Below are positions 1 to 64,000 of a stretch of DNA of 64,000 nt, piece after piece (position 1 is the first letter of the stretch; every line of letters starts with the position of its first letter). The notes under the pieces are model-generated. The model worked only from the letters and a program-made list of their open reading frames with translations. It did no database searches and was not told the DNA's origin. The stretch is from Paraglaciecola arctica BSs20135 (GTDB lineage: Bacteria; Pseudomonadota; Gammaproteobacteria; Enterobacterales; Alteromonadaceae), in contig NZ_BAEO01000031.1 of NCBI RefSeq assembly GCF_000314995.1, positions 1 through 64,000 of the forward strand. Direction: 5' to 3'. A program made the translations under genes and the position numbers.

Positions 1-712
1 TGCATTTTATATAGTTATGCTTTTGAAAAGATTATTCAATAACTTAATATTTTATAGGTTGGGGTAAAGTGTTTCGAAATTGAAGATTAATTTCGATAGA
101 TGCATCCATATTAAATACACGAGTTTAATTCAAGCTATTCTATACTACCTGAGAAGAGAAATATTTATATCTAATGCTTTAATAGTCAAATAATGTTCGG
201 ATATTTTAAGTTTTCCAGCATTATGACTGAATGATCCAAAGCTCTTTTTTAGAAATAGCTAAATACTAGACTGAAAAAAATCCATGAAATATTGGTATAG
301 ATTGGCGCAAGAAGCCGCGTACCAAAGCGAGAGTTAAAAACATCTTTTCAAACGCATCTCATAAAATCGAGCCAGCGCTATATTGGGAGAGTGACATACA
401 ATTAATAGTGTTGAGCTTGAGCAGACCATAGCAATCAATAGATAGCGTTTGCCAGTGTTAACTTGATCGATCCAAAACTAAACCTGGATTATCACAACAC
501 GCCAGATAACCGCTATAAACGACTACACCATAGAGTTCCTATAATGTATATTATGTTAAATTGAGTATCTTACGATTATTACAAGCTCTTTACCGTACTT
601 ACGAACGGATCATTAAATTAGATTTGAGATTAAACCTATAACTAATTCCCTAGACGCTCTTAAATTGAGAACGTTCAGGATTAATTATACTAATGTGATT
701 AACAAGCATCTT
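1..712. other. Non-coding or decayed region
   Basis: I see no intact gene here. Short stop-riddled stretches around 285-560 read like decayed coding sequence on the plus strand, but I cannot assign them to a family. The region is AT-rich and flanks the accessory cluster. Confidence 0.4.
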
Positions 713-1375
713 CTATTTGTGCCTTGCCGATGCGATCAATTTTCCGTCTTCCATTAATTTTGATAACACCTGCTTTTCAACGTACTGATCTCTGGCCAAC
801 AACTTAGCGTCAGATTTTTTACTTATCGATGTTGTTGATGCTTCCCAGCCTTTTATAAATGAAGCTTCGATATTAGCTTTTATAATTTCCTTATCTCTGA
901 GGGATATTCGCTGCATTAAACTATGTAAAGCTCCTTCCTCATTTCCATAGATGTTGTCTCTGATTTCATTAATAGCTTCATCTCTATGCTCTACATAAAG
1001 CTCGGACATTAAATAGTCTAAACATTCATCGACACTTTCTGAGTTAATAGACTTCATGGTGTCGGTAAGTCTTTGCCTAATAAATTCTGAAACTACGACT
1101 GTTTTTCTATTATTTTTCGATCTGTATTTATAGCTTCTATAGCGAGTTCTAAACACTTCAAGTTTGTCAGCGGCAATGTACAGTTTTAGTAGTTTGAAGG
1201 CTTCTTTAGCTGTCTGAACTTCTTTTACCTGGCTCCATAACAAGTGGATATGTGAAGTCAGTGCTTCAGCAGAGTCTTTTTTAATAAAACTCTCTGACTT
1301 TAACTCACTCAGAAAAACAAGAATGTTTTTCCGGTACATTTGCCATTCATAGTCAATTTTATGGTGCTTAAGCAT
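713..1375 (-). CDS. Possible MatP-like ribbon-helix-helix DNA-binding protein
   Basis: 220-aa soluble protein with no signal peptide or membrane segment. The central part (about residues 75-130) is basic, then runs RKTVVVSEFIRQRL followed by a helix with SVDECLDYLM. This spacing (short beta strand after RK, then two helices) resembles the ribbon-helix-helix of MatP, the Ter macrodomain organiser, whose equivalent reads RKKSIDLEFMVWQRL. The N-terminal YEWQMYRKN and the SAEA stretch also line up loosely with MatP. The C-terminal 90 residues are extra compared with the ~150-aa E. coli protein. I chose the ATG at 1375; an upstream in-frame TTG at 1390 is possible. Three copies of a matS-resembling palindrome lie upstream. 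The assignment is inference from remembered sequence; it could be another RHH regulator or an unrelated protein. Confidence 0.4.
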   Translation of the reverse strand: MLKHHKIDYEWQMYRKNILVFLSELKSESFIKKDSAEALTSHIHLLWSQVKEVQTAKEAFKLLKLYIAADKLEVFRTRYRSYKYRSKNNRKTVVVSEFIRQRLTDTMKSINSESVDECLDYLMSELYVEHRDEAINEIRDNIYGNEEGALHSLMQRISLRDKEIIKANIEASFIKGWEASTTSISKKSDAKLLARDQYVEKQVLSKLMEDGKLIASARHK

Positions 1376-1421
1376 AGTTCCCAACAACAATGATATACAT
1401 AAGTACTCTTCCTATAATAAT

Positions 1422-1455
1422 GTGATGTATCACTAAATTACCATGATACATCATG
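1422..1455. promoter_or_regulatory. Paired palindromes, candidate operator
   Basis: GTGATGTATCAC (1422-1433) and CATGATACATCATG (1442-1455) lie 47-80 bp upstream of the 220-aa gene. The second is the exact reverse complement of the copy at 1766-1779. Arms are 5-6 bp around a 2-bp centre. The form is close to the MatP target matS (GTGAC-N3-GTCAC) but not identical. An autoregulatory site for the adjacent RHH-like protein is an inference. Confidence 0.45.
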
Positions 1456-1765
1456 TAACTGCCCTACTCTTTTCTTTTTGCTATTGATGGTTCGGAATAA
1501 ACCATAGCGTACAGAGCCACTATTATTGCGCTTATCCTTGTTGAATTTGCTTACCACAAGGATAGCAACACAGTATGTGATTGATGTATTTTCATGCATC
1601 TAACATATTGTTTTAATTACAATTAACCGTATAGACACGGTAGCCCCATGGAAAGATCAGATTAAATAGATTTTTTAAAATATATAATTAGCAATGCTCA
1701 AAGATTTGGCTTTAAAGTGAAGCATAACTGCGACTAAGCTTGTGTCGAAACCAAAACAATAAAAG

Positions 1766-1779
1766 CATGATGTATCATG
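1766..1779. promoter_or_regulatory. Third copy of the palindrome
   Basis: CATGATGTATCATG, a palindrome with a 2-bp asymmetric centre. It is the reverse complement of the 1442-1455 copy and lies about 310 bp away in the same intergenic region. Probably bound by the same regulator. Confidence 0.4.
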
Positions 1780-1929
1780 AAAATGAGTTTAGTTTGCTGA
1801 TCAGAGAATTTTTTATTTGGGTGTAATTATTAGCTAGCTGTCGCATCAGTTCTGAAACTTTGAAAAATCACTACCCATAAACCTTTGTTAAATTTTGGCG
1901 CGACTTAGTGTTTTATAAACGACTCAAAT

Positions 1930-2994
1930 CTATATGTCTCTTGTTACTGCACTTAGCTTGTTTTGGCTATCTGTAGTGCTCACATCGATTTCAGATATAT
2001 CATGGGCACCACGTTTTAATACATGGCTGCATCGATAATGAAGAAATAACAGCATGTCATCAGTATTAACTACAACTGTATCTAGAATAGTTTTTAGCTT
2101 AAGTACATTACCAGTTTTTAGTTTTACTGAGATGTTTGGTGCCGTAATGTCTGGTAAAGAAAACTTTAATTTTGACCACGGAGATGCATTGTAAACCTGT
2201 ACCGGTTCATTACCTTGCAGATAGCCTTTAGCCATCAATTTTTTCGGTGACGCGTTAAAAAATAGCGGATTAAAATCAACGGGTAACTTTGGAGACCGAT
2301 CATTGTCCCATTTTTTATCATATGTACCCGCTAACAAACGCCTAGGCAACCAATTTGGTGACGTAAAACCAAAACCAACAGGTGTTGGGCAATCTGTATA
2401 GTGTGTAATGAGATGGTTTGGATCTTCAATATTTGGTAAAGGTGCGTCTTCGATGCATGTGTTGCTATTTTTATGGTATCCCTTTCCTACAGGATTTTTT
2501 TGTTCAAATGGGTGACCGTGTTTTGATTCAACACTGGTATCAATTCCTCCAAATGCATTTTCATAAATTAATGGTACTTCTGTCACTATGTCAGGCTCGG
2601 ACATGGTCATGCCTAAGGCATTTTTACGCCAAAATCTATCACCAAAGATCTTTGCGGTTTGTATATAGTCCCCTACCCTGAAACCACAATCGAATTGTGT
2701 CATATTTTGATTTGGTGCTCGTGCGTTTGCGATTAAAACAATATCAGTATTCATTTTAAAAGGAGTGCATTCAGGTTCGTATTTATAACTGCTGGTTTCT
2801 GGATCACCATATAGTTCACCAGCAAGCACTGCGGCGACTTGCTCTTTCATTGGTATAACAGGACCAAATCTGTCAGGTTGAATTCTAAAAGCGGCTTTAA
2901 CCAGGCCTACAAATAGAGGACGCATTTCTTCATCTTGAAGAAATAGTGGCTCAAAATGAAAAGATGTAGTGTTCGTTACTTTGGGGTGACCCAT
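1930..2994 (-). CDS. DUF2169 domain protein (T6SS accessory)
   Basis: 354-aa protein, apparently full length. The N-terminus (TSFHFEPLFLQDEEMRPLFVGLVKAAFRI) and the YENAFGG and NPVGKG motifs are characteristic of DUF2169 proteins, which occur in VgrG/effector cassettes and are thought to help load or deliver T6SS effectors. There is no signal peptide. It is the last gene of the leftward cassette and starts 36 bp after the TIGR02270 gene, so it is very likely co-transcribed. The exact molecular role of the family is not settled. Confidence 0.75.
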   Translation of the reverse strand: MGHPKVTNTTSFHFEPLFLQDEEMRPLFVGLVKAAFRIQPDRFGPVIPMKEQVAAVLAGELYGDPETSSYKYEPECTPFKMNTDIVLIANARAPNQNMTQFDCGFRVGDYIQTAKIFGDRFWRKNALGMTMSEPDIVTEVPLIYENAFGGIDTSVESKHGHPFEQKNPVGKGYHKNSNTCIEDAPLPNIEDPNHLITHYTDCPTPVGFGFTSPNWLPRRLLAGTYDKKWDNDRSPKLPVDFNPLFFNASPKKLMAKGYLQGNEPVQVYNASPWSKLKFSLPDITAPNISVKLKTGNVLKLKTILDTVVVNTDDMLLFLHYRCSHVLKRGAHDISEIDVSTTDSQNKLSAVTRDI

Positions 2995-3030
2995 AAATCA
3001 TTCCTATTACTTAATAGCCTCAGCATGGAT

Positions 3031-4395
3031 TTATTGCTGCATATTCCCAGAGAAATACCACTCTCCTTGAGAATACTTTCCGTCGACTTTTGTTGCCCAT
3101 TGGTAAAGCGCTTGAATAGATTTTTGCTGTAATTGAATACAATCTTTGGTAGATAAAAATAGTTTTGTTTTGTAACGGATAACTAACTCTTGGTATGACA
3201 ACTCACGAATAACATTACCCACAAAATCAGAATGTAAGGTTCTAACAAGAGAGACTGGGGATATTAACATTCCAAGTCTATAACGCTTACCACTAACATA
3301 CTGTGAATAATTTTGATCCCACCAGTCTAGCCAAACTTTAAAAGAAGCAGATAGTTTCTCAACCTCTTCACCAAAAGCACGACCATCAGTTCTTTGAGGC
3401 ATAATACCTTGATTGAAGGCTTCTACTTCATCTTCAAACAAGTCATCTTTGACCCAAATATCTTCTTGTAATACATTTTCTATCAACCGAGCCCCTGTAA
3501 TAATGAACAGAGCATTGGCAGCAAATTCAGCTAAAGCGTCTTCTTTAAGTAGTTTTATTAATTCTGGTATAAACTCGGCTACTCCACCAACTGCCAAACA
3601 ATGAATACTATTTTCATCCCAGCTTGCTGTTTCGTGCTTTGTTATTAATGCCGTGAAAAAAGCATTGCTAGCACCAGCAGCTATGCTCATCAAGGGCAAC
3701 TCCTGATGTTTAACCTTAGGAATAGTCTGCTCAACTATGTGTTTTCGTCCTAAACGATACAATGAGAATACCGCGGCATCTTTTTGTTCTTCTGAACCAT
3801 TAACCACAAAATGTGTTAATAGTTTATTGCTGTTTTTGTCAGGGAAATAACTACTGGCTTGAATATAAGAGATGGGATCTATATCGTCATGAGTGGAAGT
3901 AGCATCGAAAATCTGCTCAAACTCAATGTTACTAGGTATTTTATCTAACTTGATCAGTACGGGTAAAAATAATGACAGCAGCTTTTGTTGTTCATTAAAC
4001 TTATTTTGCAAAAATGAATCATGCCAACTGTCTGGCATACGATGCAATAAAGCTAACTGGATAGCTTGTTGTACCTCATGGTCCTGCAAATCAAATTCGT
4101 TTATTTTACCTAAAAACTCGTCTCGTTGATCAAGCAAGCAATAAAGACTTATCAAAGTGTAGATTACACCTACATCCCCTTCCAAAGCCGTCTCTTGGGT
4201 AATTAATAATGCCCGTTCGCCACCAATAATTAATCCATCAAGATGTGCTTCTAATCTAAGTTCCTCTGAATAATAGGCAAACCATGCTAATTCGGGATCA
4301 TTTAAAAACGCTAATCGTTGCTCATAAAGAAAAGATGCCTCTTCTACATGTTCCTCATAGAGTTCATTCACAAATTGGCGGTAGCTTGTAGCCAT
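3031..4395 (-). CDS. TIGR02270-family HEAT-like repeat protein (T6SS-associated)
   Basis: 454-aa soluble protein. The N-terminus (QFVNELYEEHVEEASFLYEQR) and the alpha-helical repeat organisation in the middle (around AVFSLYRLGRKHIVE, LAVGGVAEFIPELIKLLKED, FAANALFIITG) match the TIGR02270 family, which is found next to DUF2169 and VgrG genes. The C-terminal third contains the RYRLG and RYKTKLFLSTKDC stretches. Its biochemical role is unknown; a structural or adaptor role in effector loading is inferred from context. Confidence 0.65.
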   Translation of the reverse strand: MATSYRQFVNELYEEHVEEASFLYEQRLAFLNDPELAWFAYYSEELRLEAHLDGLIIGGERALLITQETALEGDVGVIYTLISLYCLLDQRDEFLGKINEFDLQDHEVQQAIQLALLHRMPDSWHDSFLQNKFNEQQKLLSLFLPVLIKLDKIPSNIEFEQIFDATSTHDDIDPISYIQASSYFPDKNSNKLLTHFVVNGSEEQKDAAVFSLYRLGRKHIVEQTIPKVKHQELPLMSIAAGASNAFFTALITKHETASWDENSIHCLAVGGVAEFIPELIKLLKEDALAEFAANALFIITGARLIENVLQEDIWVKDDLFEDEVEAFNQGIMPQRTDGRAFGEEVEKLSASFKVWLDWWDQNYSQYVSGKRYRLGMLISPVSLVRTLHSDFVGNVIRELSYQELVIRYKTKLFLSTKDCIQLQQKSIQALYQWATKVDGKYSQGEWYFSGNMQQ

Positions 4396-4411
4396 AATAA
4401 TAAGTCTCTAT

Positions 4412-4573
4412 TTAACTAATCAATATCCAATTAAAAGTAGCAACAATGGCGAATATAACGGAAATTCTCAGCCACGTTTTACGCGCTATTTTTTTTTCAG
4501 GTTTGTTTTTGGTCACAATAAACAAAATCATGAATATGGCGGAAACAACATACAATATTATAATGGCATTCAT
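4412..4573 (-). CDS. Small two-helix membrane protein
   Basis: 53-aa reading frame beginning MNAIIILYVVSAIFMILF and ending WILIS. Two hydrophobic helices (about residues 3-19 and 35-52) flank a basic loop (TKNKPEKKIARKTW), a two-TM hairpin. It starts 2 bp after the stop of the upstream 254-aa gene and ends 16 bp before the TIGR02270 start, so it fills an otherwise empty slot in the operon. I do not recognise a family. By position it could be a membrane-acting immunity protein or simply a small operon member. Confidence 0.6.
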   Translation of the reverse strand: MNAIIILYVVSAIFMILFIVTKNKPEKKIARKTWLRISVIFAIVATFNWILIS

Positions 4574-4575
4574 TG

Positions 4576-5340
4576 CTATTCTCCGGGGAATGGCGCGGTC
4601 ATAACCACCAAACTATTTGCGGGACAATACTGATAGTGTGTGGTTATATTAATTCCGTGGATTTTGGCAAGGTTTATAAGCGCAACACCTTCAATAAATA
4701 CCTTTCGTTGAGCAAGTACTTCTGGTGTATCCAACTGGCCACGTTTTTCATTTTTTTCTATTAACTCTTCCTGCTCGACAATAAGCTCTTCAAAAGCGTC
4801 TTCAAAATCGTTCACATCTTTTTTCATAATCGCATTAATAACATTCACTCTGACACTTTCACCACTCAAGTCTTCATACCGAGTAATGAGTGTCTGTATC
4901 TGTGTATCATTTAGGTGTTGTGCAACCAAATGATATAACAGTTGTGCGTAACAATAGTCTTCTTCGTACTCCATCTGCTTTTCAAATTGAGTGGGGGAAA
5001 GTTGAGCTATTTCTTTAGCCAAATTAAGATCCTGAGCTGCCGCAGCGCAAAGAAAGCCTTGTATACGCCCCGAACACTGATGATAAACTTGGGTTTTACC
5101 TGCCTCTTCAAGTTCTGATAAAAACCGCTTTCTTAATAAAGCAGCCCTTATTAAATTATGATAAAAACCATTACTATTTCCTTGCACCAAAAGTACTATG
5201 ATGGCCAACGACTGAGTTTGATCAATTAGTTTATTAATCAAATCACCTTTTTCATGCTGCGGCATGTCAGGGTTATCGAGACCTTGCATAAAAAATGCAA
5301 TCTCATAAGAAAGCGCTTCACCTATCTGTTCAAAATCCAT
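4576..5340 (-). CDS. Imm49-like putative immunity protein
   Basis: 254-aa acidic, all-helical protein without signal peptide. The layout resembles Imm49-type immunity proteins: a helical body with an internal ALLRKRFLSELE stretch, then a negatively charged region (FEDAFEELIVEQEELIEKNEK), then a conserved-looking C-terminus (GVALINLAKIHGI). It sits downstream of two Imm11-like genes and a nuclease candidate in a T6SS cassette. Family assignment is tentative. Seen directly: high acidity, operon position and a 30-bp gap to the preceding gene. Confidence 0.45.
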   Translation of the reverse strand: MDFEQIGEALSYEIAFFMQGLDNPDMPQHEKGDLINKLIDQTQSLAIIVLLVQGNSNGFYHNLIRAALLRKRFLSELEEAGKTQVYHQCSGRIQGFLCAAAAQDLNLAKEIAQLSPTQFEKQMEYEEDYCYAQLLYHLVAQHLNDTQIQTLITRYEDLSGESVRVNVINAIMKKDVNDFEDAFEELIVEQEELIEKNEKRGQLDTPEVLAQRKVFIEGVALINLAKIHGINITTHYQYCPANSLVVMTAPFPGE

Positions 5341-5370
5341 GTTATTACCTGATTGTTAAATGCTTAAATA

Positions 5371-5949
5371 TTAATAACTATATTCAGAGGTTTCTTCCCA
5401 CTCGATCCCAGTAAAACCATTATCATCTATCTCTTTTGCCAGTGTTTTACTTACACAAGTGACATCATACAAACCTTTTACTCTAAAGATTTGAATATCA
5501 GCTGGAATACTTTCATCAAGCAAAATTAAATTTTCAACCGTATCATACATTTCCGCATTCAAATCATCGACTTCCAACTCGGTTTGAGTTTTATCGATGG
5601 CATCAATGACTTCTGTGGAATGTAATAGGAAATACTGTTCGATAACCCTGCTCTTATGATCCAACATGTCTACGGGTATAAACTCTAGATTAGGGATATC
5701 TTTGCTTTCTAGATATGTTTTAAGCTTGGGGGATATTGGAATGACACTTTGAGTATTACCAAAACTATCCAGCATTAGGAGATCATTAGGATAGTCAGGA
5801 TCAGCACTAAACTGAAGATTATTGGGCATATCATCAACAAAAGAAACGCCTGTTCTCAAAGCAAGTTTTTTCTTAATATTTAATAGTTTTTTAGGCACAT
5901 AAGCATTAGGCACATCCTTGAAATTCCAAATGGTAAATCTGTCATTCAT
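5371..5949 (-). CDS. Imm11-like (DUF1629) immunity protein, copy 2
   Basis: 192-aa acidic cytoplasmic protein. The central motif (LEFIPVDMLDHKSRVI, then YFLLHSTEVIDAID) is the hallmark of the Imm11/DUF1629 family, immunity proteins found beside polymorphic toxins and nuclease effectors. It is a tandem duplicate of the 6053-6631 gene; I count 36 differences over 192 residues, about 81% identity. Substitutions cluster in residues 25-38 and 123-145, while the N-terminus and core are nearly unchanged. Upstream sequence next to the start codon is also duplicated. It presumably neutralises the AHH nuclease or a related toxin. Confidence 0.65.
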   Translation of the reverse strand: MNDRFTIWNFKDVPNAYVPKKLLNIKKKLALRTGVSFVDDMPNNLQFSADPDYPNDLLMLDSFGNTQSVIPISPKLKTYLESKDIPNLEFIPVDMLDHKSRVIEQYFLLHSTEVIDAIDKTQTELEVDDLNAEMYDTVENLILLDESIPADIQIFRVKGLYDVTCVSKTLAKEIDDNGFTGIEWEETSEYSY

Positions 5950-6052
5950 TATACTTTTTCTTCTTGGTTCTTCATTAACCCTTCGCGCGAAATCGCCCTA
6001 TGAGAAAATGGTTCTTAATCCATGCTAATCCCTAATGGTTATCGCTAATTAA

Positions 6053-6631
6053 TTAGTAACGATATTCTGAGGTTTCTTGCCAGTAAATCCCTGTAAAACC
6101 CTTATCATCAATCTCATTGGCAAGTGATTTGTTAATACAGGTTGCATTGTATAACCCCTTCACTCGAAAGATTTGAATATCGGCTGGAATATTTTCATCA
6201 AGCAAGACTAAGTTTTTAACTGAATTATACATTTCCTCATTTAGCTTATTCACTTTCAATTTAGTTTGAGTTTTATCGATGGCATCAATGACTTCTGTAG
6301 AATGCAATAGGAAATACTGAGCGATTACCCTATCTTTATGATCCAACATATCTACGGGTATAAATTCAAGGTTCGGGATCTCTTTCTCTTCCAGAAACGC
6401 TTTTAGCTTGGGTGATATTGGGATAACACCCTGAGTATTACCAAAACTATCTAGCATAAGCAGATCATTAGGGTAATCAGGATCGGCACTAAACTGAAGG
6501 TTATTGGGCATATCATCAGCAAAAGAACGGCCCATCAAAAAAGGAAGTTTCTTCTCTACGTTCAATAATTTTTTGGGGACATAGGCGTTAGGTACATCAT
6601 CAAAGTTCCAGATAGTAAACCTGTCATTCAT
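6053..6631 (-). CDS. Imm11-like (DUF1629) immunity protein, copy 1
   Basis: 192-aa paralogue of the 5371-5949 gene with the same IPVDMLDHK and DAIDKTQ core of the Imm11/DUF1629 family. It lies directly downstream of the nuclease-like effector (28-bp gap), the usual place for the cognate immunity gene. The second copy then follows after 103 bp. Neither protein has a signal peptide or membrane segment, fitting protection against a toxin that acts in the cytoplasm. Confidence 0.68.
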   Translation of the reverse strand: MNDRFTIWNFDDVPNAYVPKKLLNVEKKLPFLMGRSFADDMPNNLQFSADPDYPNDLLMLDSFGNTQGVIPISPKLKAFLEEKEIPNLEFIPVDMLDHKDRVIAQYFLLHSTEVIDAIDKTQTKLKVNKLNEEMYNSVKNLVLLDENIPADIQIFRVKGLYNATCINKSLANEIDDKGFTGIYWQETSEYRY

Positions 6632-6659
6632 TATACTTTTTCTCCTCGGTTATTATTTA

Positions 6660-7595
6660 TCATTTTGATTCCATCAACATTGCACGGGCAAGTCCTATAA
6701 TTTTTTCTGCCATAGAGTCACTGACTTTACCCAATGGGAATGTCATCTCCGTTGGGCGTTCTGCCATAGAGAAGTTCTTATACCAATGATTGCTATTTGT
6801 ATCTTTTTCTACCCCTTTCATTCCCCCTTTCCATGCTTCATGGGTACCCTTATATACTCTATCATTAGCTCGCTCTAGTAGGATTTCCTTCATATTTTCA
6901 GATAGGTCATCCAACGCATCTTTTATACTATTGATTTTGTCGGTTTGATGCATTTCTTGAGCCTCTTCGATATCTGCAACAATAGCTTCAAGACGCTGAA
7001 TTATTTCCTGATTGTAACCTGATAATGCGTTTCTTCCTGTATGACTGTAGTTATGTTGCGGGATATCCTTAAAAGGCGGAGCTGTATCTTTTCTATCAGA
7101 CAGCATATTCGACAATTTTTTACTAGTTTCTTCCGAAAGTTCAGATAATGCTTTATTTCCTAATGATTCTTTATTTTTAGACTTTATTTCATCTAAAACT
7201 TCACTTGAAATACCGACAAAGTTATCGGTATACCACATGATGGTGTGCCCCCACATGGGCATGGCGATCATATTATCCTTGGTGTTAATGCACCATTTAG
7301 TTCCAGAAATCACACTTGGACTTGAGTTGGCTTTTTCATCCCATCCAATAATAACCTCAGTTACACATGCAACTGGCAATACATGATGAGCTTCAAACGA
7401 GCGTTGATTTTTGCGCAAACTGTCAATTAACTTGGTCGAAGAATTCTTTCTTGCAAATTTTTGCGGGTATTTGTCCCAACCAGACGCCTCTCCTTCGCAC
7501 ATTTCTTTATAATTATTCCCACAGCCGCACGCTTTCGCTGCTGCCACTGTGCAAAATTCATTAGTGGTGCTTCCTCGCCTGTGTTTATTGGACAT
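6660..7595 (-). CDS. AHH/HNH-type nuclease, candidate T6SS effector toxin
   Basis: 311 aa from the ATG at 7595, chosen because AGAGG lies 7 bases upstream; an in-frame ATG at 7610 is less well placed. The N-terminus is Cys-rich (CTVAAAKACGCG). Then comes FEAHHVLPVACV, the AHH signature of HNH/EndoVII-superfamily toxins, followed by NMIAMPMWGHTI and PQHNYSHTGRNAL, which carry further conserved-type His and Asn residues for metal binding. The C-terminal half is helical. It overlaps the upstream ketosynthase-like gene by 11 bp and precedes two Imm11-like genes. DNA or RNA cleavage in the target cell is inferred from family knowledge; the true substrate is unknown. Confidence 0.65.
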   Translation of the reverse strand: MSNKHRRGSTTNEFCTVAAAKACGCGNNYKEMCEGEASGWDKYPQKFARKNSSTKLIDSLRKNQRSFEAHHVLPVACVTEVIIGWDEKANSSPSVISGTKWCINTKDNMIAMPMWGHTIMWYTDNFVGISSEVLDEIKSKNKESLGNKALSELSEETSKKLSNMLSDRKDTAPPFKDIPQHNYSHTGRNALSGYNQEIIQRLEAIVADIEEAQEMHQTDKINSIKDALDDLSENMKEILLERANDRVYKGTHEAWKGGMKGVEKDTNSNHWYKNFSMAERPTEMTFPLGKVSDSMAEKIIGLARAMLMESK

Positions 7596-8766
7596 TATTT
7601 TGCCTCTCATTTGCTAAGCTAACCGTAATCCCACTTCTCAAAACGCCATCTGCAGATGCCATTGCATAAGCGTGGGAGCTTGGCGCGTACCCTCTGTTAA
7701 ATGCTTCACATATTAAGACAATGGCAATGGCACCATAGGCTGCATCTGTGTAACCAAATGAGGTAACTGGAAACCAAGTATCGCTAACTACAGTATGTGG
7801 TTTAGCTTTTGTCAAAAAATGTAAAGCGCCACCCCATTCAGCAGCTCTGGGCTCTTCACCGTTGTGATCCGACATGACCCATGCTTGAAAGATATTGTCT
7901 TTATCTGTTACGGGTAATAAGCGATTTAATATATTAGCTAACACTTTACCATCAGGTATTTGTGCTTTTAGTTGGCTTGTTGAATTTTTATCAATGATAC
8001 ATTGCTGGATGTTAGCTTGGGGTTTTAAACCAAGTTGGGCTGCAGCCTTAGGCGTGCATACAGTAAACGCAGCCCCTGCTTCTCCGGGTTGTACACCAAC
8101 AGGGTTGTCACTACTCTTTAATCGACTACAACCATGTAGCCATTCAAGTTCTTTGATAGACACTAACGAATCTACTGCCACAATAATAGATAAAGAAGCT
8201 TGCTCTCTAACATCATTATCAGCCGCCTGGTTATTGCAATTAACTGCGTTAATACATTCTGATACACCTGAGCTTCCAGAAAAAAATATTTTTTTAATTT
8301 TTGGTACCACTGGCCAAGGTAAATCTTTAAAGCTCTTATTTATTGTGGAGTGATATAAAGTTTCATCTGGCTCTTCATTATCAAGCAAAGCTTCTAACTC
8401 AAACTCTTGTGCACTGGGTTCATCGGTTTGTAATGCAATACCTTGATTGGTTCTGTGAGGATGAGGTAATGAAAAATAGACATCTAAAGGGATGTTAATA
8501 TTGTCCCGGTTTAGTTGTTCACAGATATCGGCCAGTGTTTTGGTTAATATAATGCCTAACCTCGCCTGATCTTGAAATCCTGAGGTAATAAATGGCAACG
8601 GATGAATAATGGCTTTTTCTATTTCATCCATCGCAGGCATACCTAATGGATAGTTGTCAGCCTCTTGGCTTCTTACCAGCCCTGCCCTAGCACCAGCAGC
8701 ACTAGAGCGACAATCTAATCCCAGCGAGGTGTTTAACGCTGTGTGTAAGATAGCTAATACCTTCAT
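7585..8766 (-). CDS. Thiolase/ketosynthase-like protein in T6SS cassette
   Basis: 393-aa protein with features of the beta-ketoacyl synthase N-terminal fold: an early ALNTSLGLDCRSSAAGARAG, an internal IIVAVDSL strand, and PVGVQPGEAGAAF, which resembles the region after the active site in KAS enzymes. A late GYTDAAYGAIAIVLICEAFNRGY follows. Similar thiolase-fold proteins occur in VgrG/PAAR effector cassettes of proteobacteria. The usual catalytic Cys-His-His triad is not clearly present, so it may be a non-catalytic adaptor. It lies between the PAAR-like gene and the nuclease candidate, which suggests a role in effector handling. Confidence 0.6.
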   Translation of the reverse strand: MKVLAILHTALNTSLGLDCRSSAAGARAGLVRSQEADNYPLGMPAMDEIEKAIIHPLPFITSGFQDQARLGIILTKTLADICEQLNRDNINIPLDVYFSLPHPHRTNQGIALQTDEPSAQEFELEALLDNEEPDETLYHSTINKSFKDLPWPVVPKIKKIFFSGSSGVSECINAVNCNNQAADNDVREQASLSIIVAVDSLVSIKELEWLHGCSRLKSSDNPVGVQPGEAGAAFTVCTPKAAAQLGLKPQANIQQCIIDKNSTSQLKAQIPDGKVLANILNRLLPVTDKDNIFQAWVMSDHNGEEPRAAEWGGALHFLTKAKPHTVVSDTWFPVTSFGYTDAAYGAIAIVLICEAFNRGYAPSSHAYAMASADGVLRSGITVSLANERQNNVQ

Positions 8767-8795
8767 AGTCTTAACTCAAAACCCTATTCATTATT

Positions 8796-9254
8796 TTATA
8801 ATGGCTTGTTACAGATATCACATTCTTCTTTGATGATGGCAACACCAATAATAGGGCCCTGTAATACTGGAAATGGTGGTGTGTTTTTATCATTGTGCAA
8901 CATTAAATCAAATGCTCTGGCAACGTTTTTACCTTCAAACTTCACATCAAATGAGAAATTAACGAACTCTGCTTTACCTTTGGTTTTACTCGATATAATG
9001 CCACCGCCAGCAGTCCCGGCTTCATCACCAGTACTGGTTTTGAAGTTCGAGTCTTTCACACAAACGGGATTGCCATCACATTTTACTTTTTTAGTCCCTT
9101 TGGCAGTATCAGAAGACATAGCTATGTTTGGATAAGGTATAGGGATAGGGCCTGCCGGTGTAGGCGTTTTACACACATCAGGAAAAGCAATAGTGATCCC
9201 ATTACTTGCTTTATGCACTACAGACATAAAGTTAACACCTACACTAACGCTCAT
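8796..9254 (-). CDS. PAAR-like DUF4150 protein (T6SS spike tip)
   Basis: 152-aa protein. The N-terminal KASNGITIAFPDVCKTPTP, PIPYPNIAMSSD and KVKCDGNPVC motifs are typical of DUF4150, a PAAR-like family thought to cap the VgrG trimer. The STGDEAGTAGGGIIS and FDLMLHNDKNTP segments complete the domain. No toxin domain is fused, so the effector is probably encoded separately at 6660-7595. It starts 63 bp after the DUF6484 gene in the same leftward operon. Confidence 0.85.
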   Translation of the reverse strand: MSVSVGVNFMSVVHKASNGITIAFPDVCKTPTPAGPIPIPYPNIAMSSDTAKGTKKVKCDGNPVCVKDSNFKTSTGDEAGTAGGGIISSKTKGKAEFVNFSFDVKFEGKNVARAFDLMLHNDKNTPPFPVLQGPIIGVAIIKEECDICNKPL

Positions 9255-9317
9255 TAGATACTCCTAGTAATAAACATTTAATTGTCTTCTTTTAATCTAA
9301 CGTTGTTATTTCAAACA

Positions 9318-9785
9318 TTAGTTAACTTGTACGTTTGCGCCTTTTATTTTATTTGCGCCCGAAGATCGAGTGGTAATGTTTGTCCCTTTAATGGTCACCT
9401 TGCCATTTCGGGACAATGATAGAGAACTTTTTCCACATTTAAGTACCACTTCATTTTGTGCTTGTAGAATGATCTTTTTCCCATCGACATGAAGAGAAGA
9501 AGTTAACACATCCCCTAATAGCCCTGACGATGACTGATGCTCAGGATCCAAAGTATCAGAAATAAACCCCATAATAATAGGTATGTCGCCTCCCATAAAT
9601 AGGATGACGTTATTGCCTGATAGTAATAACGGATCATCCTTGATAGTAACTATAGCTTGAGCAACAACAGGTTTAATATGGCATGGGGAAGTAATCAAAG
9701 GCCTTTGTTGTTCATCCAACCCAATAAATTGACCAATAATAAGGTCACTAGTAGCTTCAAGCGGCAACGAATGTATTGCAGACAA
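9318..9785 (-). CDS. DUF6484 domain protein (VgrG-linked)
   Basis: 155-aa protein, beta-rich, matching DUF6484 proteins found immediately after vgrG. The C-terminus (IILQAQNEVVLKCGKSSLSLSRNGKVTIKG) repeats the beta-strand pattern of VgrG gp5-like tails, suggesting it adds to or packs on the spike. I place the start at a TTG (9785) because AGGAGA lies 7 bases upstream and the vgrG stop ends 1 base before it. A longer frame from an ATG at 9827 would overlap vgrG by 41 bp and lacks a clear ribosome binding site. Confidence 0.7.
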   Translation of the reverse strand: MSAIHSLPLEATSDLIIGQFIGLDEQQRPLITSPCHIKPVVAQAIVTIKDDPLLLSGNNVILFMGGDIPIIMGFISDTLDPEHQSSSGLLGDVLTSSLHVDGKKIILQAQNEVVLKCGKSSLSLSRNGKVTIKGTNITTRSSGANKIKGANVQVN

Positions 9786-9786
9786 A

Positions 9787-11883
9787 TTAATTCTCCTTAA
9801 TCTTGCTACCTTTAATGATAACGTCACCGCTTCCTTTCACGGTTATTTTTTTACCTTTAAGGGTAATATCACCATTCTTTTTCATGGTGATCATTGCTTT
9901 TCCAGTTTTAAAGGTGATTTCATCATCTGCTATAAATTGAATTTTCTTGGCATTGACGCTTAATTCCTTTTCGATGTTAATAGCACTTTTTCCTGCGATA
10001 GCTTCCTTGTTGTCTTTTCCTACTGACAGCGACCGGTTGTTACCTATAGTATCGCTATGATCGTCGGAAACGGTAAGTGTACGATTTTTACCTACACTCT
10101 CAGATTTATTTCCGCCAATTGACTCTGACTTATTCCCGCCTACTGATTCTGTTTTTTGCGCACCAATTGATTCAGCATATAAGCCGCCTACCGTTAATTC
10201 CATAGCCACACCAACGGATTCTGCAACGTTAACCATAACTGTCTCAGTTAAACTTCCGCCCACTGTAACCTGCATATTGGCGCCAATAGTTTCAGAATGG
10301 CTAGCGCCCACTTGTGTGGTTTTATTATTACCTATTGTTTCGCTAAGGCAATTCTCAACCATACTGTTGTAGTCTTTTTCAGCATGCATATAGAGTTCTT
10401 CTTTGCCTTTTTCATCTTCAAAGCGTAACTCATTAAAATTGCTGGTGTTGCCACCTTTAGTACTTCTGGTTTTTATGCCACTTTGGGTAGCATTTGCAGG
10501 TAGATCGTAAGGAGGCATAGACGTACCGTTATATACACTACCTATTATAATGGGCCTGTCTGGATCCCCACCTAAAAAATCAATTAACACTTCTTGCCCA
10601 ATACGGGGAATTTGGATCTGTCCCCAGTTTTTGCCAGCCCAAGTTTGGGCAACGCGTATCCAGCAAGAACTGTTTTCATCGGCTTGTCCATATCTGTCCC
10701 AATGAAAATGTACTTTGACCCGACCATATTTATCGGTCCAAATTTCTTCGCCAGCTTTACCCACCACCATGGCTGTTTGTGGCCCAACCATCTTGGGTTT
10801 TGTTGCAGTGATCTGGGTTCTGTAAACAACAGTTGAAGGAATAGCAGTAAACTCACTGGTAAATACTTCAGAATCGACTTGATTTGAATTTGATAAAAAT
10901 TCGTCAGATTGCAAATTACAACGGTAATGGGTGATAAGATATTGGCTATTTTGATCATCTCTATAATGATCTTTTAAACTAAAGTGACTGCCCGAAAATA
11001 AGGTTCTTACATTACTGTTTGCAATTTTAGTTTCGTAAGCGACATTCTCTTTTTCCATTAATAAACGGGTATATTCGGATCCCATACCACGCTCTTTATA
11101 TTTTCCAGGATAAGTAAATTTTTCTAATGAAGACAATGAGGCGGTTTTAGGATCAGTGGATACAAATTCCAAATTCTTTGATGGTGTTTCAAAATCAAAA
11201 TCTGACAGACGAATACCACCAGTTTTTATTTTCCTGTAGTTTTCCCACTTACTTATACCCTCAATATTAAACTGATTGCTGGTATCTTCCGCATGGTAAA
11301 ATGGAATATTTCCTTGATCTGACAAAATAGAACTGTCATCAGCCATTATGAAGGTATGTTTGCCGTCTGTATGTTCGAAATAATAATAAATGCCCTCTTG
11401 CTCCATTAACCTGGTAACAAAATTAAAGTCACTTTCATTAAACTGAACAACATATTCTTGAGGTTGATAAGTGCCTGTTAGTTTGATTTCATAATCTGAA
11501 AATCCTAATGAATCAAACACTTCTTGAATGATATCTGGGTAGCTTTTATCTTGGAATATTCGGCAGTTCTCGCTTAACTTCAGTAGCCAAAACCAAGGTC
11601 TGATCATGGCACCATAACGACTATATCTGTCAGTGTTAGGCAACTGGTGAAATTCAGTAACAAAACCGTTAAAGTAACGAACATCGTCTGCTGTTCCTAA
11701 ACGAACAGTGACATTTTTACCCATTAAATCGTCTAACGAAATATTATGATTTTCACTTATCAATTCGACGTCAATCGTAAATGGTCGAGCTAGATCTTCT
11801 ATAATTTCTGCTTTATAAAGCGCTAATTCGTCTTCGCTTAATGGAGTAGAGATAGCAATTAAACGATTTTCTTGTACAAGCAT
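9787..11883 (-). CDS. vgrG: VgrG (TssI), T6SS spike protein
   Basis: 698-aa full-length VgrG. The N-terminal gp27-like half contains FVTEFHQL, CRIFQDKSYPDIIQEVF and FVTRLMEQEGIYYYFEH. The gp5 OB-fold motif DKYGRVKVHFHWDR is near residue 380, followed by RIGQEVLIDFLGGDPDRPIIIG. Residues from about 510 to 640 are degenerate SxGxN repeats that form the trimeric beta-helix. It ends right after the needle, so it carries no extra effector domain. It is the first gene of the cassette, with the promoter presumably within 11884-12000. No other T6SS structural genes are in the window. Confidence 0.95.
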   Translation of the reverse strand: MLVQENRLIAISTPLSEDELALYKAEIIEDLARPFTIDVELISENHNISLDDLMGKNVTVRLGTADDVRYFNGFVTEFHQLPNTDRYSRYGAMIRPWFWLLKLSENCRIFQDKSYPDIIQEVFDSLGFSDYEIKLTGTYQPQEYVVQFNESDFNFVTRLMEQEGIYYYFEHTDGKHTFIMADDSSILSDQGNIPFYHAEDTSNQFNIEGISKWENYRKIKTGGIRLSDFDFETPSKNLEFVSTDPKTASLSSLEKFTYPGKYKERGMGSEYTRLLMEKENVAYETKIANSNVRTLFSGSHFSLKDHYRDDQNSQYLITHYRCNLQSDEFLSNSNQVDSEVFTSEFTAIPSTVVYRTQITATKPKMVGPQTAMVVGKAGEEIWTDKYGRVKVHFHWDRYGQADENSSCWIRVAQTWAGKNWGQIQIPRIGQEVLIDFLGGDPDRPIIIGSVYNGTSMPPYDLPANATQSGIKTRSTKGGNTSNFNELRFEDEKGKEELYMHAEKDYNSMVENCLSETIGNNKTTQVGASHSETIGANMQVTVGGSLTETVMVNVAESVGVAMELTVGGLYAESIGAQKTESVGGNKSESIGGNKSESVGKNRTLTVSDDHSDTIGNNRSLSVGKDNKEAIAGKSAINIEKELSVNAKKIQFIADDEITFKTGKAMITMKKNGDITLKGKKITVKGSGDVIIKGSKIKEN

Positions 11884-12585
11884 TTCAAACTTCCTTTCGT
11901 CTAGTCCTATTTACATTTAAAAATGTGAAGAAAAACAATTAATAATTACTTTGATTATACTAGTTTTACTAGATTAGTTTTTTCACAATATAGATTAAAG
12001 CATGATGTGGTCAATATTTTTACATATTTCTATGAAGCAATTCTTACAATTCAGCCATGTTCTGTAACCCTTCTATGAGGTATTTGCTGATTTTGCCAAT
12101 GTGCCTAGTATTGTTTTAGACTTCCAAAGAAGCTTTCTACCTCGGTATTAACACAGCAACCACCTTTCCATTCATACTGTGTTTATGCTTTGACGATATC
12201 AATTTTTTATACTCTTGACTCCCATTCAATAGGTATATCTATCCATTGAGAGTACTAAATCGAATAACTAAAGTAGCATCTCAGCACTAAATCTAGCCAT
12301 AACAAGTAATGTAGTTACAACTTTAAATTTGGTAATAAAATTATACCAACAATAGCATGGAGTTTGAGAAGAATTCTGTTTCATTTTTTAATTTGAACGC
12401 ACATTAAGGGATAGTCATAGATTTACATCTAAATAGAGATTTAACCAATACCCTAATTAGATTTTTACCGATATCTTATTGATATTCAGACAACACTACT
12501 CCAGAGCTGGGATAGAAGTGACAGGCTCTTGGATCGTGGTTTAGCGAAGCTGGAAATTGATTCCCCAGTTCAGTTGTTAGTTAAT
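11884..12585. other. Intergenic region upstream of vgrG
   Basis: About 700 bases with stop codons in all frames. It holds the presumed vgrG promoter near the right side of the gene, a short IS3 transposase remnant (12105-12179), and otherwise nothing I can identify. Confidence 0.5.
12105..12179 (-). pseudogene. IS3-family transposase fragment
   Basis: On the minus strand this stretch encodes WKGGCCVNTEVESFFGSLK, then QY and a stop. It closely follows the IS3 OrfB catalytic-region pattern GDCxDNAVVESFFGSLK, in which the E of VES is the last DDE residue. Only about 25 codons are recognisable, and flanking sequence in other frames is decayed. It marks an old insertion beside the T6SS cassette. 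Confidence 0.5.
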
Positions 12586-12828
12586 TTATATCCTTTTCAA
12601 AAACGTCTGCAATTCGAAAATTGTAAAATTAGTTATATCACCTTTTACCAACTTCCTAGCTTGTGATGGTGTTACGCCCAGCGTTTGAACTACATTTTTA
12701 ATAGGTGCAGCCTTAAGGTCTAACTTTTCGTGAATTATAGTCATCAGGTCTGAACATTGCTTATCAATTATTTCTTGTTCTGGAGAATCTGAAACAGCTT
12801 TCAATATGTTGTTGTGTTCTGGGGGCAT
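12586..12828 (-). CDS. Small HTH (XRE/HigA-like) protein
   Basis: 80-aa protein whose C-terminal half (IKNVVQTLGVTPSQARKLVKGDITNFTIFELQTFLKRI) matches the helix-turn-helix of the small XRE group often annotated as antitoxin or HTH_37, where the second helix pair ends in a phrase like FSLDRLMNFL. No partner toxin gene lies on either side. It is likely an orphan DNA-binding regulator or antitoxin remnant. Confidence 0.6.
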   Translation of the reverse strand: MPPEHNNILKAVSDSPEQEIIDKQCSDLMTIIHEKLDLKAAPIKNVVQTLGVTPSQARKLVKGDITNFTIFELQTFLKRI

Positions 12829-13106
12829 TTTGTAAAACTTTTATAGTAAGGCGCTTAACGTGCATTTGATTTTACATCATTTTAAGCCTGCGGCAAAATT
12901 AGGCTTCTCATAAACGAAATTTTTTTTAGCTAATAACAAAAACCATCCATTCAAAACCTATGATTTTGACTTGATATATGGGGTTTTAAGCGTTCATAGC
13001 TAATATGACTATTGTCAGTAGTTTTAAATCAAAAGGTAAAACTTATAAGGGGTTATCTTCTATATTATTGATAATAAGCTGTTGAGTTTGAGGCAACTCA
13101 AAGACA

Positions 13107-13874
13107 CTAATAAAGATTACGGGTCATACTATATCTTTCTCGGCATTTTGTTACTTGATTACGAGCTGCCTCAACAGCCTCAACTTCAGTCGCTTCCAAA
13201 ATACCATCTATTACTCGCATTAAATGACCTCGCATCAATTCGCGAGCTGCCTGAGCATTATGTGCTTTTAAAGCTTCATAAACTTCACGGTGCTCTTCAA
13301 CAGATGGTTTAACGCCACAATCGCGCACTTTTTGATACATACGCCTAGTGAGGACTGATCTTTCTCTCTCATCCCAAAGTCCTTCAATAACCGAAGTAAT
13401 AGCACTATTATTTGTTGCTCTGGCTATAATCATATGGAATTTTTTATCAGCCGCTTCATGAGTCTCTATATCATTATTATTTTCACAAGCCATCTCATTT
13501 AAAGTTTCAGCAAGTTGCGCTAATTCGTCATCAGTTATCATAGATGCCGCTAGAGCAGCAGCTTCACCTTCAAATAATGCTCTTGCTTCAGTTAACTCAA
13601 ATGGACCGACATCTTTATCAGAAAAACGACTTTTCCTTTTGCGACTTTCAATCACATAAACGCCTGAGCCCATACGTACTTCAACAAAACTTTCTAGTTC
13701 AAGAGCAATGACAGCTTCACGGATCGTTGGGCGACTGACACTAAACATCGAAGCTAAGTCTCGTTCTGCAGGTAAACGCATACCCACCGTATATTTTCCC
13801 GATTCGATTAAAGCGACTAATTTTTCAGCCACTTGTTGGTAAAGACGTGGCGTTTTTACAGTTGGTGATCCCAT
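13107..13874 (-). CDS. FadR/UxuR-type GntR regulator
   Basis: 255-aa repressor. The N-terminal winged helix contains VAEKLVALIESGKYTVGMRLPAERDLASMFSVSRPTIREAVIALE, typical of FadR-subfamily GntR proteins. The C-terminal FCD ligand domain carries FHMIIARATNN and an EEHREVYEALKAHN motif whose Glu/His ligands bind a metal. It follows uxuA, 158 bp downstream on the same strand, so the likely effector is an intermediate of hexuronate degradation (fructuronate or mannonate). A candidate operator lies just upstream. Confidence 0.8.
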   Translation of the reverse strand: MGSPTVKTPRLYQQVAEKLVALIESGKYTVGMRLPAERDLASMFSVSRPTIREAVIALELESFVEVRMGSGVYVIESRKRKSRFSDKDVGPFELTEARALFEGEAAALAASMITDDELAQLAETLNEMACENNNDIETHEAADKKFHMIIARATNNSAITSVIEGLWDERERSVLTRRMYQKVRDCGVKPSVEEHREVYEALKAHNAQAARELMRGHLMRVIDGILEATEVEAVEAARNQVTKCRERYSMTRNLY

Positions 13875-13915
13875 AATATTTTATTCACTAGAAGTTAATG
13901 TAATTAACGAACCAC

Positions 13916-13938
13916 ACCAAATATTTGGTAGCTACTAA
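13916..13938. promoter_or_regulatory. Candidate operator for the GntR regulator
   Basis: TTGGTAGCTACTAA (13925-13938) is a dyad with one mismatch and matches the TTGGTA-N2-TACCAA form of UxuR/ExuR-type sites. It overlaps a second perfect palindrome, ACCAAATATTTGGT (13916-13929). The pair lies about 40-65 bp upstream of the regulator start, consistent with autoregulation. Binding is inferred. Confidence 0.45.
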
Positions 13939-14032
13939 TACATATCATATTGGTTACTTTTATAAAAAAACAATAGCTTCCCCAATTATCAATATAAATG
14001 CTATGGAAATGGTAGAAACATATATCGTAAAT

Positions 14033-15229
14033 TTAAGCTACGCTCTTAAGTGCTTTAATAACACCTCTAATTTCGGCTAAACCTTTCAAACGACCGATAC
14101 AAGAATACCCTGGATTTCCCTGTTTATTGATATCGTCTAAAATTTGATGACCATGATCCGGCCTGATAAATATTTCATGACTAGTTTCGCCAACATCACG
14201 GGATTTCTCCTCAGCCAATAAGGCAGAAATCACCCCGACCATATCAACATCGCTTGATAGATGTTCAGCCTCATAAAATGAACGCTGTTCATTTTTATCG
14301 CGACATACGCCACGTAAATGAGCAAAATGAATGCGCGAACCATATACTTTAGCCATTAGCGGCAAATTATTATCCGGGCGGCTGCCGTAGGTCCCTGCAC
14401 ATAAAGTAATACCGTTAGCTGGGCTTGGCAGTGCTGAAAATAGAATATCTAAATCTTCTGACGTACAAATAATCCGTGGTAAACCTAACATGTCCCTTGG
14501 TGGATCATCGGGGTGAATAGCTAATTTAACACCTAATTGTTCCGCTTTAGGTAACACTTGCGCCAAAAATGAGAATAGATTCTTTCTAAGAATATCTTTG
14601 GTTATGTCTTTATAATTTTCCAGCATATTACGAAAATTATCGATAGTGTAACCATCCGTCATTTTCCCAGGTAAACCTGCGATAATATTTTTCGTTAATA
14701 GCGCTTTTTCGTCTTCAGACATTGCTAACAAAGTTAGTTTTGCTTGCCTTAATTCATCATCTGAATAATCGGCTTCAGCATTTTCTCTCTTTAAAATATA
14801 CAGATCAAAAGCCGCAAATTTTTGTTGGTCAAATCTTAGTGCATAACCTCCATTGGGTAATTGAAATTTTAAATCCGTTCGAGTCCAATCAATTACTGGC
14901 ATAAAATTATAACAAATTGTTTTAATGCCACATTTTGCTAAGTTTTCCATTGATGTGATCCAAGCATCTACATAGCGTTGATTATTTTCACGCCCTAACT
15001 TAATATCTTCATGCACAGCAATACTTTCAACAACGGACCAAACTAAAGAGCATTGAGGTGTATTGTCCTTTTCAATTAACTCTTTGTGAGCTTGAATTTG
15101 CTCTACAGGCCACACTTCACCAGTTGGTATAGTGTGTAAAGCACTAACGATATCTGTGGCTCCAGTTTGTCTAATGTCTGCTATTGATACCGGGTCATTA
15201 GGACCAAACCATCTCCAAGCTTCACGCAT
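14033..15229 (-). CDS. uxuA: Mannonate dehydratase
   Basis: 398-aa enzyme that dehydrates D-mannonate to 2-keto-3-deoxygluconate (EC 4.2.1.8) in glucuronate/alginate-type sugar acid catabolism. Family features seen: MREAWRWFGPNDPVSIADIRQTGA at the start, ICYNFMPVIDWTRT, LAIHPDDPPRDMLGLPRI, NGITLCAGTYGSRPDN, HFAHLRGV and FIRPDHGHQ, which carry the metal and substrate ligands. GGAG lies 9 bases upstream of the ATG. The GntR regulator follows on the same strand. Other uxu/kdg genes are not in the window. Confidence 0.95.
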   Translation of the reverse strand: MREAWRWFGPNDPVSIADIRQTGATDIVSALHTIPTGEVWPVEQIQAHKELIEKDNTPQCSLVWSVVESIAVHEDIKLGRENNQRYVDAWITSMENLAKCGIKTICYNFMPVIDWTRTDLKFQLPNGGYALRFDQQKFAAFDLYILKRENAEADYSDDELRQAKLTLLAMSEDEKALLTKNIIAGLPGKMTDGYTIDNFRNMLENYKDITKDILRKNLFSFLAQVLPKAEQLGVKLAIHPDDPPRDMLGLPRIICTSEDLDILFSALPSPANGITLCAGTYGSRPDNNLPLMAKVYGSRIHFAHLRGVCRDKNEQRSFYEAEHLSSDVDMVGVISALLAEEKSRDVGETSHEIFIRPDHGHQILDDINKQGNPGYSCIGRLKGLAEIRGVIKALKSVA

Positions 15230-15989
15230 TATAAAATCTCCATTGTTTGATTATTATTGTCTTTGCCGTTGTTCAACGTATTTGATGTTACGGCCATAAT
15301 TTGTATGTTCTGTTAGCTAACCCAAGAGCTGATTAAACGGCCAGTTTTCTGCTTAATCATGACCTAGTAAGCTTATGGATTGTTTTACCTTGAGCTTCAA
15401 TTACATCATCGTTCTAAAGGCTCGCAATCGACGAAACTCCATAGTCAGATTCGTTCGGCCTTATTTAACCTATTTTCAAATATCAAGTTAAAATAAATAT
15501 AACAGATACACTATTGGTAAGTCCAAAATTAATATCACTTATTTTATAACGATCTTATATAAATAGGGCATCTCATAGACAAAGCGCCAAAAATCAGTTG
15601 GTTAGTTTTCAGCTATTGGGGAAGTTGTTGTTATTTTCTAATCAAAATGAAAAAAAACTGGTAAGGCCGATTACCCGCCATTTATATGGGTCGGAATAGT
15701 AAACTTTTGATAATGTATCAGACTAAGATTGCGATATTCAAGAATGTAGAATTGAAGATTTTATGCTTAGTATTGGTAGCGTTTAGGAGGTTATTCTTAA
15801 TATTTCTCCTAATGTCTCTTAGGTGTTGCAAGTGATAATAATGTGTTCAACCCAATTCGAGCTTCACTTAAGCTATTTTGAAAAACTTTTATTAGTTCGA
15901 ATCATCACAATTTAACAGCGCTCCTAGCTTTCCTAAATAAATTCGTTACCATATTAAGCATATCGTCCTAATTTTGTCATAGCTTTCAT
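15230..15989. other. Intergenic region between uxuA and the antiporter gene
   Basis: About 760 bases separating divergent genes. It must hold the promoters of uxuA (left) and the KefB-like gene (right). A TTGGTAAGTCCAA dyad at 15514-15526 is a weak candidate for a further UxuR-type site. I see no gene. Confidence 0.4.
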
Positions 15990-17570
15990 ATGGAATTCGC
16001 ATTTATTCTCCTAGCATTCATCTGTGGTTTAGGCCTTAAGTTAGTTGGGTTACCTCCTTTAATTGGTTACTTGATTGCTGGCTTTACACTGAATTACCTT
16101 GGTTTTCAGTCATCAGACTCTTTACAGACTATTGCCAATTTAGGCATTACCTTAATGTTGTTTACCATTGGCTTAAAACTCAACGTACGTGATTTATATA
16201 AAAAAGAAGTTTGGCTGGGCAGTATTTGCCACACTGTTATATGGGTAACCTTAGTCAATATATTGTTATTTGCTTTCTCTTGGCTCGGTTTAGCTACTTT
16301 TGCAGACTTAGACTGGTCCACCCAAGCCCTACTGGCTTTTTCATTAAGTTTCAGCAGCACAGTGTGTATTGTAAAAATTCTTGAAGAAAGTGGCGAAATC
16401 AAAACCCGCCATGGCAAATTAGCCATTGGCATATTGATTATGCAGGACATAGTAGCAGTGCTGTTTCTGGTCATAGCTACCGGCAAAGTACCCTCGGTGT
16501 GGGCCTTACTTTTGTTATTATTATTTTTCGCGAAACCTTTGTGGAGTATGGTATTAGAACGTGTGGGACATGGCGAATTACTAATATTGTCGGGTTTTTT
16601 GTTCGCATTGGGAGGGTATGAACTATTTAAGGCGGTAGGAATTAAAGGCGATCTAGGGGCATTGATTGTTGGAATGTTTATAGCTACCCATGTTAAGTCA
16701 TCTGAAATGTCAAAAGCGCTAATGGATTTTAAAGATATTTTTCTGGTTGGTTTCTTCCTTACCATTGGTTTTAGTGCGCTCCCTACCCTAGATTTAATAA
16801 TGACAGCCGTATTACTCTGTCTGTTAATCCCCATCAAATTTATTTTGTTCTTTTCGTTATTTACTTTATTAAAATTAAGGGCGCGCACCAGTTATTTAGC
16901 GAGTTTAGTATTATCTAACTACAGTGAGTTTGGTCTTATTGTTGTGGCATTGGTTGTTAGCCTAGGTTGGCTTAGTGCAGACTGGTTAGTCGTTTTAGCT
17001 TTGGCAGTGTCATTCTCATTTGTGTTAACAGGCTTAGCTTACAAAACCTCGCATAACCAATACACTCACTTTAAAGATAGACTTAAGTCTTTCGAAAGTA
17101 AGCATCGATTACTTGAGGATGTCTACGTACAACCTACAGGTGCTGAAATTATCGTAATTGGACTTGGAAGAGTTGGAAAAGGCGCTTATTCATCTTTAAA
17201 CACTATTGTAGGTAACAAAGTCTGGGGTATGGATGCTGATCGTACTCGTGTACGACTACTTAATAAAATGGGTTATCAGGCCATGGTCGGAGATGGCGAC
17301 GATGTTGATTTATGGGAAAATATGGACCTAACCCAAATACAATTAATCTTATTAGCATTACCTTCAATTGAAGATATCAGCAATATTACTGAACAACTCC
17401 AACATGCAAATTATACAGGAAAAATAGCTTCGATAGCCCGTTACGAAGATGAAATACAACCACTGATTGATGCTGGATCAGATAAAGTATTTAACTTCTT
17501 TACCGAAGCAGGAACAGGTTTTGCTGAAGAAAGTCTGCAACTTTTACCGCAACATTCAAAGCCTCAATAG
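15990..17570 (+). CDS. KefB-like monovalent cation:proton antiporter (CPA2)
   Basis: 526-aa inner-membrane protein. Residues 1-350 form about 11-13 hydrophobic segments of the Na_H_Exchanger fold, with GLPPLIGYLIAGF near the N-terminus and the QDIVAVLFL motif with its transport-site Asp. Residues about 383-510 form a TrkA-N/RCK domain with the dinucleotide-binding EIIVIGLGRVGKG. This layout is that of KefB/KefC/YbaL K+ efflux systems. The C-terminus is shorter than in KefC. Substrate (K+ or Na+) cannot be told from sequence. Confidence 0.85.
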   Translation: MEFAFILLAFICGLGLKLVGLPPLIGYLIAGFTLNYLGFQSSDSLQTIANLGITLMLFTIGLKLNVRDLYKKEVWLGSICHTVIWVTLVNILLFAFSWLGLATFADLDWSTQALLAFSLSFSSTVCIVKILEESGEIKTRHGKLAIGILIMQDIVAVLFLVIATGKVPSVWALLLLLLFFAKPLWSMVLERVGHGELLILSGFLFALGGYELFKAVGIKGDLGALIVGMFIATHVKSSEMSKALMDFKDIFLVGFFLTIGFSALPTLDLIMTAVLLCLLIPIKFILFFSLFTLLKLRARTSYLASLVLSNYSEFGLIVVALVVSLGWLSADWLVVLALAVSFSFVLTGLAYKTSHNQYTHFKDRLKSFESKHRLLEDVYVQPTGAEIIVIGLGRVGKGAYSSLNTIVGNKVWGMDADRTRVRLLNKMGYQAMVGDGDDVDLWENMDLTQIQLILLALPSIEDISNITEQLQHANYTGKIASIARYEDEIQPLIDAGSDKVFNFFTEAGTGFAEESLQLLPQHSKPQ

Positions 17571-17583
17571 AGATCAAAACAAG

Positions 17584-17598
17584 AATCGTTATCATTAT
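17584..17598. promoter_or_regulatory. Fur-box-like sequence upstream of bacterioferritin genes
   Basis: Read on the minus strand, this is ATAATGATAACGATT, which matches 13 of 15 central positions of the Fur consensus. It lies about 105-120 bp upstream of the first bfr start. Iron regulation is plausible for bacterioferritin but unproven. Confidence 0.3.
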
Positions 17599-17701
17599 GT
17601 ATCACATTGTTTTATAAGATGTTTTTTAATTAATTGGTGGTTATTCACTGCACTTAAGTCTATACTTTTACGCATTAGTTATTATCCACGGATTAGATAC
17701 A

Positions 17702-18175
17702 ATGAAAGGCGACAAACAAGTATTAGGCGTATTAAATGAAATACTGACCTTCGAACTCACTTCAATCAATCAGTATTTTTTACATGCACGTATGTTTAAA
17801 AACTGGGGATTAGAAAAACTCAATAACACTTCCTATAAAAAATCTATCAAAGATATGAAACAAGCCGATCAGTTAATTGAACGTATTTTGTTTCTAGAAG
17901 GTTTACCTAACTTACAAATGTTGGGAAAATTGATGATTGGTGAAGAAACCAGTGAAATGCTGAACTGCGATATGGCCTTTCAGAATTCACAAATACCTTT
18001 ATTAAAAAAAGCCATCAGTCTGTGTGAAGAGTTACAAGATTTTGTATCTCGTGATTTGTTTGAATCCATTTTAAGTTACGAAGAAGACCATATTGATTGG
18101 ATTGAAACCCAACTATATCAGATCAAACATTTAGGGTTAGAAAACTATTTACAAAGCCAAGTCGAAGGGGATTAA
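17702..18175 (+). CDS. bfr: Bacterioferritin, heme-binding-type subunit
   Basis: 157-aa four-helix-bundle iron-storage subunit very similar to E. coli Bfr. Met52, the heme ligand at the subunit dimer interface, is present (DMKQAD). Several ferroxidase-centre ligands are changed: position 51 is Asp, 54 is Gln and 94 is Gln, while E18, E127 and H130 remain. This fits the beta-type (heme) subunit of two-component bacterioferritins, with weak or no iron-oxidation activity of its own. The next gene starts 1 base after its stop and encodes the complementary subunit. Confidence 0.9.
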   Translation: MKGDKQVLGVLNEILTFELTSINQYFLHARMFKNWGLEKLNNTSYKKSIKDMKQADQLIERILFLEGLPNLQMLGKLMIGEETSEMLNCDMAFQNSQIPLLKKAISLCEELQDFVSRDLFESILSYEEDHIDWIETQLYQIKHLGLENYLQSQVEGD

Positions 18176-18176
18176 C

Positions 18177-18644
18177 ATGCAAGGTAAAAAAGTCATAATT
18201 GATCAACTCAATGCCCTACTCGCTTATGAGTTAGCTGCTATGGATCAATACTTTATTCATTCTCAAATGTATCAAGACTGGGGTTTAAATAAGTTATATG
18301 TGCGTATTTCCCATGAATTTGATGATGAAAAAGGCCACGCCACAAAATTAATCGAGCGTATGCTATTTTTAGAAGGCACTCCTAACATGGTCGACCGCGA
18401 CGGTTTAATGATAGGTACAGACGTACCATCAATGTTAGAAAGTGATTTGCGCGTGGAATATGCAGTTGCACAAGCTTTGAAAGATACCATTAGTCTCTGT
18501 GAAACTGAGCAAGATTATGTCACCAGAGACATGTTATTGGTGTTATTAGATGACACTGAGATGGATCATGCTTATTGGCTTGAGCAGCAAATAGGTTTAA
18601 TTAAACGTCTAGGCTTGTCTAATTACTTGCAATCTCAGATGTAA
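18177..18644 (+). CDS. bfr: Bacterioferritin, ferroxidase-type subunit
   Basis: 155-aa bacterioferritin paralogue. It keeps the di-iron ligands E18, E51, H54, E94 and the late E/H pair (E128 and H131, shifted by one residue), but has Lys at position 52, so it cannot give the usual Met heme ligand. Together with the upstream Met52 subunit this looks like the paired heme/ferroxidase bacterioferritins of Neisseria and related systems that co-assemble into 24-mers. The genes are translationally close (1-base gap), and a terminator follows. Confidence 0.9.
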   Translation: MQGKKVIIDQLNALLAYELAAMDQYFIHSQMYQDWGLNKLYVRISHEFDDEKGHATKLIERMLFLEGTPNMVDRDGLMIGTDVPSMLESDLRVEYAVAQALKDTISLCETEQDYVTRDMLLVLLDDTEMDHAYWLEQQIGLIKRLGLSNYLQSQM

Positions 18645-18677
18645 AAATAGTTTTATAGACTATTGTTTACTTTCAAA

Positions 18678-18711
18678 AGCTGGATAAGCCTGTTCTTATT
18701 CAGCTTTTTTT
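18678..18711 (+). terminator. Rho-independent terminator after bfr pair
   Basis: Stem AGCTGGATAAG / CTTATTCAGCT (one G-T pair) with a 6-base loop, followed by seven T. It overlaps the end of the convergent gene at 18700-19167, so it may serve both strands. Confidence 0.8.
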
Positions 18712-19167
18712 GTTTCTATCAGTTGAAAAATTAAAAAACCAAGACAGCTCTGCTTGTTTACCATCTGTGGTCTGAATAATCAGTTGCCATCTCATTTGGG
18801 GTTCGCTACAAGAGCCTAAAAACAAAAACGCATTATAAATCTTTTTGTCGTTTTCTACGTAAACAGAGTCAGTCAGAACGGCACTTTTACCCATATACAT
18901 GTTGATACCTTGCACCCACATTTGGGTGATTTCTGTATCCTTTGGAACAGTTATAGTAAGCAAGAGCTCTTCTTCTACTTCAATCTCTTGATTAAATTGA
19001 ACTGAAATTTGTTGGTTATTATCAAAAACAACACATTCTTGCGTTAGATCAATGTTGCACTGTTTTGTCGTTTTTATAGCTGGGGAATCTGTATAATTTA
19101 AATATATGCCTACAGCTGCTGAAAAAAACCAGCAAAGGAAGCAATATTCTTGTAAAAAAAGTAGGAT
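18700..19167 (-). pseudogene. Membrane-anchored hypothetical protein lacking a clear start
   Basis: The open frame runs 155 codons to the stop at 18700. Residues about 10-25 are hydrophobic (membrane anchor or signal), and the rest is a periplasmic-looking domain with Cys residues (CNIDLTQEC, LGSC) and TQMWVQGINMYMGKSAV. There is no ATG, GTG or TTG between the upstream stop and an internal TTG at 18963, which would drop the anchor. Two 7-T runs lie in the N-terminal part, so a homopolymer frameshift is possible. It is either a pseudogene, a sequencing error, or a gene with an unusual start. Family not recognised. Confidence 0.45.
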
Positions 19168-19259
19168 TCAAAATGGCACAGCGGTTAAACTAAACTAGTG
19201 TTAAGTGTGATGAAAAAAAAGATATCTGACAAGTGTGTTTTTATCTTTCTTTTTTAAAT

Positions 19260-19288
19260 AGATAACCTTATTATATATAAGGTTATCT
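19260..19288. promoter_or_regulatory. Strong hairpin in ccoN upstream region
   Basis: Perfect 12-bp arms AGATAACCTTAT / ATAAGGTTATCT with a 5-base loop, about 120-146 bp upstream of ccoN. A loose T/A-rich tract follows. It could be a terminator or a regulatory structure. Confidence 0.5.
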
Positions 19289-19322
19289 TTGTATATTATT
19301 TTTAAAAACAAATGCTTAGCAA

Positions 19323-19359
19323 ACAATTAAAAAACAACCTTGAGTTGTTTTTTAATTGT
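19323..19359. promoter_or_regulatory. Second perfect hairpin in ccoN leader
   Basis: A perfect 16-bp inverted repeat (ACAATTAAAAAACAAC / GTTGTTTTTTAATTGT) around a CTTGA loop, 47 bp before the ccoN start. No consensus FNR/ANR box (TTGAT-N4-ATCAA) was seen nearby. The arms would form an AT-rich stem in RNA or a cruciform/protein site in DNA. Confidence 0.5.
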
Positions 19360-19405
19360 AAGAAGCCTGTAAATTTATCGTTAACAAGTGTGGAAGATTC
19401 ATTAA

Positions 19406-20839
19406 ATGAGTGAAGCTATTCAAGTTCATCCCGAATACAACTATAAAGTAGTTCGGCAATTTGCGGTGATGACCGTAATATGGGGAATTGTTGGTATGAG
19501 TGTTGGGGTGCTAATTGCAGCTCAACTATATTGGCCAGCACTGAATTTCGATACTCCATGGTTAACTTTCTCTAGATTAAGACCGCTTCATACCAATGCT
19601 GTGATCTTCGCCTTTGGTGGAAGCGCCTTATTTGCGACTTCTTTCTACGTAGTTCAGCGAACCTCGAATGTTAGATTGTTCAGTGACAAACTAGCTTCAT
19701 TTACATTTTGGGGCTGGCAACTGGTCATAATTTTAACAGCGATAACGCTGCCAATGGGTCTGACATCAACCAAAGAATATGGTGAGATGGAATGGCCTAT
19801 TGATATTTTGATTACCATAGTTTGGTTGGCTTATTTGATTAATTTCTTTGGCACAATGGTCATCAGAAAAGTCTCTCACATATATGTGGCCAACTGGTTT
19901 TTTGGGGCATTTATCATAACAGTTGCAGTACTACATATAGCCAACAGTATGGCTATTCCTGTTTCTCTGACCAAGTCTTACTCTATATACGCTGGCGCCG
20001 TTGATGCTATGATCCAATGGTGGTATGGACATAATGCAGTTGGGTTTTTCTTAACCGCTGGCTTCTTAGGTATGATGTATTATTTTGTACCCAAACAAGC
20101 TGGACGACCTGTTTATTCATATCGTTTGTCAGTAGTACATTTTTGGGCGCTAATATCCCTTTATATCTGGGCTGGCCCTCACCACCTTCATTACACTGCC
20201 CTACCAGATTGGACACAGTCTTTAGGTATGGCAATGTCTATTATCCTATTCGTCCCTTCTTGGGGTGGCATGATAAACGGAATTATGACGTTATCGGGTG
20301 CTTGGCATAAGTTGCGAACAGACCCTATTTTACGTTTTCTAGTTGTATCCCTTTCCTTCTACGGTATGTCTACTTTTGAAGGGCCAATGATGGCAATTAA
20401 AACCGTTAATGCATTATCCCATTATACCGATTGGACTATAGGTCATGTACATTCTGGAGCTTTGGGTTGGGTTGCAATGGTATCTATTGGTTCAATTTAC
20501 CACCTTATTCCTATTCTGTTCGATAAGCCCAGAATGTATAGTATTAAATTGATCAACGTGCATTTTTGGTTAGCTACAGTAGGCGTTGTGTTATACATAG
20601 TTGCTATGTGGATGTCAGGTGTTTTACAAGGTTTGATGTGGCGCGCAATTAATGCGGATGGCACCTTAACTTATAGTTTTGTGGAATCTCTTGAGGCTTC
20701 TAAACCATTCTATCTGGTACGTTTCTTCGGTGGTGTTTTAGTTGTAGCTGGCATGTTAATCATGGCTTACAACGTATACAGAACCATTAAAAGTGATAGC
20801 GAAGAATTGGCAATTGAACCAGAAGTACAACCGGCTTAA
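19406..20839 (+). CDS. ccoN: cbb3-type cytochrome c oxidase subunit I
   Basis: 477-aa catalytic subunit with 12 expected membrane helices. The heme/CuB His ligands sit in recognisable motifs: [55 protein letters not shown] and [13 protein letters not shown]. It reduces O2 to water at the end of the microaerobic respiratory chain. First gene of ccoNOQP, with ccoO 12 bp downstream. Confidence 0.97.
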
Positions 20840-20851
20840 GGAGGTCAGACT

Positions 20852-21457
20852 ATGAAAAATGCACATGCGTTAATTGAAAAAAATGTAGGCCTATTGGCTG
20901 TTCTTATTCTGGTTGCCATTAGTTTGGGTGGCATGGCGCAAATTACTCCGCTTATGTTTCAACAACAAATGATGGAGCCAGTTGATGGTTTAGAACCTTA
21001 TACTGCGTTGCAAATGGAAGGCAGAGATATTTATATTCGTGAAGGTTGTGTGGGTTGTCACAGCCAAATGATCCGCCCTTTCCGTTCTGAAACGGAACGT
21101 TATGGTCATTACTCAGTTGCCGGTGAATCTGTATGGGAACATCCATTTTTGTGGGGTTCAAAACGAACTGGTCCTGATCTAGCGCGGGTTGGTGGTAGAT
21201 ACAGCGATGATTGGCATAGAATTCACCTAACTAACGCAAGGGATTTAGTTCCTGAATCTAATATGCCTGGTTTTCCTTGGTTATTAGAAAACACTTTAGA
21301 CGGTGAATTAACAGCAAAAAAACTATCTGTGTTTAGAGATTTTGGCGTGCCATATACCGATGAAGATATTGCTGGCGCTAAAGAAGCTGTTAAAGGTAAG
21401 ACTGAAATGGTCGCACTAATCGCCTATTTGCAATCTCTTGGCACGGCGTTGAAATAA
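20852..21457 (+). CDS. ccoO: cbb3-type cytochrome c oxidase subunit II
   Basis: 201-aa membrane-anchored mono-heme cytochrome c. There is an N-terminal helix ([18 protein letters not shown]) and the heme motif [12 protein letters not shown]. It passes electrons from CcoP to CcoN. A strong Shine-Dalgarno (AAGGAGG) lies just upstream of the ATG. Confidence 0.97.
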
Positions 21458-21458
21458 T

Positions 21459-21632
21459 ATGGATTATGCAATTAGTGGCAGTATATACACAGTATTAGTA
21501 TTTGTGATTTTTATTGGAATTGTGTTGTGGGCCTATAGTAAAAAGTCAAAAGCAAGTTTTGACGAGGCCGAAAAGCTTATCTTTGATGATGAGCCACAAC
21601 AAAATAAGCAGGAGTCTAAAGTAGATGAGTAG
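21459..21632 (+). CDS. ccoQ: cbb3-type oxidase subunit IV
   Basis: 57-aa single-helix membrane protein (MDYAISGSIYTVLVFVIFIG) with a charged, acidic cytoplasmic tail (FDEAEKLIFDDEP) typical of CcoQ/FixQ, which stabilises the core complex. It starts 1 base after the ccoO stop and overlaps the ccoP start by 8 bases, so translation is coupled. Confidence 0.93.
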   Translation: MDYAISGSIYTVLVFVIFIGIVLWAYSKKSKASFDEAEKLIFDDEPQQNKQESKVDE

Positions 21633-22581
21633 TTTTTGGAGTATCTGGATCACTGTCATTACATTGGGGACAATATTAGGTTGTTATTTATTGCTTCGCT
21701 GGTGTTTACAGAATAAAACAGGTGTTGCAGAAGGTGATGATATGCATCATGAATTTGATGGCATTGTCGAACTCAACAACCAGTTACCTAGATGGTGGAC
21801 GATATTATTCTACGTTTGTATCGTTTGGGCACTTATTTACTTAGTCTTATATCCTGGCTTAGGCAATTATAAAGGATTGATTAATTGGCAAAGTTCTAAT
21901 CAAAACATTCAATCATTGGCCGAGTCTAAAGCCGCAGTTGAGGCAAACAAAACTAATGGTGTAATAAATCAATATGATAGGGAAGTTGAATTTGCTGATG
22001 AACTTTTCGCTCCTATTTTTGAAGGATATTACAAAAAAACGATCCCTGAATTGGCTAAAGATGCAGAAGCATTAAAGATTGGGCAACGTTTGTTTAGTCA
22101 AAATTGTTCACAATGTCACGGTTCTGATGCTCGTGGTCAAAGAGGTTTTCCAAATCTGAGTGACGATGATTGGTTGTACGGTGGCTCACCAGAGAAAATC
22201 ACTGAAACCTTAATGAATGGCCGTCAAGGCATGATGCCTGCGCAATTAGATGCAATGGGTGAAAAAGGTATTCAAGAATTAGTGGCTTACGTTTTAAGTT
22301 TAAGTAACAGACCAGACTTAGATCAAGCTATGGTAGACGCAGGCCAAGCTAAATTTGCTATATGTGCAGCCTGTCATGGCCAAGACGGAAAAGGAAATCA
22401 ATTGTTAGGCTCAGCTAACCTGACTGACCAAATTTGGTTATACGGAGGCACAGACAAAGCGATTACAGAAACCCTTACTTACGGTCGTAATGGTGTTATG
22501 CCATCATTTAGAAACACCTTAGGTGAAAAGAAAGTCCATCTGGTCGCCGCATACGTATACAGTTTGTCGCAAGACAAGTAG
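21625..22581 (+). CDS. ccoP: cbb3-type oxidase subunit III, di-heme cytochrome c
   Basis: 318 aa. Two N-terminal helices (about residues 5-25 and 56-78) flank a conserved DGIVELNNQLPRWW, then two cytochrome c domains follow with CSQCHG and CAACHG and distal Met ligands in GRQGMMPAQ and GRNGVMPSF. It accepts electrons from the periplasmic pool. Last gene of the oxidase operon, followed by a terminator. Confidence 0.97.
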   Translation: MSSFWSIWITVITLGTILGCYLLLRWCLQNKTGVAEGDDMHHEFDGIVELNNQLPRWWTILFYVCIVWALIYLVLYPGLGNYKGLINWQSSNQNIQSLAESKAAVEANKTNGVINQYDREVEFADELFAPIFEGYYKKTIPELAKDAEALKIGQRLFSQNCSQCHGSDARGQRGFPNLSDDDWLYGGSPEKITETLMNGRQGMMPAQLDAMGEKGIQELVAYVLSLSNRPDLDQAMVDAGQAKFAICAACHGQDGKGNQLLGSANLTDQIWLYGGTDKAITETLTYGRNGVMPSFRNTLGEKKVHLVAAYVYSLSQDK

Positions 22582-22598
22582 TAACGAAGTGGTATACT

Positions 22599-22625
22599 AA
22601 AAGCCCCGTTTCTACGGGGCTTTTT
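22599..22625 (+). terminator. Rho-independent terminator after ccoP
   Basis: Stem AAAAGCCCCGT / ACGGGGCTTTT with a TTCT-type loop, followed by a T-rich run. It separates the structural operon from the assembly genes. Confidence 0.9.
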
Positions 22626-22662
22626 ATTTTTTATTTGTTTTAACATTGAGTAGTTTCTTTTC

Positions 22663-23154
22663 ATGCAATCTGACATTCCTAAAATTTGGTACAAACAATT
22701 CTGGCCTTGGTTTCTCATAATCGTGCCACTTACATCTATGGTGCTTAGTTTTACTATGATGAATTTGGCATTTAATAGTGAAGACAGCATGGTCATTGAC
22801 GACTATTACAAAGAAGGAAGAGCTATTAATCTAAAGATACACAAACTGCAGCAGGCCGAGCTCCTCAATATATCGACTAAGGCGCAAGTATTTGCAGATT
22901 ATGTTGAAGTTATCTTTATCAGTGGTGCGCCTGAAAATGGTGAGGCACTCACTTTAGACTTTCATCATTCCACTCAAGAATTTAAAGATTTCTCAGTAAC
23001 TTTGTTACGAGATGCCAGCGGCACATATCGTGCGCCCTTTACCGAAGGGGTTTCAGGAAAGTGGCAAATAAGCTTACATCCTTTTGATGGAAACTGGAAA
23101 ATTCAAAAAGTAATTTCCCTGCCACAAGCAACACCATTTGATTTAAATCCCTAA
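22663..23154 (+). CDS. fixH: FixH-family cbb3 oxidase assembly protein
   Basis: 163-aa protein with one N-terminal membrane helix (FWPWFLIIVPLTSMVLSFTMMNL), the DDYYKEGRAIN motif typical of FixH, and a periplasmic beta domain. It is part of the CcoGHIS-type accessory set for copper delivery and oxidase maturation. ccoI starts 4 bases after its stop. No ccoG (polyferredoxin) gene is present here. Confidence 0.88.
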   Translation: MQSDIPKIWYKQFWPWFLIIVPLTSMVLSFTMMNLAFNSEDSMVIDDYYKEGRAINLKIHKLQQAELLNISTKAQVFADYVEVIFISGAPENGEALTLDFHHSTQEFKDFSVTLLRDASGTYRAPFTEGVSGKWQISLHPFDGNWKIQKVISLPQATPFDLNP

Positions 23155-23158
23155 CACG

Positions 23159-25528
23159 ATGCAGCCTAAGTGTTTTCACTGTGGTTTGGATATACCTCCA
23201 CAGTTCAACTACCACACTAATGTACTAGGGAAACGACAAGCCTTTTGTTGTCCTGGTTGCAGTGCAGTGGCCGAGGCAATAGTTAAAAATGGCTTGGAAG
23301 ATTATTATCATTATCGAAGTGAGTTTGCTGAAAAGGCTGCTGAGAACGAAGATGAGTTGTTGCAGAAACTCAAAGTATTTGACGATGAAAGTATATTGCA
23401 GGAATTTGTAGAAAGTCAGCAAGATGCTAGCGAAATTCAACTAACCATTAGCGGAATTAATTGCGCTGCATGTGGATGGTTAATTGAGAAACAACTGGCT
23501 AAATTAAGCGGCGTACTGAAAGTCGGCGTTAATGTATCGGCCAGACGTGCAAGCGTGACATGGAATAATAAAAAGTTAAAACTCAGTCAAATATTGAATC
23601 ATATTGAAAACATTGGTTACCACGCTAAACCATTTCAGCCAGAGCAACATGAAGCGTCGTTCAGACAGGAAAATAAAGCATTTCTAAAACGTTTAGGTTT
23701 AGCAGGGTTAATGACTATGCAAGTCATGATGTTAAATGTAGGCGTATTTTTTGATTTATTTGGACATATAGATCCACAAACAAAACAATATTTTAATTGG
23801 ATTAGTCTACTGCTAACCACCCCCGTTATTCTTTATTCGGCTTCAGGCTTTTATTCGAGCGCAATCAGGGCACTGCGCGCCAAAGTCGTTAATATGGATG
23901 TACCTATTACACTGGCATTAACGTTAACCTATGTGTCTGGGGTATTTGCCACAGCACAAAATAGCGGACAAACCTATTTCGAATCTTTGTGTATGTTTGT
24001 GTTTTTGTTACTTATTAGCCGTTACCTTGAACACAGTGCTCGCTACAAAGCCTCTCAACTGTCAGCGAATATGCTGGAATACATGCCCTCCACCGCCAAT
24101 TTACTTGTTGGCAATCAAATAACGCCTGTACTGGCAAAGTCTTTAGTTGCTGAGCAACTAGTATTAGTTAAGTCCGGTGAAATGGTACCCATAGATGGAG
24201 TAATTTTAGAAGGTGAAGGTCAATTGGATGAGGCCATGTTAACCGGTGAATTTGACTTGGTCAGTAAGTCCATTGGAGAAACTGTTTTTGCTGGCACGGT
24301 AAACCAATTAGGCACCTTAACAATTAAGGTTAACAAATCCTTAAAAAACTCCATGCTTAATCAAATCAACATATTACAAAACAAAGCTTTATTGAGTAAG
24401 CCTAAGATAGCTAGTTTAGCTGACCAATTTTCTCAATACTTCGTTATGGCAGTACTGGTGATTTCCCTCAGCAGTTATATTATTTGGTTGCAAATAGATG
24501 CTTCTCAAGCACTGTGGATCACGATTTCAATCCTTATTGCCACCTGTCCCTGTGCCTTAGGGTTGGCAACTCCTTCAGCGCTATCATGCGCTGTTGCGCA
24601 TTTAAATAGTAAAGGAATATTATTAAAACGTGCTGATGCCCTAGAACAAATATCGCAAGTGGACTGGGTTGCTTTAGATAAAACAGGTACTTTAACAGAG
24701 GGGAAATTTACTATTGCTGAATTTTTTTGTGCCCCAGAGCTAGATAAAGCACAATGTTTGCAAATGGCTGCCAGCCTAGAGCAATATTCATCTCACCCTA
24801 TAGCAAAAGCCTTTTCTGAGTTACCTTGCGGATATTTAGTATCAGATTTTTCAGCAAAAATAGGTCAAGGTGTAACAGGCACTATTGATGGAGTCAGCTA
24901 TAAACTAGGCTCACAACACTTTATTGGTTTAGACGTGCCGATTCAGATGCAAAGTTGCAATGCATTTTTAACTACTGTCGATAAGGTTCTGTGCGGATTT
25001 TTGTTAACCGATAAAATTCGTACAAGTAGTGTTGAGCTAATAAATGCCATTAAGGTTAAACAGCTTACCTTGCTAAGTGGTGATATCCCATCTGTGGTAG
25101 AAAGTGTCGCCAACACATTAAAAATCCCTAACTGGCTAGCGCAACAAACACCTGAAGATAAACTAAAAGTAATTAAACAAGCACAAGCCAATAAACATGT
25201 GGTATTGATGGTAGGTGATGGTATCAATGATGGACCTGTCTTAGCCCAAGCAGATGTATCAGTGACCTTAGGTGCGGGCTCTGATTTAGCAAAATCATCG
25301 GCCGATGTTATTTTGTTAGACAACTCCTTGGAAAAAATCGGCTTAGTATTCGCCATTGCTAAACGTTGTAAGCGCAAAATCATCCAAAATATGAGCTGGG
25401 CACTAGGATATAATCTATTAATATTGCCATTAGCAGTCACTGGATTATTAAGCCCATGGATGGCAGTAGTGGGCATGTCCCTAAGTTCGTTAATTGTGGT
25501 GGTTAATTCCATTAGGCTTTTAAAATAA
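23159..25528 (+). CDS. ccoI: Copper-transporting P1B-type ATPase for cbb3 assembly
   Basis: 789 aa. The N-terminus has a Cys-rich metal-binding segment (CFHCGLDIP, FCCPGCSAV) then an HMA domain (GINCAACGW). P-type ATPase signatures follow: CPCALGLATPSA in the transport helix (about residue 463), phosphorylation motif DKTGTLTEG (about 505), HP motif SSHPIAKA, and hinge GDGINDGPVL. It is the CcoI/FixI subgroup that loads copper for the CcoN binuclear centre. Confidence 0.95.
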   Translation: MQPKCFHCGLDIPPQFNYHTNVLGKRQAFCCPGCSAVAEAIVKNGLEDYYHYRSEFAEKAAENEDELLQKLKVFDDESILQEFVESQQDASEIQLTISGINCAACGWLIEKQLAKLSGVLKVGVNVSARRASVTWNNKKLKLSQILNHIENIGYHAKPFQPEQHEASFRQENKAFLKRLGLAGLMTMQVMMLNVGVFFDLFGHIDPQTKQYFNWISLLLTTPVILYSASGFYSSAIRALRAKVVNMDVPITLALTLTYVSGVFATAQNSGQTYFESLCMFVFLLLISRYLEHSARYKASQLSANMLEYMPSTANLLVGNQITPVLAKSLVAEQLVLVKSGEMVPIDGVILEGEGQLDEAMLTGEFDLVSKSIGETVFAGTVNQLGTLTIKVNKSLKNSMLNQINILQNKALLSKPKIASLADQFSQYFVMAVLVISLSSYIIWLQIDASQALWITISILIATCPCALGLATPSALSCAVAHLNSKGILLKRADALEQISQVDWVALDKTGTLTEGKFTIAEFFCAPELDKAQCLQMAASLEQYSSHPIAKAFSELPCGYLVSDFSAKIGQGVTGTIDGVSYKLGSQHFIGLDVPIQMQSCNAFLTTVDKVLCGFLLTDKIRTSSVELINAIKVKQLTLLSGDIPSVVESVANTLKIPNWLAQQTPEDKLKVIKQAQANKHVVLMVGDGINDGPVLAQADVSVTLGAGSDLAKSSADVILLDNSLEKIGLVFAIAKRCKRKIIQNMSWALGYNLLILPLAVTGLLSPWMAVVGMSLSSLIVVVNSIRLLK

Positions 25529-25540
25529 TCAGGAGTAGTT

Positions 25541-25732
25541 TTGAGTATCATTTACGTGTTAATTCCCTTAGCAATACTACTTGTGTGTATTGCCATTGCG
25601 GTATTTTTTTGGGCCGTTAAATCGAATCAATTTGAAGATCTAGAACGCCACGGCAGCAGCATTTTGTTTGACGATGATCTACCTAAAAAAACCTCCAAGA
25701 CACAATCAAAATCAAACCAAAGCAATGAATGA
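25541..25732 (+). CDS. ccoS: cbb3 oxidase maturation protein CcoS
   Basis: 63-aa protein with one N-terminal helix (VLIPLAILLVCIAIAVFFWAV), the conserved NQFEDLERHG motif and the FDDD acidic patch of CcoS. The start is a TTG at 25541 with AGGAG 5 bases upstream. The 3' end overlaps the next gene by 8 bases. Confidence 0.93.
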   Translation: MSIIYVLIPLAILLVCIAIAVFFWAVKSNQFEDLERHGSSILFDDDLPKKTSKTQSKSNQSNE

Positions 25733-26396
25733 CATTAGTTTTATTTCGGCTTTCCTTATTGGTTTAGCTGGAGGCGTACATTGCGTTGGGATGTGTGGCG
25801 GGATAGTTGGTGCTTTTGCATACGCAGTGCCTAAAGACTCTTCCATGCTTGCATACACTTTGGCCTACAATTTTGGTCGAATAACCAGCTACGTCTTAGC
25901 AGGTGCAATAACTGGCTGGGCCGGTTATTTGTTTGCAAACCAAATCAATCAAGGCATTGTCATTTTGCAGTTTGTTAGTGGCATTTTTCTGTTTCTGTTA
26001 GGATTATATGTTGCTGGTTGGTGGCAAGGTCTTACTAAAATTGAAAAACTTGGTAGCAAGTTTTGGCAAGTTATCCGTCCTTGGTCGAAAAAATTATTAC
26101 CCTTTAAAAGCCCATTACACGCCCTACCCTATGGCATGATTTGGGGCTGGTTACCCTGTGGATTAGTTTATTCTGTGTTAACTTGGTCCTTGGCCAGTGG
26201 CTCTGCGTTACAAGGTGCCATCATCATGGCTGGCTTTGGTTTAGGCACTTTACCCATAATGATATTAATGGCAACTGGTTTCGAAAAAATTCAGCACGTT
26301 ATCCAAAAACCGAAAGCAAAGGTCATAATGGGACTACTTTTAATGGTATTTGCTACAAATCAATTATTCCAAGCTATATCGGGTTCAATTCAATAA
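25725..26396 (+). CDS. CcoH-like sulfite-exporter-family membrane protein (COG2836)
   Basis: 223-aa protein with six or so membrane helices. The opening (FLIGLAGGVHCVGMCGGIVGAFAYAVP) and the later WGWLPCGLVYSVL, with its Cys, are typical of the DsbD/TauE-like family encoded beside ccoS and implicated in copper supply to cbb3 oxidase. The start at 25725 gives an 8-bp overlap with ccoS; a longer frame from 25668 lies within ccoS and lacks homology. Confidence 0.85.
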   Translation: MNDISFISAFLIGLAGGVHCVGMCGGIVGAFAYAVPKDSSMLAYTLAYNFGRITSYVLAGAITGWAGYLFANQINQGIVILQFVSGIFLFLLGLYVAGWWQGLTKIEKLGSKFWQVIRPWSKKLLPFKSPLHALPYGMIWGWLPCGLVYSVLTWSLASGSALQGAIIMAGFGLGTLPIMILMATGFEKIQHVIQKPKAKVIMGLLLMVFATNQLFQAISGSIQ

Positions 26397-26494
26397 TATT
26401 TTGATGTTTTTAATAGTTAACAACTGGTAAGTTCTTAAATAGTTTCATAAGCTTAATACACTTCTCCCTAGTTAATATAATCAAAAGGTCGGGT

Positions 26495-27424
26495 ATGAAT
26501 TATCAGAGAATATTAGCCGTTATTGAGCCAGAACTTTCCTCACAAAAATCACTATCTAGAGCAATTGAAATAGCCCGAATGAACGGCGCCAGTATTACTG
26601 CGTTCTTAACTATCTATGACTTTTCATACGAAATGACTACTATGCTGTCGATGGACGAACGTGAAAATATGCGCCAGGCAGTCATCGATGATAGAACGGA
26701 GTGGTTGGTAAATATTGTCTCAGAGCAATTCAAGACTCCAGGAGTGAACATCGATGTAAAAATCGTTTGGCATAACCGACCTTATGAAAGCATTATTTTT
26801 GAAGTGATAGACAAGGGTTACGATTTAATTGTTAAAGGGACTCAGCAACACGATACCTTAAAATCAGTTATTTTCACTCCTACCGATTGGCATATTATGC
26901 GCAAAGCGCCTGTTCCAGTATTGTTAGTAAAAGAACATGACTGGCCATTAGGAGGTCAAATTATTGCAGCCATTAACGTAGGAGTAGATGTCGAAGAACA
27001 CAAATCTTTAAATGAAGAAATCACCAAACAAGCACTTCATTTTGGTAAGTTATTATCTTCAAATGTACATTTGGTGAATTCGTATCCCGGCACACCTGCC
27101 AATATTGTTATCGAAATTCCAGAGTTTGATCCTACTTCTTATGATGAATCAGCGAAGCAACATCATGAGCAATGTATGCAAATTCACGCTGACAAACACC
27201 ATATAAACAAAGAACATTGTCATGTGCATATCGGCTTACCAGAAGATGTGATCCCCAAATATGCTGAACAATTAGATGCAGAATTAGTGGTACTGGGGAC
27301 TGTTGGCCGACAAGGTATTTCTGCCGCACTGATAGGTAACACGGCAGAACATGTAATTGATAAACTCAATTGTGACGTATTGGCGATAAAACCAGAGGGT
27401 TTTGTATCACCAGTAAAATGTTAG
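26495..27424 (+). CDS. uspE: Universal stress protein E
   Basis: 309 aa comprising two tandem Usp domains (about residues 1-150 and 155-305). The first begins YQRILAVIEPELSSQKSL; the second carries VVLGTVGRQGISAALIGNTAEHVID, the ATP-binding-type GxxG-x9-G(S/T) motif. UspE affects stress survival, motility and aggregation in relatives. It often neighbours fnr and cbb3 assembly genes; fnr itself is not found here. Confidence 0.92.
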   Translation: MNYQRILAVIEPELSSQKSLSRAIEIARMNGASITAFLTIYDFSYEMTTMLSMDERENMRQAVIDDRTEWLVNIVSEQFKTPGVNIDVKIVWHNRPYESIIFEVIDKGYDLIVKGTQQHDTLKSVIFTPTDWHIMRKAPVPVLLVKEHDWPLGGQIIAAINVGVDVEEHKSLNEEITKQALHFGKLLSSNVHLVNSYPGTPANIVIEIPEFDPTSYDESAKQHHEQCMQIHADKHHINKEHCHVHIGLPEDVIPKYAEQLDAELVVLGTVGRQGISAALIGNTAEHVIDKLNCDVLAIKPEGFVSPVKC

Positions 27425-27426
27425 TA

Positions 27427-28668
27427 CTATTGTTTTAAACCACTAATTAATGATTTTTTATAGGCCAATACTGCTGGAATAAAAGATAACAAAACCGCGG
27501 CAGCGGCCACAATCGAAAAGAATCGTCCTACAGCAACCAAGTTAACAACTGGGCTGATATATAAAGCAAAGTATTGTTCAAGCAATGGCTGGCCAAGCAA
27601 CAACCCAACTGTCACTAGTAAATAACCTGCTAATGCACCAATTAATGTGAGTATTAGTGCCTCAGCGACAATCAGTAAAATAATAATGTGTGCCTTAGCA
27701 CCCAAGGCTCGTAACACTGCTAACTCTCTTTCTCTCTCTTTCATAGACGCCAACAGCATAGTGGTCATACAAATGAGTGCTGTAGCTAAAATCAGCCACG
27801 AAATGATCCTTAAGCTAATTTCCACTACCCCTACAATTTTCCAAAGCTCCCGTAAGGCCAAGGCGGGTAAAATGGCGCTAAGAGGTTCTGGTTTATATTG
27901 ATTAATATCGCGCTGCAGTTTTAAAACCGCAATTTTACTTTTACTCCCTAATAAAAATGCACTGAGCTGGGGTTGATATGTGTTGCCTAAAGGCACTTCC
28001 GATAATAATTCGTTATGAATATGTTGTCTTTGATGCAGAATATCGATGCTTTGTAAGGGGATATACAAAGACTGGTCAGCCGGAGTGCCCGTTGGTTTTA
28101 ATATACCCACTACCTTGAAAGGATGTTCGTCGTGATGAGTAAAACTCACCTTACCAGTGCCATGAGACATTACTAGGGATTGATTTAGGTTATATCCTAA
28201 TTTTCGAGCCACATCGGCGCCTAACACTACTTCATATAGATATTTAAAAGCCTCACCTTGCTTAAAAGAAATCTGTTGTTTATCGCCATACTTAAAATAT
28301 TCGAAATAGTCAGCTGTAGTACCAATCACCGAAAACCCTTGATGGGAATCTCCCATCGACAGCGGCACCGACCAAGCCACTTGGCTATTATTTACAATAT
28401 CTTGGTAACTTTTCCATTGAATGTTATTACTTGGATTACCAATTTTAAACACTGAAAACAATAACAAATTAATCCCACTGGTACGGCTTCCTACAATCAT
28501 ATCAACACCAGATATGGTGCGTTCGAAGTTGTTCTTTACCTCAGCACGCAAATGTTCAACACCTATAAGTACCAGCATACTAATAGCAATTGAAGTACAG
28601 GTAAGTATTGCCATAACCCGCCGCGACCATAAACTTGCTAGCACCAGTTTAAGCAACATGGATCTCAC
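27427..28668 (-). CDS. FtsX-type ABC transporter permease
   Basis: 413-aa membrane protein with an N-terminal helix, a large periplasmic domain (MacB_PCD type, containing DMIVGSRTSGINLLLFSVF), and three C-terminal helices with the FtsX motif (MKERERELAVLRALGAK). This is the topology of MacB/LolC-like export permeases. It overlaps the ATPase gene by 20 bp and is translated after it. Substrate unknown; lipid, lipoprotein or peptide export is possible. Confidence 0.85.
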   Translation of the reverse strand: MRSMLLKLVLASLWSRRVMAILTCTSIAISMLVLIGVEHLRAEVKNNFERTISGVDMIVGSRTSGINLLLFSVFKIGNPSNNIQWKSYQDIVNNSQVAWSVPLSMGDSHQGFSVIGTTADYFEYFKYGDKQQISFKQGEAFKYLYEVVLGADVARKLGYNLNQSLVMSHGTGKVSFTHHDEHPFKVVGILKPTGTPADQSLYIPLQSIDILHQRQHIHNELLSEVPLGNTYQPQLSAFLLGSKSKIAVLKLQRDINQYKPEPLSAILPALALRELWKIVGVVEISLRIISWLILATALICMTTMLLASMKERERELAVLRALGAKAHIIILLIVAEALILTLIGALAGYLLVTVGLLLGQPLLEQYFALYISPVVNLVAVGRFFSIVAAAAVLLSFIPAVLAYKKSLISGLKQ

Positions 28669-29332
28669 TCCCTTGTTGCTGCAACTGAGCTAAACTCAGT
28701 TGTTGATCAAAATGTGACGCTAAAGACAAATCGTGACTAACAAAAATAACGGTAGAGGATTGAGCACAGTCTAAAAGTAACTGAATAAATTGTTCTCTGG
28801 TTTGGGTATCTAAGGCAGATGTAGGCTCATCGGCAATAATTAACTCTGGTGATCCATACAATGCTCTAGCCACTGCAACACGTTGCTGTTGTCCAACACT
28901 TAACTCATTGGCTTTTTGTTTAAGTAGCATGCTACTTAGCTCTAAGCGCTCACATATTGAAGCTAATTCCTCAGAAGAAGGCGCCTGCTTTACACTCCTA
29001 AATCGTTGCGCCAAAAGTATGTTTTGCTCCGCAGATAAATAAGGTAATAAATTAAACTGTTGAAATATGATGCCAATATTATTTGCTCTAAAAGCATCTT
29101 TTTGCCTTTGGCTCAATTTGGCCATGTCTTGTCCTAAGACTTGTATATCACCTGTATAACGATTTTCAATGCCAGAAATTAAATTAAGTAAGGTAGACTT
29201 ACCTTCCCCTGAACGACCATGTAAGAACACCTTTTCTCCGGTCTTAACCTGCCATTTAGGTATACGAAGAGTAAAATCACTTTGTTTTGACCAAGTAAAA
29301 ACTAAGTCTTTTATCGATAAACTATGAAGCAT
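28649..29332 (-). CDS. LolD/MacB-like ABC transporter ATPase
   Basis: 227-aa ATPase from the ATG at 29332. Walker A GRSGEGKST, Q-loop IFQQFNLLPYLS, signature LSVGQQQRVAVARAL, Walker B ELIIADEPTSALD and H-loop VSHD are all present. An upstream TTG could add eight residues with no support. It pairs with the overlapping FtsX permease. Confidence 0.9.
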   Translation of the reverse strand: MLHSLSIKDLVFTWSKQSDFTLRIPKWQVKTGEKVFLHGRSGEGKSTLLNLISGIENRYTGDIQVLGQDMAKLSQRQKDAFRANNIGIIFQQFNLLPYLSAEQNILLAQRFRSVKQAPSSEELASICERLELSSMLLKQKANELSVGQQQRVAVARALYGSPELIIADEPTSALDTQTREQFIQLLLDCAQSSTVIFVSHDLSLASHFDQQLSLAQLQQQGSEIHVA

Positions 29333-29446
29333 AAAAACAACATATCCATTAAACAAAGGTTTAGTTAAGAAAGGTCAGAGTTTTCCAGTATAATTGCCCA
29401 ATAAACTGAGGCAACCCTTTTAGTCGACAATATATAAGCCGAATTC

Positions 29447-30358
29447 ATGAATCAATTATCCAGCATTAATCAAAAAAACACATCCAGTTTTAATAAATTA
29501 CAAAAACGCATCAGGCATAACACAGGTAAAGCCATAGCTGATTTTAATATGATTGAAGATGGCGACAAAGTAATGGTCTGCTTATCTGGCGGTAAAGATA
29601 GCTACACTATGTTGGATGTTCTACTACATATGCAAAAAGTAGCGCCGATTTCTTTTAGTATTATTGCGGTTAACCTAGACCAAAAACAACCAGGTTTTCC
29701 CGAACACGTGTTGCCAGAATACCTAACTAAGCTTGGTGTTGATTTTGAAGTGGTTGAAGAAGACACATATTCAATCGTGATTGATAAAGTACCAGAGGGT
29801 AAAACAACCTGCGCCCTGTGTTCTCGCCTGCGCCGAGGGATTTTATACAACACTGCCACTCGTTTAAACGCAACTAAAATTGCTCTGGGTCACCACAGAG
29901 ATGACATGTTAGAGACACTTTTTTTGAATATGTTTAATGGCGGACAACTTAAATCCATGCCACCTAAACTAGTCAGTGATGATGGCAAACAAATGGTCAT
30001 TCGACCTCTTGCTTATTGTGCTGAACAAGATATCTCAGCCTATTCACAACACCTTGAATTTCCAATCATTCCTTGCAATCTCTGTGGCTCTCAAGAAAAC
30101 CTGCAACGAAAGGTCATTAAGGGCATGTTGCAAGATTGGCAGCAGCGTTTCCCAGGTAGAATAGAATCCATGGCTAAAGCGTTACAAAATGTGGTGCCTT
30201 CGCACTTAGCAGATAACAGCGAGTTTGATTTTGTAAATTTAAAAACTCAATCAATGCCCTTTGTAAATGGGGATATTGGTTTTGACCCTCCTGAATTTAC
30301 CTCTCCCGATCTAATAAAAGCTCATAAAGCAGCTTCACTCGACATAACAAACATTTAG
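29447..30358 (+). CDS. ttcA: tRNA 2-thiocytidine synthetase TtcA
   Basis: 303 aa. It thiolates C32 of certain tRNAs using ATP and a [4Fe-4S] cluster. The PP-loop SGGKDS is at about residues 47-52. Cluster cysteines are in CALC (residues 122-125) and CNLC (about 205-210). [16 protein letters not shown] is the second ATP-binding signature. Length and motifs are as in E. coli TtcA. Confidence 0.96.
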
Positions 30359-30374
30359 GATTACGAATAAACAT

Positions 30375-31385
30375 ATGAAAATCGGTTTAGCATTAGGCAG
30401 CGGTGCAGCGCGTGGATGGGCACATATTGGGGTGATCCAAGCTCTGGAGGAAATGGGGATCGAGATAGATATAGTCTCGGGGTGCTCTATTGGCTCATAT
30501 GTAGGTGCGGCATACGCTTCTGGAAAATTACCTGAGTTAGCAACATGGGTCGAGAGCCTCACAGAGTGGCAAGTTTACGCTTTGATGGGAGTCGGTTTTC
30601 ACAAAGGTGGCCTAGTGAGTGGACTAAAAGTTTTTAACGCTCTGCAAGAAAACTTTTCATTTGAAACCTTTGAAGAGTTACATAAACCATTTGCGGCAGT
30701 TGCTACTGATTTATACAGTGGCCGTGAAGTTAATTTTGTAAGTGGCTCTGTAGTTCAAGCGGTTAAAGCCTCCTGTGCTATTCCCGGCTTGTTCCCACCA
30801 ATTTTGTTTAATAATAGATGGATGGTTGATGGAGGCGTAGTCAACCCTGTACCCGTTAACATGTGCAGAATGTTAGGTGCAGACATAGTTATTGCGGTCA
30901 ATTTAAGTGCAGACTTTAGACCACAATCAATCGTTAAGAGCCAAATAGACCATGGCAATAATCAAAAGAAAACTTCTGATTTTTTTAAACGTAGCCAGCA
31001 ACAAATACAGCAATGGTTTAAAAAAGGGGGCGAGGCTGAACCAGAGCCAGTAGAACAAGACGTAATTGCTGACGAGGAATTTTTAGGGATACTTGAGCCG
31101 GCCAATAGTGAACAAGAAAAAAACCAAGATTTACCGAATGAAACGCAGATCCAAGTGCCCCCTGCCCCTTCTATTATCAACGCTATGACAGGTTCGTTAG
31201 ACATTTTATCTGCAAGGGTCACCCGCTCCCGCCTTGCTGGTGATCCACCTGATATCCTAGTTGAACCACAGCTTCGTGATTTTGGTATGATGGAATTTTA
31301 TCGAGCATCTGAACTAATCGAACACGGCCGTTCCAGTGTTCACAGAATTGCAGATCAAATTAAGTATCAATTGGGCTCTGAATAA
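30375..31385 (+). CDS. RssA-like patatin phospholipase
   Basis: 336-aa patatin-family hydrolase. Oxyanion hole GSGAARGWAHIG at the start, nucleophile elbow GCSIGSYVG (Ser in GxSxG, about residue 38), and DGGVVNPVP with the catalytic Asp. A non-conserved charged insert (about residues 190-265) precedes a conserved C-terminal ISARV-type region. The family hydrolyses acyl chains of lipids; the physiological substrate is unknown. 16 bp after ttcA. Confidence 0.88.
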   Translation: MKIGLALGSGAARGWAHIGVIQALEEMGIEIDIVSGCSIGSYVGAAYASGKLPELATWVESLTEWQVYALMGVGFHKGGLVSGLKVFNALQENFSFETFEELHKPFAAVATDLYSGREVNFVSGSVVQAVKASCAIPGLFPPILFNNRWMVDGGVVNPVPVNMCRMLGADIVIAVNLSADFRPQSIVKSQIDHGNNQKKTSDFFKRSQQQIQQWFKKGGEAEPEPVEQDVIADEEFLGILEPANSEQEKNQDLPNETQIQVPPAPSIINAMTGSLDILSARVTRSRLAGDPPDILVEPQLRDFGMMEFYRASELIEHGRSSVHRIADQIKYQLGSE

Positions 31386-31467
31386 GCGCAATATCTCAAT
31401 TGTATAATTGACAGAGTCTCGACTGCTCTTTAAGGTATACACCTAAAATAAAACAAGGATTGCAACC

Positions 31468-31998
31468 ATGTCCATACAAATTAGTTTCGAACTCTCTGAC
31501 AGTGACTTAGATCATTTTCGTACAATGATGTTAGCCGCTATGGAAAAAGCCAAAGAATTACCGCCGGCCGAAGTGTTGGAAAAAGCACGCGCCGTCTGTG
31601 CACAAATGGAACAGGCTAATTTGCCTGATTTTGTTAGACACAGAATGGAATCTCTCGAAACCCTTATCTCTGCCTTAGAAGATCCTGAATGGCAAATGCC
31701 TGAAGATGAAAAAAGTGAAATTTTGACATCACTGGCTTATTTTAGTGAGCCAGAAGATTTGGTACCCGATAACATCCCTGGTTTAGGTTATGTGGATGAT
31801 GCCATTATGATCGAATTGGTTATTCAGGAATTATCACAAGATTTATCAGCTTATAGACAATTTTGTAGCTTCAGAACAACTGAAGAAAATCGCAGAGGCT
31901 CTGAAGCTAATATTAATAGAGATACTTGGTTGTCTAGCAAAAGAACTGAACTTCGTTCTAATATGCGCCGCAGTCGCCGTCTATTTTCTAGAAGATAA
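31468..31998 (+). CDS. YkvA/DUF1232 domain protein
   Basis: 176-aa protein. Residues 85-120 hold the DUF1232 signature (LAYFSEPEDLVPDNIPGLGYVDDAIMIELV). The N-terminus is helical and acidic, and the C-terminus is strongly basic (RSNMRRSRRLFSRR). Function unknown. A terminator follows 17 bases after the stop. Confidence 0.85.
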   Translation: MSIQISFELSDSDLDHFRTMMLAAMEKAKELPPAEVLEKARAVCAQMEQANLPDFVRHRMESLETLISALEDPEWQMPEDEKSEILTSLAYFSEPEDLVPDNIPGLGYVDDAIMIELVIQELSQDLSAYRQFCSFRTTEENRRGSEANINRDTWLSSKRTELRSNMRRSRRLFSRR

Positions 31999-32015
31999 AA
32001 CGAATCAATCACTTG

Positions 32016-32044
32016 ATGCAGGGTATATCCCTGCATTTTTTTTC
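32016..32044 (+). terminator. Rho-independent terminator
   Basis: Perfect stem ATGCAGGG / CCCTGCAT with a TATAT loop, followed by eight T. Confidence 0.92.
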
Positions 32045-32077
32045 ACCTATAACCTGAGTTCAAGTTAACTAACTGGT

Positions 32078-32713
32078 TTATTTCTCAACAATAGCCGTTA
32101 TGCGTATCGGTTTATTGGGTAGTTCCAAGCCATGCTGTTGCATCAACCATTTTTGACTCAAGGCTATCTCTCCATTTTTATCAAGTAAGCTTTGTAATTC
32201 GGTCGGAAAATTCACTGCTGTGTCAAAGTGGAATAATAATCCCTTTGGCGAAGGCATCATAAAAGACAAAAATCCGCCCATCTCTTCAAAAAATGCCTGA
32301 TATTGATTAAACAATAATAACAACTCTTCATGACTGTATTGGGTTTTCAAAAAACTCGGTAATGTTTCTAACTGTACTGACATATCACATTGATTCGCCT
32401 GATCATTTAGCTCAATAACTACCTTGGCTTTAGCCATTTTAAGAATTTTATCTGTGGGTACAGTAAAGCGATAATTGTTTTCTACGTTTAATGGAAGCGT
32501 TTGTTTTTGCGTGACTATTTGTGCGCTACTAACATGACACAGCCGTTTCTCTGCAATATGCATAAATCCAAAAGCAAATCTCAATGCAGCAGTACTTGGA
32601 TCATCAAGTTTCTTAACATGGCTGTAAAAACTTGAATATTCTACTTCTAAGGTTTCGGCAACTGCATCTGTACTTAAAATTATATATCCCAAAACAAATA
32701 AAATTATTTTCAA
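32078..32713 (-). CDS. DUF2987 periplasmic protein
   Basis: 211 aa with a signal peptide (residues 1-19, cleavage after AVA). The VEYSSFYSHVKKLDD start of the mature part is typical of DUF2987, found in Alteromonadales and Shewanella. Two Cys (CHV and QCDM) may form a disulfide. Function unknown. It overlaps the Bax-like gene by 4 bp. Confidence 0.75.
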   Translation of the reverse strand: MKIILFVLGYIILSTDAVAETLEVEYSSFYSHVKKLDDPSTAALRFAFGFMHIAEKRLCHVSSAQIVTQKQTLPLNVENNYRFTVPTDKILKMAKAKVVIELNDQANQCDMSVQLETLPSFLKTQYSHEELLLLFNQYQAFFEEMGGFLSFMMPSPKGLLFHFDTAVNFPTELQSLLDKNGEIALSQKWLMQQHGLELPNKPIRITAIVEK

Positions 32714-33537
32714 CTTGCTGTATCCATATATTGTGTATTGACTCGTAACATACTTAACAATTCATCAATGTATTCCTGTCCCCGCTCAGAATAGCTTGAT
32801 AAGCCTGCAGTTAAGGCAATTGCAGTAACAGGCTTGCCTTCCTGTCTGAGGTTTTGTCTAATTATTCGTAAATCTTTATAAGCATAGTGACGATTAATAT
32901 TACGAATATAAGTCATGACAGCATGTGGTAAGTCTTTAAACCTTGCAACTTCATGGACTGCTTCATCAGTACGTTGTTTAGGCACAAAACCACAGCCTTC
33001 TTTAAAACACCAAAGACCAAAAAAATTGTAACCCTTTTGGGCAAACCTTGACGTTCCCCAGCCAGACTCATTCGCTGCCTGAACCAAAACAAGTGCCTCT
33101 GGGATAGTGTCAACTCTTCTTACTAAGGTTTCTAAGGTTTGCTCTACCGACTGCACTTCATCACTTGAAAACTTATATTTTTTTGCTAATTTATCAAATA
33201 CTTTTTGTTGGTGTTTATTAAACCCTTGTTGTTTCATAAACACTTCTTGTAACGCAAATACCATCTCACGTTCTTTTAAAACAATTGCATTTTGCCTTTG
33301 AATTTCAGGTTGTAAATATTCGAAAAAAGCACGCTTTTTCTCAGTAACATCTGAATAATCAGAAAATTTGGGCACCGCTTTTTTGCTGCTTTCTAATGGA
33401 GCGATGTGTAAACCTTCAAGACTAATAATATCTTCAACCTCATCATCTTTGCTGCTAAGCTGCTGAAGAATAACGATTAAAATCACAGTAACAACAACAA
33501 CTATAGTCACAAGCGATGTTTTAATTAATTTAAGCAT
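32710..33537 (-). CDS. Bax-like glucosaminidase-domain protein
   Basis: 275 aa from the ATG at 33537, which overlaps the upstream stop by 8 bp (ATGCTTAA). A single N-terminal helix (TSLVTIVVVVTVILIVIL) anchors a periplasmic glucosaminidase domain with VQAANESGWGTSRFAQKGYNFFGLWCF, where the Glu is the likely catalytic residue. It is like E. coli Bax and probably cleaves or binds peptidoglycan. Confidence 0.85.
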   Translation of the reverse strand: MLKLIKTSLVTIVVVVTVILIVILQQLSSKDDEVEDIISLEGLHIAPLESSKKAVPKFSDYSDVTEKKRAFFEYLQPEIQRQNAIVLKEREMVFALQEVFMKQQGFNKHQQKVFDKLAKKYKFSSDEVQSVEQTLETLVRRVDTIPEALVLVQAANESGWGTSRFAQKGYNFFGLWCFKEGCGFVPKQRTDEAVHEVARFKDLPHAVMTYIRNINRHYAYKDLRIIRQNLRQEGKPVTAIALTAGLSSYSERGQEYIDELLSMLRVNTQYMDTAS

Positions 33538-34297
33538 GAAATACTGTCTCATCTTGTTTAGGTTTATCTTTAACACTACGCACTTTCACACCAAATAGTT
33601 CGCGGTATAAGATACCTTTCATGTTAATAAAAAAGGGAATTATCCAGATATAGGCAAAACCTAACGATAATGCACCTAAAAACAAACAACAGTAATAAAT
33701 CAGATAAAACATTGAAAGTGGCATCCAATACTTGTGAAATACTCTTAAAGACTGGATCACACATTGACTTGGAGCCAGTCTTTTTTCAATCAACAACATG
33801 ATTGAAAATCCTGTTGCAAGATTGGTATAAATTAGCACCGCCATACCTAACAAAACACTGATTTGCGATCCAACAAAAGACCCAACATCTGAAATCGCTA
33901 CTAATAACAACGCCAGTAAAATCACTAACACAGAGCCCATAACGTTTTTTAGAATGGACAAAAACCTTGGTTTTATCCCTACACTATGAGAAATACCTAA
34001 TAAAAACATGGTTGCAATTATCGGGGTAGTCACAATTACGCCTGCTACTTTTAGGCTAATCATCATACTCGGAGGCACAACATTTAAATCAGTAATGCCG
34101 AAGACTGATTGCAACACCCAAGCAAATATAATGGCAATAAAAAATAACAATAACACCCCATGTAAAACGGCTGTTTTAGTGTTCTTTGATAACTCCCAAG
34201 CTTCTTTGACCATCGCCTTAAGATCCAATTGGGTTTCACCACTTAGAGATTTTTCAAGGCTGCCGCCCTGTATTTCAAATTGTTTTTGTTCTTCCAC
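33530..34297 (-). CDS. Multi-pass membrane protein of unknown function
   Basis: 255 aa with a ~40-residue cytoplasmic N-terminus (KAMVKEAWELSKNTK) and about six hydrophobic segments. The layout (amphipathic AWEL start, paired helices, a late FLGALSLGFAYIWIIPF) resembles DUF975/YciC-like integral membrane proteins, but I cannot fix the family. It is translationally coupled to the Bax-like gene. Confidence 0.65.
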   Translation of the reverse strand: MEEQKQFEIQGGSLEKSLSGETQLDLKAMVKEAWELSKNTKTAVLHGVLLLFFIAIIFAWVLQSVFGITDLNVVPPSMMISLKVAGVIVTTPIIATMFLLGISHSVGIKPRFLSILKNVMGSVLVILLALLLVAISDVGSFVGSQISVLLGMAVLIYTNLATGFSIMLLIEKRLAPSQCVIQSLRVFHKYWMPLSMFYLIYYCCLFLGALSLGFAYIWIIPFFINMKGILYRELFGVKVRSVKDKPKQDETVFHA

Positions 34298-34345
34298 TTT
34301 ATTCCTAACTTAACGTTCTCAGTTTTAATACTCAATAACAGCGCA

Positions 34346-34990
34346 CTATACAGGCATAACCAGCTTTATCGCCAACAAAATCAATACAACCCCCATCACC
34401 CTATCAAACCAATATCCTTTTTTACCAATAAATTCCGTGACTTTTTTAGAACTTAAAAACAATGACAATACACAAAACCAGATGCCAGTAGCCACAGCCA
34501 AATACAAACCATATCCAAGTTTGATGATATTAGGTGTTTCGGGAGAAACTGCTACGGCAAATACCGATAAAAAGAACAAGGTTGCTTTAGGATTAAGACC
34601 ATTAGTTAAAAAGCCCACTACAAAGGCTTTTTTATCAGAGATAACTTGAACCGTTTTTTCAATCTCTTCATTATCTAAACTATTAGGTGCGGGACTTTTA
34701 ATGGCTCCCCAACCTAAGTACAGTAAATACGCAGCGGCAACATAACTAAATACTTGATAAAGCACTGGTGTTGTTTTTATAAGAATGCCAAGACCTAATA
34801 ACGAATAGGCAACATGGATTAATATTGCCGTACCAACACCAATACTAGTAATAATGGCAGCTCTGCGACCAAAACTAATGCTGTGTTTTAATACAATGGC
34901 AAAGTCTGGGCCTGGACTAGCGACAGCTAATAAATGAACACTAGCGATGGTTAAAAATTCCACCCAATATTGTTGTACGTACTCAATCAA
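34346..34990 (-). CDS. LysE/RhtB-family amino-acid exporter
   Basis: 214-aa membrane protein with six predicted helices and the LysE motif [47 protein letters not shown] is the second family signature. It exports amino acids or similar metabolites; the substrate is not predictable. It overlaps the sirtuin gene by 8 bp. Confidence 0.88.
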
Positions 34991-35729
34991 AATTAAAACC
35001 TTTTAGTAATGTATCGACAAATTTACTCACTATTTCAGTTGCCGGACCATAATGTTTTTCAGCAAACTCATTATACCCTGAACTGGGTTCCATATTGAGT
35101 TCAACCGTATGCGCACCAGATTGATTTGCTAAACTAACAAAACCAGCCGCAGGATAAACTGTGCCAGAAGTCCCGATTGAAATGAATATATCAGCTTGAG
35201 ATAAACATTCTTCAATCTGAGGCATAAATTTGGGCATTTCACCAAACCAGACGATATCGGGTCGTAAACTGTTTGTTGGTTGACAACAATCACACTGGTT
35301 GCTGTGATCTAAATCGCTGTATATAGCGCTACAATGACCTGACCTTAAACACCTAGCGGATAACAAACTTCCGTGCATATGTAACACATTTTTGTTACCC
35401 GATTTTTGATGTAAATTGTCCACATTTTGAGTGACTAAAGTAAAGTTATTTCCCAAGACCCTTTCTAACTTTGCCAAGGCAAGATGGGCTTTATTAGGTT
35501 TTACATCTGGGCTAAGTAACTGACGTCTGCGTTGATTATAGAATCGATAAACTAACTCAGAGTTACGTTCGAACCCATCGGGAGTAGCCACGTCTTCAAT
35601 ACTGTGTTCTTCCCATAAACCATTATTATCTCTAAAGGTTTTTAATCCAGACTCAGCAGAAATACCGGCCCCCGTCAGCACTACTACTTTTAGTTGCTTA
35701 AGCTTATAAGGGGGAAAATTAGCTAACAT
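34983..35729 (-). CDS. cobB: CobB-like NAD-dependent protein deacylase
   Basis: 248-aa class III sirtuin. NAD-binding [15 protein letters not shown], catalytic His in [17 protein letters not shown], and zinc-type Cys (RCLRSGHC and QCDCC). YNQRR provides the Tyr-x-x-Arg pair that favours succinyl/malonyl-lysine removal. C-terminal NMEPSS binds the cofactor. Confidence 0.92.
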
Positions 35730-35985
35730 CGGAGGTCGGATAAAATTTGACTGCTAAATTGATTACAAACATATAAGGAATTAAATTCTAACCATTTGTA
35801 GTTATTTGCTCGGGGCATTATGCTAACAAAAATATCTTTTAATCACTTGTTTAATTTATATATACAGGTAAACAAAAGTTTCTCATCAATGTAAATATGG
35901 TTAGTTGTAATTCCCATTAAGCACTCAACTTAAAACAGGTCGTTTACTTCACCATTTATAAACTTATATAACCGAAGAGATCATT

Positions 35986-36807
35986 ATGGATGTTGTACTA
36001 AACAACCTGCCGACTATTTTTGCCCTAATAACAACGGGGATTTTTGCTGGATTGTTAGCAGGTTTATTAGGCGTAGGTGGCGGAATAGTGATAGTGCCAG
36101 TATTGTATTTCCTATTTCAAAACTTTGACGTGTCCGCACAAAGTGCCATGTTGATTGCCACAGCTACTTCGTTGGCAACTATTGTGCCTACGTCAATTAG
36201 CACAATCAGAGCACATCAAAGTATAGGTAACCTTGACTTTAGGCTTCTTAAATCTTGGGGGCCGTATATCTTGGTGGGTGTGGTTCTTGGCAGTCTGTTA
36301 GTCACCCAATATGGTGGCCAATGGCTTAGCGGATTGTTTGCTTTGGTTGCCTGTTTATCGGCACTCAATATGTTATTTCGAGCGGGTAAGGCAGCACTGG
36401 CAGACTCACTACCCGGTAAAGTTGGTCAAGGTGTGATTGCCAGTTGTATTGGTTTTTTTAGCGCTATGGTGGGTATAGGAGGTGGAACTCTTAGCGTACC
36501 TGTACTTACAGCTTATAGTTATCCTGCCCATAAAGCAGTAGGCACTGCCTCTGGAATAGGTCTTATTATCTCTCTGCCAGCAGCAATAACGATGCTGACA
36601 TTCGGTGTCACGCCTAGTGATGCTCCCTTTGGCACTTATGGCTTAGTTAACCTTCTAGGCTTTGTTTGTATTGTGCCACTAACTGTCATTTTTGCACCAA
36701 TGGGCGCTAAGTTAGCCAGAAAAATGGACGCTTTGCTGCTTAAAAAAGTGTTTGCGGTGGTATTACTCATTACCGGATTGCGCATGTTTGCACAGCTATT
36801 TATTTAG
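35986..36807 (+). CDS. TauE/SafE-family membrane transporter
   Basis: 273 aa with about eight membrane helices and the duplicated family motif: AGLLAGLLGVGGGIVIVPVLYF near the N-terminus and FFSAMVGIGGGTLSVPVLT in the second half. The family moves sulfite, sulfoacetate or other organic anions. It stands alone, convergent with the TetR gene. Confidence 0.88.
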   Translation: MDVVLNNLPTIFALITTGIFAGLLAGLLGVGGGIVIVPVLYFLFQNFDVSAQSAMLIATATSLATIVPTSISTIRAHQSIGNLDFRLLKSWGPYILVGVVLGSLLVTQYGGQWLSGLFALVACLSALNMLFRAGKAALADSLPGKVGQGVIASCIGFFSAMVGIGGGTLSVPVLTAYSYPAHKAVGTASGIGLIISLPAAITMLTFGVTPSDAPFGTYGLVNLLGFVCIVPLTVIFAPMGAKLARKMDALLLKKVFAVVLLITGLRMFAQLFI

Positions 36808-36812
36808 CAGAG

Positions 36813-37466
36813 CTAGATGTTTCTCGTTTTAACACCACATCCTTTTAAAACTATAGTGGTGATTGATTCAGCAATAGCTTCGAAACTCTGATCATCCATT
36901 TCTTGCTTATCCATAGCGGCCAGTACCTGAACATTAAAATCTGCATAATGTTGAGTCGCGCCCCAAATTAAAAACAATAGATGGTAGGGGTTGATATCGT
37001 CTATCAAGTCTTGCTTGATCCAATATTCGATGACATCAACCTTGGTTTGCACCCAGACTTTAAAGTCTGTAGACAGATAGTTGTTTAATACTGGCGCCCC
37101 ATGAATTATCTCACTAGCAAAAATGCGTGATGCGTCTGGATCATCACGGGAATACATCACTTTGGAGCGAATATAAGCTGATAAGGCGGTTTGAGGATCA
37201 TCATCGATATTTAATGAATCAAATTTTGAATTCCAAATGCTCACAATATTACTGAGTAACTCTTGGTACAACTCCATCTTGTTAGCAAAATAGTAATGGA
37301 TATTGGCCCGAGGGATATTGGCTCTTTCAGCAATGCGCTTGATTGACGCACCTTTAAAACCAAAGGTAACAAATTCTGTTTTGGCAGCATTGAGAATGAG
37401 GGCTTTATTCTTTTTACGAATATCACCCACCTCTGACTTTTTATTTTCCATGAATTTCTTTGGCAT
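36813..37466 (-). CDS. RutR-like TetR-family regulator
   Basis: 217 aa. HTH at residues 22-65 (ILNAAKTEFVTFGFKGASIKRIAERANIPRANIHYYFANK). The C-terminal domain (ASRIFASEIIHGAPVLNNYL, LFLIWGATQHYADF) is the YcdC/RutR ligand domain, which in E. coli binds uracil. It is the last gene of the alc-allA-glcB operon, 9 bp after glcB, so the ligand is probably a purine/ureide catabolite. An in-frame ATG at codon 6 is an alternative start. Confidence 0.82.
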   Translation of the reverse strand: MPKKFMENKKSEVGDIRKKNKALILNAAKTEFVTFGFKGASIKRIAERANIPRANIHYYFANKMELYQELLSNIVSIWNSKFDSLNIDDDPQTALSAYIRSKVMYSRDDPDASRIFASEIIHGAPVLNNYLSTDFKVWVQTKVDVIEYWIKQDLIDDINPYHLLFLIWGATQHYADFNVQVLAAMDKQEMDDQSFEAIAESITTIVLKGCGVKTRNI

Positions 37467-37475
37467 CGATTTGTA

Positions 37476-39674
37476 TTAGCTAGCTAAACTTTGCTTCAGC
37501 TCGTTGCGCATTTTATGCAACAAAGGTTCGGTGTAACCACTTGGTTGTTTCTCACCTTTGAAGATAAGATCAACTGCCGCCTGAAAAGCTAAGCTGGAAT
37601 CAAAGTTAGGTGCCATAGCAATATAAGTATTGTCTTGCTCATTTTGAGTATCCACCACAACCGCCATACGTTTTAGGGTTTCCGTGACTTGCTCAGCACT
37701 CAATAGACCATGATGTAACCAGTTGCAGATATGTTGGCTGGATATACGTAAGGTTGCTCTGTCTTCCATTCGACCTACATTATCGATATCAGGTACTTTT
37801 GAGCACCCTACTCCCTGATTAACCCAACGCACCACATAACCCAATAACCCTTGAACATTATTGTCCAATTCATTTTGTCGTTCTTGGTTAGACAAATCAG
37901 CAATGTTTTTGAGTAGTGGAATAGTTAACAACGCATCAAGTTGAGAGTCATAGTTGTTTGAACTAGTGTCAGCCAACATTTGCTCTTGTACCTCTGAAAC
38001 ATTAACTTGATGATAATGCATCACATGTAACGTAGCGGCAGTAGGAGAAGGCACCCAAGCACATGAAGCGCCTGATTTAGGATGGCCAATTTTAGCCTTA
38101 AGCATTGCCGCCATTTCATCTGGCGTGGCCCACATGCCTTTGCCTATTTGTGCTTTACCTTTAAGTCCAGCTTTTAAACCAATCAGCACATTTCTGTTTT
38201 CGTAGGCTGAGATCCATTTTTCATTTTTCATCAGTTCTTTACGAACCATAGGACCTGCTAACATGCTGGTATGAATTTCATCGCCCGTTCTATCTAAAAA
38301 CCCAGTGTTAATAAAGGCCACACGGGCACTCGCCGCTCGAATACATTCTTTTAGATTGGCTGAAGTTCTGCGCTCTTCATCCATAATGCCCATCTTGATA
38401 GTATTTTCGGCAAGACCTAGACACTTTTCTACGCGGCTAAACAAATCATTGGTAAATTGCACTTCTGCAGGCCCATGCATTTTAGGTTTAACAATATAAA
38501 TGCTGCCATGTTTTGAGTTCACAAACTTAGATGACCCATTTAAGTCATGTAGCGCAATCAAGGAGGTGATCAGTGCATCCAGTATGCCTTCGGGCACTTC
38601 TTCGTTATTTGCCGTTAAAATCGCGTCAGTTGTCATTAAATGACCGACATTACGGATAAACTGTAGGCTTCGCCCTGGTAAACTCATAGGTTCACCTGCG
38701 GAACTAAGGTAGCTTCGATCAGGATTAAGGGTTCTGGTGGTTTGTTTACCGCCTTTGCAGATGGTTTCAGCTAAATCGCCTTTCATCAGTCCTAGCCAGT
38801 TTTCATAGACCGCAGTTTTATCAGCAGCATCAACAGCTGCAATAGAATCTTCGCAGTCTTGTATGGTGCTTAGGGCTGATTCTAAAACGACGTCTTTTAC
38901 AGCAGCCGCATCCGTTTGCCCAATTAGATCATTTTTATCAATTTGGATTTCTATATGTAAGCCATTATTGATGCACAAAATGGCTGACGGAGCTTCAATA
39001 GAGCCATTAAATCCTAAAAATTGCTCTGGTTCTTTTAAGTTAACTAATTTGCCAGTATTTAATTCAACTAATAACTGACGATCTTCAATTTTATATTTGA
39101 TTGAATCATGGTGGCTACCTTGGGCTAGTGGCAAAGAGTCATCCAAAAAGTTTCGAACAAAGCTTTGGACCTTTTTCCCACGAATAGGATTATATCCAGC
39201 AACTACTGGTTCACTACTAGGATCATCAACAATCACATCAGAGCCATAAAGGGCGTCATACAAACTCCCCCATCTTGCGTTAGCGGCATTTAGGGCAAAC
39301 CGAGCATTCATTAGCGGCACTACCAATTGTGGCCCTGCAATTAAAGCCACTTCTGGATCTACATTTTCAGTAGTGATCTGAAAGTCACTTTGTTCAGGCA
39401 CTAAATAGCCAATTTCAGATAGAAATTTTTGATATTTTTGTTGCGAAAACGCAGTACCCAAATTATCTAAATGCCAAGCATCAATCTTCGATTGCAGTGA
39501 GTCTCGGGTAGCTAACAGTGCTTTATTTCGGGGAATAAATTCATTAAACACATCGGCAACAGCGGACCAAAAATCTTGTTGATTTACCTGGAGTCCAGGA
39601 AGTACCTCATTGTTGACTAAGTTGTGAAGGCACTCGGCAATTTTATACTCATGTTCATTAATTCGTTTATTCAT
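37476..39674 (-). CDS. glcB: Malate synthase G
   Basis: 732-aa full-length enzyme making malate from glyoxylate and acetyl-CoA. Recognised segments: NARWGSLYDALYGSDV, SIAAVDAADKTAVYENWLGLMKGDL, YIVKPKMHGPAEVQFTNDLFSRVE, MGIMDEERRTSANLKECI, FLDRTGDEIHTSMLAG and PSPTAATLHVMHYHQVNV. In this operon it consumes glyoxylate from ureidoglycolate. 53 bp after allA. Confidence 0.96.
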   Translation of the reverse strand: MNKRINEHEYKIAECLHNLVNNEVLPGLQVNQQDFWSAVADVFNEFIPRNKALLATRDSLQSKIDAWHLDNLGTAFSQQKYQKFLSEIGYLVPEQSDFQITTENVDPEVALIAGPQLVVPLMNARFALNAANARWGSLYDALYGSDVIVDDPSSEPVVAGYNPIRGKKVQSFVRNFLDDSLPLAQGSHHDSIKYKIEDRQLLVELNTGKLVNLKEPEQFLGFNGSIEAPSAILCINNGLHIEIQIDKNDLIGQTDAAAVKDVVLESALSTIQDCEDSIAAVDAADKTAVYENWLGLMKGDLAETICKGGKQTTRTLNPDRSYLSSAGEPMSLPGRSLQFIRNVGHLMTTDAILTANNEEVPEGILDALITSLIALHDLNGSSKFVNSKHGSIYIVKPKMHGPAEVQFTNDLFSRVEKCLGLAENTIKMGIMDEERRTSANLKECIRAASARVAFINTGFLDRTGDEIHTSMLAGPMVRKELMKNEKWISAYENRNVLIGLKAGLKGKAQIGKGMWATPDEMAAMLKAKIGHPKSGASCAWVPSPTAATLHVMHYHQVNVSEVQEQMLADTSSNNYDSQLDALLTIPLLKNIADLSNQERQNELDNNVQGLLGYVVRWVNQGVGCSKVPDIDNVGRMEDRATLRISSQHICNWLHHGLLSAEQVTETLKRMAVVVDTQNEQDNTYIAMAPNFDSSLAFQAAVDLIFKGEKQPSGYTEPLLHKMRNELKQSLAS

Positions 39675-39727
39675 TGTGTTTCCTAAAAGATTTCAATTAG
39701 CGCTGAAGATTTGACTTAATTCAGTTG

Positions 39728-40234
39728 TTAGCTCTGGGCGATAACAAGTGAACCGTCTAAATCAATCACGTCGCAATTTTCTCCCGCACCACCACGATCA
39801 ACCACTATAAAGTCACTGACTTGGTGTAACGCCAGACAGTAATGATGCCAAGTGCCTTTATGATAATTCACACCTTGGTTTGATGACGCCAAGAACACTT
39901 CAATTTTTGAAATATGCAATTCACCTTTGGGTGCAACTACCACTAAATATGGTTGTTGTCCCATAGGAATAAAAGCTTGGCTAGATAATGGATGACGCTC
40001 CATCATCTTAATCCTAACGGGTTGTTCTAGTGGTGTAGAGCGAAAGATATTAATGAGAGTTCGCCCGCCTTCTTCAGTTACGTCAACTTGGGCTAGATCA
40101 TGATAACGCTGAGTAAAACCGTCATTAATACTGAAGTGTTGAGCCTTATCATTAACCTCTATCACATCACCGAACTGGGCAAAATTTTCCGGTGTGAGTG
40201 TTTTAGGTATTATCTGTTGATTATTTGTCATCAA
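39728..40234 (-). CDS. allA: Ureidoglycolate lyase
   Basis: 168 aa. Converts ureidoglycolate to glyoxylate and urea. Family features: LTPENFAQFGDVIE, NIFRSTPLEQPVRIKMMERHPLSSQAFIPM, KGTWHHYCLALHQVSDFIVVDRGG, the cupin-like active site. It sits between allantoicase and malate synthase, which gives the full route to malate. Confidence 0.93.
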   Translation of the reverse strand: MMTNNQQIIPKTLTPENFAQFGDVIEVNDKAQHFSINDGFTQRYHDLAQVDVTEEGGRTLINIFRSTPLEQPVRIKMMERHPLSSQAFIPMGQQPYLVVVAPKGELHISKIEVFLASSNQGVNYHKGTWHHYCLALHQVSDFIVVDRGGAGENCDVIDLDGSLVIAQS

Positions 40235-40262
40235 GCCTTTATCCCATTTGCTTTATTTATCG

Positions 40263-41312
40263 TTACTTACGTTTACCTAATATTCGCATTCTAGAAATAC
40301 CACCATCGGGGTAAATACTTAATTTAACGTGACTAAATTGTTGTGATTTATCAGTAATTAATTCATTGATAAATAGATGTTCACGATGGGCATACAACCT
40401 AGTTTGAGGAATAATGGTTTGCCAATTTAGCTGTGCATTAACTTCATCAAAATTATCACTGTCAGTATTGATGCCTTCGAGTTTAAAAGTGTCTGGGAAG
40501 TTACCTTTAAAATGGCAAGTATCAACTATGACTTTCTCGACACTGCCTAGTGCCGCTAACTTAACAATTGACCAATCTGGCCCCGGATCACGACGACGTT
40601 TTGTTTCCCAACCATCACCCATATCTTTACCACGACCAGGCATGATTAAGTTGTTTTTATCGCTGAAAAACATGTCACTTACTAACAAGGCTTTGGCACC
40701 GTTCTTAATTGACGCTAAATCAATTAATTCACCCTCAACAAAATCGTTCCAGTTTACTTGTGCTTCACCATAAACTCGGAAACGCGCTATGCCACCATCT
40801 GGGAACATATTTAATCGCACATGAGTCCATGATTGAGAATTGGTAATTTCGAAAATATTTTGACTATGGGCAGCAACTTCGCTTTTAGCTAAAACAGTAT
40901 GCCAAACCGTATCTTCATCTGGTTGCTGAGCACTCACGCAAGCTTCTACTGAAACAGTCTGCGGGGCATTGCCTCGGAAATAATTAGTATCTATGTCAAA
41001 CCCACGAATTACACCACTAATACCAAGGCGAATAATACACCAATCGAATTCACGGCCGTTGTCTCTGCCATAGCTGCGACGGGATTCCCAACCGTCCATC
41101 CATTTGCCGCGTTCAGTGAATTTGTCATCAATAAAAATACCACGGCCAGATTTAAGTAGATTTTCCATTTCAGCAAAAAAATCATCACTGCAAGATAAAG
41201 TTTCACCGCCAACACGTTCACTGGCTAGATCAACAAAATGGGTTTTTAACTTCAATTCCAATTCCGCACCTTTACCAGCTAATTTGTTTTGCACTTGGGT
41301 ATTCTCAATCAT
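40263..41312 (-). CDS. alc: Allantoicase
   Basis: 349 aa. Hydrolyses allantoate to ureidoglycolate and urea. Two repeats of the allantoicase domain are visible (about residues 25-180 and 200-345), each with a GRG/GKWMDGWE(S/T)(R/K)R motif, a DTxxFKGN/NYFRGN motif and a GGISRMRILG/GGIARFRVYG end. First gene of the four-gene leftward operon. Confidence 0.95.
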   Translation of the reverse strand: MIENTQVQNKLAGKGAELELKLKTHFVDLASERVGGETLSCSDDFFAEMENLLKSGRGIFIDDKFTERGKWMDGWESRRSYGRDNGREFDWCIIRLGISGVIRGFDIDTNYFRGNAPQTVSVEACVSAQQPDEDTVWHTVLAKSEVAAHSQNIFEITNSQSWTHVRLNMFPDGGIARFRVYGEAQVNWNDFVEGELIDLASIKNGAKALLVSDMFFSDKNNLIMPGRGKDMGDGWETKRRRDPGPDWSIVKLAALGSVEKVIVDTCHFKGNFPDTFKLEGINTDSDNFDEVNAQLNWQTIIPQTRLYAHREHLFINELITDKSQQFSHVKLSIYPDGGISRMRILGKRK

Positions 41313-41403
41313 TTAAAATTTCCTATTTTGCCAAGGTGATGGTGTTCAATTTGAATAAATTATACAAAGGGGGAAGTAGTACCAAGCTTTCTGTGCAGAA
41401 AAA

Positions 41404-41421
41404 CCTGACACAACTGTCAGG
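41404..41421. promoter_or_regulatory. Candidate TetR-family operator upstream of alc
   Basis: Perfect dyad CCTGACA-CAAC-TGTCAGG, 18 bp, about 92 bp upstream of the alc start. Size and symmetry fit a TetR-dimer site and it is the only such dyad I noticed in the operon promoter. Likely bound by the RutR-like protein encoded at the end of the operon; unproven. Confidence 0.5.
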
Positions 41422-41559
41422 ATTTTATTGTAGTGGATTATAAATGCGCTGCATAGCTTGATTAGAAAAATAAAAAATATTAATAAACTGCTTTAAAATT
41501 TAGTGAAGTTGCCAGAAATAAGATACTCATAGCTCATCAAACTAAACCTATTATCTATT

Positions 41560-42567
41560 TCACCAACAACCTATCAGTTTACCCATAGTATCGTTATTTT
41601 CTAATCGTTGATGAGCCATACCCGCGTCTTTGGCAGCAAATTCGGTATCTATATTGGCAACAAGTGTGCCGTTAGCAAAATCACTTAAACATGTCTGACT
41701 AAATTCTTTTATAAGGTGACTTTTATATTGATCGTTACGACTTCTCAAGGTTGAGCCTTTAACCGTGGCCCTTTTGCCTAGCATCATAGCCATATCTAGT
41801 TTGTCTGCATATCGACCAGCCAACATGGCCAAATACAGCACATTGCCATCCATATTAAGCAGTTTTAAGTTTCTATTAAGGTAATCACCAGCAACAAAAT
41901 CAATAATCAAATCACAGCCTTGCCAATGTTTAGCAATCTCTTGAGCAAAGTCTTGTTGTTGGTAGTTAATAACTAGATCTGCGCCTAACTGCTTACATAA
42001 GTCCAATTTAGCCTGACTTGATGCCGTGACCGCAACAGCACAACCTTGTCGTTTGGCTAACTGAATAGCCGCCAGTCCTACCCCGCTGGCTCCTGCATGG
42101 ATCAATACATGCTGTTTTGGTTGTAAATCATTTTCGATAAACATAGCTTGGTAGGCTGTGAAGAAACATTCAGCTATACCTGCGACTTCAGACATCTGCA
42201 TGTTTGCAGGTGCAGCCATTAGATGTTGACTATTAACCGCCACATATTCGGCATATCCGCCTCCAGCCACTAAACCAAACACTTTATCGCCTAGTTCAAA
42301 AGGTTGAGGACTCATTTGTTCAGAATGAATTTGAACAATCTCACCGCTCATTTCTAAACCTAAAATATCGCTTTCCCCTGGTGGCGCTGGATACTTGCCT
42401 TGCCTTTGTAAGGTATCGGCGCGGTTTACACCAAAACAGGCTACTTTTACTAAAACCTGCCCAGATGTAATTGTAGGAATTTCTGTCTGACTAATTTCTA
42501 ATGCGTCAGGTGCACAACCATTATGATGTTTTATATACTGCATAGAGTTATTTATAGAACTATTCAA
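41560..42567 (-). CDS. Zeta-crystallin-like NAD(P)H quinone oxidoreductase
   Basis: 335-aa MDR-family oxidoreductase. GroES-like N-terminal half with [32 protein letters not shown], then NADP-binding [22 protein letters not shown]. No catalytic zinc ligands. The TIGR02824 (PIG3) type length fits. The start is a TTG at 42567 with AAAGGA upstream; an ATG at 42543 (MQYIKHHNG) is an equally typical N-terminus. Confidence 0.88.
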
Positions 42568-42658
42568 AGTGTTAAATCCTTTCTGTAAGCTGAAATACTG
42601 TTTAGCAAAGCCTTTGCCTCATGTACAATTGCGACAAATTTTTTATAAAAGTTATCCT

Positions 42659-43846
42659 ATGTCATCTAGCGTCATTTTGCAGCCCGGTCGTGAAAAGTCT
42701 TTATTACGTAAACATCCTTGGATTTTTTCTCGTGCCATCGAAAAAACCATAGGCAGAACCAACATGGGAGACACAGTAGATGTGTTATCCCACGATGGTG
42801 CCTTTTTAGGCAGAGGCGCGTGGTCTCCAGAGTCGCAAATTCAAGTAAGAATTTGGACATTTGATAAAGATGAAAGTATCGATAATGGTTTCTTTCAAAG
42901 GCGTATAGCCACTGCCCAAGCGTCAAGAGAAGATTTAATCAAACGTCACGGATTAACCGGTTATCGACTTATCGCAGCTGAATCAGATGGGCTACCAGGT
43001 ATTACTATTGATAGATATGCTGACGTCTTGGTATGCCAGTTATTATCTGCCGGCGCTGAAAAACACCGCGACAAAATTGTTTGGGCCTTAAAAAAGGAAT
43101 TTCCAGAGTGTTCGATTTATGAACGTAGCGATGTAGCGATCCGTAAAAAAGAAGGTTTAGAACAAATAACCCAAGTGTTACATGGTGATGTCCCTGAAGA
43201 AGTGGTGATTGAAGAAAACGGTATAAAAATCATTGTTAACGTCAAACAAGGACATAAAACCGGGTTTTACCTCGACCAAAGAGACAATCGCGCCATCTCG
43301 GCAAAATACGTTAAGGATAAAACCTTACTGAATTGTTTTTGTTATACAGGGACTTTTGGCAGTTATGCCTTGGCCAGTGGTGCTAAGTTTGTTACCAGTA
43401 TTGATGTTTCAGATTTAGCTTTAAGCACCGCAAAAAGAAATGTTGAAATAAATAATTTAGACACAGATAAATGTGAGTTTCTAAACGCCGATGTGTTCCA
43501 AGCATTACGGGACTACAAACAAGCGGGTAAACATTTTGATCAAATCATTCTTGATCCACCCAAGTTTATCGATTCAAAGAGTTCGTTAGTTCGCGGTTGC
43601 CGGGGTTATAAAGACATCAATATGTTGGCCATGCAGATCATGGAGCCTGGCGGTATCTTATGTACTTTTAGTTGTTCGGGTTTATTATCTTTTGATTTGT
43701 TTCAAAAAGTAGTAGCAGACGCGGCTTTAGATGCAGGTAGAACTGTACAGATAATCGAAAGATTAGGCCAAGCCGCCGATCACCCTGTTGGCAGTAACTA
43801 CCCTGAAGGATTTTATTTGAAAGGCTTAGTGTGCCGAGTGCTCTAA
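42659..43846 (+). CDS. rlmI: 23S rRNA m5C1962 methyltransferase
   Basis: 395 aa from the ATG at 42659, which gives the canonical start ([25 protein letters not shown] domain). The Rossmann SAM domain has [20 protein letters not shown] and catalytic LDPPKF, then [10 protein letters not shown]. The longer frame from 42569 adds 30 unrelated residues. A convergent terminator follows. Confidence 0.93.
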
Positions 43847-43901
43847 TAAAAATCGATCTGCACAAGTAACATTGTCAGATCAACCCATATTCAATAATTA
43901 G

Positions 43902-43926
43902 AATAAGCGACTTTTGTCGCTTATTT
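43902..43926. terminator. Convergent terminator between rlmI and the PilZ gene
   Basis: Perfect 10-bp stem AATAAGCGAC / GTCGCTTATT with a TTTT loop. It overlaps the PilZ stop codon and is usable from both directions. Confidence 0.7.
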
Positions 43927-44223
43927 CATTTCGAGGATCTCAACACCCACAGTACAGGAGTTGTCATCAATAGCTTCACAGCGTACAACTTTAGTATCGG
44001 CGGTAAGTGAAGGGATTTGTGAATTAGTAGATTCAATGTAAACATTTATCTTGGTGCCCATCTCAACAGAACTTTCTTCTATTTCAAAAGACATTCCAGT
44101 TGCGCTTATGTCCTTGCACACGGCCTGCAGACTACGTGTAGACTCATCGTCAACTATTTTTAGTTCACAAACAGAATTGACCATCATTCGGAAAAAATTG
44201 CGCTTGTCATCGTAACCTAACAT
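43921..44223 (-). CDS. PilZ domain protein
   Basis: 100 aa from the ATG at 44223, favoured because GGAG lies 6 bases upstream (a start at 44235 is possible). The c-di-GMP-binding pattern is visible as KRNFFRMMV (RxxxR-like) and DISATGMSF (D/NxSxxG). It consists of the PilZ barrel only and is likely a stand-alone c-di-GMP receptor. Confidence 0.85.
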   Translation of the reverse strand: MLGYDDKRNFFRMMVNSVCELKIVDDESTRSLQAVCKDISATGMSFEIEESSVEMGTKINVYIESTNSQIPSLTADTKVVRCEAIDDNSCTVGVEILEMK

Positions 44224-44317
44224 CCAATACTCCATGAAGTTAAAATTCTACTCTGTAGTTTATAGGGTGCCGTGAAACCAAAGTCAACGCAAATAAAACT
44301 CGAATCATCAACTTGAG

Positions 44318-47300
44318 TTAAATCGAATCCAAATGATTCAATATACGTTTGACTGAAATTGGGGCAGATGTGCCTAATTGTTGAGCAAAAAACGACACCT
44401 GTAATTCCTGTAAAAGCCAACGTACTTCTTTTAATTCTTCCGGTATAGGCTGATTTGCAGGAATTTTATTATATTTTGCCTGATAGGCTTGTTCGGCCTT
44501 TTCTAAATTAAGCTGATGTAATTTGTCTTTGGTGGGATCTATGGCCACTTTTTCCAATCTTTTAGCAATCGCCTTAATATAACGTTGCCAATCGCCCAAT
44601 TTATGAGCTCCTACATCGGCCACAAAACCTTTGTAGACCAAGGAATCGAGTTGAGCTTTGATATGTCCATGAGCGTAAATGAGATTTAACGGCACACTGC
44701 CTTTCATCTTTTTCTTAATTTCATGAGCAACGGTTAAGCCAACTTCTACTTGTTGGGCAATAGACAAAACAGTGTCGTTAATTTCTTGCCTGACAAATTC
44801 ACAACATGCACCAAACTGTTCTTTATCTCGGATATCCGCATTATTTTGCAGACAATATTGATTAATTAGTTGATCAACACCTGCATCTATACAGTCATCG
44901 ATTAAGGCTCTAATTTGTCCGAAAGGATTAAAATACAGCCCTAACTTAGCTTTATTGGGCAGTTTGTCCTGTAAATATTTGACCGGTGAAGGTATGCCCA
45001 AAATAACTAACTTTCGTAACCCTAGCTTATGGGATATTTCGGCAATATGCGGCTGATCAAATAATTTAACGGCTACTGTTTTGCCTTCGTTAACTAATGC
45101 TGGGTAGGCCTTGATCTCATAGCCACCGGTTTTGTTGATAAATTCGTTGGGTAATTTATCGATTTCCCAACTGACTAAACCCGTTTTTTCTAGTTCTGGC
45201 GTAGCTACAGCCTGTAGGTTTTGTTTGACTTTACCTTGCAGTTTTTGCTGTAACACAAACAAATCACGGCCTTGGGCAATCACCTTTCCTTGTTGATCTA
45301 TTACTTTGATATTAAAAGTTAAATGTTGTGGCAATTTATCTCGTTGCCATTCGCTAGTCTCCAGCTCGCGCCCCGTCATACGCTTTAGTTTCAGCGACAA
45401 AGCGCTTAAGAAGGCAATAGGATTACCTTGCTTATCTATTTGCGGCATATCAGACAAGCAGGCATCGGCATAATTGGGGGCCGGAACAAAGTTTCGTCTT
45501 AAAGATTTTGGCAAGGCTTTGATCAAGGCCACAATAAGCTCATGGCGTAATCCCGGAATAAGCCAATCCAAGCCCACAGTTGTGACTTGATTCAGTAGTG
45601 GTAATGGCACCATCAAACTGACACCGTCGTCTATATCTTTGGGATCGAAATGATAATCTAATCCAAGGGTAAGATTATTTTGCCTAAAGGTTTCTGGGAA
45701 TGACGATGCATCTATATGTCCAGTATCTTTCTTAAGTAAGGCTTCGGGATCGAAATTAAGTAACTGTGGATCTTCAGTAGACTGTTTTTTCCACCATTTT
45801 TTAAAATTGACTTCAGAACAGATATGACTGGGGATTTTTTCACCATAAAAATCCACTAAGGTATCTTCATCTACTAATAGGTCTCGCCTACGGCTCTTGT
45901 CCTCTAAATCTTCAATATTTTCTATCATCTTTTGATTAAAAGACAAAAACGAAAAGTTCAGTTTAGTGTCCATATTAACCAAAGCTTCGCGGATAAATAT
46001 CTCCCTACTAACTTGTGGGTCAATTTGGCTATAATTTTTTCGCCTTTGGTTAACCAGTATCAGGCCATACAAACTGACTTTCTCAAAGGCCTGCACAACA
46101 CCGTGTTTCTTTGACCAGTGTGGTTCTGAGTATTCGGTTTTGATTAAGTGTTGGGCTAGTGGCTCAATCCATTCTGGTTCAATTTTAGCCGCCACTCTGC
46201 CAAATAAATGGGCTGTTTCCACTAACTCAGCGACCATAGTCCACTTAGGTTGAGATTTAGATAAACCAGAGCCCGGAAAAATTTTAAAGCGGCTATTGCG
46301 GGCACCTAAGTATTCACGGTCGACATCTTTAGTACCTAAATGGGATAACAACCCTGATGCAATAGCTTGGTGAATAGCTTGATATTCAGCCTGATGTGAA
46401 GAAATCCCAAAACCCAGCTCTGCCACAGATTTTTTAAGTTGACTGACAATATCTTGCCATTCACGCATCCGCATAAAATTAATAAAATGTTTCTTACACC
46501 AGTTACGTAATTGGCTGGATGATAAAGCTTGCTGTTGTTCTTTGAACCCTTGCCACAATTGGAAATAACCTAGAAAATCAGACTCCTTATTAGTAAAGTC
46601 TTCGTGCATTTGGTCAGCTTGTTGCTTTTTGTCCTGAGGGCGCTCTTTGGGATCTTGGATACTCAAACCCGCAGCAATGATCAAGACTTCACTGAGGCAA
46701 TTTTGTTTAGCGGCTTCCACCACCATGCGTGCATATCTTGGATCTATAGGTAGACGCGCTAGCTGCCGACCTTGGTGGGTTAATCCTTGTCGACCAAGTT
46801 TGTTATCTACTGCCCCTAGTTCTTCGAGTAGTTTAAAACCATCATTAATACTTCTAGAATCAGGTGGTTGTACAAAAGGAAACTCATCTACTTTACCTAA
46901 CCCCAAGGACATCATTTGTAAAATAACCGAAGCCAAATTGGTACGTAAAATCTCAGGATCGGTAAACACATCCCTAGATAAATAATCATCCTCTGAATAC
47001 AAACGAATACAAATACCATCGGATACACGACCACAGCGCCCTGCCCTTTGATTAGCTGACGCTTGTGAAATCGCTTCAATAGGTAAACGTTGTACTTTAC
47101 TGCGCACGCTATAGCGCGATATACGAGCAGTGCCAGGATCGACAACATACTTTATTCCTGGAACAGTAAGAGAGGTTTCTGCAACATTAGTGGCGAGAAC
47201 AATTCTTCTACCTGTATGGGAAGAAAACACTTTGTTTTGTTCGCTGTTACTCAACCTAGCATACAAAGGCAAAACTTCGGTATGCCGATATTGCTGTTTG

Positions 47301-48223
47301 TTCAGTGCGTCAGCAGTATCGCGAATTTCCCTTTCGCCACTTAAAAACACTAATATGTCGCCGTTTGGCTCGGTTAATAATTCATTTACCGCTTCGATAA
47401 TAGCTTGAATTTGGTCGTTATCACTGCTTTCGCCTTCCCTGTAGCGCATTTCTACTGGGTAAGTTCTGCCACTGACTTCAATAACAGGTGCGTCGTTAAA
47501 GTGTTTTGAAAAACGCAGAGGATCAATAGTCGCAGAGGTAATGATAAGTTTAAGTTCTGGGCGTCTAGGTAATAGTTGTTTTAGATAACCCAGAATAAAA
47601 TCGATGTTTAAGCTACGTTCATGAGCCTCATCTATGATGATAGTGTCGTATTGATTCAAAAACTTATCTTGTTGAATTTCTGCCAACAAAATACCGTCTG
47701 TCATTAATTTGATATAGGTACTATCTGATACTTGATCTGAAAACCTAATTTTAAAACCCACTTGTTGACCAAGTGGCGTTTTTAATTCGTCGGCGATACG
47801 GTTTGCCACCGTTCTAGCAGCAAGACGTCTAGGTTGAGTATGACCAATCAAACCGCCAATCCCTCTACCAAGCTCTAAACATATTTTTGGAATTTGGGTG
47901 GTTTTACCTGAACCTGTTTCGCCGGCGATGATCACTACTTGATTATTTGCAATGGCTTCGGCTATTTCATCTTTTCTTTCACAAACAGGTAAAGGAGGAA
48001 ATTCAATTTCTGGCCGTTGCTCTAGTCTAGAAGCAAAAATCTGCGTAGATTTTTGGATATCACCTTGCAGTTTAGCTAAATAATCTGGCTTTTTATCAGC
48101 CGCTAAGCTGGGAATTCTACGCAAACGGGAAATAAATCTAAATTTGTCTTTAGACATACAAGTCGCGATATCACTAGATAGTTGTTTAACGCTAATTTCT
48201 GAGTTGGGTTGTACTAAAGACAA
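44318..48223 (-). CDS. hrpA: ATP-dependent RNA helicase HrpA
   Basis: 1301-aa DEAH-box helicase of full length. Motif I GETGSGKTTQIPK, motif II DEAHERS, motif III SATID, motif VI QRAGRCGR, and the C-terminal HA2/OB/DUF3418 region (RELETSEWQRDKLPQHLTFN). It rescues stalled ribosomes and processes mRNA in relatives. Confidence 0.96.
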   Translation of the reverse strand: MSLVQPNSEISVKQLSSDIATCMSKDKFRFISRLRRIPSLAADKKPDYLAKLQGDIQKSTQIFASRLEQRPEIEFPPLPVCERKDEIAEAIANNQVVIIAGETGSGKTTQIPKICLELGRGIGGLIGHTQPRRLAARTVANRIADELKTPLGQQVGFKIRFSDQVSDSTYIKLMTDGILLAEIQQDKFLNQYDTIIIDEAHERSLNIDFILGYLKQLLPRRPELKLIITSATIDPLRFSKHFNDAPVIEVSGRTYPVEMRYREGESSDNDQIQAIIEAVNELLTEPNGDILVFLSGEREIRDTADALNKQQYRHTEVLPLYARLSNSEQNKVFSSHTGRRIVLATNVAETSLTVPGIKYVVDPGTARISRYSVRSKVQRLPIEAISQASANQRAGRCGRVSDGICIRLYSEDDYLSRDVFTDPEILRTNLASVILQMMSLGLGKVDEFPFVQPPDSRSINDGFKLLEELGAVDNKLGRQGLTHQGRQLARLPIDPRYARMVVEAAKQNCLSEVLIIAAGLSIQDPKERPQDKKQQADQMHEDFTNKESDFLGYFQLWQGFKEQQQALSSSQLRNWCKKHFINFMRMREWQDIVSQLKKSVAELGFGISSHQAEYQAIHQAIASGLLSHLGTKDVDREYLGARNSRFKIFPGSGLSKSQPKWTMVAELVETAHLFGRVAAKIEPEWIEPLAQHLIKTEYSEPHWSKKHGVVQAFEKVSLYGLILVNQRRKNYSQIDPQVSREIFIREALVNMDTKLNFSFLSFNQKMIENIEDLEDKSRRRDLLVDEDTLVDFYGEKIPSHICSEVNFKKWWKKQSTEDPQLLNFDPEALLKKDTGHIDASSFPETFRQNNLTLGLDYHFDPKDIDDGVSLMVPLPLLNQVTTVGLDWLIPGLRHELIVALIKALPKSLRRNFVPAPNYADACLSDMPQIDKQGNPIAFLSALSLKLKRMTGRELETSEWQRDKLPQHLTFNIKVIDQQGKVIAQGRDLFVLQQKLQGKVKQNLQAVATPELEKTGLVSWEIDKLPNEFINKTGGYEIKAYPALVNEGKTVAVKLFDQPHIAEISHKLGLRKLVILGIPSPVKYLQDKLPNKAKLGLYFNPFGQIRALIDDCIDAGVDQLINQYCLQNNADIRDKEQFGACCEFVRQEINDTVLSIAQQVEVGLTVAHEIKKKMKGSVPLNLIYAHGHIKAQLDSLVYKGFVADVGAHKLGDWQRYIKAIAKRLEKVAIDPTKDKLHQLNLEKAEQAYQAKYNKIPANQPIPEELKEVRWLLQELQVSFFAQQLGTSAPISVKRILNHLDSI

Positions 48224-48410
48224 AAACGGCTGCTCTTTTACTTCTATAAAAATGAACCGAGGATCCTAGAAGATGAATCGAGCAAATACCAGTATTATTA
48301 AAACATATCCCCCTGTCACCTCAAGATGTGCGTTTCAAAACGACTGGAGCGCTTCAATTTAAGGCAATGACTGAATGTCGACCACCTTCTGAATTGACCT
48401 AACAAAAGAG

Positions 48411-48833
48411 TTAACTCGTTGGCGATTTGTAACCGTCATGTAGATGCAAGTCTAAGGCGTGCAATAAAGCTGAACGATTAATTGTTCCTAATAAATACCC
48501 ATCGTCATCGACTATTGGATAAACTTTAGGTTTTGCGGTGGTCATTTGTTGCGCCAACTCAATAACTGAAGTGTATGGCTTGATTGCTAACACCTCGGTT
48601 TTCATTATATCTTTAACTTGTGCGACTTGTTCTCTGTAATAACTAGATTCAATCATCTGTACCAGACAATCTTGTTCAGATAAAAAACCTATTACTTTAT
48701 TTTGAATATCAATTACCGGTCCACCCATTTGTTTAGCTTGTAACAATCGCTCAACGGCTTCAGCAACTGTCATTTCACTAGTAAATGTAACTGGACGTAG
48801 ATTCATATGGTCGCTCACTTTTAGAGATTCCAC
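48411..48833 (-). CDS. CBS-domain-pair protein
   Basis: 140-aa protein comprising two CBS domains (residues ~8-60 and ~76-130): AVERLLQAKQMGGPVIDIQNKVIGFLSEQD and VIELAQQMTTAKPKVYPIVDDDGYLLGTINRS. Probably senses adenosyl nucleotides; partner unknown. Confidence 0.88.
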   Translation of the reverse strand: MESLKVSDHMNLRPVTFTSEMTVAEAVERLLQAKQMGGPVIDIQNKVIGFLSEQDCLVQMIESSYYREQVAQVKDIMKTEVLAIKPYTSVIELAQQMTTAKPKVYPIVDDDGYLLGTINRSALLHALDLHLHDGYKSPTS

Positions 48834-49421
48834 TATAACTCCTTGGTTTCTAATAATTATAATTTTATATCGTTTGAGGTAAAGATAGACTTAAGTCACC
48901 ACAATACCTAATTATTTTATTTTAAATTATTAAAATAAATAACTATAAATTACCACCAAAACTAAATTTAAAGACTTTCAGTGTTTTTATCCACACCATT
49001 TAAAGCGTACCAACCAATCTAGATGTAACACTCAGGTGGAATGGTAAAGTTAAATTGAATTCCACACATAACAATAAAGACAAATCTATATTGACCTTGA
49101 CCCGCTCCCTCAATTGAACTTGGTGTTGGTGTTGCCAACAGCCATAACTTTTTCTGCTGATTCGATAGAGATCAAGTTAGCTACTCGTGGTAAAGATTTC
49201 CTGTCCTAATTAATTTTTATTCTGATAGAGCTACAAAACGGGTTTTCAATCAATGATTTAGTAAAAATATATAATACACCTACGGGCAATCGATTAATGG
49301 CCGATATTACTTATGTCTATATCAACATTAAGCAAAATGCTAAAAAAATGCTAATATGTGGCAATCAATATTTAGCTATAAACATATAGTTTTTCGAAGG
49401 GATGGATTTGGATGAAGTGGA
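48834..49421. other. Intergenic region upstream of the chemoreceptor gene
   Basis: About 590 bases. On the minus strand 49110-49205 there is a 31-codon open stretch (SLPRVANLISIESAEKVM and so on) that looks coding-like but matches no family I know and lacks a start. The rest shows no gene and must include the promoters of the CBS gene and of the chemoreceptor. Confidence 0.35.
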
Positions 49422-51302
49422 ATGTTTAACATAAATAGTATCAGGAACAAATTAATACTTATTGGCGTTCTTGTTGCGTTAAGTATGTTAGCAATGATCA
49501 TCTTGCAAAAAAGCATTAATTCATCGCTTAATAATATTAGTCAAACAAATCTGCGTGTCAGTTCCATACAAAGCGGCATGTTAACTCTCAGACGTCATGA
49601 AAAAGATTTCCTAATGCGACTTGACGTGAAATATTTTCAGAAATTTAATGATGAAGTTACGTCCTTAATCTTAAATGTTGAAATTCTCAAAATAGAGCTT
49701 GAACAGCAAGATGATGATGCAAGTAAAGCCTCTAAACTAAAAGACATTCTGATTGACTACAAGAAAAAATTTGAGGCCTTAGTAAGGCTCGAGCAAAATC
49801 TAGGACTTGATGCTAATAGCGGCCTATATGGTAACTTACGTGCAGCAGTTCATCAGGTTGAAAGTAAAATTAATGAGCTCAATAATGATAGGCTATTGGC
49901 CAACTTGCTAATGTTACGCCGCCACGAAAAAGATTTCATGCTGCGGGAAGACTTAAAATATTTTGATAGATTTAATCGAGACTTAGTAGTCTTCATGACG
50001 AGTTTGAACACGGAAAGTATTGCCAATGATACCAAATCAGCAATAACGTCCCTAATGCAAAACTATAGTCAAAGTTTTAAAGGCTTTATAAGTGGCAAAC
50101 AGGCCCTAGGCTTAACTAGTTCGGATGGTGCCTTAGGTGAGCTGAGAGAAACTGTACATCAAACTGAGGGTTTATTAACAACCCTAGCCGAAGAAATCGA
50201 AATTACTTCCATTGAACATCGCGCATTCACTAATTTAATGTCAATTATTATTGCACTGGTCATCACTTTGGTGATTGTTGGTATTGTTATATTACTCTCA
50301 ATCAGTATTTCCAAACCAGTTCGATATCTGTCTGAATTGATGGCAAATACCAGTCGTAATAAGGATCTCACTCTACGTTATGATTATGCGGGTGCCAAAG
50401 AAATTAATGATGTGGGTGATTCCCTCAATGACATGCTCGACAGTTTTGAGAAATCAATATTGGAAGTGTCGCAAGCCACTTATTTACTCAGTTCCTCCTC
50501 CGAAGAGCTCAATGTCATAACGCAAAATAGCAGCGATGGTATAAAGCGTCAGCAAGCTGAAACAGAAAGTGTTGCCACCGCAATTAACGAAATGACGGCA
50601 ACAGTCCTAGAGGTATCTCGTGCGGCAAGTAATGCTGCTACTTCGTCAAATATTGTTGATGAAGAATCACAAAATGGTGCCAATTTAGTGAGAGATACCG
50701 CTAGGCTAATTGGTAATCTTGCTAAACAAGTTATCGATACCGCCATTGAGATGGATCAATTAAGGGAGGAAGCAGAAAATATAAATACCGTAGTACAAGT
50801 AATTGGCAGTATTGCGGAACAAACCAATTTACTCGCCTTAAACGCCGCCATAGAAGCAGCCCGTGCTGGAGAGCAAGGAAGAGGGTTTGCAGTGGTCGCA
50901 GACGAAGTCAGAACTTTAGCCTCCAGAAGTCAGGCCTCTACTTTGGAAATCACGCAAATAATCGAACGGTTGCAGGCCAAGACCCTATCGGCAGTAGCGG
51001 TTATGAAAAGTGGTGAGGAGCTGGCACAAAATTGTGTACGTCAAGCAGGCATCGCCGGTGAAGCAATTGAAAAAATAACCAGTGCGGTATCTACCATCAG
51101 TAGCCAAAACTTTCAAATTGCCAGTGCTGCAGAACAACAGAACTCAGTTGCCGAAGAAATTAATCGAAATATAGAAAATATTAATAATATTGCACAAGAA
51201 TCGACTATTTCAGCCTCGGAAACTTTGCAAACGAGCAGTGCTTTGGCAAAGCTAGCGGTTGATTTAAAAACTATCATTAGCCAGTTTAAATTATCAAATT
51301 AA
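49422..51302 (+). CDS. Methyl-accepting chemotaxis protein with HBM sensor
   Basis: 626 aa. TM1 at about 10-28, a periplasmic domain with two repeats of the LRRHEKDF motif (near residues 52 and 163), which marks the helical bimodular (HBM) sensor, TM2 at about 270-295, HAMP, then the signalling tip ([35 protein letters not shown]). HBM sensors bind organic acids in known cases; the ligand here is unknown. Confidence 0.93.
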
Positions 51303-51816
51303 ATGATTATATTTTGATATCGTTCGGCAAAAGTAAAGAACGATATCAGTCAATTACTATTAACTATTTGCTTGTTCCAATACCGCTTTCTATATTGCAG
51401 CAACCCCACTTGTAAACTTATGCTCAGCAATGGTCTAGGTCACAACTTATATTATGTCCATCTTCTAATATGCCCTTGAGTCCGATTAACTCGCTATGTG
51501 TTTCTTTTTAACGATAAAGAAGGATAAGTTCCTACCCCTAACTTTACCCCTATCTTGAAAGCGATATCTGTATTAAAAGACAACCTTTCCCCTAGGTGGT
51601 ACCCTTACCCTTAAGGGATCCCTATCAGCGACTTCAATCATTTTATCTTATGGTAGTTTTTGAGGGGAATTTACTTGTTTATCAAATAGCGGCGTATTTA
51701 CACTCTTTTGATTATGTACACAAAAGTTTGTAAAACAAACAAAACAAGAAAAAGTACTAACTAACAGCAGCGAACAAAATACAAAGTAAACAATTGATTA
51801 ATAATGATAAACAAAC
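51303..51816. other. Intergenic region left of the island, old sbcB promoter region
   Basis: Contains a 10-bp perfect inverted repeat (GATATCGTTC 51316-51325 / GAACGATATC 51338-51347) just after the chemoreceptor stop. The last ~100 bases presumably contained the original sbcB promoter, since the severed sbcB start codon lies at 51817. Decayed coding-like sequence is possible in between. Confidence 0.45.
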
Positions 51817-51855
51817 ATGAATGAACAACCATCTATCTATTGGCACGATATATAA
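51817..51855 (+). pseudogene. sbcB: Severed 5' end of sbcB
   Basis: ATG then codons for MNEQPSIYWHDI and a stop. This is the exonuclease I N-terminus (compare MNDKKQETIYWHDYETWG at 57453), broken right after the WHD motif. It shows the island integrated inside sbcB and left the original start codon here, 5.6 kb from the gene body. Confidence 0.85.
51833..51848 (+). repeat. Left attachment core (attL)
   Basis: CTATCTATTGGCACGA, identical at 15 of 16 positions to the copy at 57475-57490. Homology ends at both edges. It lies inside the sbcB codons for IYWHD. Confidence 0.8.
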
Positions 51856-51910
51856 CAACACCAATCAAGAGCAATAAAAATAAGGGCAAGCACAAAGCAT
51901 TGATTTTTTG

Positions 51911-51928
51911 GTACGCAAAAAGGTACAA
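51911..51928 (+). repeat. Left arm-type site candidate
   Basis: GTACGCAAAAAGGTACAA, preceded by TTTTTTG. It matches 16 of 18 bases of the motif at 57334-57351 in the same orientation. It lies 62 bp inside the left core; likely an integrase arm-binding site. Confidence 0.55.
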
Positions 51929-52026
51929 CTTACAAAAACTAATGAAGTACATCGCACTCCTAAGCGGCAGTTACAAGTTTGACTCTTGCGGACATCTAAA
52001 ATCAATCATTTCAACATATTGTTAAG

Positions 52027-52044
52027 GGCACTTTAAAAAGTGCC
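52027..52044 (-). terminator. Hairpin downstream of the ABC-3C operon
   Basis: Perfect 8-bp stem GGCACTTT / AAAGTGCC with a 2-base centre, 60-78 bp past the stop of the last operon gene. The T-run after it is poor, so termination is only likely. Confidence 0.45.
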
Positions 52045-52104
52045 ACATATATTGGAAATACTTTAATTATTTCGTTTTTGCCGTGAATTTATAACGTTAT
52101 GAAT

Positions 52105-54444
52105 TCAGCTTATTTCGATTAACTTTTCAGAATATTTATTTTGTAAGTGAATTGAGCTAGCTTGTAAACCACCTCTTAAATACCTATATCTCAAATAATC
52201 AGAAACCTCCTGCTCATGAGTAGAAATTATTACTTGTCTATCTCTTAATTCAATCCTTAACAAATCACTTAAAGAAGCTATATTTATTTCATCCATGCTT
52301 TGTGTAGGATCATCTATTAGTATAAATGCAGTCTGTGCATATTTACGATTCAATGAAAGAAAAAAGGCCAGAGTTAACGCCGCTACTTGACCACTACTCA
52401 TAGATAGCACTGCGTCATATGAAGAACCATCAGCAGTAAAGAAATGTAAATTTTTAGTTTTATTGGTACTAGACTCTTCAGTATCAATAAATAGTCCTAA
52501 CCCTCTTTGATAGTTCTGAATTAATCTTCCACTGTAAATATGGAATAATGACTCAACTTGACCGATGGTTTCACTTGAATACGTATTTTTCACTGTATTA
52601 GTTGTTTCAATAAGTTTGGTTAATTTACTACCAAATTTATCTAAATTAGCTTGAGCTTTTTTATGTGCTTTTACTATTAATTTCTGGCTGTTTAGCTCTG
52701 AATTTATTTTTAAATTATATTGCGAGTTAATATATAAGCTCTTATTTTGTACATCAGCAATATTAATACTTTTCAGTTCATTAATTGTTTTAAAACATTC
52801 GTTGAAAAATCCCATTACACCGCTTTGTAAAGAATCACTTTCAACCTTTCGTAAAGATAAAACCTTAACCTTAATCTCTTTTAACGTCTGTTCTTTTATT
52901 TGATCGTCAGAGGAGTATTCAATAGGTAAAGATATTCCATAAGCGGTTAGTTTTTGAGTTATTAGATCTATATTACTTTTCTTTAATTTGTTCTCTTCTA
53001 ATTCTTCTAGTAAAGATAAATTGAAATTAAGTTCCAGTGATTTCAACTGAGTAGTTAATTTTTCACCCTCTGCCTTTAATAAAGATTTTAATGCATCTAA
53101 ACACACTTTATACGACATATCGTGACGCTCTATAAACTCAGTTATATTTTTGGATTTGAGTTCTAGCGCATCTATTAATAACTGGTTTGTAGTATAATCA
53201 AATCCACATAATAAGCATTCAACCTCATGTTCTTGCTGTTTTTCTATAATAGATAATCTAAGTTGATCTATTTCTGTTAGTTTAGCAATATGTCCATCGG
53301 TGGTACTTTTTAACCTAATCCTTTCCTCTACTTTAGTTTTTATATTAGTTATCAAATCATTAGATACTAATGTTAATTTAACTAATTGCTCTAGAGTTAC
53401 GGTTTCTTCACTAGTTTTAAGGAGTTTTATTTGACTCTTATAAGAATCAATAGTGCTCTTATCTTTTACCAAACCGTCATGTTTACTAAAGTGATTACCT
53501 AAATAAATCGCTAGAGTGAATTCAGGTTTAGCTACTAATTCATTATATTGGTTATTATTAAGTCGTAAGTCTATTTCATCCACTTGAGCCTTGGCATTAT
53601 CTAAAAGAACAACTTGCTTGAGTAACTCTTCATAGTCTTCTTTTTTTGTACTAATAACAGGAACTTCTTTATCCCATTGTGGGATAGTAATAGAGGTAGA
53701 TATTCTTTTGTAATCGACTTGCGGACTATCTTTTTTAATTGCTAAAGTTAAAGAGTCTATTTGTCCATTTACAATACTAATGTCACCTTCTAATGCTTTC
53801 ATTCGTTTTTTTCTGCTTACTTCAAGGTCTCGTAATCCAACCAATTTTTCATTGACCTCATCTAATTTAATTAAATGTGATATTTGATCGAAACGTGAAG
53901 TTTTGTTGTTTGTGTCAGGTACAATAACTGAATTATTATCTTGAGAAATATAGTTTAATACGGAAAAATTACTTAAAAAGTTAGGTCCAAAAACATTTTT
54001 AATGTATGACTGTTCATCTTCTATTAAATTGGCGCTTTCTACATCATCAAAACTGGATAATTCATATAGCTTAAAAATATCAAAATTTAGTGGTTGGTGA
54101 TTTTTTTTATCATTCAATTCCTTTAAATTAGCCATCTTCATTAAACAAATAGTTTCATCGCCACAATAAAATTCTGCCTTTATCTTGATACTTGATTTAG
54201 AGTTATTATTCCAATATAGGTTTCTTTCATAATGCTTCTTTTTGTTCCCTTTAAGTGAATTAAATAAAGCTATTATTCTAGGAATTTCCCCACACAGTAG
54301 TAATTGTAAAGCGTCAAAAACAGAAGTTTTACCAAAACCATTAGGTCCGTCTAATACTGTTAAGTCATTATCAAAAGACTCACTAAATTCTTCAAATACT
54401 TTGAAGCTATTAATATCTAATGTTCTTAACTTCCATTTACTCAT
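52105..54444 (-). CDS. ABC-3C/Lamassu-like SMC-type ATPase
   Basis: 779 aa from the ATG at 54444 (GGAG 7 bases upstream; overlaps the preceding stop by 8 bp). Walker A GPNGFGKTS at residues 33-41; a long coiled coil interrupted by a zinc-hook-like CLLC at about residue 410; ABC signature LSMSSGQVAALTLAFFL; Walker B AFILIDDPTQSMDE near residue 706; D/H-loop ISTHEQE. This is the RecF/SMC-like ATPase of three-component ABC systems thought to sense phage DNA structures. It is the third gene of the operon. Confidence 0.75.
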   Translation of the reverse strand: MSKWKLRTLDINSFKVFEEFSESFDNDLTVLDGPNGFGKTSVFDALQLLLCGEIPRIIALFNSLKGNKKKHYERNLYWNNNSKSSIKIKAEFYCGDETICLMKMANLKELNDKKNHQPLNFDIFKLYELSSFDDVESANLIEDEQSYIKNVFGPNFLSNFSVLNYISQDNNSVIVPDTNNKTSRFDQISHLIKLDEVNEKLVGLRDLEVSRKKRMKALEGDISIVNGQIDSLTLAIKKDSPQVDYKRISTSITIPQWDKEVPVISTKKEDYEELLKQVVLLDNAKAQVDEIDLRLNNNQYNELVAKPEFTLAIYLGNHFSKHDGLVKDKSTIDSYKSQIKLLKTSEETVTLEQLVKLTLVSNDLITNIKTKVEERIRLKSTTDGHIAKLTEIDQLRLSIIEKQQEHEVECLLCGFDYTTNQLLIDALELKSKNITEFIERHDMSYKVCLDALKSLLKAEGEKLTTQLKSLELNFNLSLLEELEENKLKKSNIDLITQKLTAYGISLPIEYSSDDQIKEQTLKEIKVKVLSLRKVESDSLQSGVMGFFNECFKTINELKSINIADVQNKSLYINSQYNLKINSELNSQKLIVKAHKKAQANLDKFGSKLTKLIETTNTVKNTYSSETIGQVESLFHIYSGRLIQNYQRGLGLFIDTEESSTNKTKNLHFFTADGSSYDAVLSMSSGQVAALTLAFFLSLNRKYAQTAFILIDDPTQSMDEINIASLSDLLRIELRDRQVIISTHEQEVSDYLRYRYLRGGLQASSIHLQNKYSEKLIEIS

Positions 54445-55093
54445 TTTCAAACTCCTTTAGTATTTCGCTTTGATCGGCCTTATCATTAATGATTTTCGTT
54501 AAATTTTCATCAAACGTAACTAAATCATTAGCTAAAAGGCTTTCTTTCAGCATTACATCAATACTTGGCATTTTTATTTCATTAACAGGCACGTGCAAAA
54601 ATGGTATTTTAATAAAGAACCTAGCAGCAAAACTGTATAAAGATGGATAATTAGGATATTTTTTGTAAGTGATAAATAAGTTTCTATCTAAAATTACCTT
54701 TCCAAGATCGCTTATTGATTTATTTGCTAATAAATTTACTTCTTCATCTGAATAGTAGAGTACGTATTTTTTGAAATAATATGGGTCTTCTTCAATAGAA
54801 AATATTTTTTGTTCGTGAGTATTGAAGTCACCTAAATTTTTCAGATTTAATAAAATTATTAAATCTGAATTCCGTTCAAATGCAGGTTCACTTTTGATTT
54901 CAATCGGTGTGATATCTTTGATTGTATTATTATAATAATCGACCTCTTGTAAGCTATCCGTTTCATACACAATCAAGAACCGTTTGTTATTTTCTTTAAT
55001 TTTTTTATAAAAGCTAAAACCCTCTATATTTTCAATAAAAACAAAACCAGAGTCATCAATAGTTGCGGCCTCTTTCAGTAATCCATTAATCAA
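54437..55093 (-). CDS. ABC-3C middle component
   Basis: 218-aa protein between the nuclease-like and ATPase genes, coupled to the latter by an 8-bp overlap. Small middle-component proteins of this size occur in ABC-3C/Lamassu operons (LmuC-like). I see a helical C-terminus and LYSFAARFFIKIPFLHVPVNEIKMPS, with no enzymatic motif. The start is a TTG at 55093 with GGAGA 6-7 bases upstream. Assignment rests mainly on position. Confidence 0.6.
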   Translation of the reverse strand: MINGLLKEAATIDDSGFVFIENIEGFSFYKKIKENNKRFLIVYETDSLQEVDYYNNTIKDITPIEIKSEPAFERNSDLIILLNLKNLGDFNTHEQKIFSIEEDPYYFKKYVLYYSDEEVNLLANKSISDLGKVILDRNLFITYKKYPNYPSLYSFAARFFIKIPFLHVPVNEIKMPSIDVMLKESLLANDLVTFDENLTKIINDKADQSEILKEFENE

Positions 55094-55115
55094 TTTATCT
55101 CTCCTTTAGCTGTCT

Positions 55116-56384
55116 CTACTGAAACAAATCTAATATTTTTAGCTTTAATAATGTTATTTTTAATGTTATAAATTCACTATTATTAACATCATCAATACAG
55201 TCTCCATTATGAGTCGCTTTAGGTTTACTAAATTCACTCACTTTAAAAGAAGACTCATTGATCGCCACGATTAAGTTATCAAATTCAAATAAAATATTTA
55301 ATAATGTTGTATTACTCCTTAAATCAGATAAGTGTTTATCCAATTTATTAACTTGCACTTTTTTAGACATGCCATTAAGTTCGATACATGATGGTATATA
55401 TTTATCGTACTTCGTATTTAAATAATGAGGTAAGTTGTTATTTGATATAAATGAAGGCAATTCATTTATAATATTTAAATACCTTTCTAAAACTACTTTT
55501 CCAATATCACTTTCTATAGAAAAATTAGTTGGGTCTAAAGAAATATATAACCTTTCTAATAATCGGCTATCTAAATTTGACATTATTTTTTTGCAAGTGG
55601 ACAAGTGAACTAACTCATCCTCTAATTCGTCTGAGTTTTCTTCCTCATAAACACCTGCAAATTCATCAATAATCTGTATGAACTGACTTTTAAAGCGAAA
55701 TAACAAATGTTTTTTATCTTGAAAGTCTAAAACAACGGATGCTAGACAGTCGATGATCTCAGAGAACAGAATAGGACTAGAGTCGGTTGATTCGTATTGA
55801 GTATATTTTTGATTTTGATTTAAGGCATGTGCAAAATTGACCCGTTGAGCCAATAGAGAATTTAGTTTGTCAAACTTATGACTTACTAATTCAAGAGAAT
55901 TGATGAGTGAATTCTTATCTAAATAATTACTTATAATCCCCTTTAACACTCCGTCTATTTCATCAGGTGTGACAAACAGCTTACCGTCATGATACTTAAA
56001 TAAACTTACGGTTTGTCCATTATGAGAATGATTAGTAAAATCATCTATATCTACTGACACATGAAAAAATCTTAGTGTATCAATATTAAAATGATCACTT
56101 ACAACTTCTGCAGCTTGGTCTAATGCTTTCTTATAACTAGAACGATACTTTGATTTAGTTGATTTCACTTGGTGAATAGATAAAGCAGTCTTATCATTAA
56201 AAATGACAAAGTCATCTAAATGTTCAACTTTAAGCGAATAAGAATAACTTAACTTGTCATCTATGAGCAATTGTATTGCACGATACAAAGCAACTTTACC
56301 TTGGTATATAAAACCACTCCAAGATGCCACGGCAACGCTTTTAGATATTTCGGCTGAGACTGATATATTTTCTTTATTTTGCAT
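55116..56384 (-). CDS. ABC-3C effector component, nuclease-like N-terminus
   Basis: 422 aa. Residues 22-29 are WSGFIYQG, a signature seen at the start of ABC-3C C-terminal-domain proteins and Cap4/DUF4297-type nucleases. It is followed by KVEHLDDFVIF (53-62) and SIHQVKSTKS (69-78). The D/E...QxK pattern fits a PD-(D/E)xK restriction fold. The C-terminal half is helical with no motif I recognise. It is the first gene of the operon and the likely effector that cleaves DNA when the ATPase is triggered. Function is inferred from the family. Confidence 0.65.
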   Translation of the reverse strand: MQNKENISVSAEISKSVAVASWSGFIYQGKVALYRAIQLLIDDKLSYSYSLKVEHLDDFVIFNDKTALSIHQVKSTKSKYRSSYKKALDQAAEVVSDHFNIDTLRFFHVSVDIDDFTNHSHNGQTVSLFKYHDGKLFVTPDEIDGVLKGIISNYLDKNSLINSLELVSHKFDKLNSLLAQRVNFAHALNQNQKYTQYESTDSSPILFSEIIDCLASVVLDFQDKKHLLFRFKSQFIQIIDEFAGVYEEENSDELEDELVHLSTCKKIMSNLDSRLLERLYISLDPTNFSIESDIGKVVLERYLNIINELPSFISNNNLPHYLNTKYDKYIPSCIELNGMSKKVQVNKLDKHLSDLRSNTTLLNILFEFDNLIVAINESSFKVSEFSKPKATHNGDCIDDVNNSEFITLKITLLKLKILDLFQ

Positions 56385-56488
56385 AGAGTTAAATCCCTTT
56401 TATTTAACTCTCTTATATCAAACTGCCTAGTAAATAAGTACTTATAATTTTATATTAAGTTTTCTAAACTAAATCTAAGTACAGTTAT

Positions 56489-57085
56489 TTACAGTACTCC
56501 AAGTGAAGGACTAAAAGCACCTACAGAAATACGTTCTTTCTGAATACTGATTTGCCATGTATGGATACGCGTAATAAATTCTATTCCCTTGTAGAGAATG
56601 CCTTTTAGTTTTTGCGTAATGAGACCATCGAACCAACTGGTTTTTATTAAACCCGTTGTTTTGTTAATTTCCATTTCGTAGTAGGGACGAATTGCCTGAG
56701 ATTTTCGTTTACAGAACACTCCCCCCATTAGCTTCGTATATATAGCCCAGTTACCCGAATCTGCGGCCTTATGGAGCTCTGTAAGCGCTTCGTCTTCGCT
56801 TGGAGGTTTTCTAAGTCTTCGAAGTTCTCGCCACACTGTGACTGATACACCGCCTATTTGTTGAAACTGTCTAATTCCCCAACAACTCGCCCATGCTTCT
56901 ACTCGTTGGGCTGCTAAAATTGGGTTTTCGCCATACACGCCTTTATCTAAGTTCGCACCATTGATGCTTTTGCATACGTATTTGGCAATATAACCAGTCG
57001 CAGAGCCTTTTTTTTGGTCTATGTCGGCAAACTTAGTAAGATTATCTCTAGTTACCTGCTTTTCTCTTTCACCAGTTAGGTAACT
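56489..57085 (-). pseudogene. Fragment of phage gpA-type replication protein
   Basis: Open frame of 198 codons without its own proper start. It includes KGSATGYIAKYVCKSING, YGENPILAAQRVEAWASCWGIRQFQQIGG and VTVWRELRRLR, all hallmarks of the P2-gpA family of rolling-circle replication endonucleases (PF05840). The upstream part with the catalytic tyrosines is missing: the frame is joined directly to the integrase remnant. The C-terminus reaches a plausible native end. It is a relic of the phage or satellite that formed the island. Confidence 0.75.
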
Positions 57086-57298
57086 CTAGAACCTTACTTC
57101 TAGCGTGATCAATCCTTAAATCTGGGTGCCGCCCAAATTTTAATCGAACCTCTTTGTTGTTGAAGCGATAACGATACCGCCATGTTATAGTGCCATTTTT
57201 GAAAGCGCGCGCACTTAGGCCATCGCGGTCAGAAATCACAATTTCATTTTCTTGTGAATTACTTAGATACTTTTTAAGTTTGTATCAGTTAATGACAT
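57069..57298 (-). pseudogene. Truncated, frameshifted tyrosine integrase (N-terminal DUF4102)
   Basis: Starts at the ATG at 57298 with MSLTDTNLK. A missing A in a five-A run near 57271-57277 breaks the frame, which resumes as KYLSNSQENEIVISDRDGLSARAFKNG, TITWRYRYRFNNKEVRLKFG and RHPDLRIDHARSKVLEL. This matches the DUF4102 arm-binding domain of P4-type integrases (DGDGL, YRYRFNGK, LG.YP..SL..AR). The catalytic domain is absent: the sequence runs into the gpA fragment. Located beside the right attachment site, as expected for the island's integrase. Confidence 0.8.
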
Positions 57299-57333
57299 AA
57301 TTTACTTTTGGTACACACGTTGAATTAACATTT

Positions 57334-57351
57334 GTACGCATATAGGTACAA
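57334..57351 (+). repeat. Right arm-type site candidate
   Basis: GTACGCATATAGGTACAA, 16 of 18 matches to the left arm site. A related half (TTTTGGTACACACG) is at 57306-57319. It lies between the integrase start and the right core; likely an integrase arm site and possibly part of its promoter. Confidence 0.55.
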
Positions 57352-57378
57352 ATTATTAATAAATTAGAAAGAACTTGT

Positions 57379-57456
57379 ATGAACAAAGATAAACAATTGA
57401 AACTGAAGCAAGCCATAACAATCATTGCCTTTACGGCACTTAATGAACTTCAATGA
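57379..57456 (+). CDS. 25-aa leader peptide overlapping sbcB start
   Basis: MNKDKQLKLKQAITIIAFTA then LNELQ and TGA. Its stop overlaps the sbcB start as ATGA, a translational-coupling arrangement. An AGAAAG lies 7 bases before its ATG, while sbcB itself has no strong Shine-Dalgarno. It lies within the island, so the island may drive sbcB with its own promoter and leader. Confidence 0.4.
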   Translation: MNKDKQLKLKQAITIIAFTALNELQ

Positions 57457-58892
57457 ACGATAAAAAACAAGAGACTATCTACTGGCACGACTACGAAACT
57501 TGGGGGGCTAATCCTCAAAAAGATTTCCCTTGTCAGTTTGCCGGAATACGCACCGATCTAGACTTAAACATTATTAGTGAACCTCTGATGATTTTCAGCC
57601 AAATTGCTAATGATTGTTTGCCGGTTCCTCAAGCGTGTTTAGTTACAGGTATTACTCCACAACGTTCTTTAAAGGAAGGACTCCTAGAAAGAGATTTTAT
57701 CGCTAAAATCCTTAAAGAGTTCTCACAGCCCAATACCTGTGTTGCCGGCTTCAACAATATTCGTTTTGATGATGAAATTACTCGCTACACTTTATATCGA
57801 AACTTTTATGATCCTTATGCAAGGGAATGGCAACATGGTAATAGCCGTTGGGACATTATCGACTTAGCTCGAGCTTGTTACGCGCTTAGGCCTGAAGGCA
57901 TCAATTGGCCATTAAATGAAGCAGGATTACCCAGCTTTAAGTTGCAAGATTTAACTAAAGCCAACGATATTCAGCATCAAGACGCCCATGATGCAATGTC
58001 CGACGTGTATGCAACCATTGCAGTGGCTAAATTGATCAAGGAACGTCAACCCAAGTTATTTGATTATTTGTTTAGCCTACGTGATAAAAGAAAAGTACTT
58101 GAACAAATCGATTATCAACAACTAACACCTTTAGTGCATATTTCCTCTAAGATCCCTTCAGTCCATGGTTGTTGTACTTGGATAGTGCCTATAGCAATGC
58201 ACCCGACCAATAAAAATGCGGTTATTGTTCTTAATTTAGCACTAGATCCTAGTCCACTTTTTACACTTTCAGCTGACCAAATAAGACAGAAGTTATACAC
58301 CCCTAATGCAATGTTAGGGGAAAATGAACAGCGCTTGCCGATCAAGCTTATCCATATAAATAAATGTCCTGTGTTGGCTCCGGCTAAGACACTCAGCGCC
58401 GAAAATGCCGAACGTTTGGGAATTGATAGGCAACTTTGTCTTCAAAACTTGCAGAAAATTAAAGCGAATCTGCAGAGTCTTGAAAAATTGCAGCAGGTAT
58501 ACATCCAAACCGAACAACGGGATCCTCTGGATGCAGAGCATGCTTTATATTCGGGCGGCTTTTTTTCGTCCAACGATAAAGAACTTATGAAAAAAGTAAC
58601 TCATTCTGATTTGCAGGGACTGACTGAGCTTTCTTTACCTTTTGAGGACGAACGTTTAAATACATTGTTGTTTAGATACAGAGCACGGAATGCTCCACAA
58701 TCGTTATCAGAGACAGAAGTTGAGAGATGGCAACGTTATCGACATTTTAAATTTTATGACAATGAATCACCTGCTAGCATTAAAATGCCAGAATATTTAA
58801 TGCAACTCGAACAATTAAGCAGTGAATATGCTCGTAACCCAGAAAAGTTAGCCGTATTAAAAAATCTTTACAATTATGCGAAAGGTTTATAA
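57453..58892 (+). CDS. sbcB: Exodeoxyribonuclease I
   Basis: 479-aa 3'-5' ssDNA exonuclease of mismatch repair and recombination. DEDDh motifs: WHDYETWG (DxE), CVAGFNNIRFDDEITRYTLYRNFYDPY and HDAMSDVYAT. The SH3-like and C-terminal domains are complete (KLVHINKCPVLA-type and NALFSGGF-type segments are present). The first 13 codons derive from the island and differ from the original start left at 51817, so the gene was rebuilt by integration and is apparently functional. Confidence 0.95.
   Translation: MNDKKQETIYWHDYETWGANPQKDFPCQFAGIRTDLDLNIISEPLMIFSQIANDCLPVPQACLVTGITPQRSLKEGLLERDFIAKILKEFSQPNTCVAGFNNIRFDDEITRYTLYRNFYDPYAREWQHGNSRWDIIDLARACYALRPEGINWPLNEAGLPSFKLQDLTKANDIQHQDAHDAMSDVYATIAVAKLIKERQPKLFDYLFSLRDKRKVLEQIDYQQLTPLVHISSKIPSVHGCCTWIVPIAMHPTNKNAVIVLNLALDPSPLFTLSADQIRQKLYTPNAMLGENEQRLPIKLIHINKCPVLAPAKTLSAENAERLGIDRQLCLQNLQKIKANLQSLEKLQQVYIQTEQRDPLDAEHALYSGGFFSSNDKELMKKVTHSDLQGLTELSLPFEDERLNTLLFRYRARNAPQSLSETEVERWQRYRHFKFYDNESPASIKMPEYLMQLEQLSSEYARNPEKLAVLKNLYNYAKGL
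57475..57490 (+). repeat. Right attachment core (attR)
   Basis: CTATCTACTGGCACGA, one base different from attL. It lies in the sbcB codons for IYWHD and marks where island-derived and original sbcB sequence join. Confidence 0.8.
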
Positions 58893-59051
58893 AAAGGTAT
58901 TCTGTGGCTTAAATTCTTAGACTATTTATTTGAGACTAAGGTTAGTTAGCTGCTAATGTAACTTAATTTTAAGCCGATATCAGAAATGTGACGTGTTAGT
59001 CTGGCTTGAATTTACATTTAACAATTTTCCGTAATAATCAAAGGCGATTTG

Positions 59052-60707
59052 ATGCTTGGTATAACATTAAAAGTTGATGAAACAGATCAATATTTGGATT
59101 TAGACATCAGTCCAGACCTTGTGCAAGAAAAGATTGATGCAGGTGTTATCCATGAGTTCATTCAAAAAAGTGAGTTTAAACACTTTTTTATATTTGATGA
59201 AAATATCATTGGTGCCATTAATAGTTATAAGTCCGCCAAAAAAAACAACATCTCGGAAGTTCTTGAAAATCGCATTGGAGAGCGAAGAGATACCCAAATA
59301 AAGTATAAAATTGTTGAAGACCAACTTAGTGCTTACTTAACATTAATTACTGGATATGCAGGTAAACTTCCCACAGTAAAATCCTTAAAAGAAGAATTAA
59401 ATACATTCGGCATAAAACGTGGGGTCAGCAGTAAAGGTTTAACTAGCTTAGTTAAAAGATGTACCCAAGCACTGCCGGGTGAAGTATTTGAAGAGTTAAT
59501 AGCCAAAGGTTTGCCTGCTAAAGTTGGCAAATCGTCTCAATTAAAACCTTTAGTACTCAACGCCCTAGATAGAATTCTTAAACCTCAAACAGTAGGTTCC
59601 GCCCGTGTTGATATGCGTAACTTAGGTTCGATTATATGTGTTCAAAAAGGTACCGAACTGCTACGTAGGATGCCACCAACTAAAGGTAGAAATGGATATA
59701 CTGTAAGTGGCGATATTATCGATGCTAAATCAGGTGAATGGGTCAAGTTTAGACCCGGTGAAGGCACAGTTATCAGTGATGGCGATGAGAATTTGTTGCT
59801 GGCAGATATTTCTGGAATGCCCAAATTTAAAGATCAAAAAATGTGGGTTGACGATATTTTCATTTGCAAAGGTGTCAATGTAGGCAGCGGCAATGTTGAA
59901 TATGATGGTTCAGTATTAGTTAATGGTGACGTAACTGAAAAAATGGAAATCTATGCCACTGGTGATGTCACAGTAAATGGCTTTGTCGAATCTGCTACCA
60001 TACATGCAGGTGGCGATATTATTATTACTGAAGGTGCTATGGGAAAAGTTAATGATAGCGCCACTGAATACAGTACTAGTTTAACATCAAAAGGCAGTGT
60101 TCACGTACAGCATGGTCAAGGCTTAGATATTAATTGCAATGGCAATGTCACTGTGGGCAGACAACTAGCTTACAGCCGAATTAACTGTCGAGGAAAAGTG
60201 ACAGTTGGTGCCTTGGATAAACCCAACGGCAATATTTTTGCTTGTACTATTAAATGCCAAGATGCCGTTACCGCAGGCACTCTTGGGGCGGTTTCTGGTA
60301 GTAATTTGAGTATCGATTTTAGTGAAGGTTTTAATACCTTATTAGAGCGCAAAGATACTCTCGACGAGCTTCTAAAGAAAATAAAACAAAATAATACTCG
60401 GCATTTTGAGCGAATGAATATTATTAATTCTAAGTTCATTCCACATGATATGCAGGGCCGAGTAGACAACGCCAATCAATTGTTTGAAAATGAAACACAA
60501 TTGCTGCAATGGCTTGAAAGCAAAGCCAAAGAAATGAACGATACCAAAGAGAAGTATCAAACTGACATTCAACTCATCGGCAATAAACGCGTTTATCCTG
60601 GTGTAGTGGTGAAGCTTAATAACCGTACTTGGCGAGCAGAAAGAGAGTACGACCGTGCAAAAATTTGCTTCAAAGATCATCAGTGGCATTTTGAGCCACT
60701 GACCTAA
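59052..60707 (+). CDS. FapA-like DUF342 protein
   Basis: 551 aa from the ATG at 59052 (AGG 7 bases upstream). The N-terminal domain is followed by the PPTKGRNGYTVSGDIIDAKSG motif and a right-handed beta-helix with repeated G(D/N)VTV and GGDIII strands typical of DUF342/FapA. The C-terminus is a coiled coil (about 420-500). The function in gammaproteobacteria is unclear; the family is linked to surface and motility regulation in Vibrio. A hairpin (CAGTGGC/GCCACTG) overlaps the 3' end. Confidence 0.88.
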   Translation: MLGITLKVDETDQYLDLDISPDLVQEKIDAGVIHEFIQKSEFKHFFIFDENIIGAINSYKSAKKNNISEVLENRIGERRDTQIKYKIVEDQLSAYLTLITGYAGKLPTVKSLKEELNTFGIKRGVSSKGLTSLVKRCTQALPGEVFEELIAKGLPAKVGKSSQLKPLVLNALDRILKPQTVGSARVDMRNLGSIICVQKGTELLRRMPPTKGRNGYTVSGDIIDAKSGEWVKFRPGEGTVISDGDENLLLADISGMPKFKDQKMWVDDIFICKGVNVGSGNVEYDGSVLVNGDVTEKMEIYATGDVTVNGFVESATIHAGGDIIITEGAMGKVNDSATEYSTSLTSKGSVHVQHGQGLDINCNGNVTVGRQLAYSRINCRGKVTVGALDKPNGNIFACTIKCQDAVTAGTLGAVSGSNLSIDFSEGFNTLLERKDTLDELLKKIKQNNTRHFERMNIINSKFIPHDMQGRVDNANQLFENETQLLQWLESKAKEMNDTKEKYQTDIQLIGNKRVYPGVVVKLNNRTWRAEREYDRAKICFKDHQWHFEPLT

Positions 60708-60745
60708 CTTCTAATTTAAATCGACCTCAGGTTATTTGGTTACCT

Positions 60746-61615
60746 TTAGTATTTCAACCTAGTTAACAAACTAGAGGTATCCCAACGCCCTCCTCCCTTT
60801 TTCTGAACATCAGCGTAAAACTGATCAATTAATGCCGTTAACGGCAAGGTAGAGCCATTTCTCTTGGCTTCATTTAAAGCTATATCTAAGTCTTTACGCA
60901 TCCAATCAACAGCAAAACCAAAGTCAAATTTACCCGCTAACATAGTTTCAAAACGATTTTCCATTTGCCAAGACTGAGCAGCGCCCTTAGAGATAACATC
61001 GATGACCGCATGACAATCTAATCCAGCATTTTCTCCAAAGCTAATCGCTTCAGCCAATCCTTGTACTGTGCCAGCAATGCAAATTTGATTCATCATTTTA
61101 GCCAATTGTCCGCTTCCTACATCACCGAGTAATTGACTGAATTTTGCATAACAACTTATAACGGGTTCAACACTGTTGTAATGTGTTTGCTGGCCACCTA
61201 GCATTACTGTCAATTGACCATTTTCAGCACCAGCCTGACCACCTGATACTGGTGCATCTAAAAATCCCACACCTAATTCTGCACAAAGTACAGCCATCTC
61301 TCTGGCGACTTCTGCTGACGCTGTAGTATGATCAACTATAATATCCCCAGAATTCACTCCAGCTAATACCCCATTTTCTCCTAACATAACGGAACGTAAA
61401 TCGTCGTCGTTGCCAACACATAATAAAACCACATTGGCTTGTTGTGCAGCAAGTTTAGGGGTTGATGCCATGTCACCTGAATATTGTTTCACCCAAGCAT
61501 TGGCTTTTTCAGTGGTTCGATTAAACACTGTGACTTCATAACCTGCTTTTTTACAATGGCCAGCCATGGGGTATCCCATAACACCCAGTCCAACAAACGC
61601 TATTTTTTGTCCCAA
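60746..61615 (-). CDS. Beta-hydroxyacid dehydrogenase (GarR/HIBADH family)
   Basis: 289 aa from a TTG at 61615 (GGAAA ~5 bases upstream), which gives the usual start LGQKIAFVGLGVMGYPMAGH. A longer frame to 61738 adds a hydrophobic stretch not in the family. NAD-binding GLGVMG, substrate-binding DAPVSGGQAGAENGQLTVM and catalytic Lys in GQLAKMMNQ are present. Likely tartronate-semialdehyde or 3-hydroxyisobutyrate reductase; the exact substrate is not clear. Confidence 0.85.
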   Translation of the reverse strand: MGQKIAFVGLGVMGYPMAGHCKKAGYEVTVFNRTTEKANAWVKQYSGDMASTPKLAAQQANVVLLCVGNDDDLRSVMLGENGVLAGVNSGDIIVDHTTASAEVAREMAVLCAELGVGFLDAPVSGGQAGAENGQLTVMLGGQQTHYNSVEPVISCYAKFSQLLGDVGSGQLAKMMNQICIAGTVQGLAEAISFGENAGLDCHAVIDVISKGAAQSWQMENRFETMLAGKFDFGFAVDWMRKDLDIALNEAKRNGSTLPLTALIDQFYADVQKKGGGRWDTSSLLTRLKY

Positions 61616-61724
61616 TTTAGTTTCCTTAATTTTGGTCTGACTTATTAAATATATTGACTTAAATAGTTGAAACACGACTAAATAATGACAATATACATAG
61701 TACAAAATTATATAGAGAATAATA

Positions 61725-62213
61725 ATGTCAGATACCATATATCAGTTTGATGCCATATTAAATAATGGTAAAACTATTAATTTTAAAGACTATGAAGGCA
61801 AAGTGCTGTTAATAGTTAATACGGCTAGTAAATGTGGTTTTACACCACAATATGATGGTCTACAGAGTTTACATCAACAATTTGCAACCCAAGGTTTAGA
61901 GGTGCTTGGTTTTCCCTGTGATCAATTTGGTCACCAAGAGCCAGGAGCTGATGCCGAGATCCAAGAATTTTGTAGTTTAAACTTTAACGTCAAATTTCCT
62001 TTGTTTAAGAAGATTGAAGTTAATGGTTCAAACGCAGCCCCTATATACAAATATTTGAAAGAAGAAGCCCCTGGAGTTATGGGCAGCAAAAGTGTCAAAT
62101 GGAACTTCACCAAGTTTTTAGTGAATAAACAAGGCAAAGTAACTAAACGTTATGCGTCCACAACTAAGCCTGCAGAGATGACTAAGGATATTGAAAAATT
62201 ACTCGCTGAATAA
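61725..62213 (+). CDS. Glutathione peroxidase (Cys type)
   Basis: 162 aa. Catalytic Cys37 in NTASKCGFTPQY (TGT, not selenocysteine), Gln/Trp tetrad partners in FPCDQFGHQEPG and KWNFTKFLV. Reduces peroxides with thioredoxin or glutathione. Divergent from the dehydrogenase and convergent with cmoM. Confidence 0.94.
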   Translation: MSDTIYQFDAILNNGKTINFKDYEGKVLLIVNTASKCGFTPQYDGLQSLHQQFATQGLEVLGFPCDQFGHQEPGADAEIQEFCSLNFNVKFPLFKKIEVNGSNAAPIYKYLKEEAPGVMGSKSVKWNFTKFLVNKQGKVTKRYASTTKPAEMTKDIEKLLAE

Positions 62214-62219
62214 TTCAGC

Positions 62220-62984
62220 CTAACCGTCTTTCTGAGCAATAATTAAAAAATACTTACCCAACCAAAGATATGGCTCAGTTGAGCCATATTGAATTTCTAA
62301 CTGTTTTAACTGCTCATATTCACTAGTTTGTTTCTCTGGCTGTTTTAAATAATCGTGAAAACAGCGTATACCTGCTTGTTTTATGATCTTAACCGGCAAG
62401 CTTTCAAGTTGCGATACAATAACTTTAGGTTTTTGTGGATTATTAGGGCTTAAGCGCACAATATTTTTAGTTGTCATGCCTTGTTCAACATAATCAAAAT
62501 TACCATACAACATGTTGCCAAATAGCTGAGCATCATGATTAAAAAAACTAAGGGAGAGATGCCCACCAGGTTTAACTAAATCCACCAGTTTATCTATTAC
62601 TTCGAGAGGATCTTGTAACCACTCTAAAACGGCATGACAAACCACCAGATCAAATTGTTTGTTATTGCTTAGGGATAATATGTCAGTATGCTGAATATCC
62701 AGATTGATATTTTCGCCTAACTTTTGTTTTGCTATAGACAAAACTTCCGAAGACATATCAGAAAGCGTGACCTTGTGACCCAAACCAAGCATCACTTCAG
62801 TCATCACTCCAGTACCTCCGCCAGCATCTAAAACCTCTAAAGGCATACTTTTATGGGAGATATAATTGTGTAGATGATGTACTAACAACTCATGGCGCAA
62901 TCGACCTTTAGTAGAGCCATAAATATTTTTCTCAAATTTATCTGCAAACTTATCAAAATTTTGATCTTGCTTATTATTTTCCAT
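62220..62984 (-). CDS. cmoM: tRNA 5-carboxymethoxyuridine methyltransferase
   Basis: 254-aa SAM-dependent enzyme (formerly SmtA). FADKFEKNIYGSTKGRLRHELL and motif I VLDAGGGTGVMTEVML, then VVCHAVLEWLQDP, NMLYGNFDYV and LSPNNPQ identify CmoM, which methylates cmo5U34 in tRNA. 14 bp after the Nif3 gene and probably co-transcribed. Confidence 0.93.
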   Translation of the reverse strand: MENNKQDQNFDKFADKFEKNIYGSTKGRLRHELLVHHLHNYISHKSMPLEVLDAGGGTGVMTEVMLGLGHKVTLSDMSSEVLSIAKQKLGENINLDIQHTDILSLSNNKQFDLVVCHAVLEWLQDPLEVIDKLVDLVKPGGHLSLSFFNHDAQLFGNMLYGNFDYVEQGMTTKNIVRLSPNNPQKPKVIVSQLESLPVKIIKQAGIRCFHDYLKQPEKQTSEYEQLKQLEIQYGSTEPYLWLGKYFLIIAQKDG

Positions 62985-62998
62985 TTATAAAATGTGCC

Positions 62999-63760
62999 TC
63001 AAGCGGGGTTATCGATGTCAACAAACACCGTCTCAATTTCCAATGCATCTTGAATATACTCCCCTAACGCTTTTACACCATAACGTTCGGTTGCATGGTG
63101 CCCAGCAGCATAAAAATGAATATTCATTTCCCGTGCTGTGTGAATGGTTTGTTCTGAAACTTCACCGGTGATGTATGCATCGATTCCTTTTTCGGCCGCT
63201 AATTCAATATAACCTTGTCCGCCACCTGTACACCAAGCAACGGTTTCAATATTACTTGACGCTGCAGCCTCATGTAACGGACTCTTAGACAATTTAGTAG
63301 TTAACAATTGAGTTAATTCGGTTGCACTAATGCCCCTTTCAAACCTACCTTGCATAACCACAGATTGAGGGTTGTTTTCTTCTAAGGGTGAGATATCTGT
63401 AATACCTAACAACTTAGCTAGTTGGGCATTATTACCAAGAGTAGGGTGAATATCTAATGGCAAATGATAGGCATAAAGATTGATGTCGTGTTGCAACAAT
63501 GTTTGTATTCGTTTCCTTTTCATTCCTGTAATACAAGGTGATTCACCTTTCCAAAAGTATCCGTGATGAACCAAAATAGCATCCGCACTAATTGATACCG
63601 CATGATCGATCAAAGCCTGCGAAGCAGTCACACCTGTGACGATTTTAGTTACCTTTTTTTTACCCTCCACCTGCAAACCATTTGGGCAATAATCTTTAAC
63701 CTTTTCTGGCGTTAATATCGTATTGAGTGTTTGTAATAATTGATAATTTGATACTGACAT
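62999..63760 (-). CDS. Nif3-like dinuclear metal protein (YbgI)
   Basis: 253 aa. Metal ligands in ADAILVHHGYFW, YHLPLDIHPTLGNNAQLAKLLG and YAAGHHATERYGVKALGE, as in the hexameric NIF3/YbgI family; GTP cyclohydrolase 1 type 2 is a common label. The true substrate is unknown. Confidence 0.92.
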   Translation of the reverse strand: MSVSNYQLLQTLNTILTPEKVKDYCPNGLQVEGKKKVTKIVTGVTASQALIDHAVSISADAILVHHGYFWKGESPCITGMKRKRIQTLLQHDINLYAYHLPLDIHPTLGNNAQLAKLLGITDISPLEENNPQSVVMQGRFERGISATELTQLLTTKLSKSPLHEAAASSNIETVAWCTGGGQGYIELAAEKGIDAYITGEVSEQTIHTAREMNIHFYAAGHHATERYGVKALGEYIQDALEIETVFVDIDNPA

Positions 63761-63880
63761 GAAATTTCCTACTAATTTATACTCATAACGAATCTGACTA
63801 AATTAGACATTATAAATAAAAAAAGGTATAAAACCCGCCCCTATTCTGAAAATAAACATATTAAAGGCAAAGACCTGACT

Positions 63881-64000
63881 ATGAGTAAATTGGATAAAGA
63901 TCAAGTAATAGCGGCTTTTACCGAAGCTTACACTGCAGTAAATGGTAAAGCCCCCGCAATCGAAGCCAAAGGTGGCTGGTATAGTGTTGATGGTGGCAAA
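63881..64000 (+). CDS. N-terminus of an unrecognised protein (cut by the window)
   Basis: Forty codons beginning MSKLDKDQVIAAFTEAYTAV and continuing into GGWYSVDGGK at the window end. AAAGGC lies about 13 bases upstream of the ATG. It has no signal peptide. I do not recognise a family from this part alone. Confidence 0.6.
   Translation, partial: MSKLDKDQVIAAFTEAYTAVNGKAPAIEAKGGWYSVDGGK

Follow-up and report, generated by a model that had tools for sequence, protein, structure and literature searches.

Probable successive integrations in the first codons of sbcB, the later one most likely leaving the rump of a P2-like prophage with Lamassu-like cargo

Phages 2851 and Sf101 integrate at the 5' end of sbcB, in the same codons as those discussed here (excerpts of PMC4159516), and the W/F-H-D-Y codons in question serve both coliphage HK544, whose attP is annotated as type 2851, and Shigella phage Sf101. 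P2 phages have a defence hotspot between gpA and gpQ (excerpts of PMC9122126). The first-pass annotation of the present DNA knew of no well-described sbcB example, a statement contradicted by 2851 and Sf101, in the excerpts of PMC4159516, and by the attP of HK544; the locus is therefore a further case of an already known sbcB site and not a new site. Within the titles and abstracts of a literature consisting mostly of non-subscription papers, we found no report of sbcB islands outside enterobacteria. We analysed a 64-kb stretch of DNA from Paraglaciecola arctica (hereafter the window), which probably records two successive integrations at the W-H-D-Y-E codons of sbcB, the second by a P2-like prophage that decayed to a Lamassu/ABC-3C operon.

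The first codons of sbcB, whose H-D-Y-E codons form the catalytic motif of exonuclease I (ExoI), contain an insertion of 5.6 kb bracketed by a 16-bp repeat, CTATCTAYTGGCACGA (15/16 identical). The junctions comprise the following features:

51833..51848, plus strand: left copy of the attachment core (direct reading; repeat counts in window and genome)
57475..57490, plus strand: right copy of the attachment core, codons of IYWHD (direct reading; repeat counts in window and genome)
51817..51855, plus strand: head 1, displaced sbcB start MNEQPSIYWHDI and then a stop (direct reading; integrase relic upstream on the expected strand)
57299..57452, plus strand: element-borne sbcB leader (W codon 185 bp away from the integrase start; this distance is 124-360 bp in 62 loci)
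57453..57476, plus strand: head 2, element-supplied first codons of sbcB (direct reading; cf. the attP head of HK544, a free phage)
57453..58892, plus strand: sbcB, exonuclease I, intact open reading frame (RNase_T and Exonuc_X-T_C domains)

With at most one mismatch, the repeat occurs exactly twice in the window (no match in 100 shuffles) and twice in the whole 5.96-Mb genome, where two more copies have exactly two mismatches; as a control, the 16-bp pattern read backwards matched once in the same genome. Since there are only two genome copies at one mismatch or fewer, the sequence is not a common repeat, which answers the objection that the first-pass annotation had raised against its own reading. 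Its description of a 15/16 repeat at both junctions, within the IYWHD codons, agrees with our direct reading, and its proposal that a site-specific integration took place within the first sbcB codons is supported by the unique core and the adjoining integrase piece. The search that it suggested, for other core-flanked islands at sbcB beside an integrase, found them in genomes G109, G166, G193 and G220, weakly in G045, and in Pseudoalteromonas sp. FUC4. Chance, or a local duplication of sbcB DNA, is hardly credible as the source of a repeat that, short as it is at 16 bp, is unique in the genome: the same codons flank the independent elements of these genomes as well as elements in Photobacterium lutimaris and Shewanella oncorhynchi, and an integrase family is dedicated to the site.

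The open sbcB starts at 57453, where it reads MNDKKQETIYWHDYETWG, and carries a new head, its start codon and reading frame coming from the element side. The idea that the island restores sbcB with a new start and leader has thus held, as the element side supplies both. Scans for promoters and terminators gave no excess over shuffles, the promoter consensus yielding fewer sites (22) than the shuffles did (32.1).

Two truncated genes lie between the right junction and the cargo:

57069..57298, minus strand: integrase N-terminus, arm-binding domain only (Arm-DNA-bind_3, E 3.9e-11; integrase HMM, E 4.7e-21)
56489..57085, minus strand: C-terminal part of a P2-type gpA, the replication nickase (phrog_91, E 1.5e-54, profile positions 447-622 of 852)

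The integrase piece, the top integrase HMM match across the six frames of the window (57072-57284), has its start codon at 57298, with 185 bp between it and the core's TGG codon, and a reading frame broken near the start. Because only about 70 residues are left of what would be a complete integrase gene, the element has decayed. The integrase remnant noted in the first-pass annotation is real, as Arm-DNA-bind_3 indicates, but it is not integrase alone, since the gpA part directly adjoins it.

Close relatives of this integrase are found beside sbcB. Among 246 family genomes, the 10 best foreign matches of the piece all adjoin sbcB, and so do 13 of the 29 foreign integrase loci checked in family genomes. 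At the order level, sbcB is adjoined by 19/21 loci at E 4.6e-61 or better and by 1/9 among the next ones, this sole weaker locus being L155 (E 1.9e-51, truncated integrase). For Gammaproteobacteria in the genome collection, the sbcB start adjoins a divergent integrase in 62 of 80 fetched loci, and L185, at a contig edge, is a 63rd locus with an sbcB start; L185 and L241, a partial integrase, belong to the 18 loci lacking a recognised sbcB start, the other 16 of which showed no sbcB in the 1.8 kb read. Integrase and core are separated by 124-360 bp in the 62 sbcB-side loci; in every one of them the sbcB reading frame remains open upstream of the core, and 56 have an in-frame ATG, the only start codon counted, on the element side. 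A second core copy was seen in 2/62 loci within the stretch read (mostly 10 kb), and was clear in 4 of 18 family stretches, with one more weak. On the integrase tree the site label clusters, changing 5 times as against 21.8 in shuffles, none of 500 shuffles being as low. This tree was built without L166, L169, L236, L241 and the partial or stop-bearing L149, L151, L152, L155 and L158, and included L232 and L235, whose frames are shifted (27 and 22 stops written as X) and whose positions are meaningless. The sbcB label does not form one clade, at least 3 of the 5 changes being forced by well-supported branches, and use of the site was therefore gained or lost more than once. GGTAC was rejected as a general arm-type motif, occurring in 14 of the 62 leaders (23%) and in 18% of background windows, and was consequently left out of the evidence. 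Two copies of GGTAC lie near each window end, and four in the HK544 att region.

The gpA piece has matches in 322 phage records, all below 60% identity, and the integrase-gpA region had no match in phages at the DNA level. The order in the island is integrase, gpA and a variable defence slot; P2-like prophages at sbcB also have integrase, gpA and variable genes, on one strand up to gpA. Our survey of gpA and portal took 50 of 63 loci, setting aside 13 on short contigs, and searched 49 genomes. In 6 of these, all Pseudoalteromonas, the contig of the sbcB integrase also carries a P2-like prophage, with gpA and portal at a distance of 12-21 kb; the genome of L165, whose portal and gpA piece are on another contig, is excluded from the six. 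In FUC4 about 35.8 kb separate the two core copies, and the intervening DNA contains portal, terminase, scaffold, major head, sheath, tape measure and baseplate genes.

In the window, the slot after gpA is occupied by three genes:

52105..54450, minus strand: LmuB-type Rad50/SMC-like ATPase (LmuB, E 3e-60; SMC_N, 7.7e-18; Rad50 chains in the PDB, E 1.3e-10)
54437..55093, minus strand: middle component, MComp1 (PF20289, E 3.2e-17)
55116..56384, minus strand: LmuA-type effector, Cap4 nuclease domain and CTD1 (PF20276, E 2.4e-46; PF14130, E 1.5e-6; LmuA, E 5.4e-22)

All three are open and match ABC-3C/Lamassu models, so that, on profile matches, the operon looks like anti-phage cargo of the Lamassu/ABC-3C kind. 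A CLLCG hook and Walker motifs were read by eye in the ATPase, whose first ATG lies a few codons inside the open reading frame, while the MComp1 gene matched none of the PADLOC models, LmuC among them. The LmuA-like protein had no match in phages or in a PDB search, and 57 plasmid records matched it, all below 60% identity. Other sbcB loci were sampled with PADLOC (147 ORFs, up to the three longest of at least 200 aa per locus, from 54 of the 62 loci). Among the families listed, which are the first 25 of 278 and 285, come without locus counts and may include some ORFs outside the island, are RT_II-A and RT_UG31 reverse transcriptases, HEC-06, AriA, HamB and LmuB, together with type I and type II methyltransferases. 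As the survey had no control set and the families are incompletely listed, we claim no enrichment of defence genes. The small regulator after gpA is called Ogr, and 'prokaryotic viperin' is a label in use.

No portal, capsid or tail gene was found, and the island has no further long open reading frame beyond those described, so we file it as a remnant and not as a prophage. It most likely represents what remains of a P2-like prophage, a description that suits it better than the 'defence island' of the first-pass annotation, although the likeness of the cargo to anti-phage genes on ABC-3C/Lamassu models stands. An unlikely alternative is that a non-phage defence island with an sbcB-type integrase received gpA from a second element, the two being fused by deletion or nested insertion. 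A P2-type portal near only 6/49 of the sampled sbcB elements would fit this, as would the sbcB island of G109, where the stretch read contains Lamassu genes but nothing matching gpA. The window's gpA is also closer to that of elements elsewhere, with 57-66% identity to nine family loci and 36-48% to three Pseudoalteromonas sbcB prophages. Since those nine loci have at best a distant integrase (4/9, 22-27%), integrase and gpA could stem from two elements; among the places listed, in none of the 68 family genomes that matched gpA (the window's and 67 others) does gpA lie beside sbcB. Against this, the order of integrase, gpA and variable genes matches that of P2-like sbcB prophages, and gpA followed directly by Cap4-LmuA recurs in G117, with a Cap4-LmuA-like ORF about 150 bp after gpA.

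Further features lie to the left of the island:

48411..48833, minus strand: CBS-domain gene, native sbcB neighbour in the genus (same gene 244-352 bp before the core in 11/21 congeners)
48950..51816, no strand: older insertion (first element), left border approximate (no homology to the congeners' CBS-sbcB intergenic DNA)
49422..51302, plus strand: methyl-accepting chemotaxis protein gene in the older insertion (HAMP and MCPsignal)
51497..51647, minus strand: N-terminal remains of an older integrase of sbcB type, interrupted by a stop and a frame change (integrase HMM; tblastn)

DNA homology to congeners G018, G011, G002 and G003 extends past the CBS-domain gene and ends at about 48,937-48,955. 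The first-pass annotation had expected relatives with an empty site to join the chemoreceptor gene directly to sbcB. Within the upstream stretches read, this junction occurs in 0/21 congeners; in 11/21, which have an empty site, it is the CBS-domain gene that precedes sbcB, 244-352 bp before the core. The chemoreceptor gene was absent from the upstream stretch read in all 21 (13.9-19.8 kb in 20; 61 bases in G019), and no relative bearing it was found among them. The older insertion holds an integrase relic at its right end. This relic takes ranks 2 and 3 of the integrase HMM across the six frames of the window (E 0.0072 and 3.2), scores E 0.035 in a second HMM run, and reaches 1.8e-6 by tblastn, where 6 of 10 distinct integrase queries gave 5e-4 or less and a seventh 0.004; the best other match in the same 10 kb, known piece excluded, was 0.007. 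It is short and degraded, its pieces lying 170-320 bp upstream of head 1 on the expected strand.

Because the relic stands just upstream, head 1 was more likely supplied by an earlier element, and judging from the sequence it is probably not native. This departs from the first-pass annotation, which took the left copy for the displaced native start. We consider it improbable that head 1 is the native start, displaced once, and that the chemoreceptor region is an unrelated upstream insertion. Its NEQPSIYWHD does resemble several congener heads (NQPSIYWHD in G012), but the NQPSI pattern is also present in element-supplied heads; the HMM score of the relic is modest, but its pieces lie upstream on the expected strand. 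The leader of head 1 matches congeners over 26-30 bases only, in 4 of 21, and differs from the native leader present in G018, G002 and G011, which are close relatives. A search left of the chemoreceptor gene gave no convincing third head (up to 4 mismatches in 14) and did not locate the left end of the older element, and that no third core was found left of head 1 speaks for a native head 1. We nevertheless prefer an element-supplied head 1, and the second degraded integrase relic suggests that two elements docked in succession.

The repeat, the integrase and gpA pieces, the second degraded relic and the open cargo genes and sbcB can be read directly in the DNA; from them we infer the order of the insertions, the source of head 1, and the recombination and deletions of the prophage. 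The first insertion would have been that of an older element with a dedicated tyrosine integrase, which also provided head 1. With the site thus reconstituted, a P2-like prophage whose integrase belonged to that family would later have recombined its attP, bringing a leader, a start codon and first codons (head 2), so that sbcB would stay open behind the new leader and head 1 would be left as a 12-codon stub. One deletion may have fused the N-terminus of the integrase to the C-terminal part of gpA, and another may have removed all the DNA from the defence cargo to the left end. The survivor would be the operon of LmuB, MComp1 and Cap4-nuclease LmuA, at the place after gpA that such phages usually give to defence genes; in this operon, by analogy with Lamassu, LmuB would sense foreign DNA and then trigger the Cap4 nuclease. 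With its integrase reduced to a fragment, the island should no longer move by itself.

A site known from enterobacterial phages thereby becomes a hotspot common to Gammaproteobacteria, and reading the DNA adjoining sbcB offers a simple route to defence genes. The locus further exemplifies how a prophage may shrink to its defence cargo, and how the sbcB site is reused, leaving stacked sbcB stubs behind. A wider reading, which we regard as rather doubtful, is that the catalytic codons of sbcB serve as a dock throughout the class: related integrases, in enterobacteria and marine Alteromonadales alike, would return to them repeatedly, the occupants would stack and each would replace the promoter and first codons of ExoI, and the resident element, not the host, may set the ExoI level to suit its cargo. 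Such control could be expected if the occupants (Lamassu, reverse transcriptases, restriction) react to DNA ends or single strands, and the RT-SLATT defence pair, which makes SbcB essential in E. coli H120 (excerpts of PMC9122126), is a hint in this direction. Since each element brings its own sbcB leader, control of host ExoI by mobile elements is directly testable.

Compared with phage 2851, the window has a core-flanked insertion in the W/F-H-D-Y codons and, as an N-terminal piece only, a divergent integrase of the same family. The 13-bp attP core of HK544, TTTCACGATTACG, corresponds to TGGCACGACTACG in the window, in the same codons. The HK544 integrase belongs to the same family: over 392 aa it is 37% identical to the member from G060, its nearest relative reaches 72%, and the window piece 42% over 52 residues; its nine best matches in the set are all sbcB-side and 62-72% identical. 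It starts 215 bp from the core, and the HK544 attP carries a ready-made sbcB-like head, as in the window. Whereas 2851, Sf101 and HK544 are lambdoid phages of enterobacteria, the window holds a P2-like remnant with a Lamassu operon in a marine genus and, unlike them, probably a second docking event. With P2-like prophages (Peduoviridae; excerpts of PMC9122126) it shares the C-terminus of gpA, defence genes directly after it and the integrase beyond gpA, but its structural genes are all gone, as are the greater parts of integrase and gpA, and its attachment site is sbcB. As in Lamassu/ABC-3C systems (excerpts of PMC10586767), there is an LmuB-like SMC ATPase, a middle component and a Cap4-nuclease effector with CTD1, although the putative middle component here is MComp1, which PADLOC does not recognise as LmuC. 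Finally, as in dusA islands and SXT at prfC (excerpts of PMC8409611), the element supplies start codon and reading frame; those cases involve other genes and elements, and the new promoter of dusA was measured (PMC8409611, likewise in excerpt), whereas that of the window is predicted.

We consider it probable that two successive integrations into the exonuclease I gene sbcB, the later one by a P2-like prophage since reduced to a Lamassu operon, explain this part of the window. Direct reading of the window bore out the layout claimed around sbcB in the first-pass annotation. The parts are as follows.

49422-51302, chemoreceptor gene, inside an older insertion, right of a homology break near 48,950
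51817-51855, + strand, displaced sbcB start (head 1), a stub reading MNEQPSIYWHDI-stop
Farthest from sbcB, - strand, cargo gene 3, SMC/Rad50-like ATPase, open, LmuB by PADLOC
Middle, - strand, cargo gene 2, the middle component MComp1, open
Nearest gpA, - strand, cargo gene 1, Cap4-nuclease/CTD1 protein, open, LmuA by PADLOC
Joined directly to the integrase piece, - strand, C-terminal part of the P2-type replication nickase gpA, 198-codon open frame (phrog_91, E 1.5e-54)
Next to sbcB, - strand, integrase N-terminus of ~70 residues, arm-binding domain, frame also broken near its start
57453, + strand, present sbcB start, reading MNDKKQETIYWHDYETWG

The 16-bp core repeat is not common elsewhere: at no more than one mismatch, window and whole genome alike hold two copies, 100 shuffles of the window gave none, and a whole-genome search found two more with exactly two mismatches. 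While the repeat, gene pieces and cargo are read directly, established site-specific recombination suggests that attP would have recombined with attB inside the sbcB codons, the element bringing the sbcB leader and start with a putative promoter; scans for promoter consensus sites gave 22, against 32.1 in shuffles. In another genome (L033, G021), an isolated CTCTGGCACGATTGTAATAC lies in the leader, ~200-250 bp before the sbcB core, and looks like the leftover core of a lost element.

Leftwards from sbcB, the island runs from the integrase piece through the gpA piece to the three cargo genes, on the minus strand throughout; neither the catalytic portion of the integrase nor the beginning of gpA is present, and no phage gene was found from the cargo to the left repeat. 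The gpA piece, which has matches in 322 phage records, is separated by ~105 bp from the open cargo genes. One review counts ABC-3C as part of the Lamassu superfamily, many members of which it describes as having the Cap4 domain and the zinc hook (PMC10586767). By analogy, a Lamassu-type action is proposed for the three-gene cargo.

The island's integrase belongs to sbcB as its target. Of the foreign matches to the piece across 246 family genomes, the ten strongest all adjoin sbcB, as do 13 of 29 foreign loci checked. With an intact relative as query at order level, 19 of 21 loci at E 4.6e-61 or better adjoin sbcB, against only one of the next nine. In the GTDB genome collection 103 relatives were confirmed, of which 80 loci were taken, from Pseudoalteromonas, Shewanella, Vibrio, Photobacterium, Moritella, Aeromonas, Endozoicomonadaceae, Orbaceae, enterobacteria and others. 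An sbcB start lies alongside in 62 of the 80; each of these 62 has integrase and sbcB diverging and an sbcB frame that is open on the element side, upstream of the core, with 124-360 bp from the integrase start to the W codon and an in-frame ATG in 56 (the remaining six would require another start codon). When 100 integrases are placed on a tree, the label for sbcB changes five times, versus 21.8 in shuffles; it is clustered, yet not one clade. At one sbcB locus (L128, G116), 10021-17038 upstream of sbcB holds a radical-SAM protein, a thymidylate-kinase-like protein (by eye) and a WYL protein, a set that may resemble prokaryotic viperin loci.

Since gpA by itself is no proof of a P2-like prophage, complete relatives were sought. 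Relatives of gpA lie within ~10 kb of an sbcB integrase in L163, L164 and L170, the last running integrase, transcriptional regulator, two excisionase-like proteins, methyltransferase, exonuclease, gpA and small transcriptional regulator. The portal family TIGR01540 occurs on the integrase's contig, 12-21 kb off and facing gpA, in six of 49 genomes searched, all Pseudoalteromonas (L163, L164, L168, L170, L171 and L173; contigs and gpA checked). In Pseudoalteromonas sp. FUC4 the left and right core copies are ~35.8 kb apart, the left one having a displaced head of its own, and the ten ORFs scanned between them match portal, terminase, scaffold, major head, tail terminator, sheath, tape measure, two baseplate families and a regulator. 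Small variable genes occupy the gpA-portal interval in the Pseudoalteromonas sbcB prophages, the place where PMC9122126 puts the P2 defence hotspot. In G117 (L064/L270, G117:C64), gpA ends at ~776 and a Cap4-LmuA-like ORF follows ~150 bp on, at 128-631, which a stop ends after 168 codons, close to the edge of the contig; here too, and independently, Lamassu-type cargo comes straight after gpA, arranged as in the window. The island is most likely a decayed P2-like prophage whittled down to its defence operon.

Against the prophage reading, the window gpA is nearer to that of nine family loci whose integrases are at best distant (57-66% identity) than to that of three Pseudoalteromonas sbcB prophages (only 36-48%), so that the element may be a mosaic or two elements may have fused. 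Another sbcB island, in Cognaticolwellia sediminilitoris (G109, L204), matches LmuA, LmuB and LmuC, with no gpA match within the stretch read. Also counting against the prophage reading, just two of the 62 collection loci (mostly 10 kb read) showed a second core copy, which was clear in four of 18 family stretches (up to 20 kb each), in part because many elements or contigs extend past the stretch read.

The preferred reading places the P2-like prophage beside an older element. A CBS-domain gene lies 244-352 bp before sbcB in 11 of 21 congeners and 0.8-9.5 kb before it in six, with none found within the stretch read in four; window homology to the congeners' CBS-sbcB intergenic DNA ends near 48,950. 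The predicted chemoreceptor-sbcB neighbourhood appeared in none of the congener stretches read, and the older element may have carried the chemoreceptor gene as cargo. A degraded integrase N-terminus sits to the left of head 1 on the expected strand; it takes ranks 2 and 3 of the integrase HMM (E 0.0072 and 3.2 over all six frames of the 64 kb; 0.035 when the database size differed) and reaches 1.8e-6 in tblastn, with six of ten distinct queries at 5e-4 or below; the best stray match elsewhere in the same 10 kb is 0.007. In congeners, the CBS-sbcB interval had no match to the integrase HMM. Given the homology break, the relic and these congener intervals, head 1 was most likely supplied by an earlier element rather than being the displaced native start; the signal behind this step is modest. 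Our confidence in two successive integrations is slightly lower because the relic must be weighed against a near-noise stray match. Stacking at sbcB is also seen elsewhere: G166 (L122), with two sbcB-type integrase pieces ~3.6 kb apart and one sbcB head each, reads as a stacked pair, and Photobacterium lutimaris (L236) has integrase pieces at 10082-11038 and 20376-20762 and heads near-identical over >34 bp, 10.3 kb apart.

The island stands as real and well explained; its singularity is less than first thought, as sbcB is already known as a target from phages 2851 and Sf101. Both insert into the 5' end of sbcB, Sf101 using a 13-bp core, and the Sf101 integrase is 99% identical to that of HK544 (PMC4159516). 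The HK544 record annotates the sbcB-type attP of Sf101/2851, whose reverse complement has an ATG and, further on, the ExoI-like N-terminal codons DKQPTFLFHDY (L271:1080-1400), so the free phage carries an sbcB-like head and the replacement start travels with it. The nine best matches of the HK544 integrase in our set are all sbcB-side (62-72% identity); its identity to the G060 member is 37%. The known attachment site turns out to be common to elements across Gammaproteobacteria, and HK544, Sf101 and 2851 resemble the window element in using the same W/F-H-D-Y codons of sbcB.
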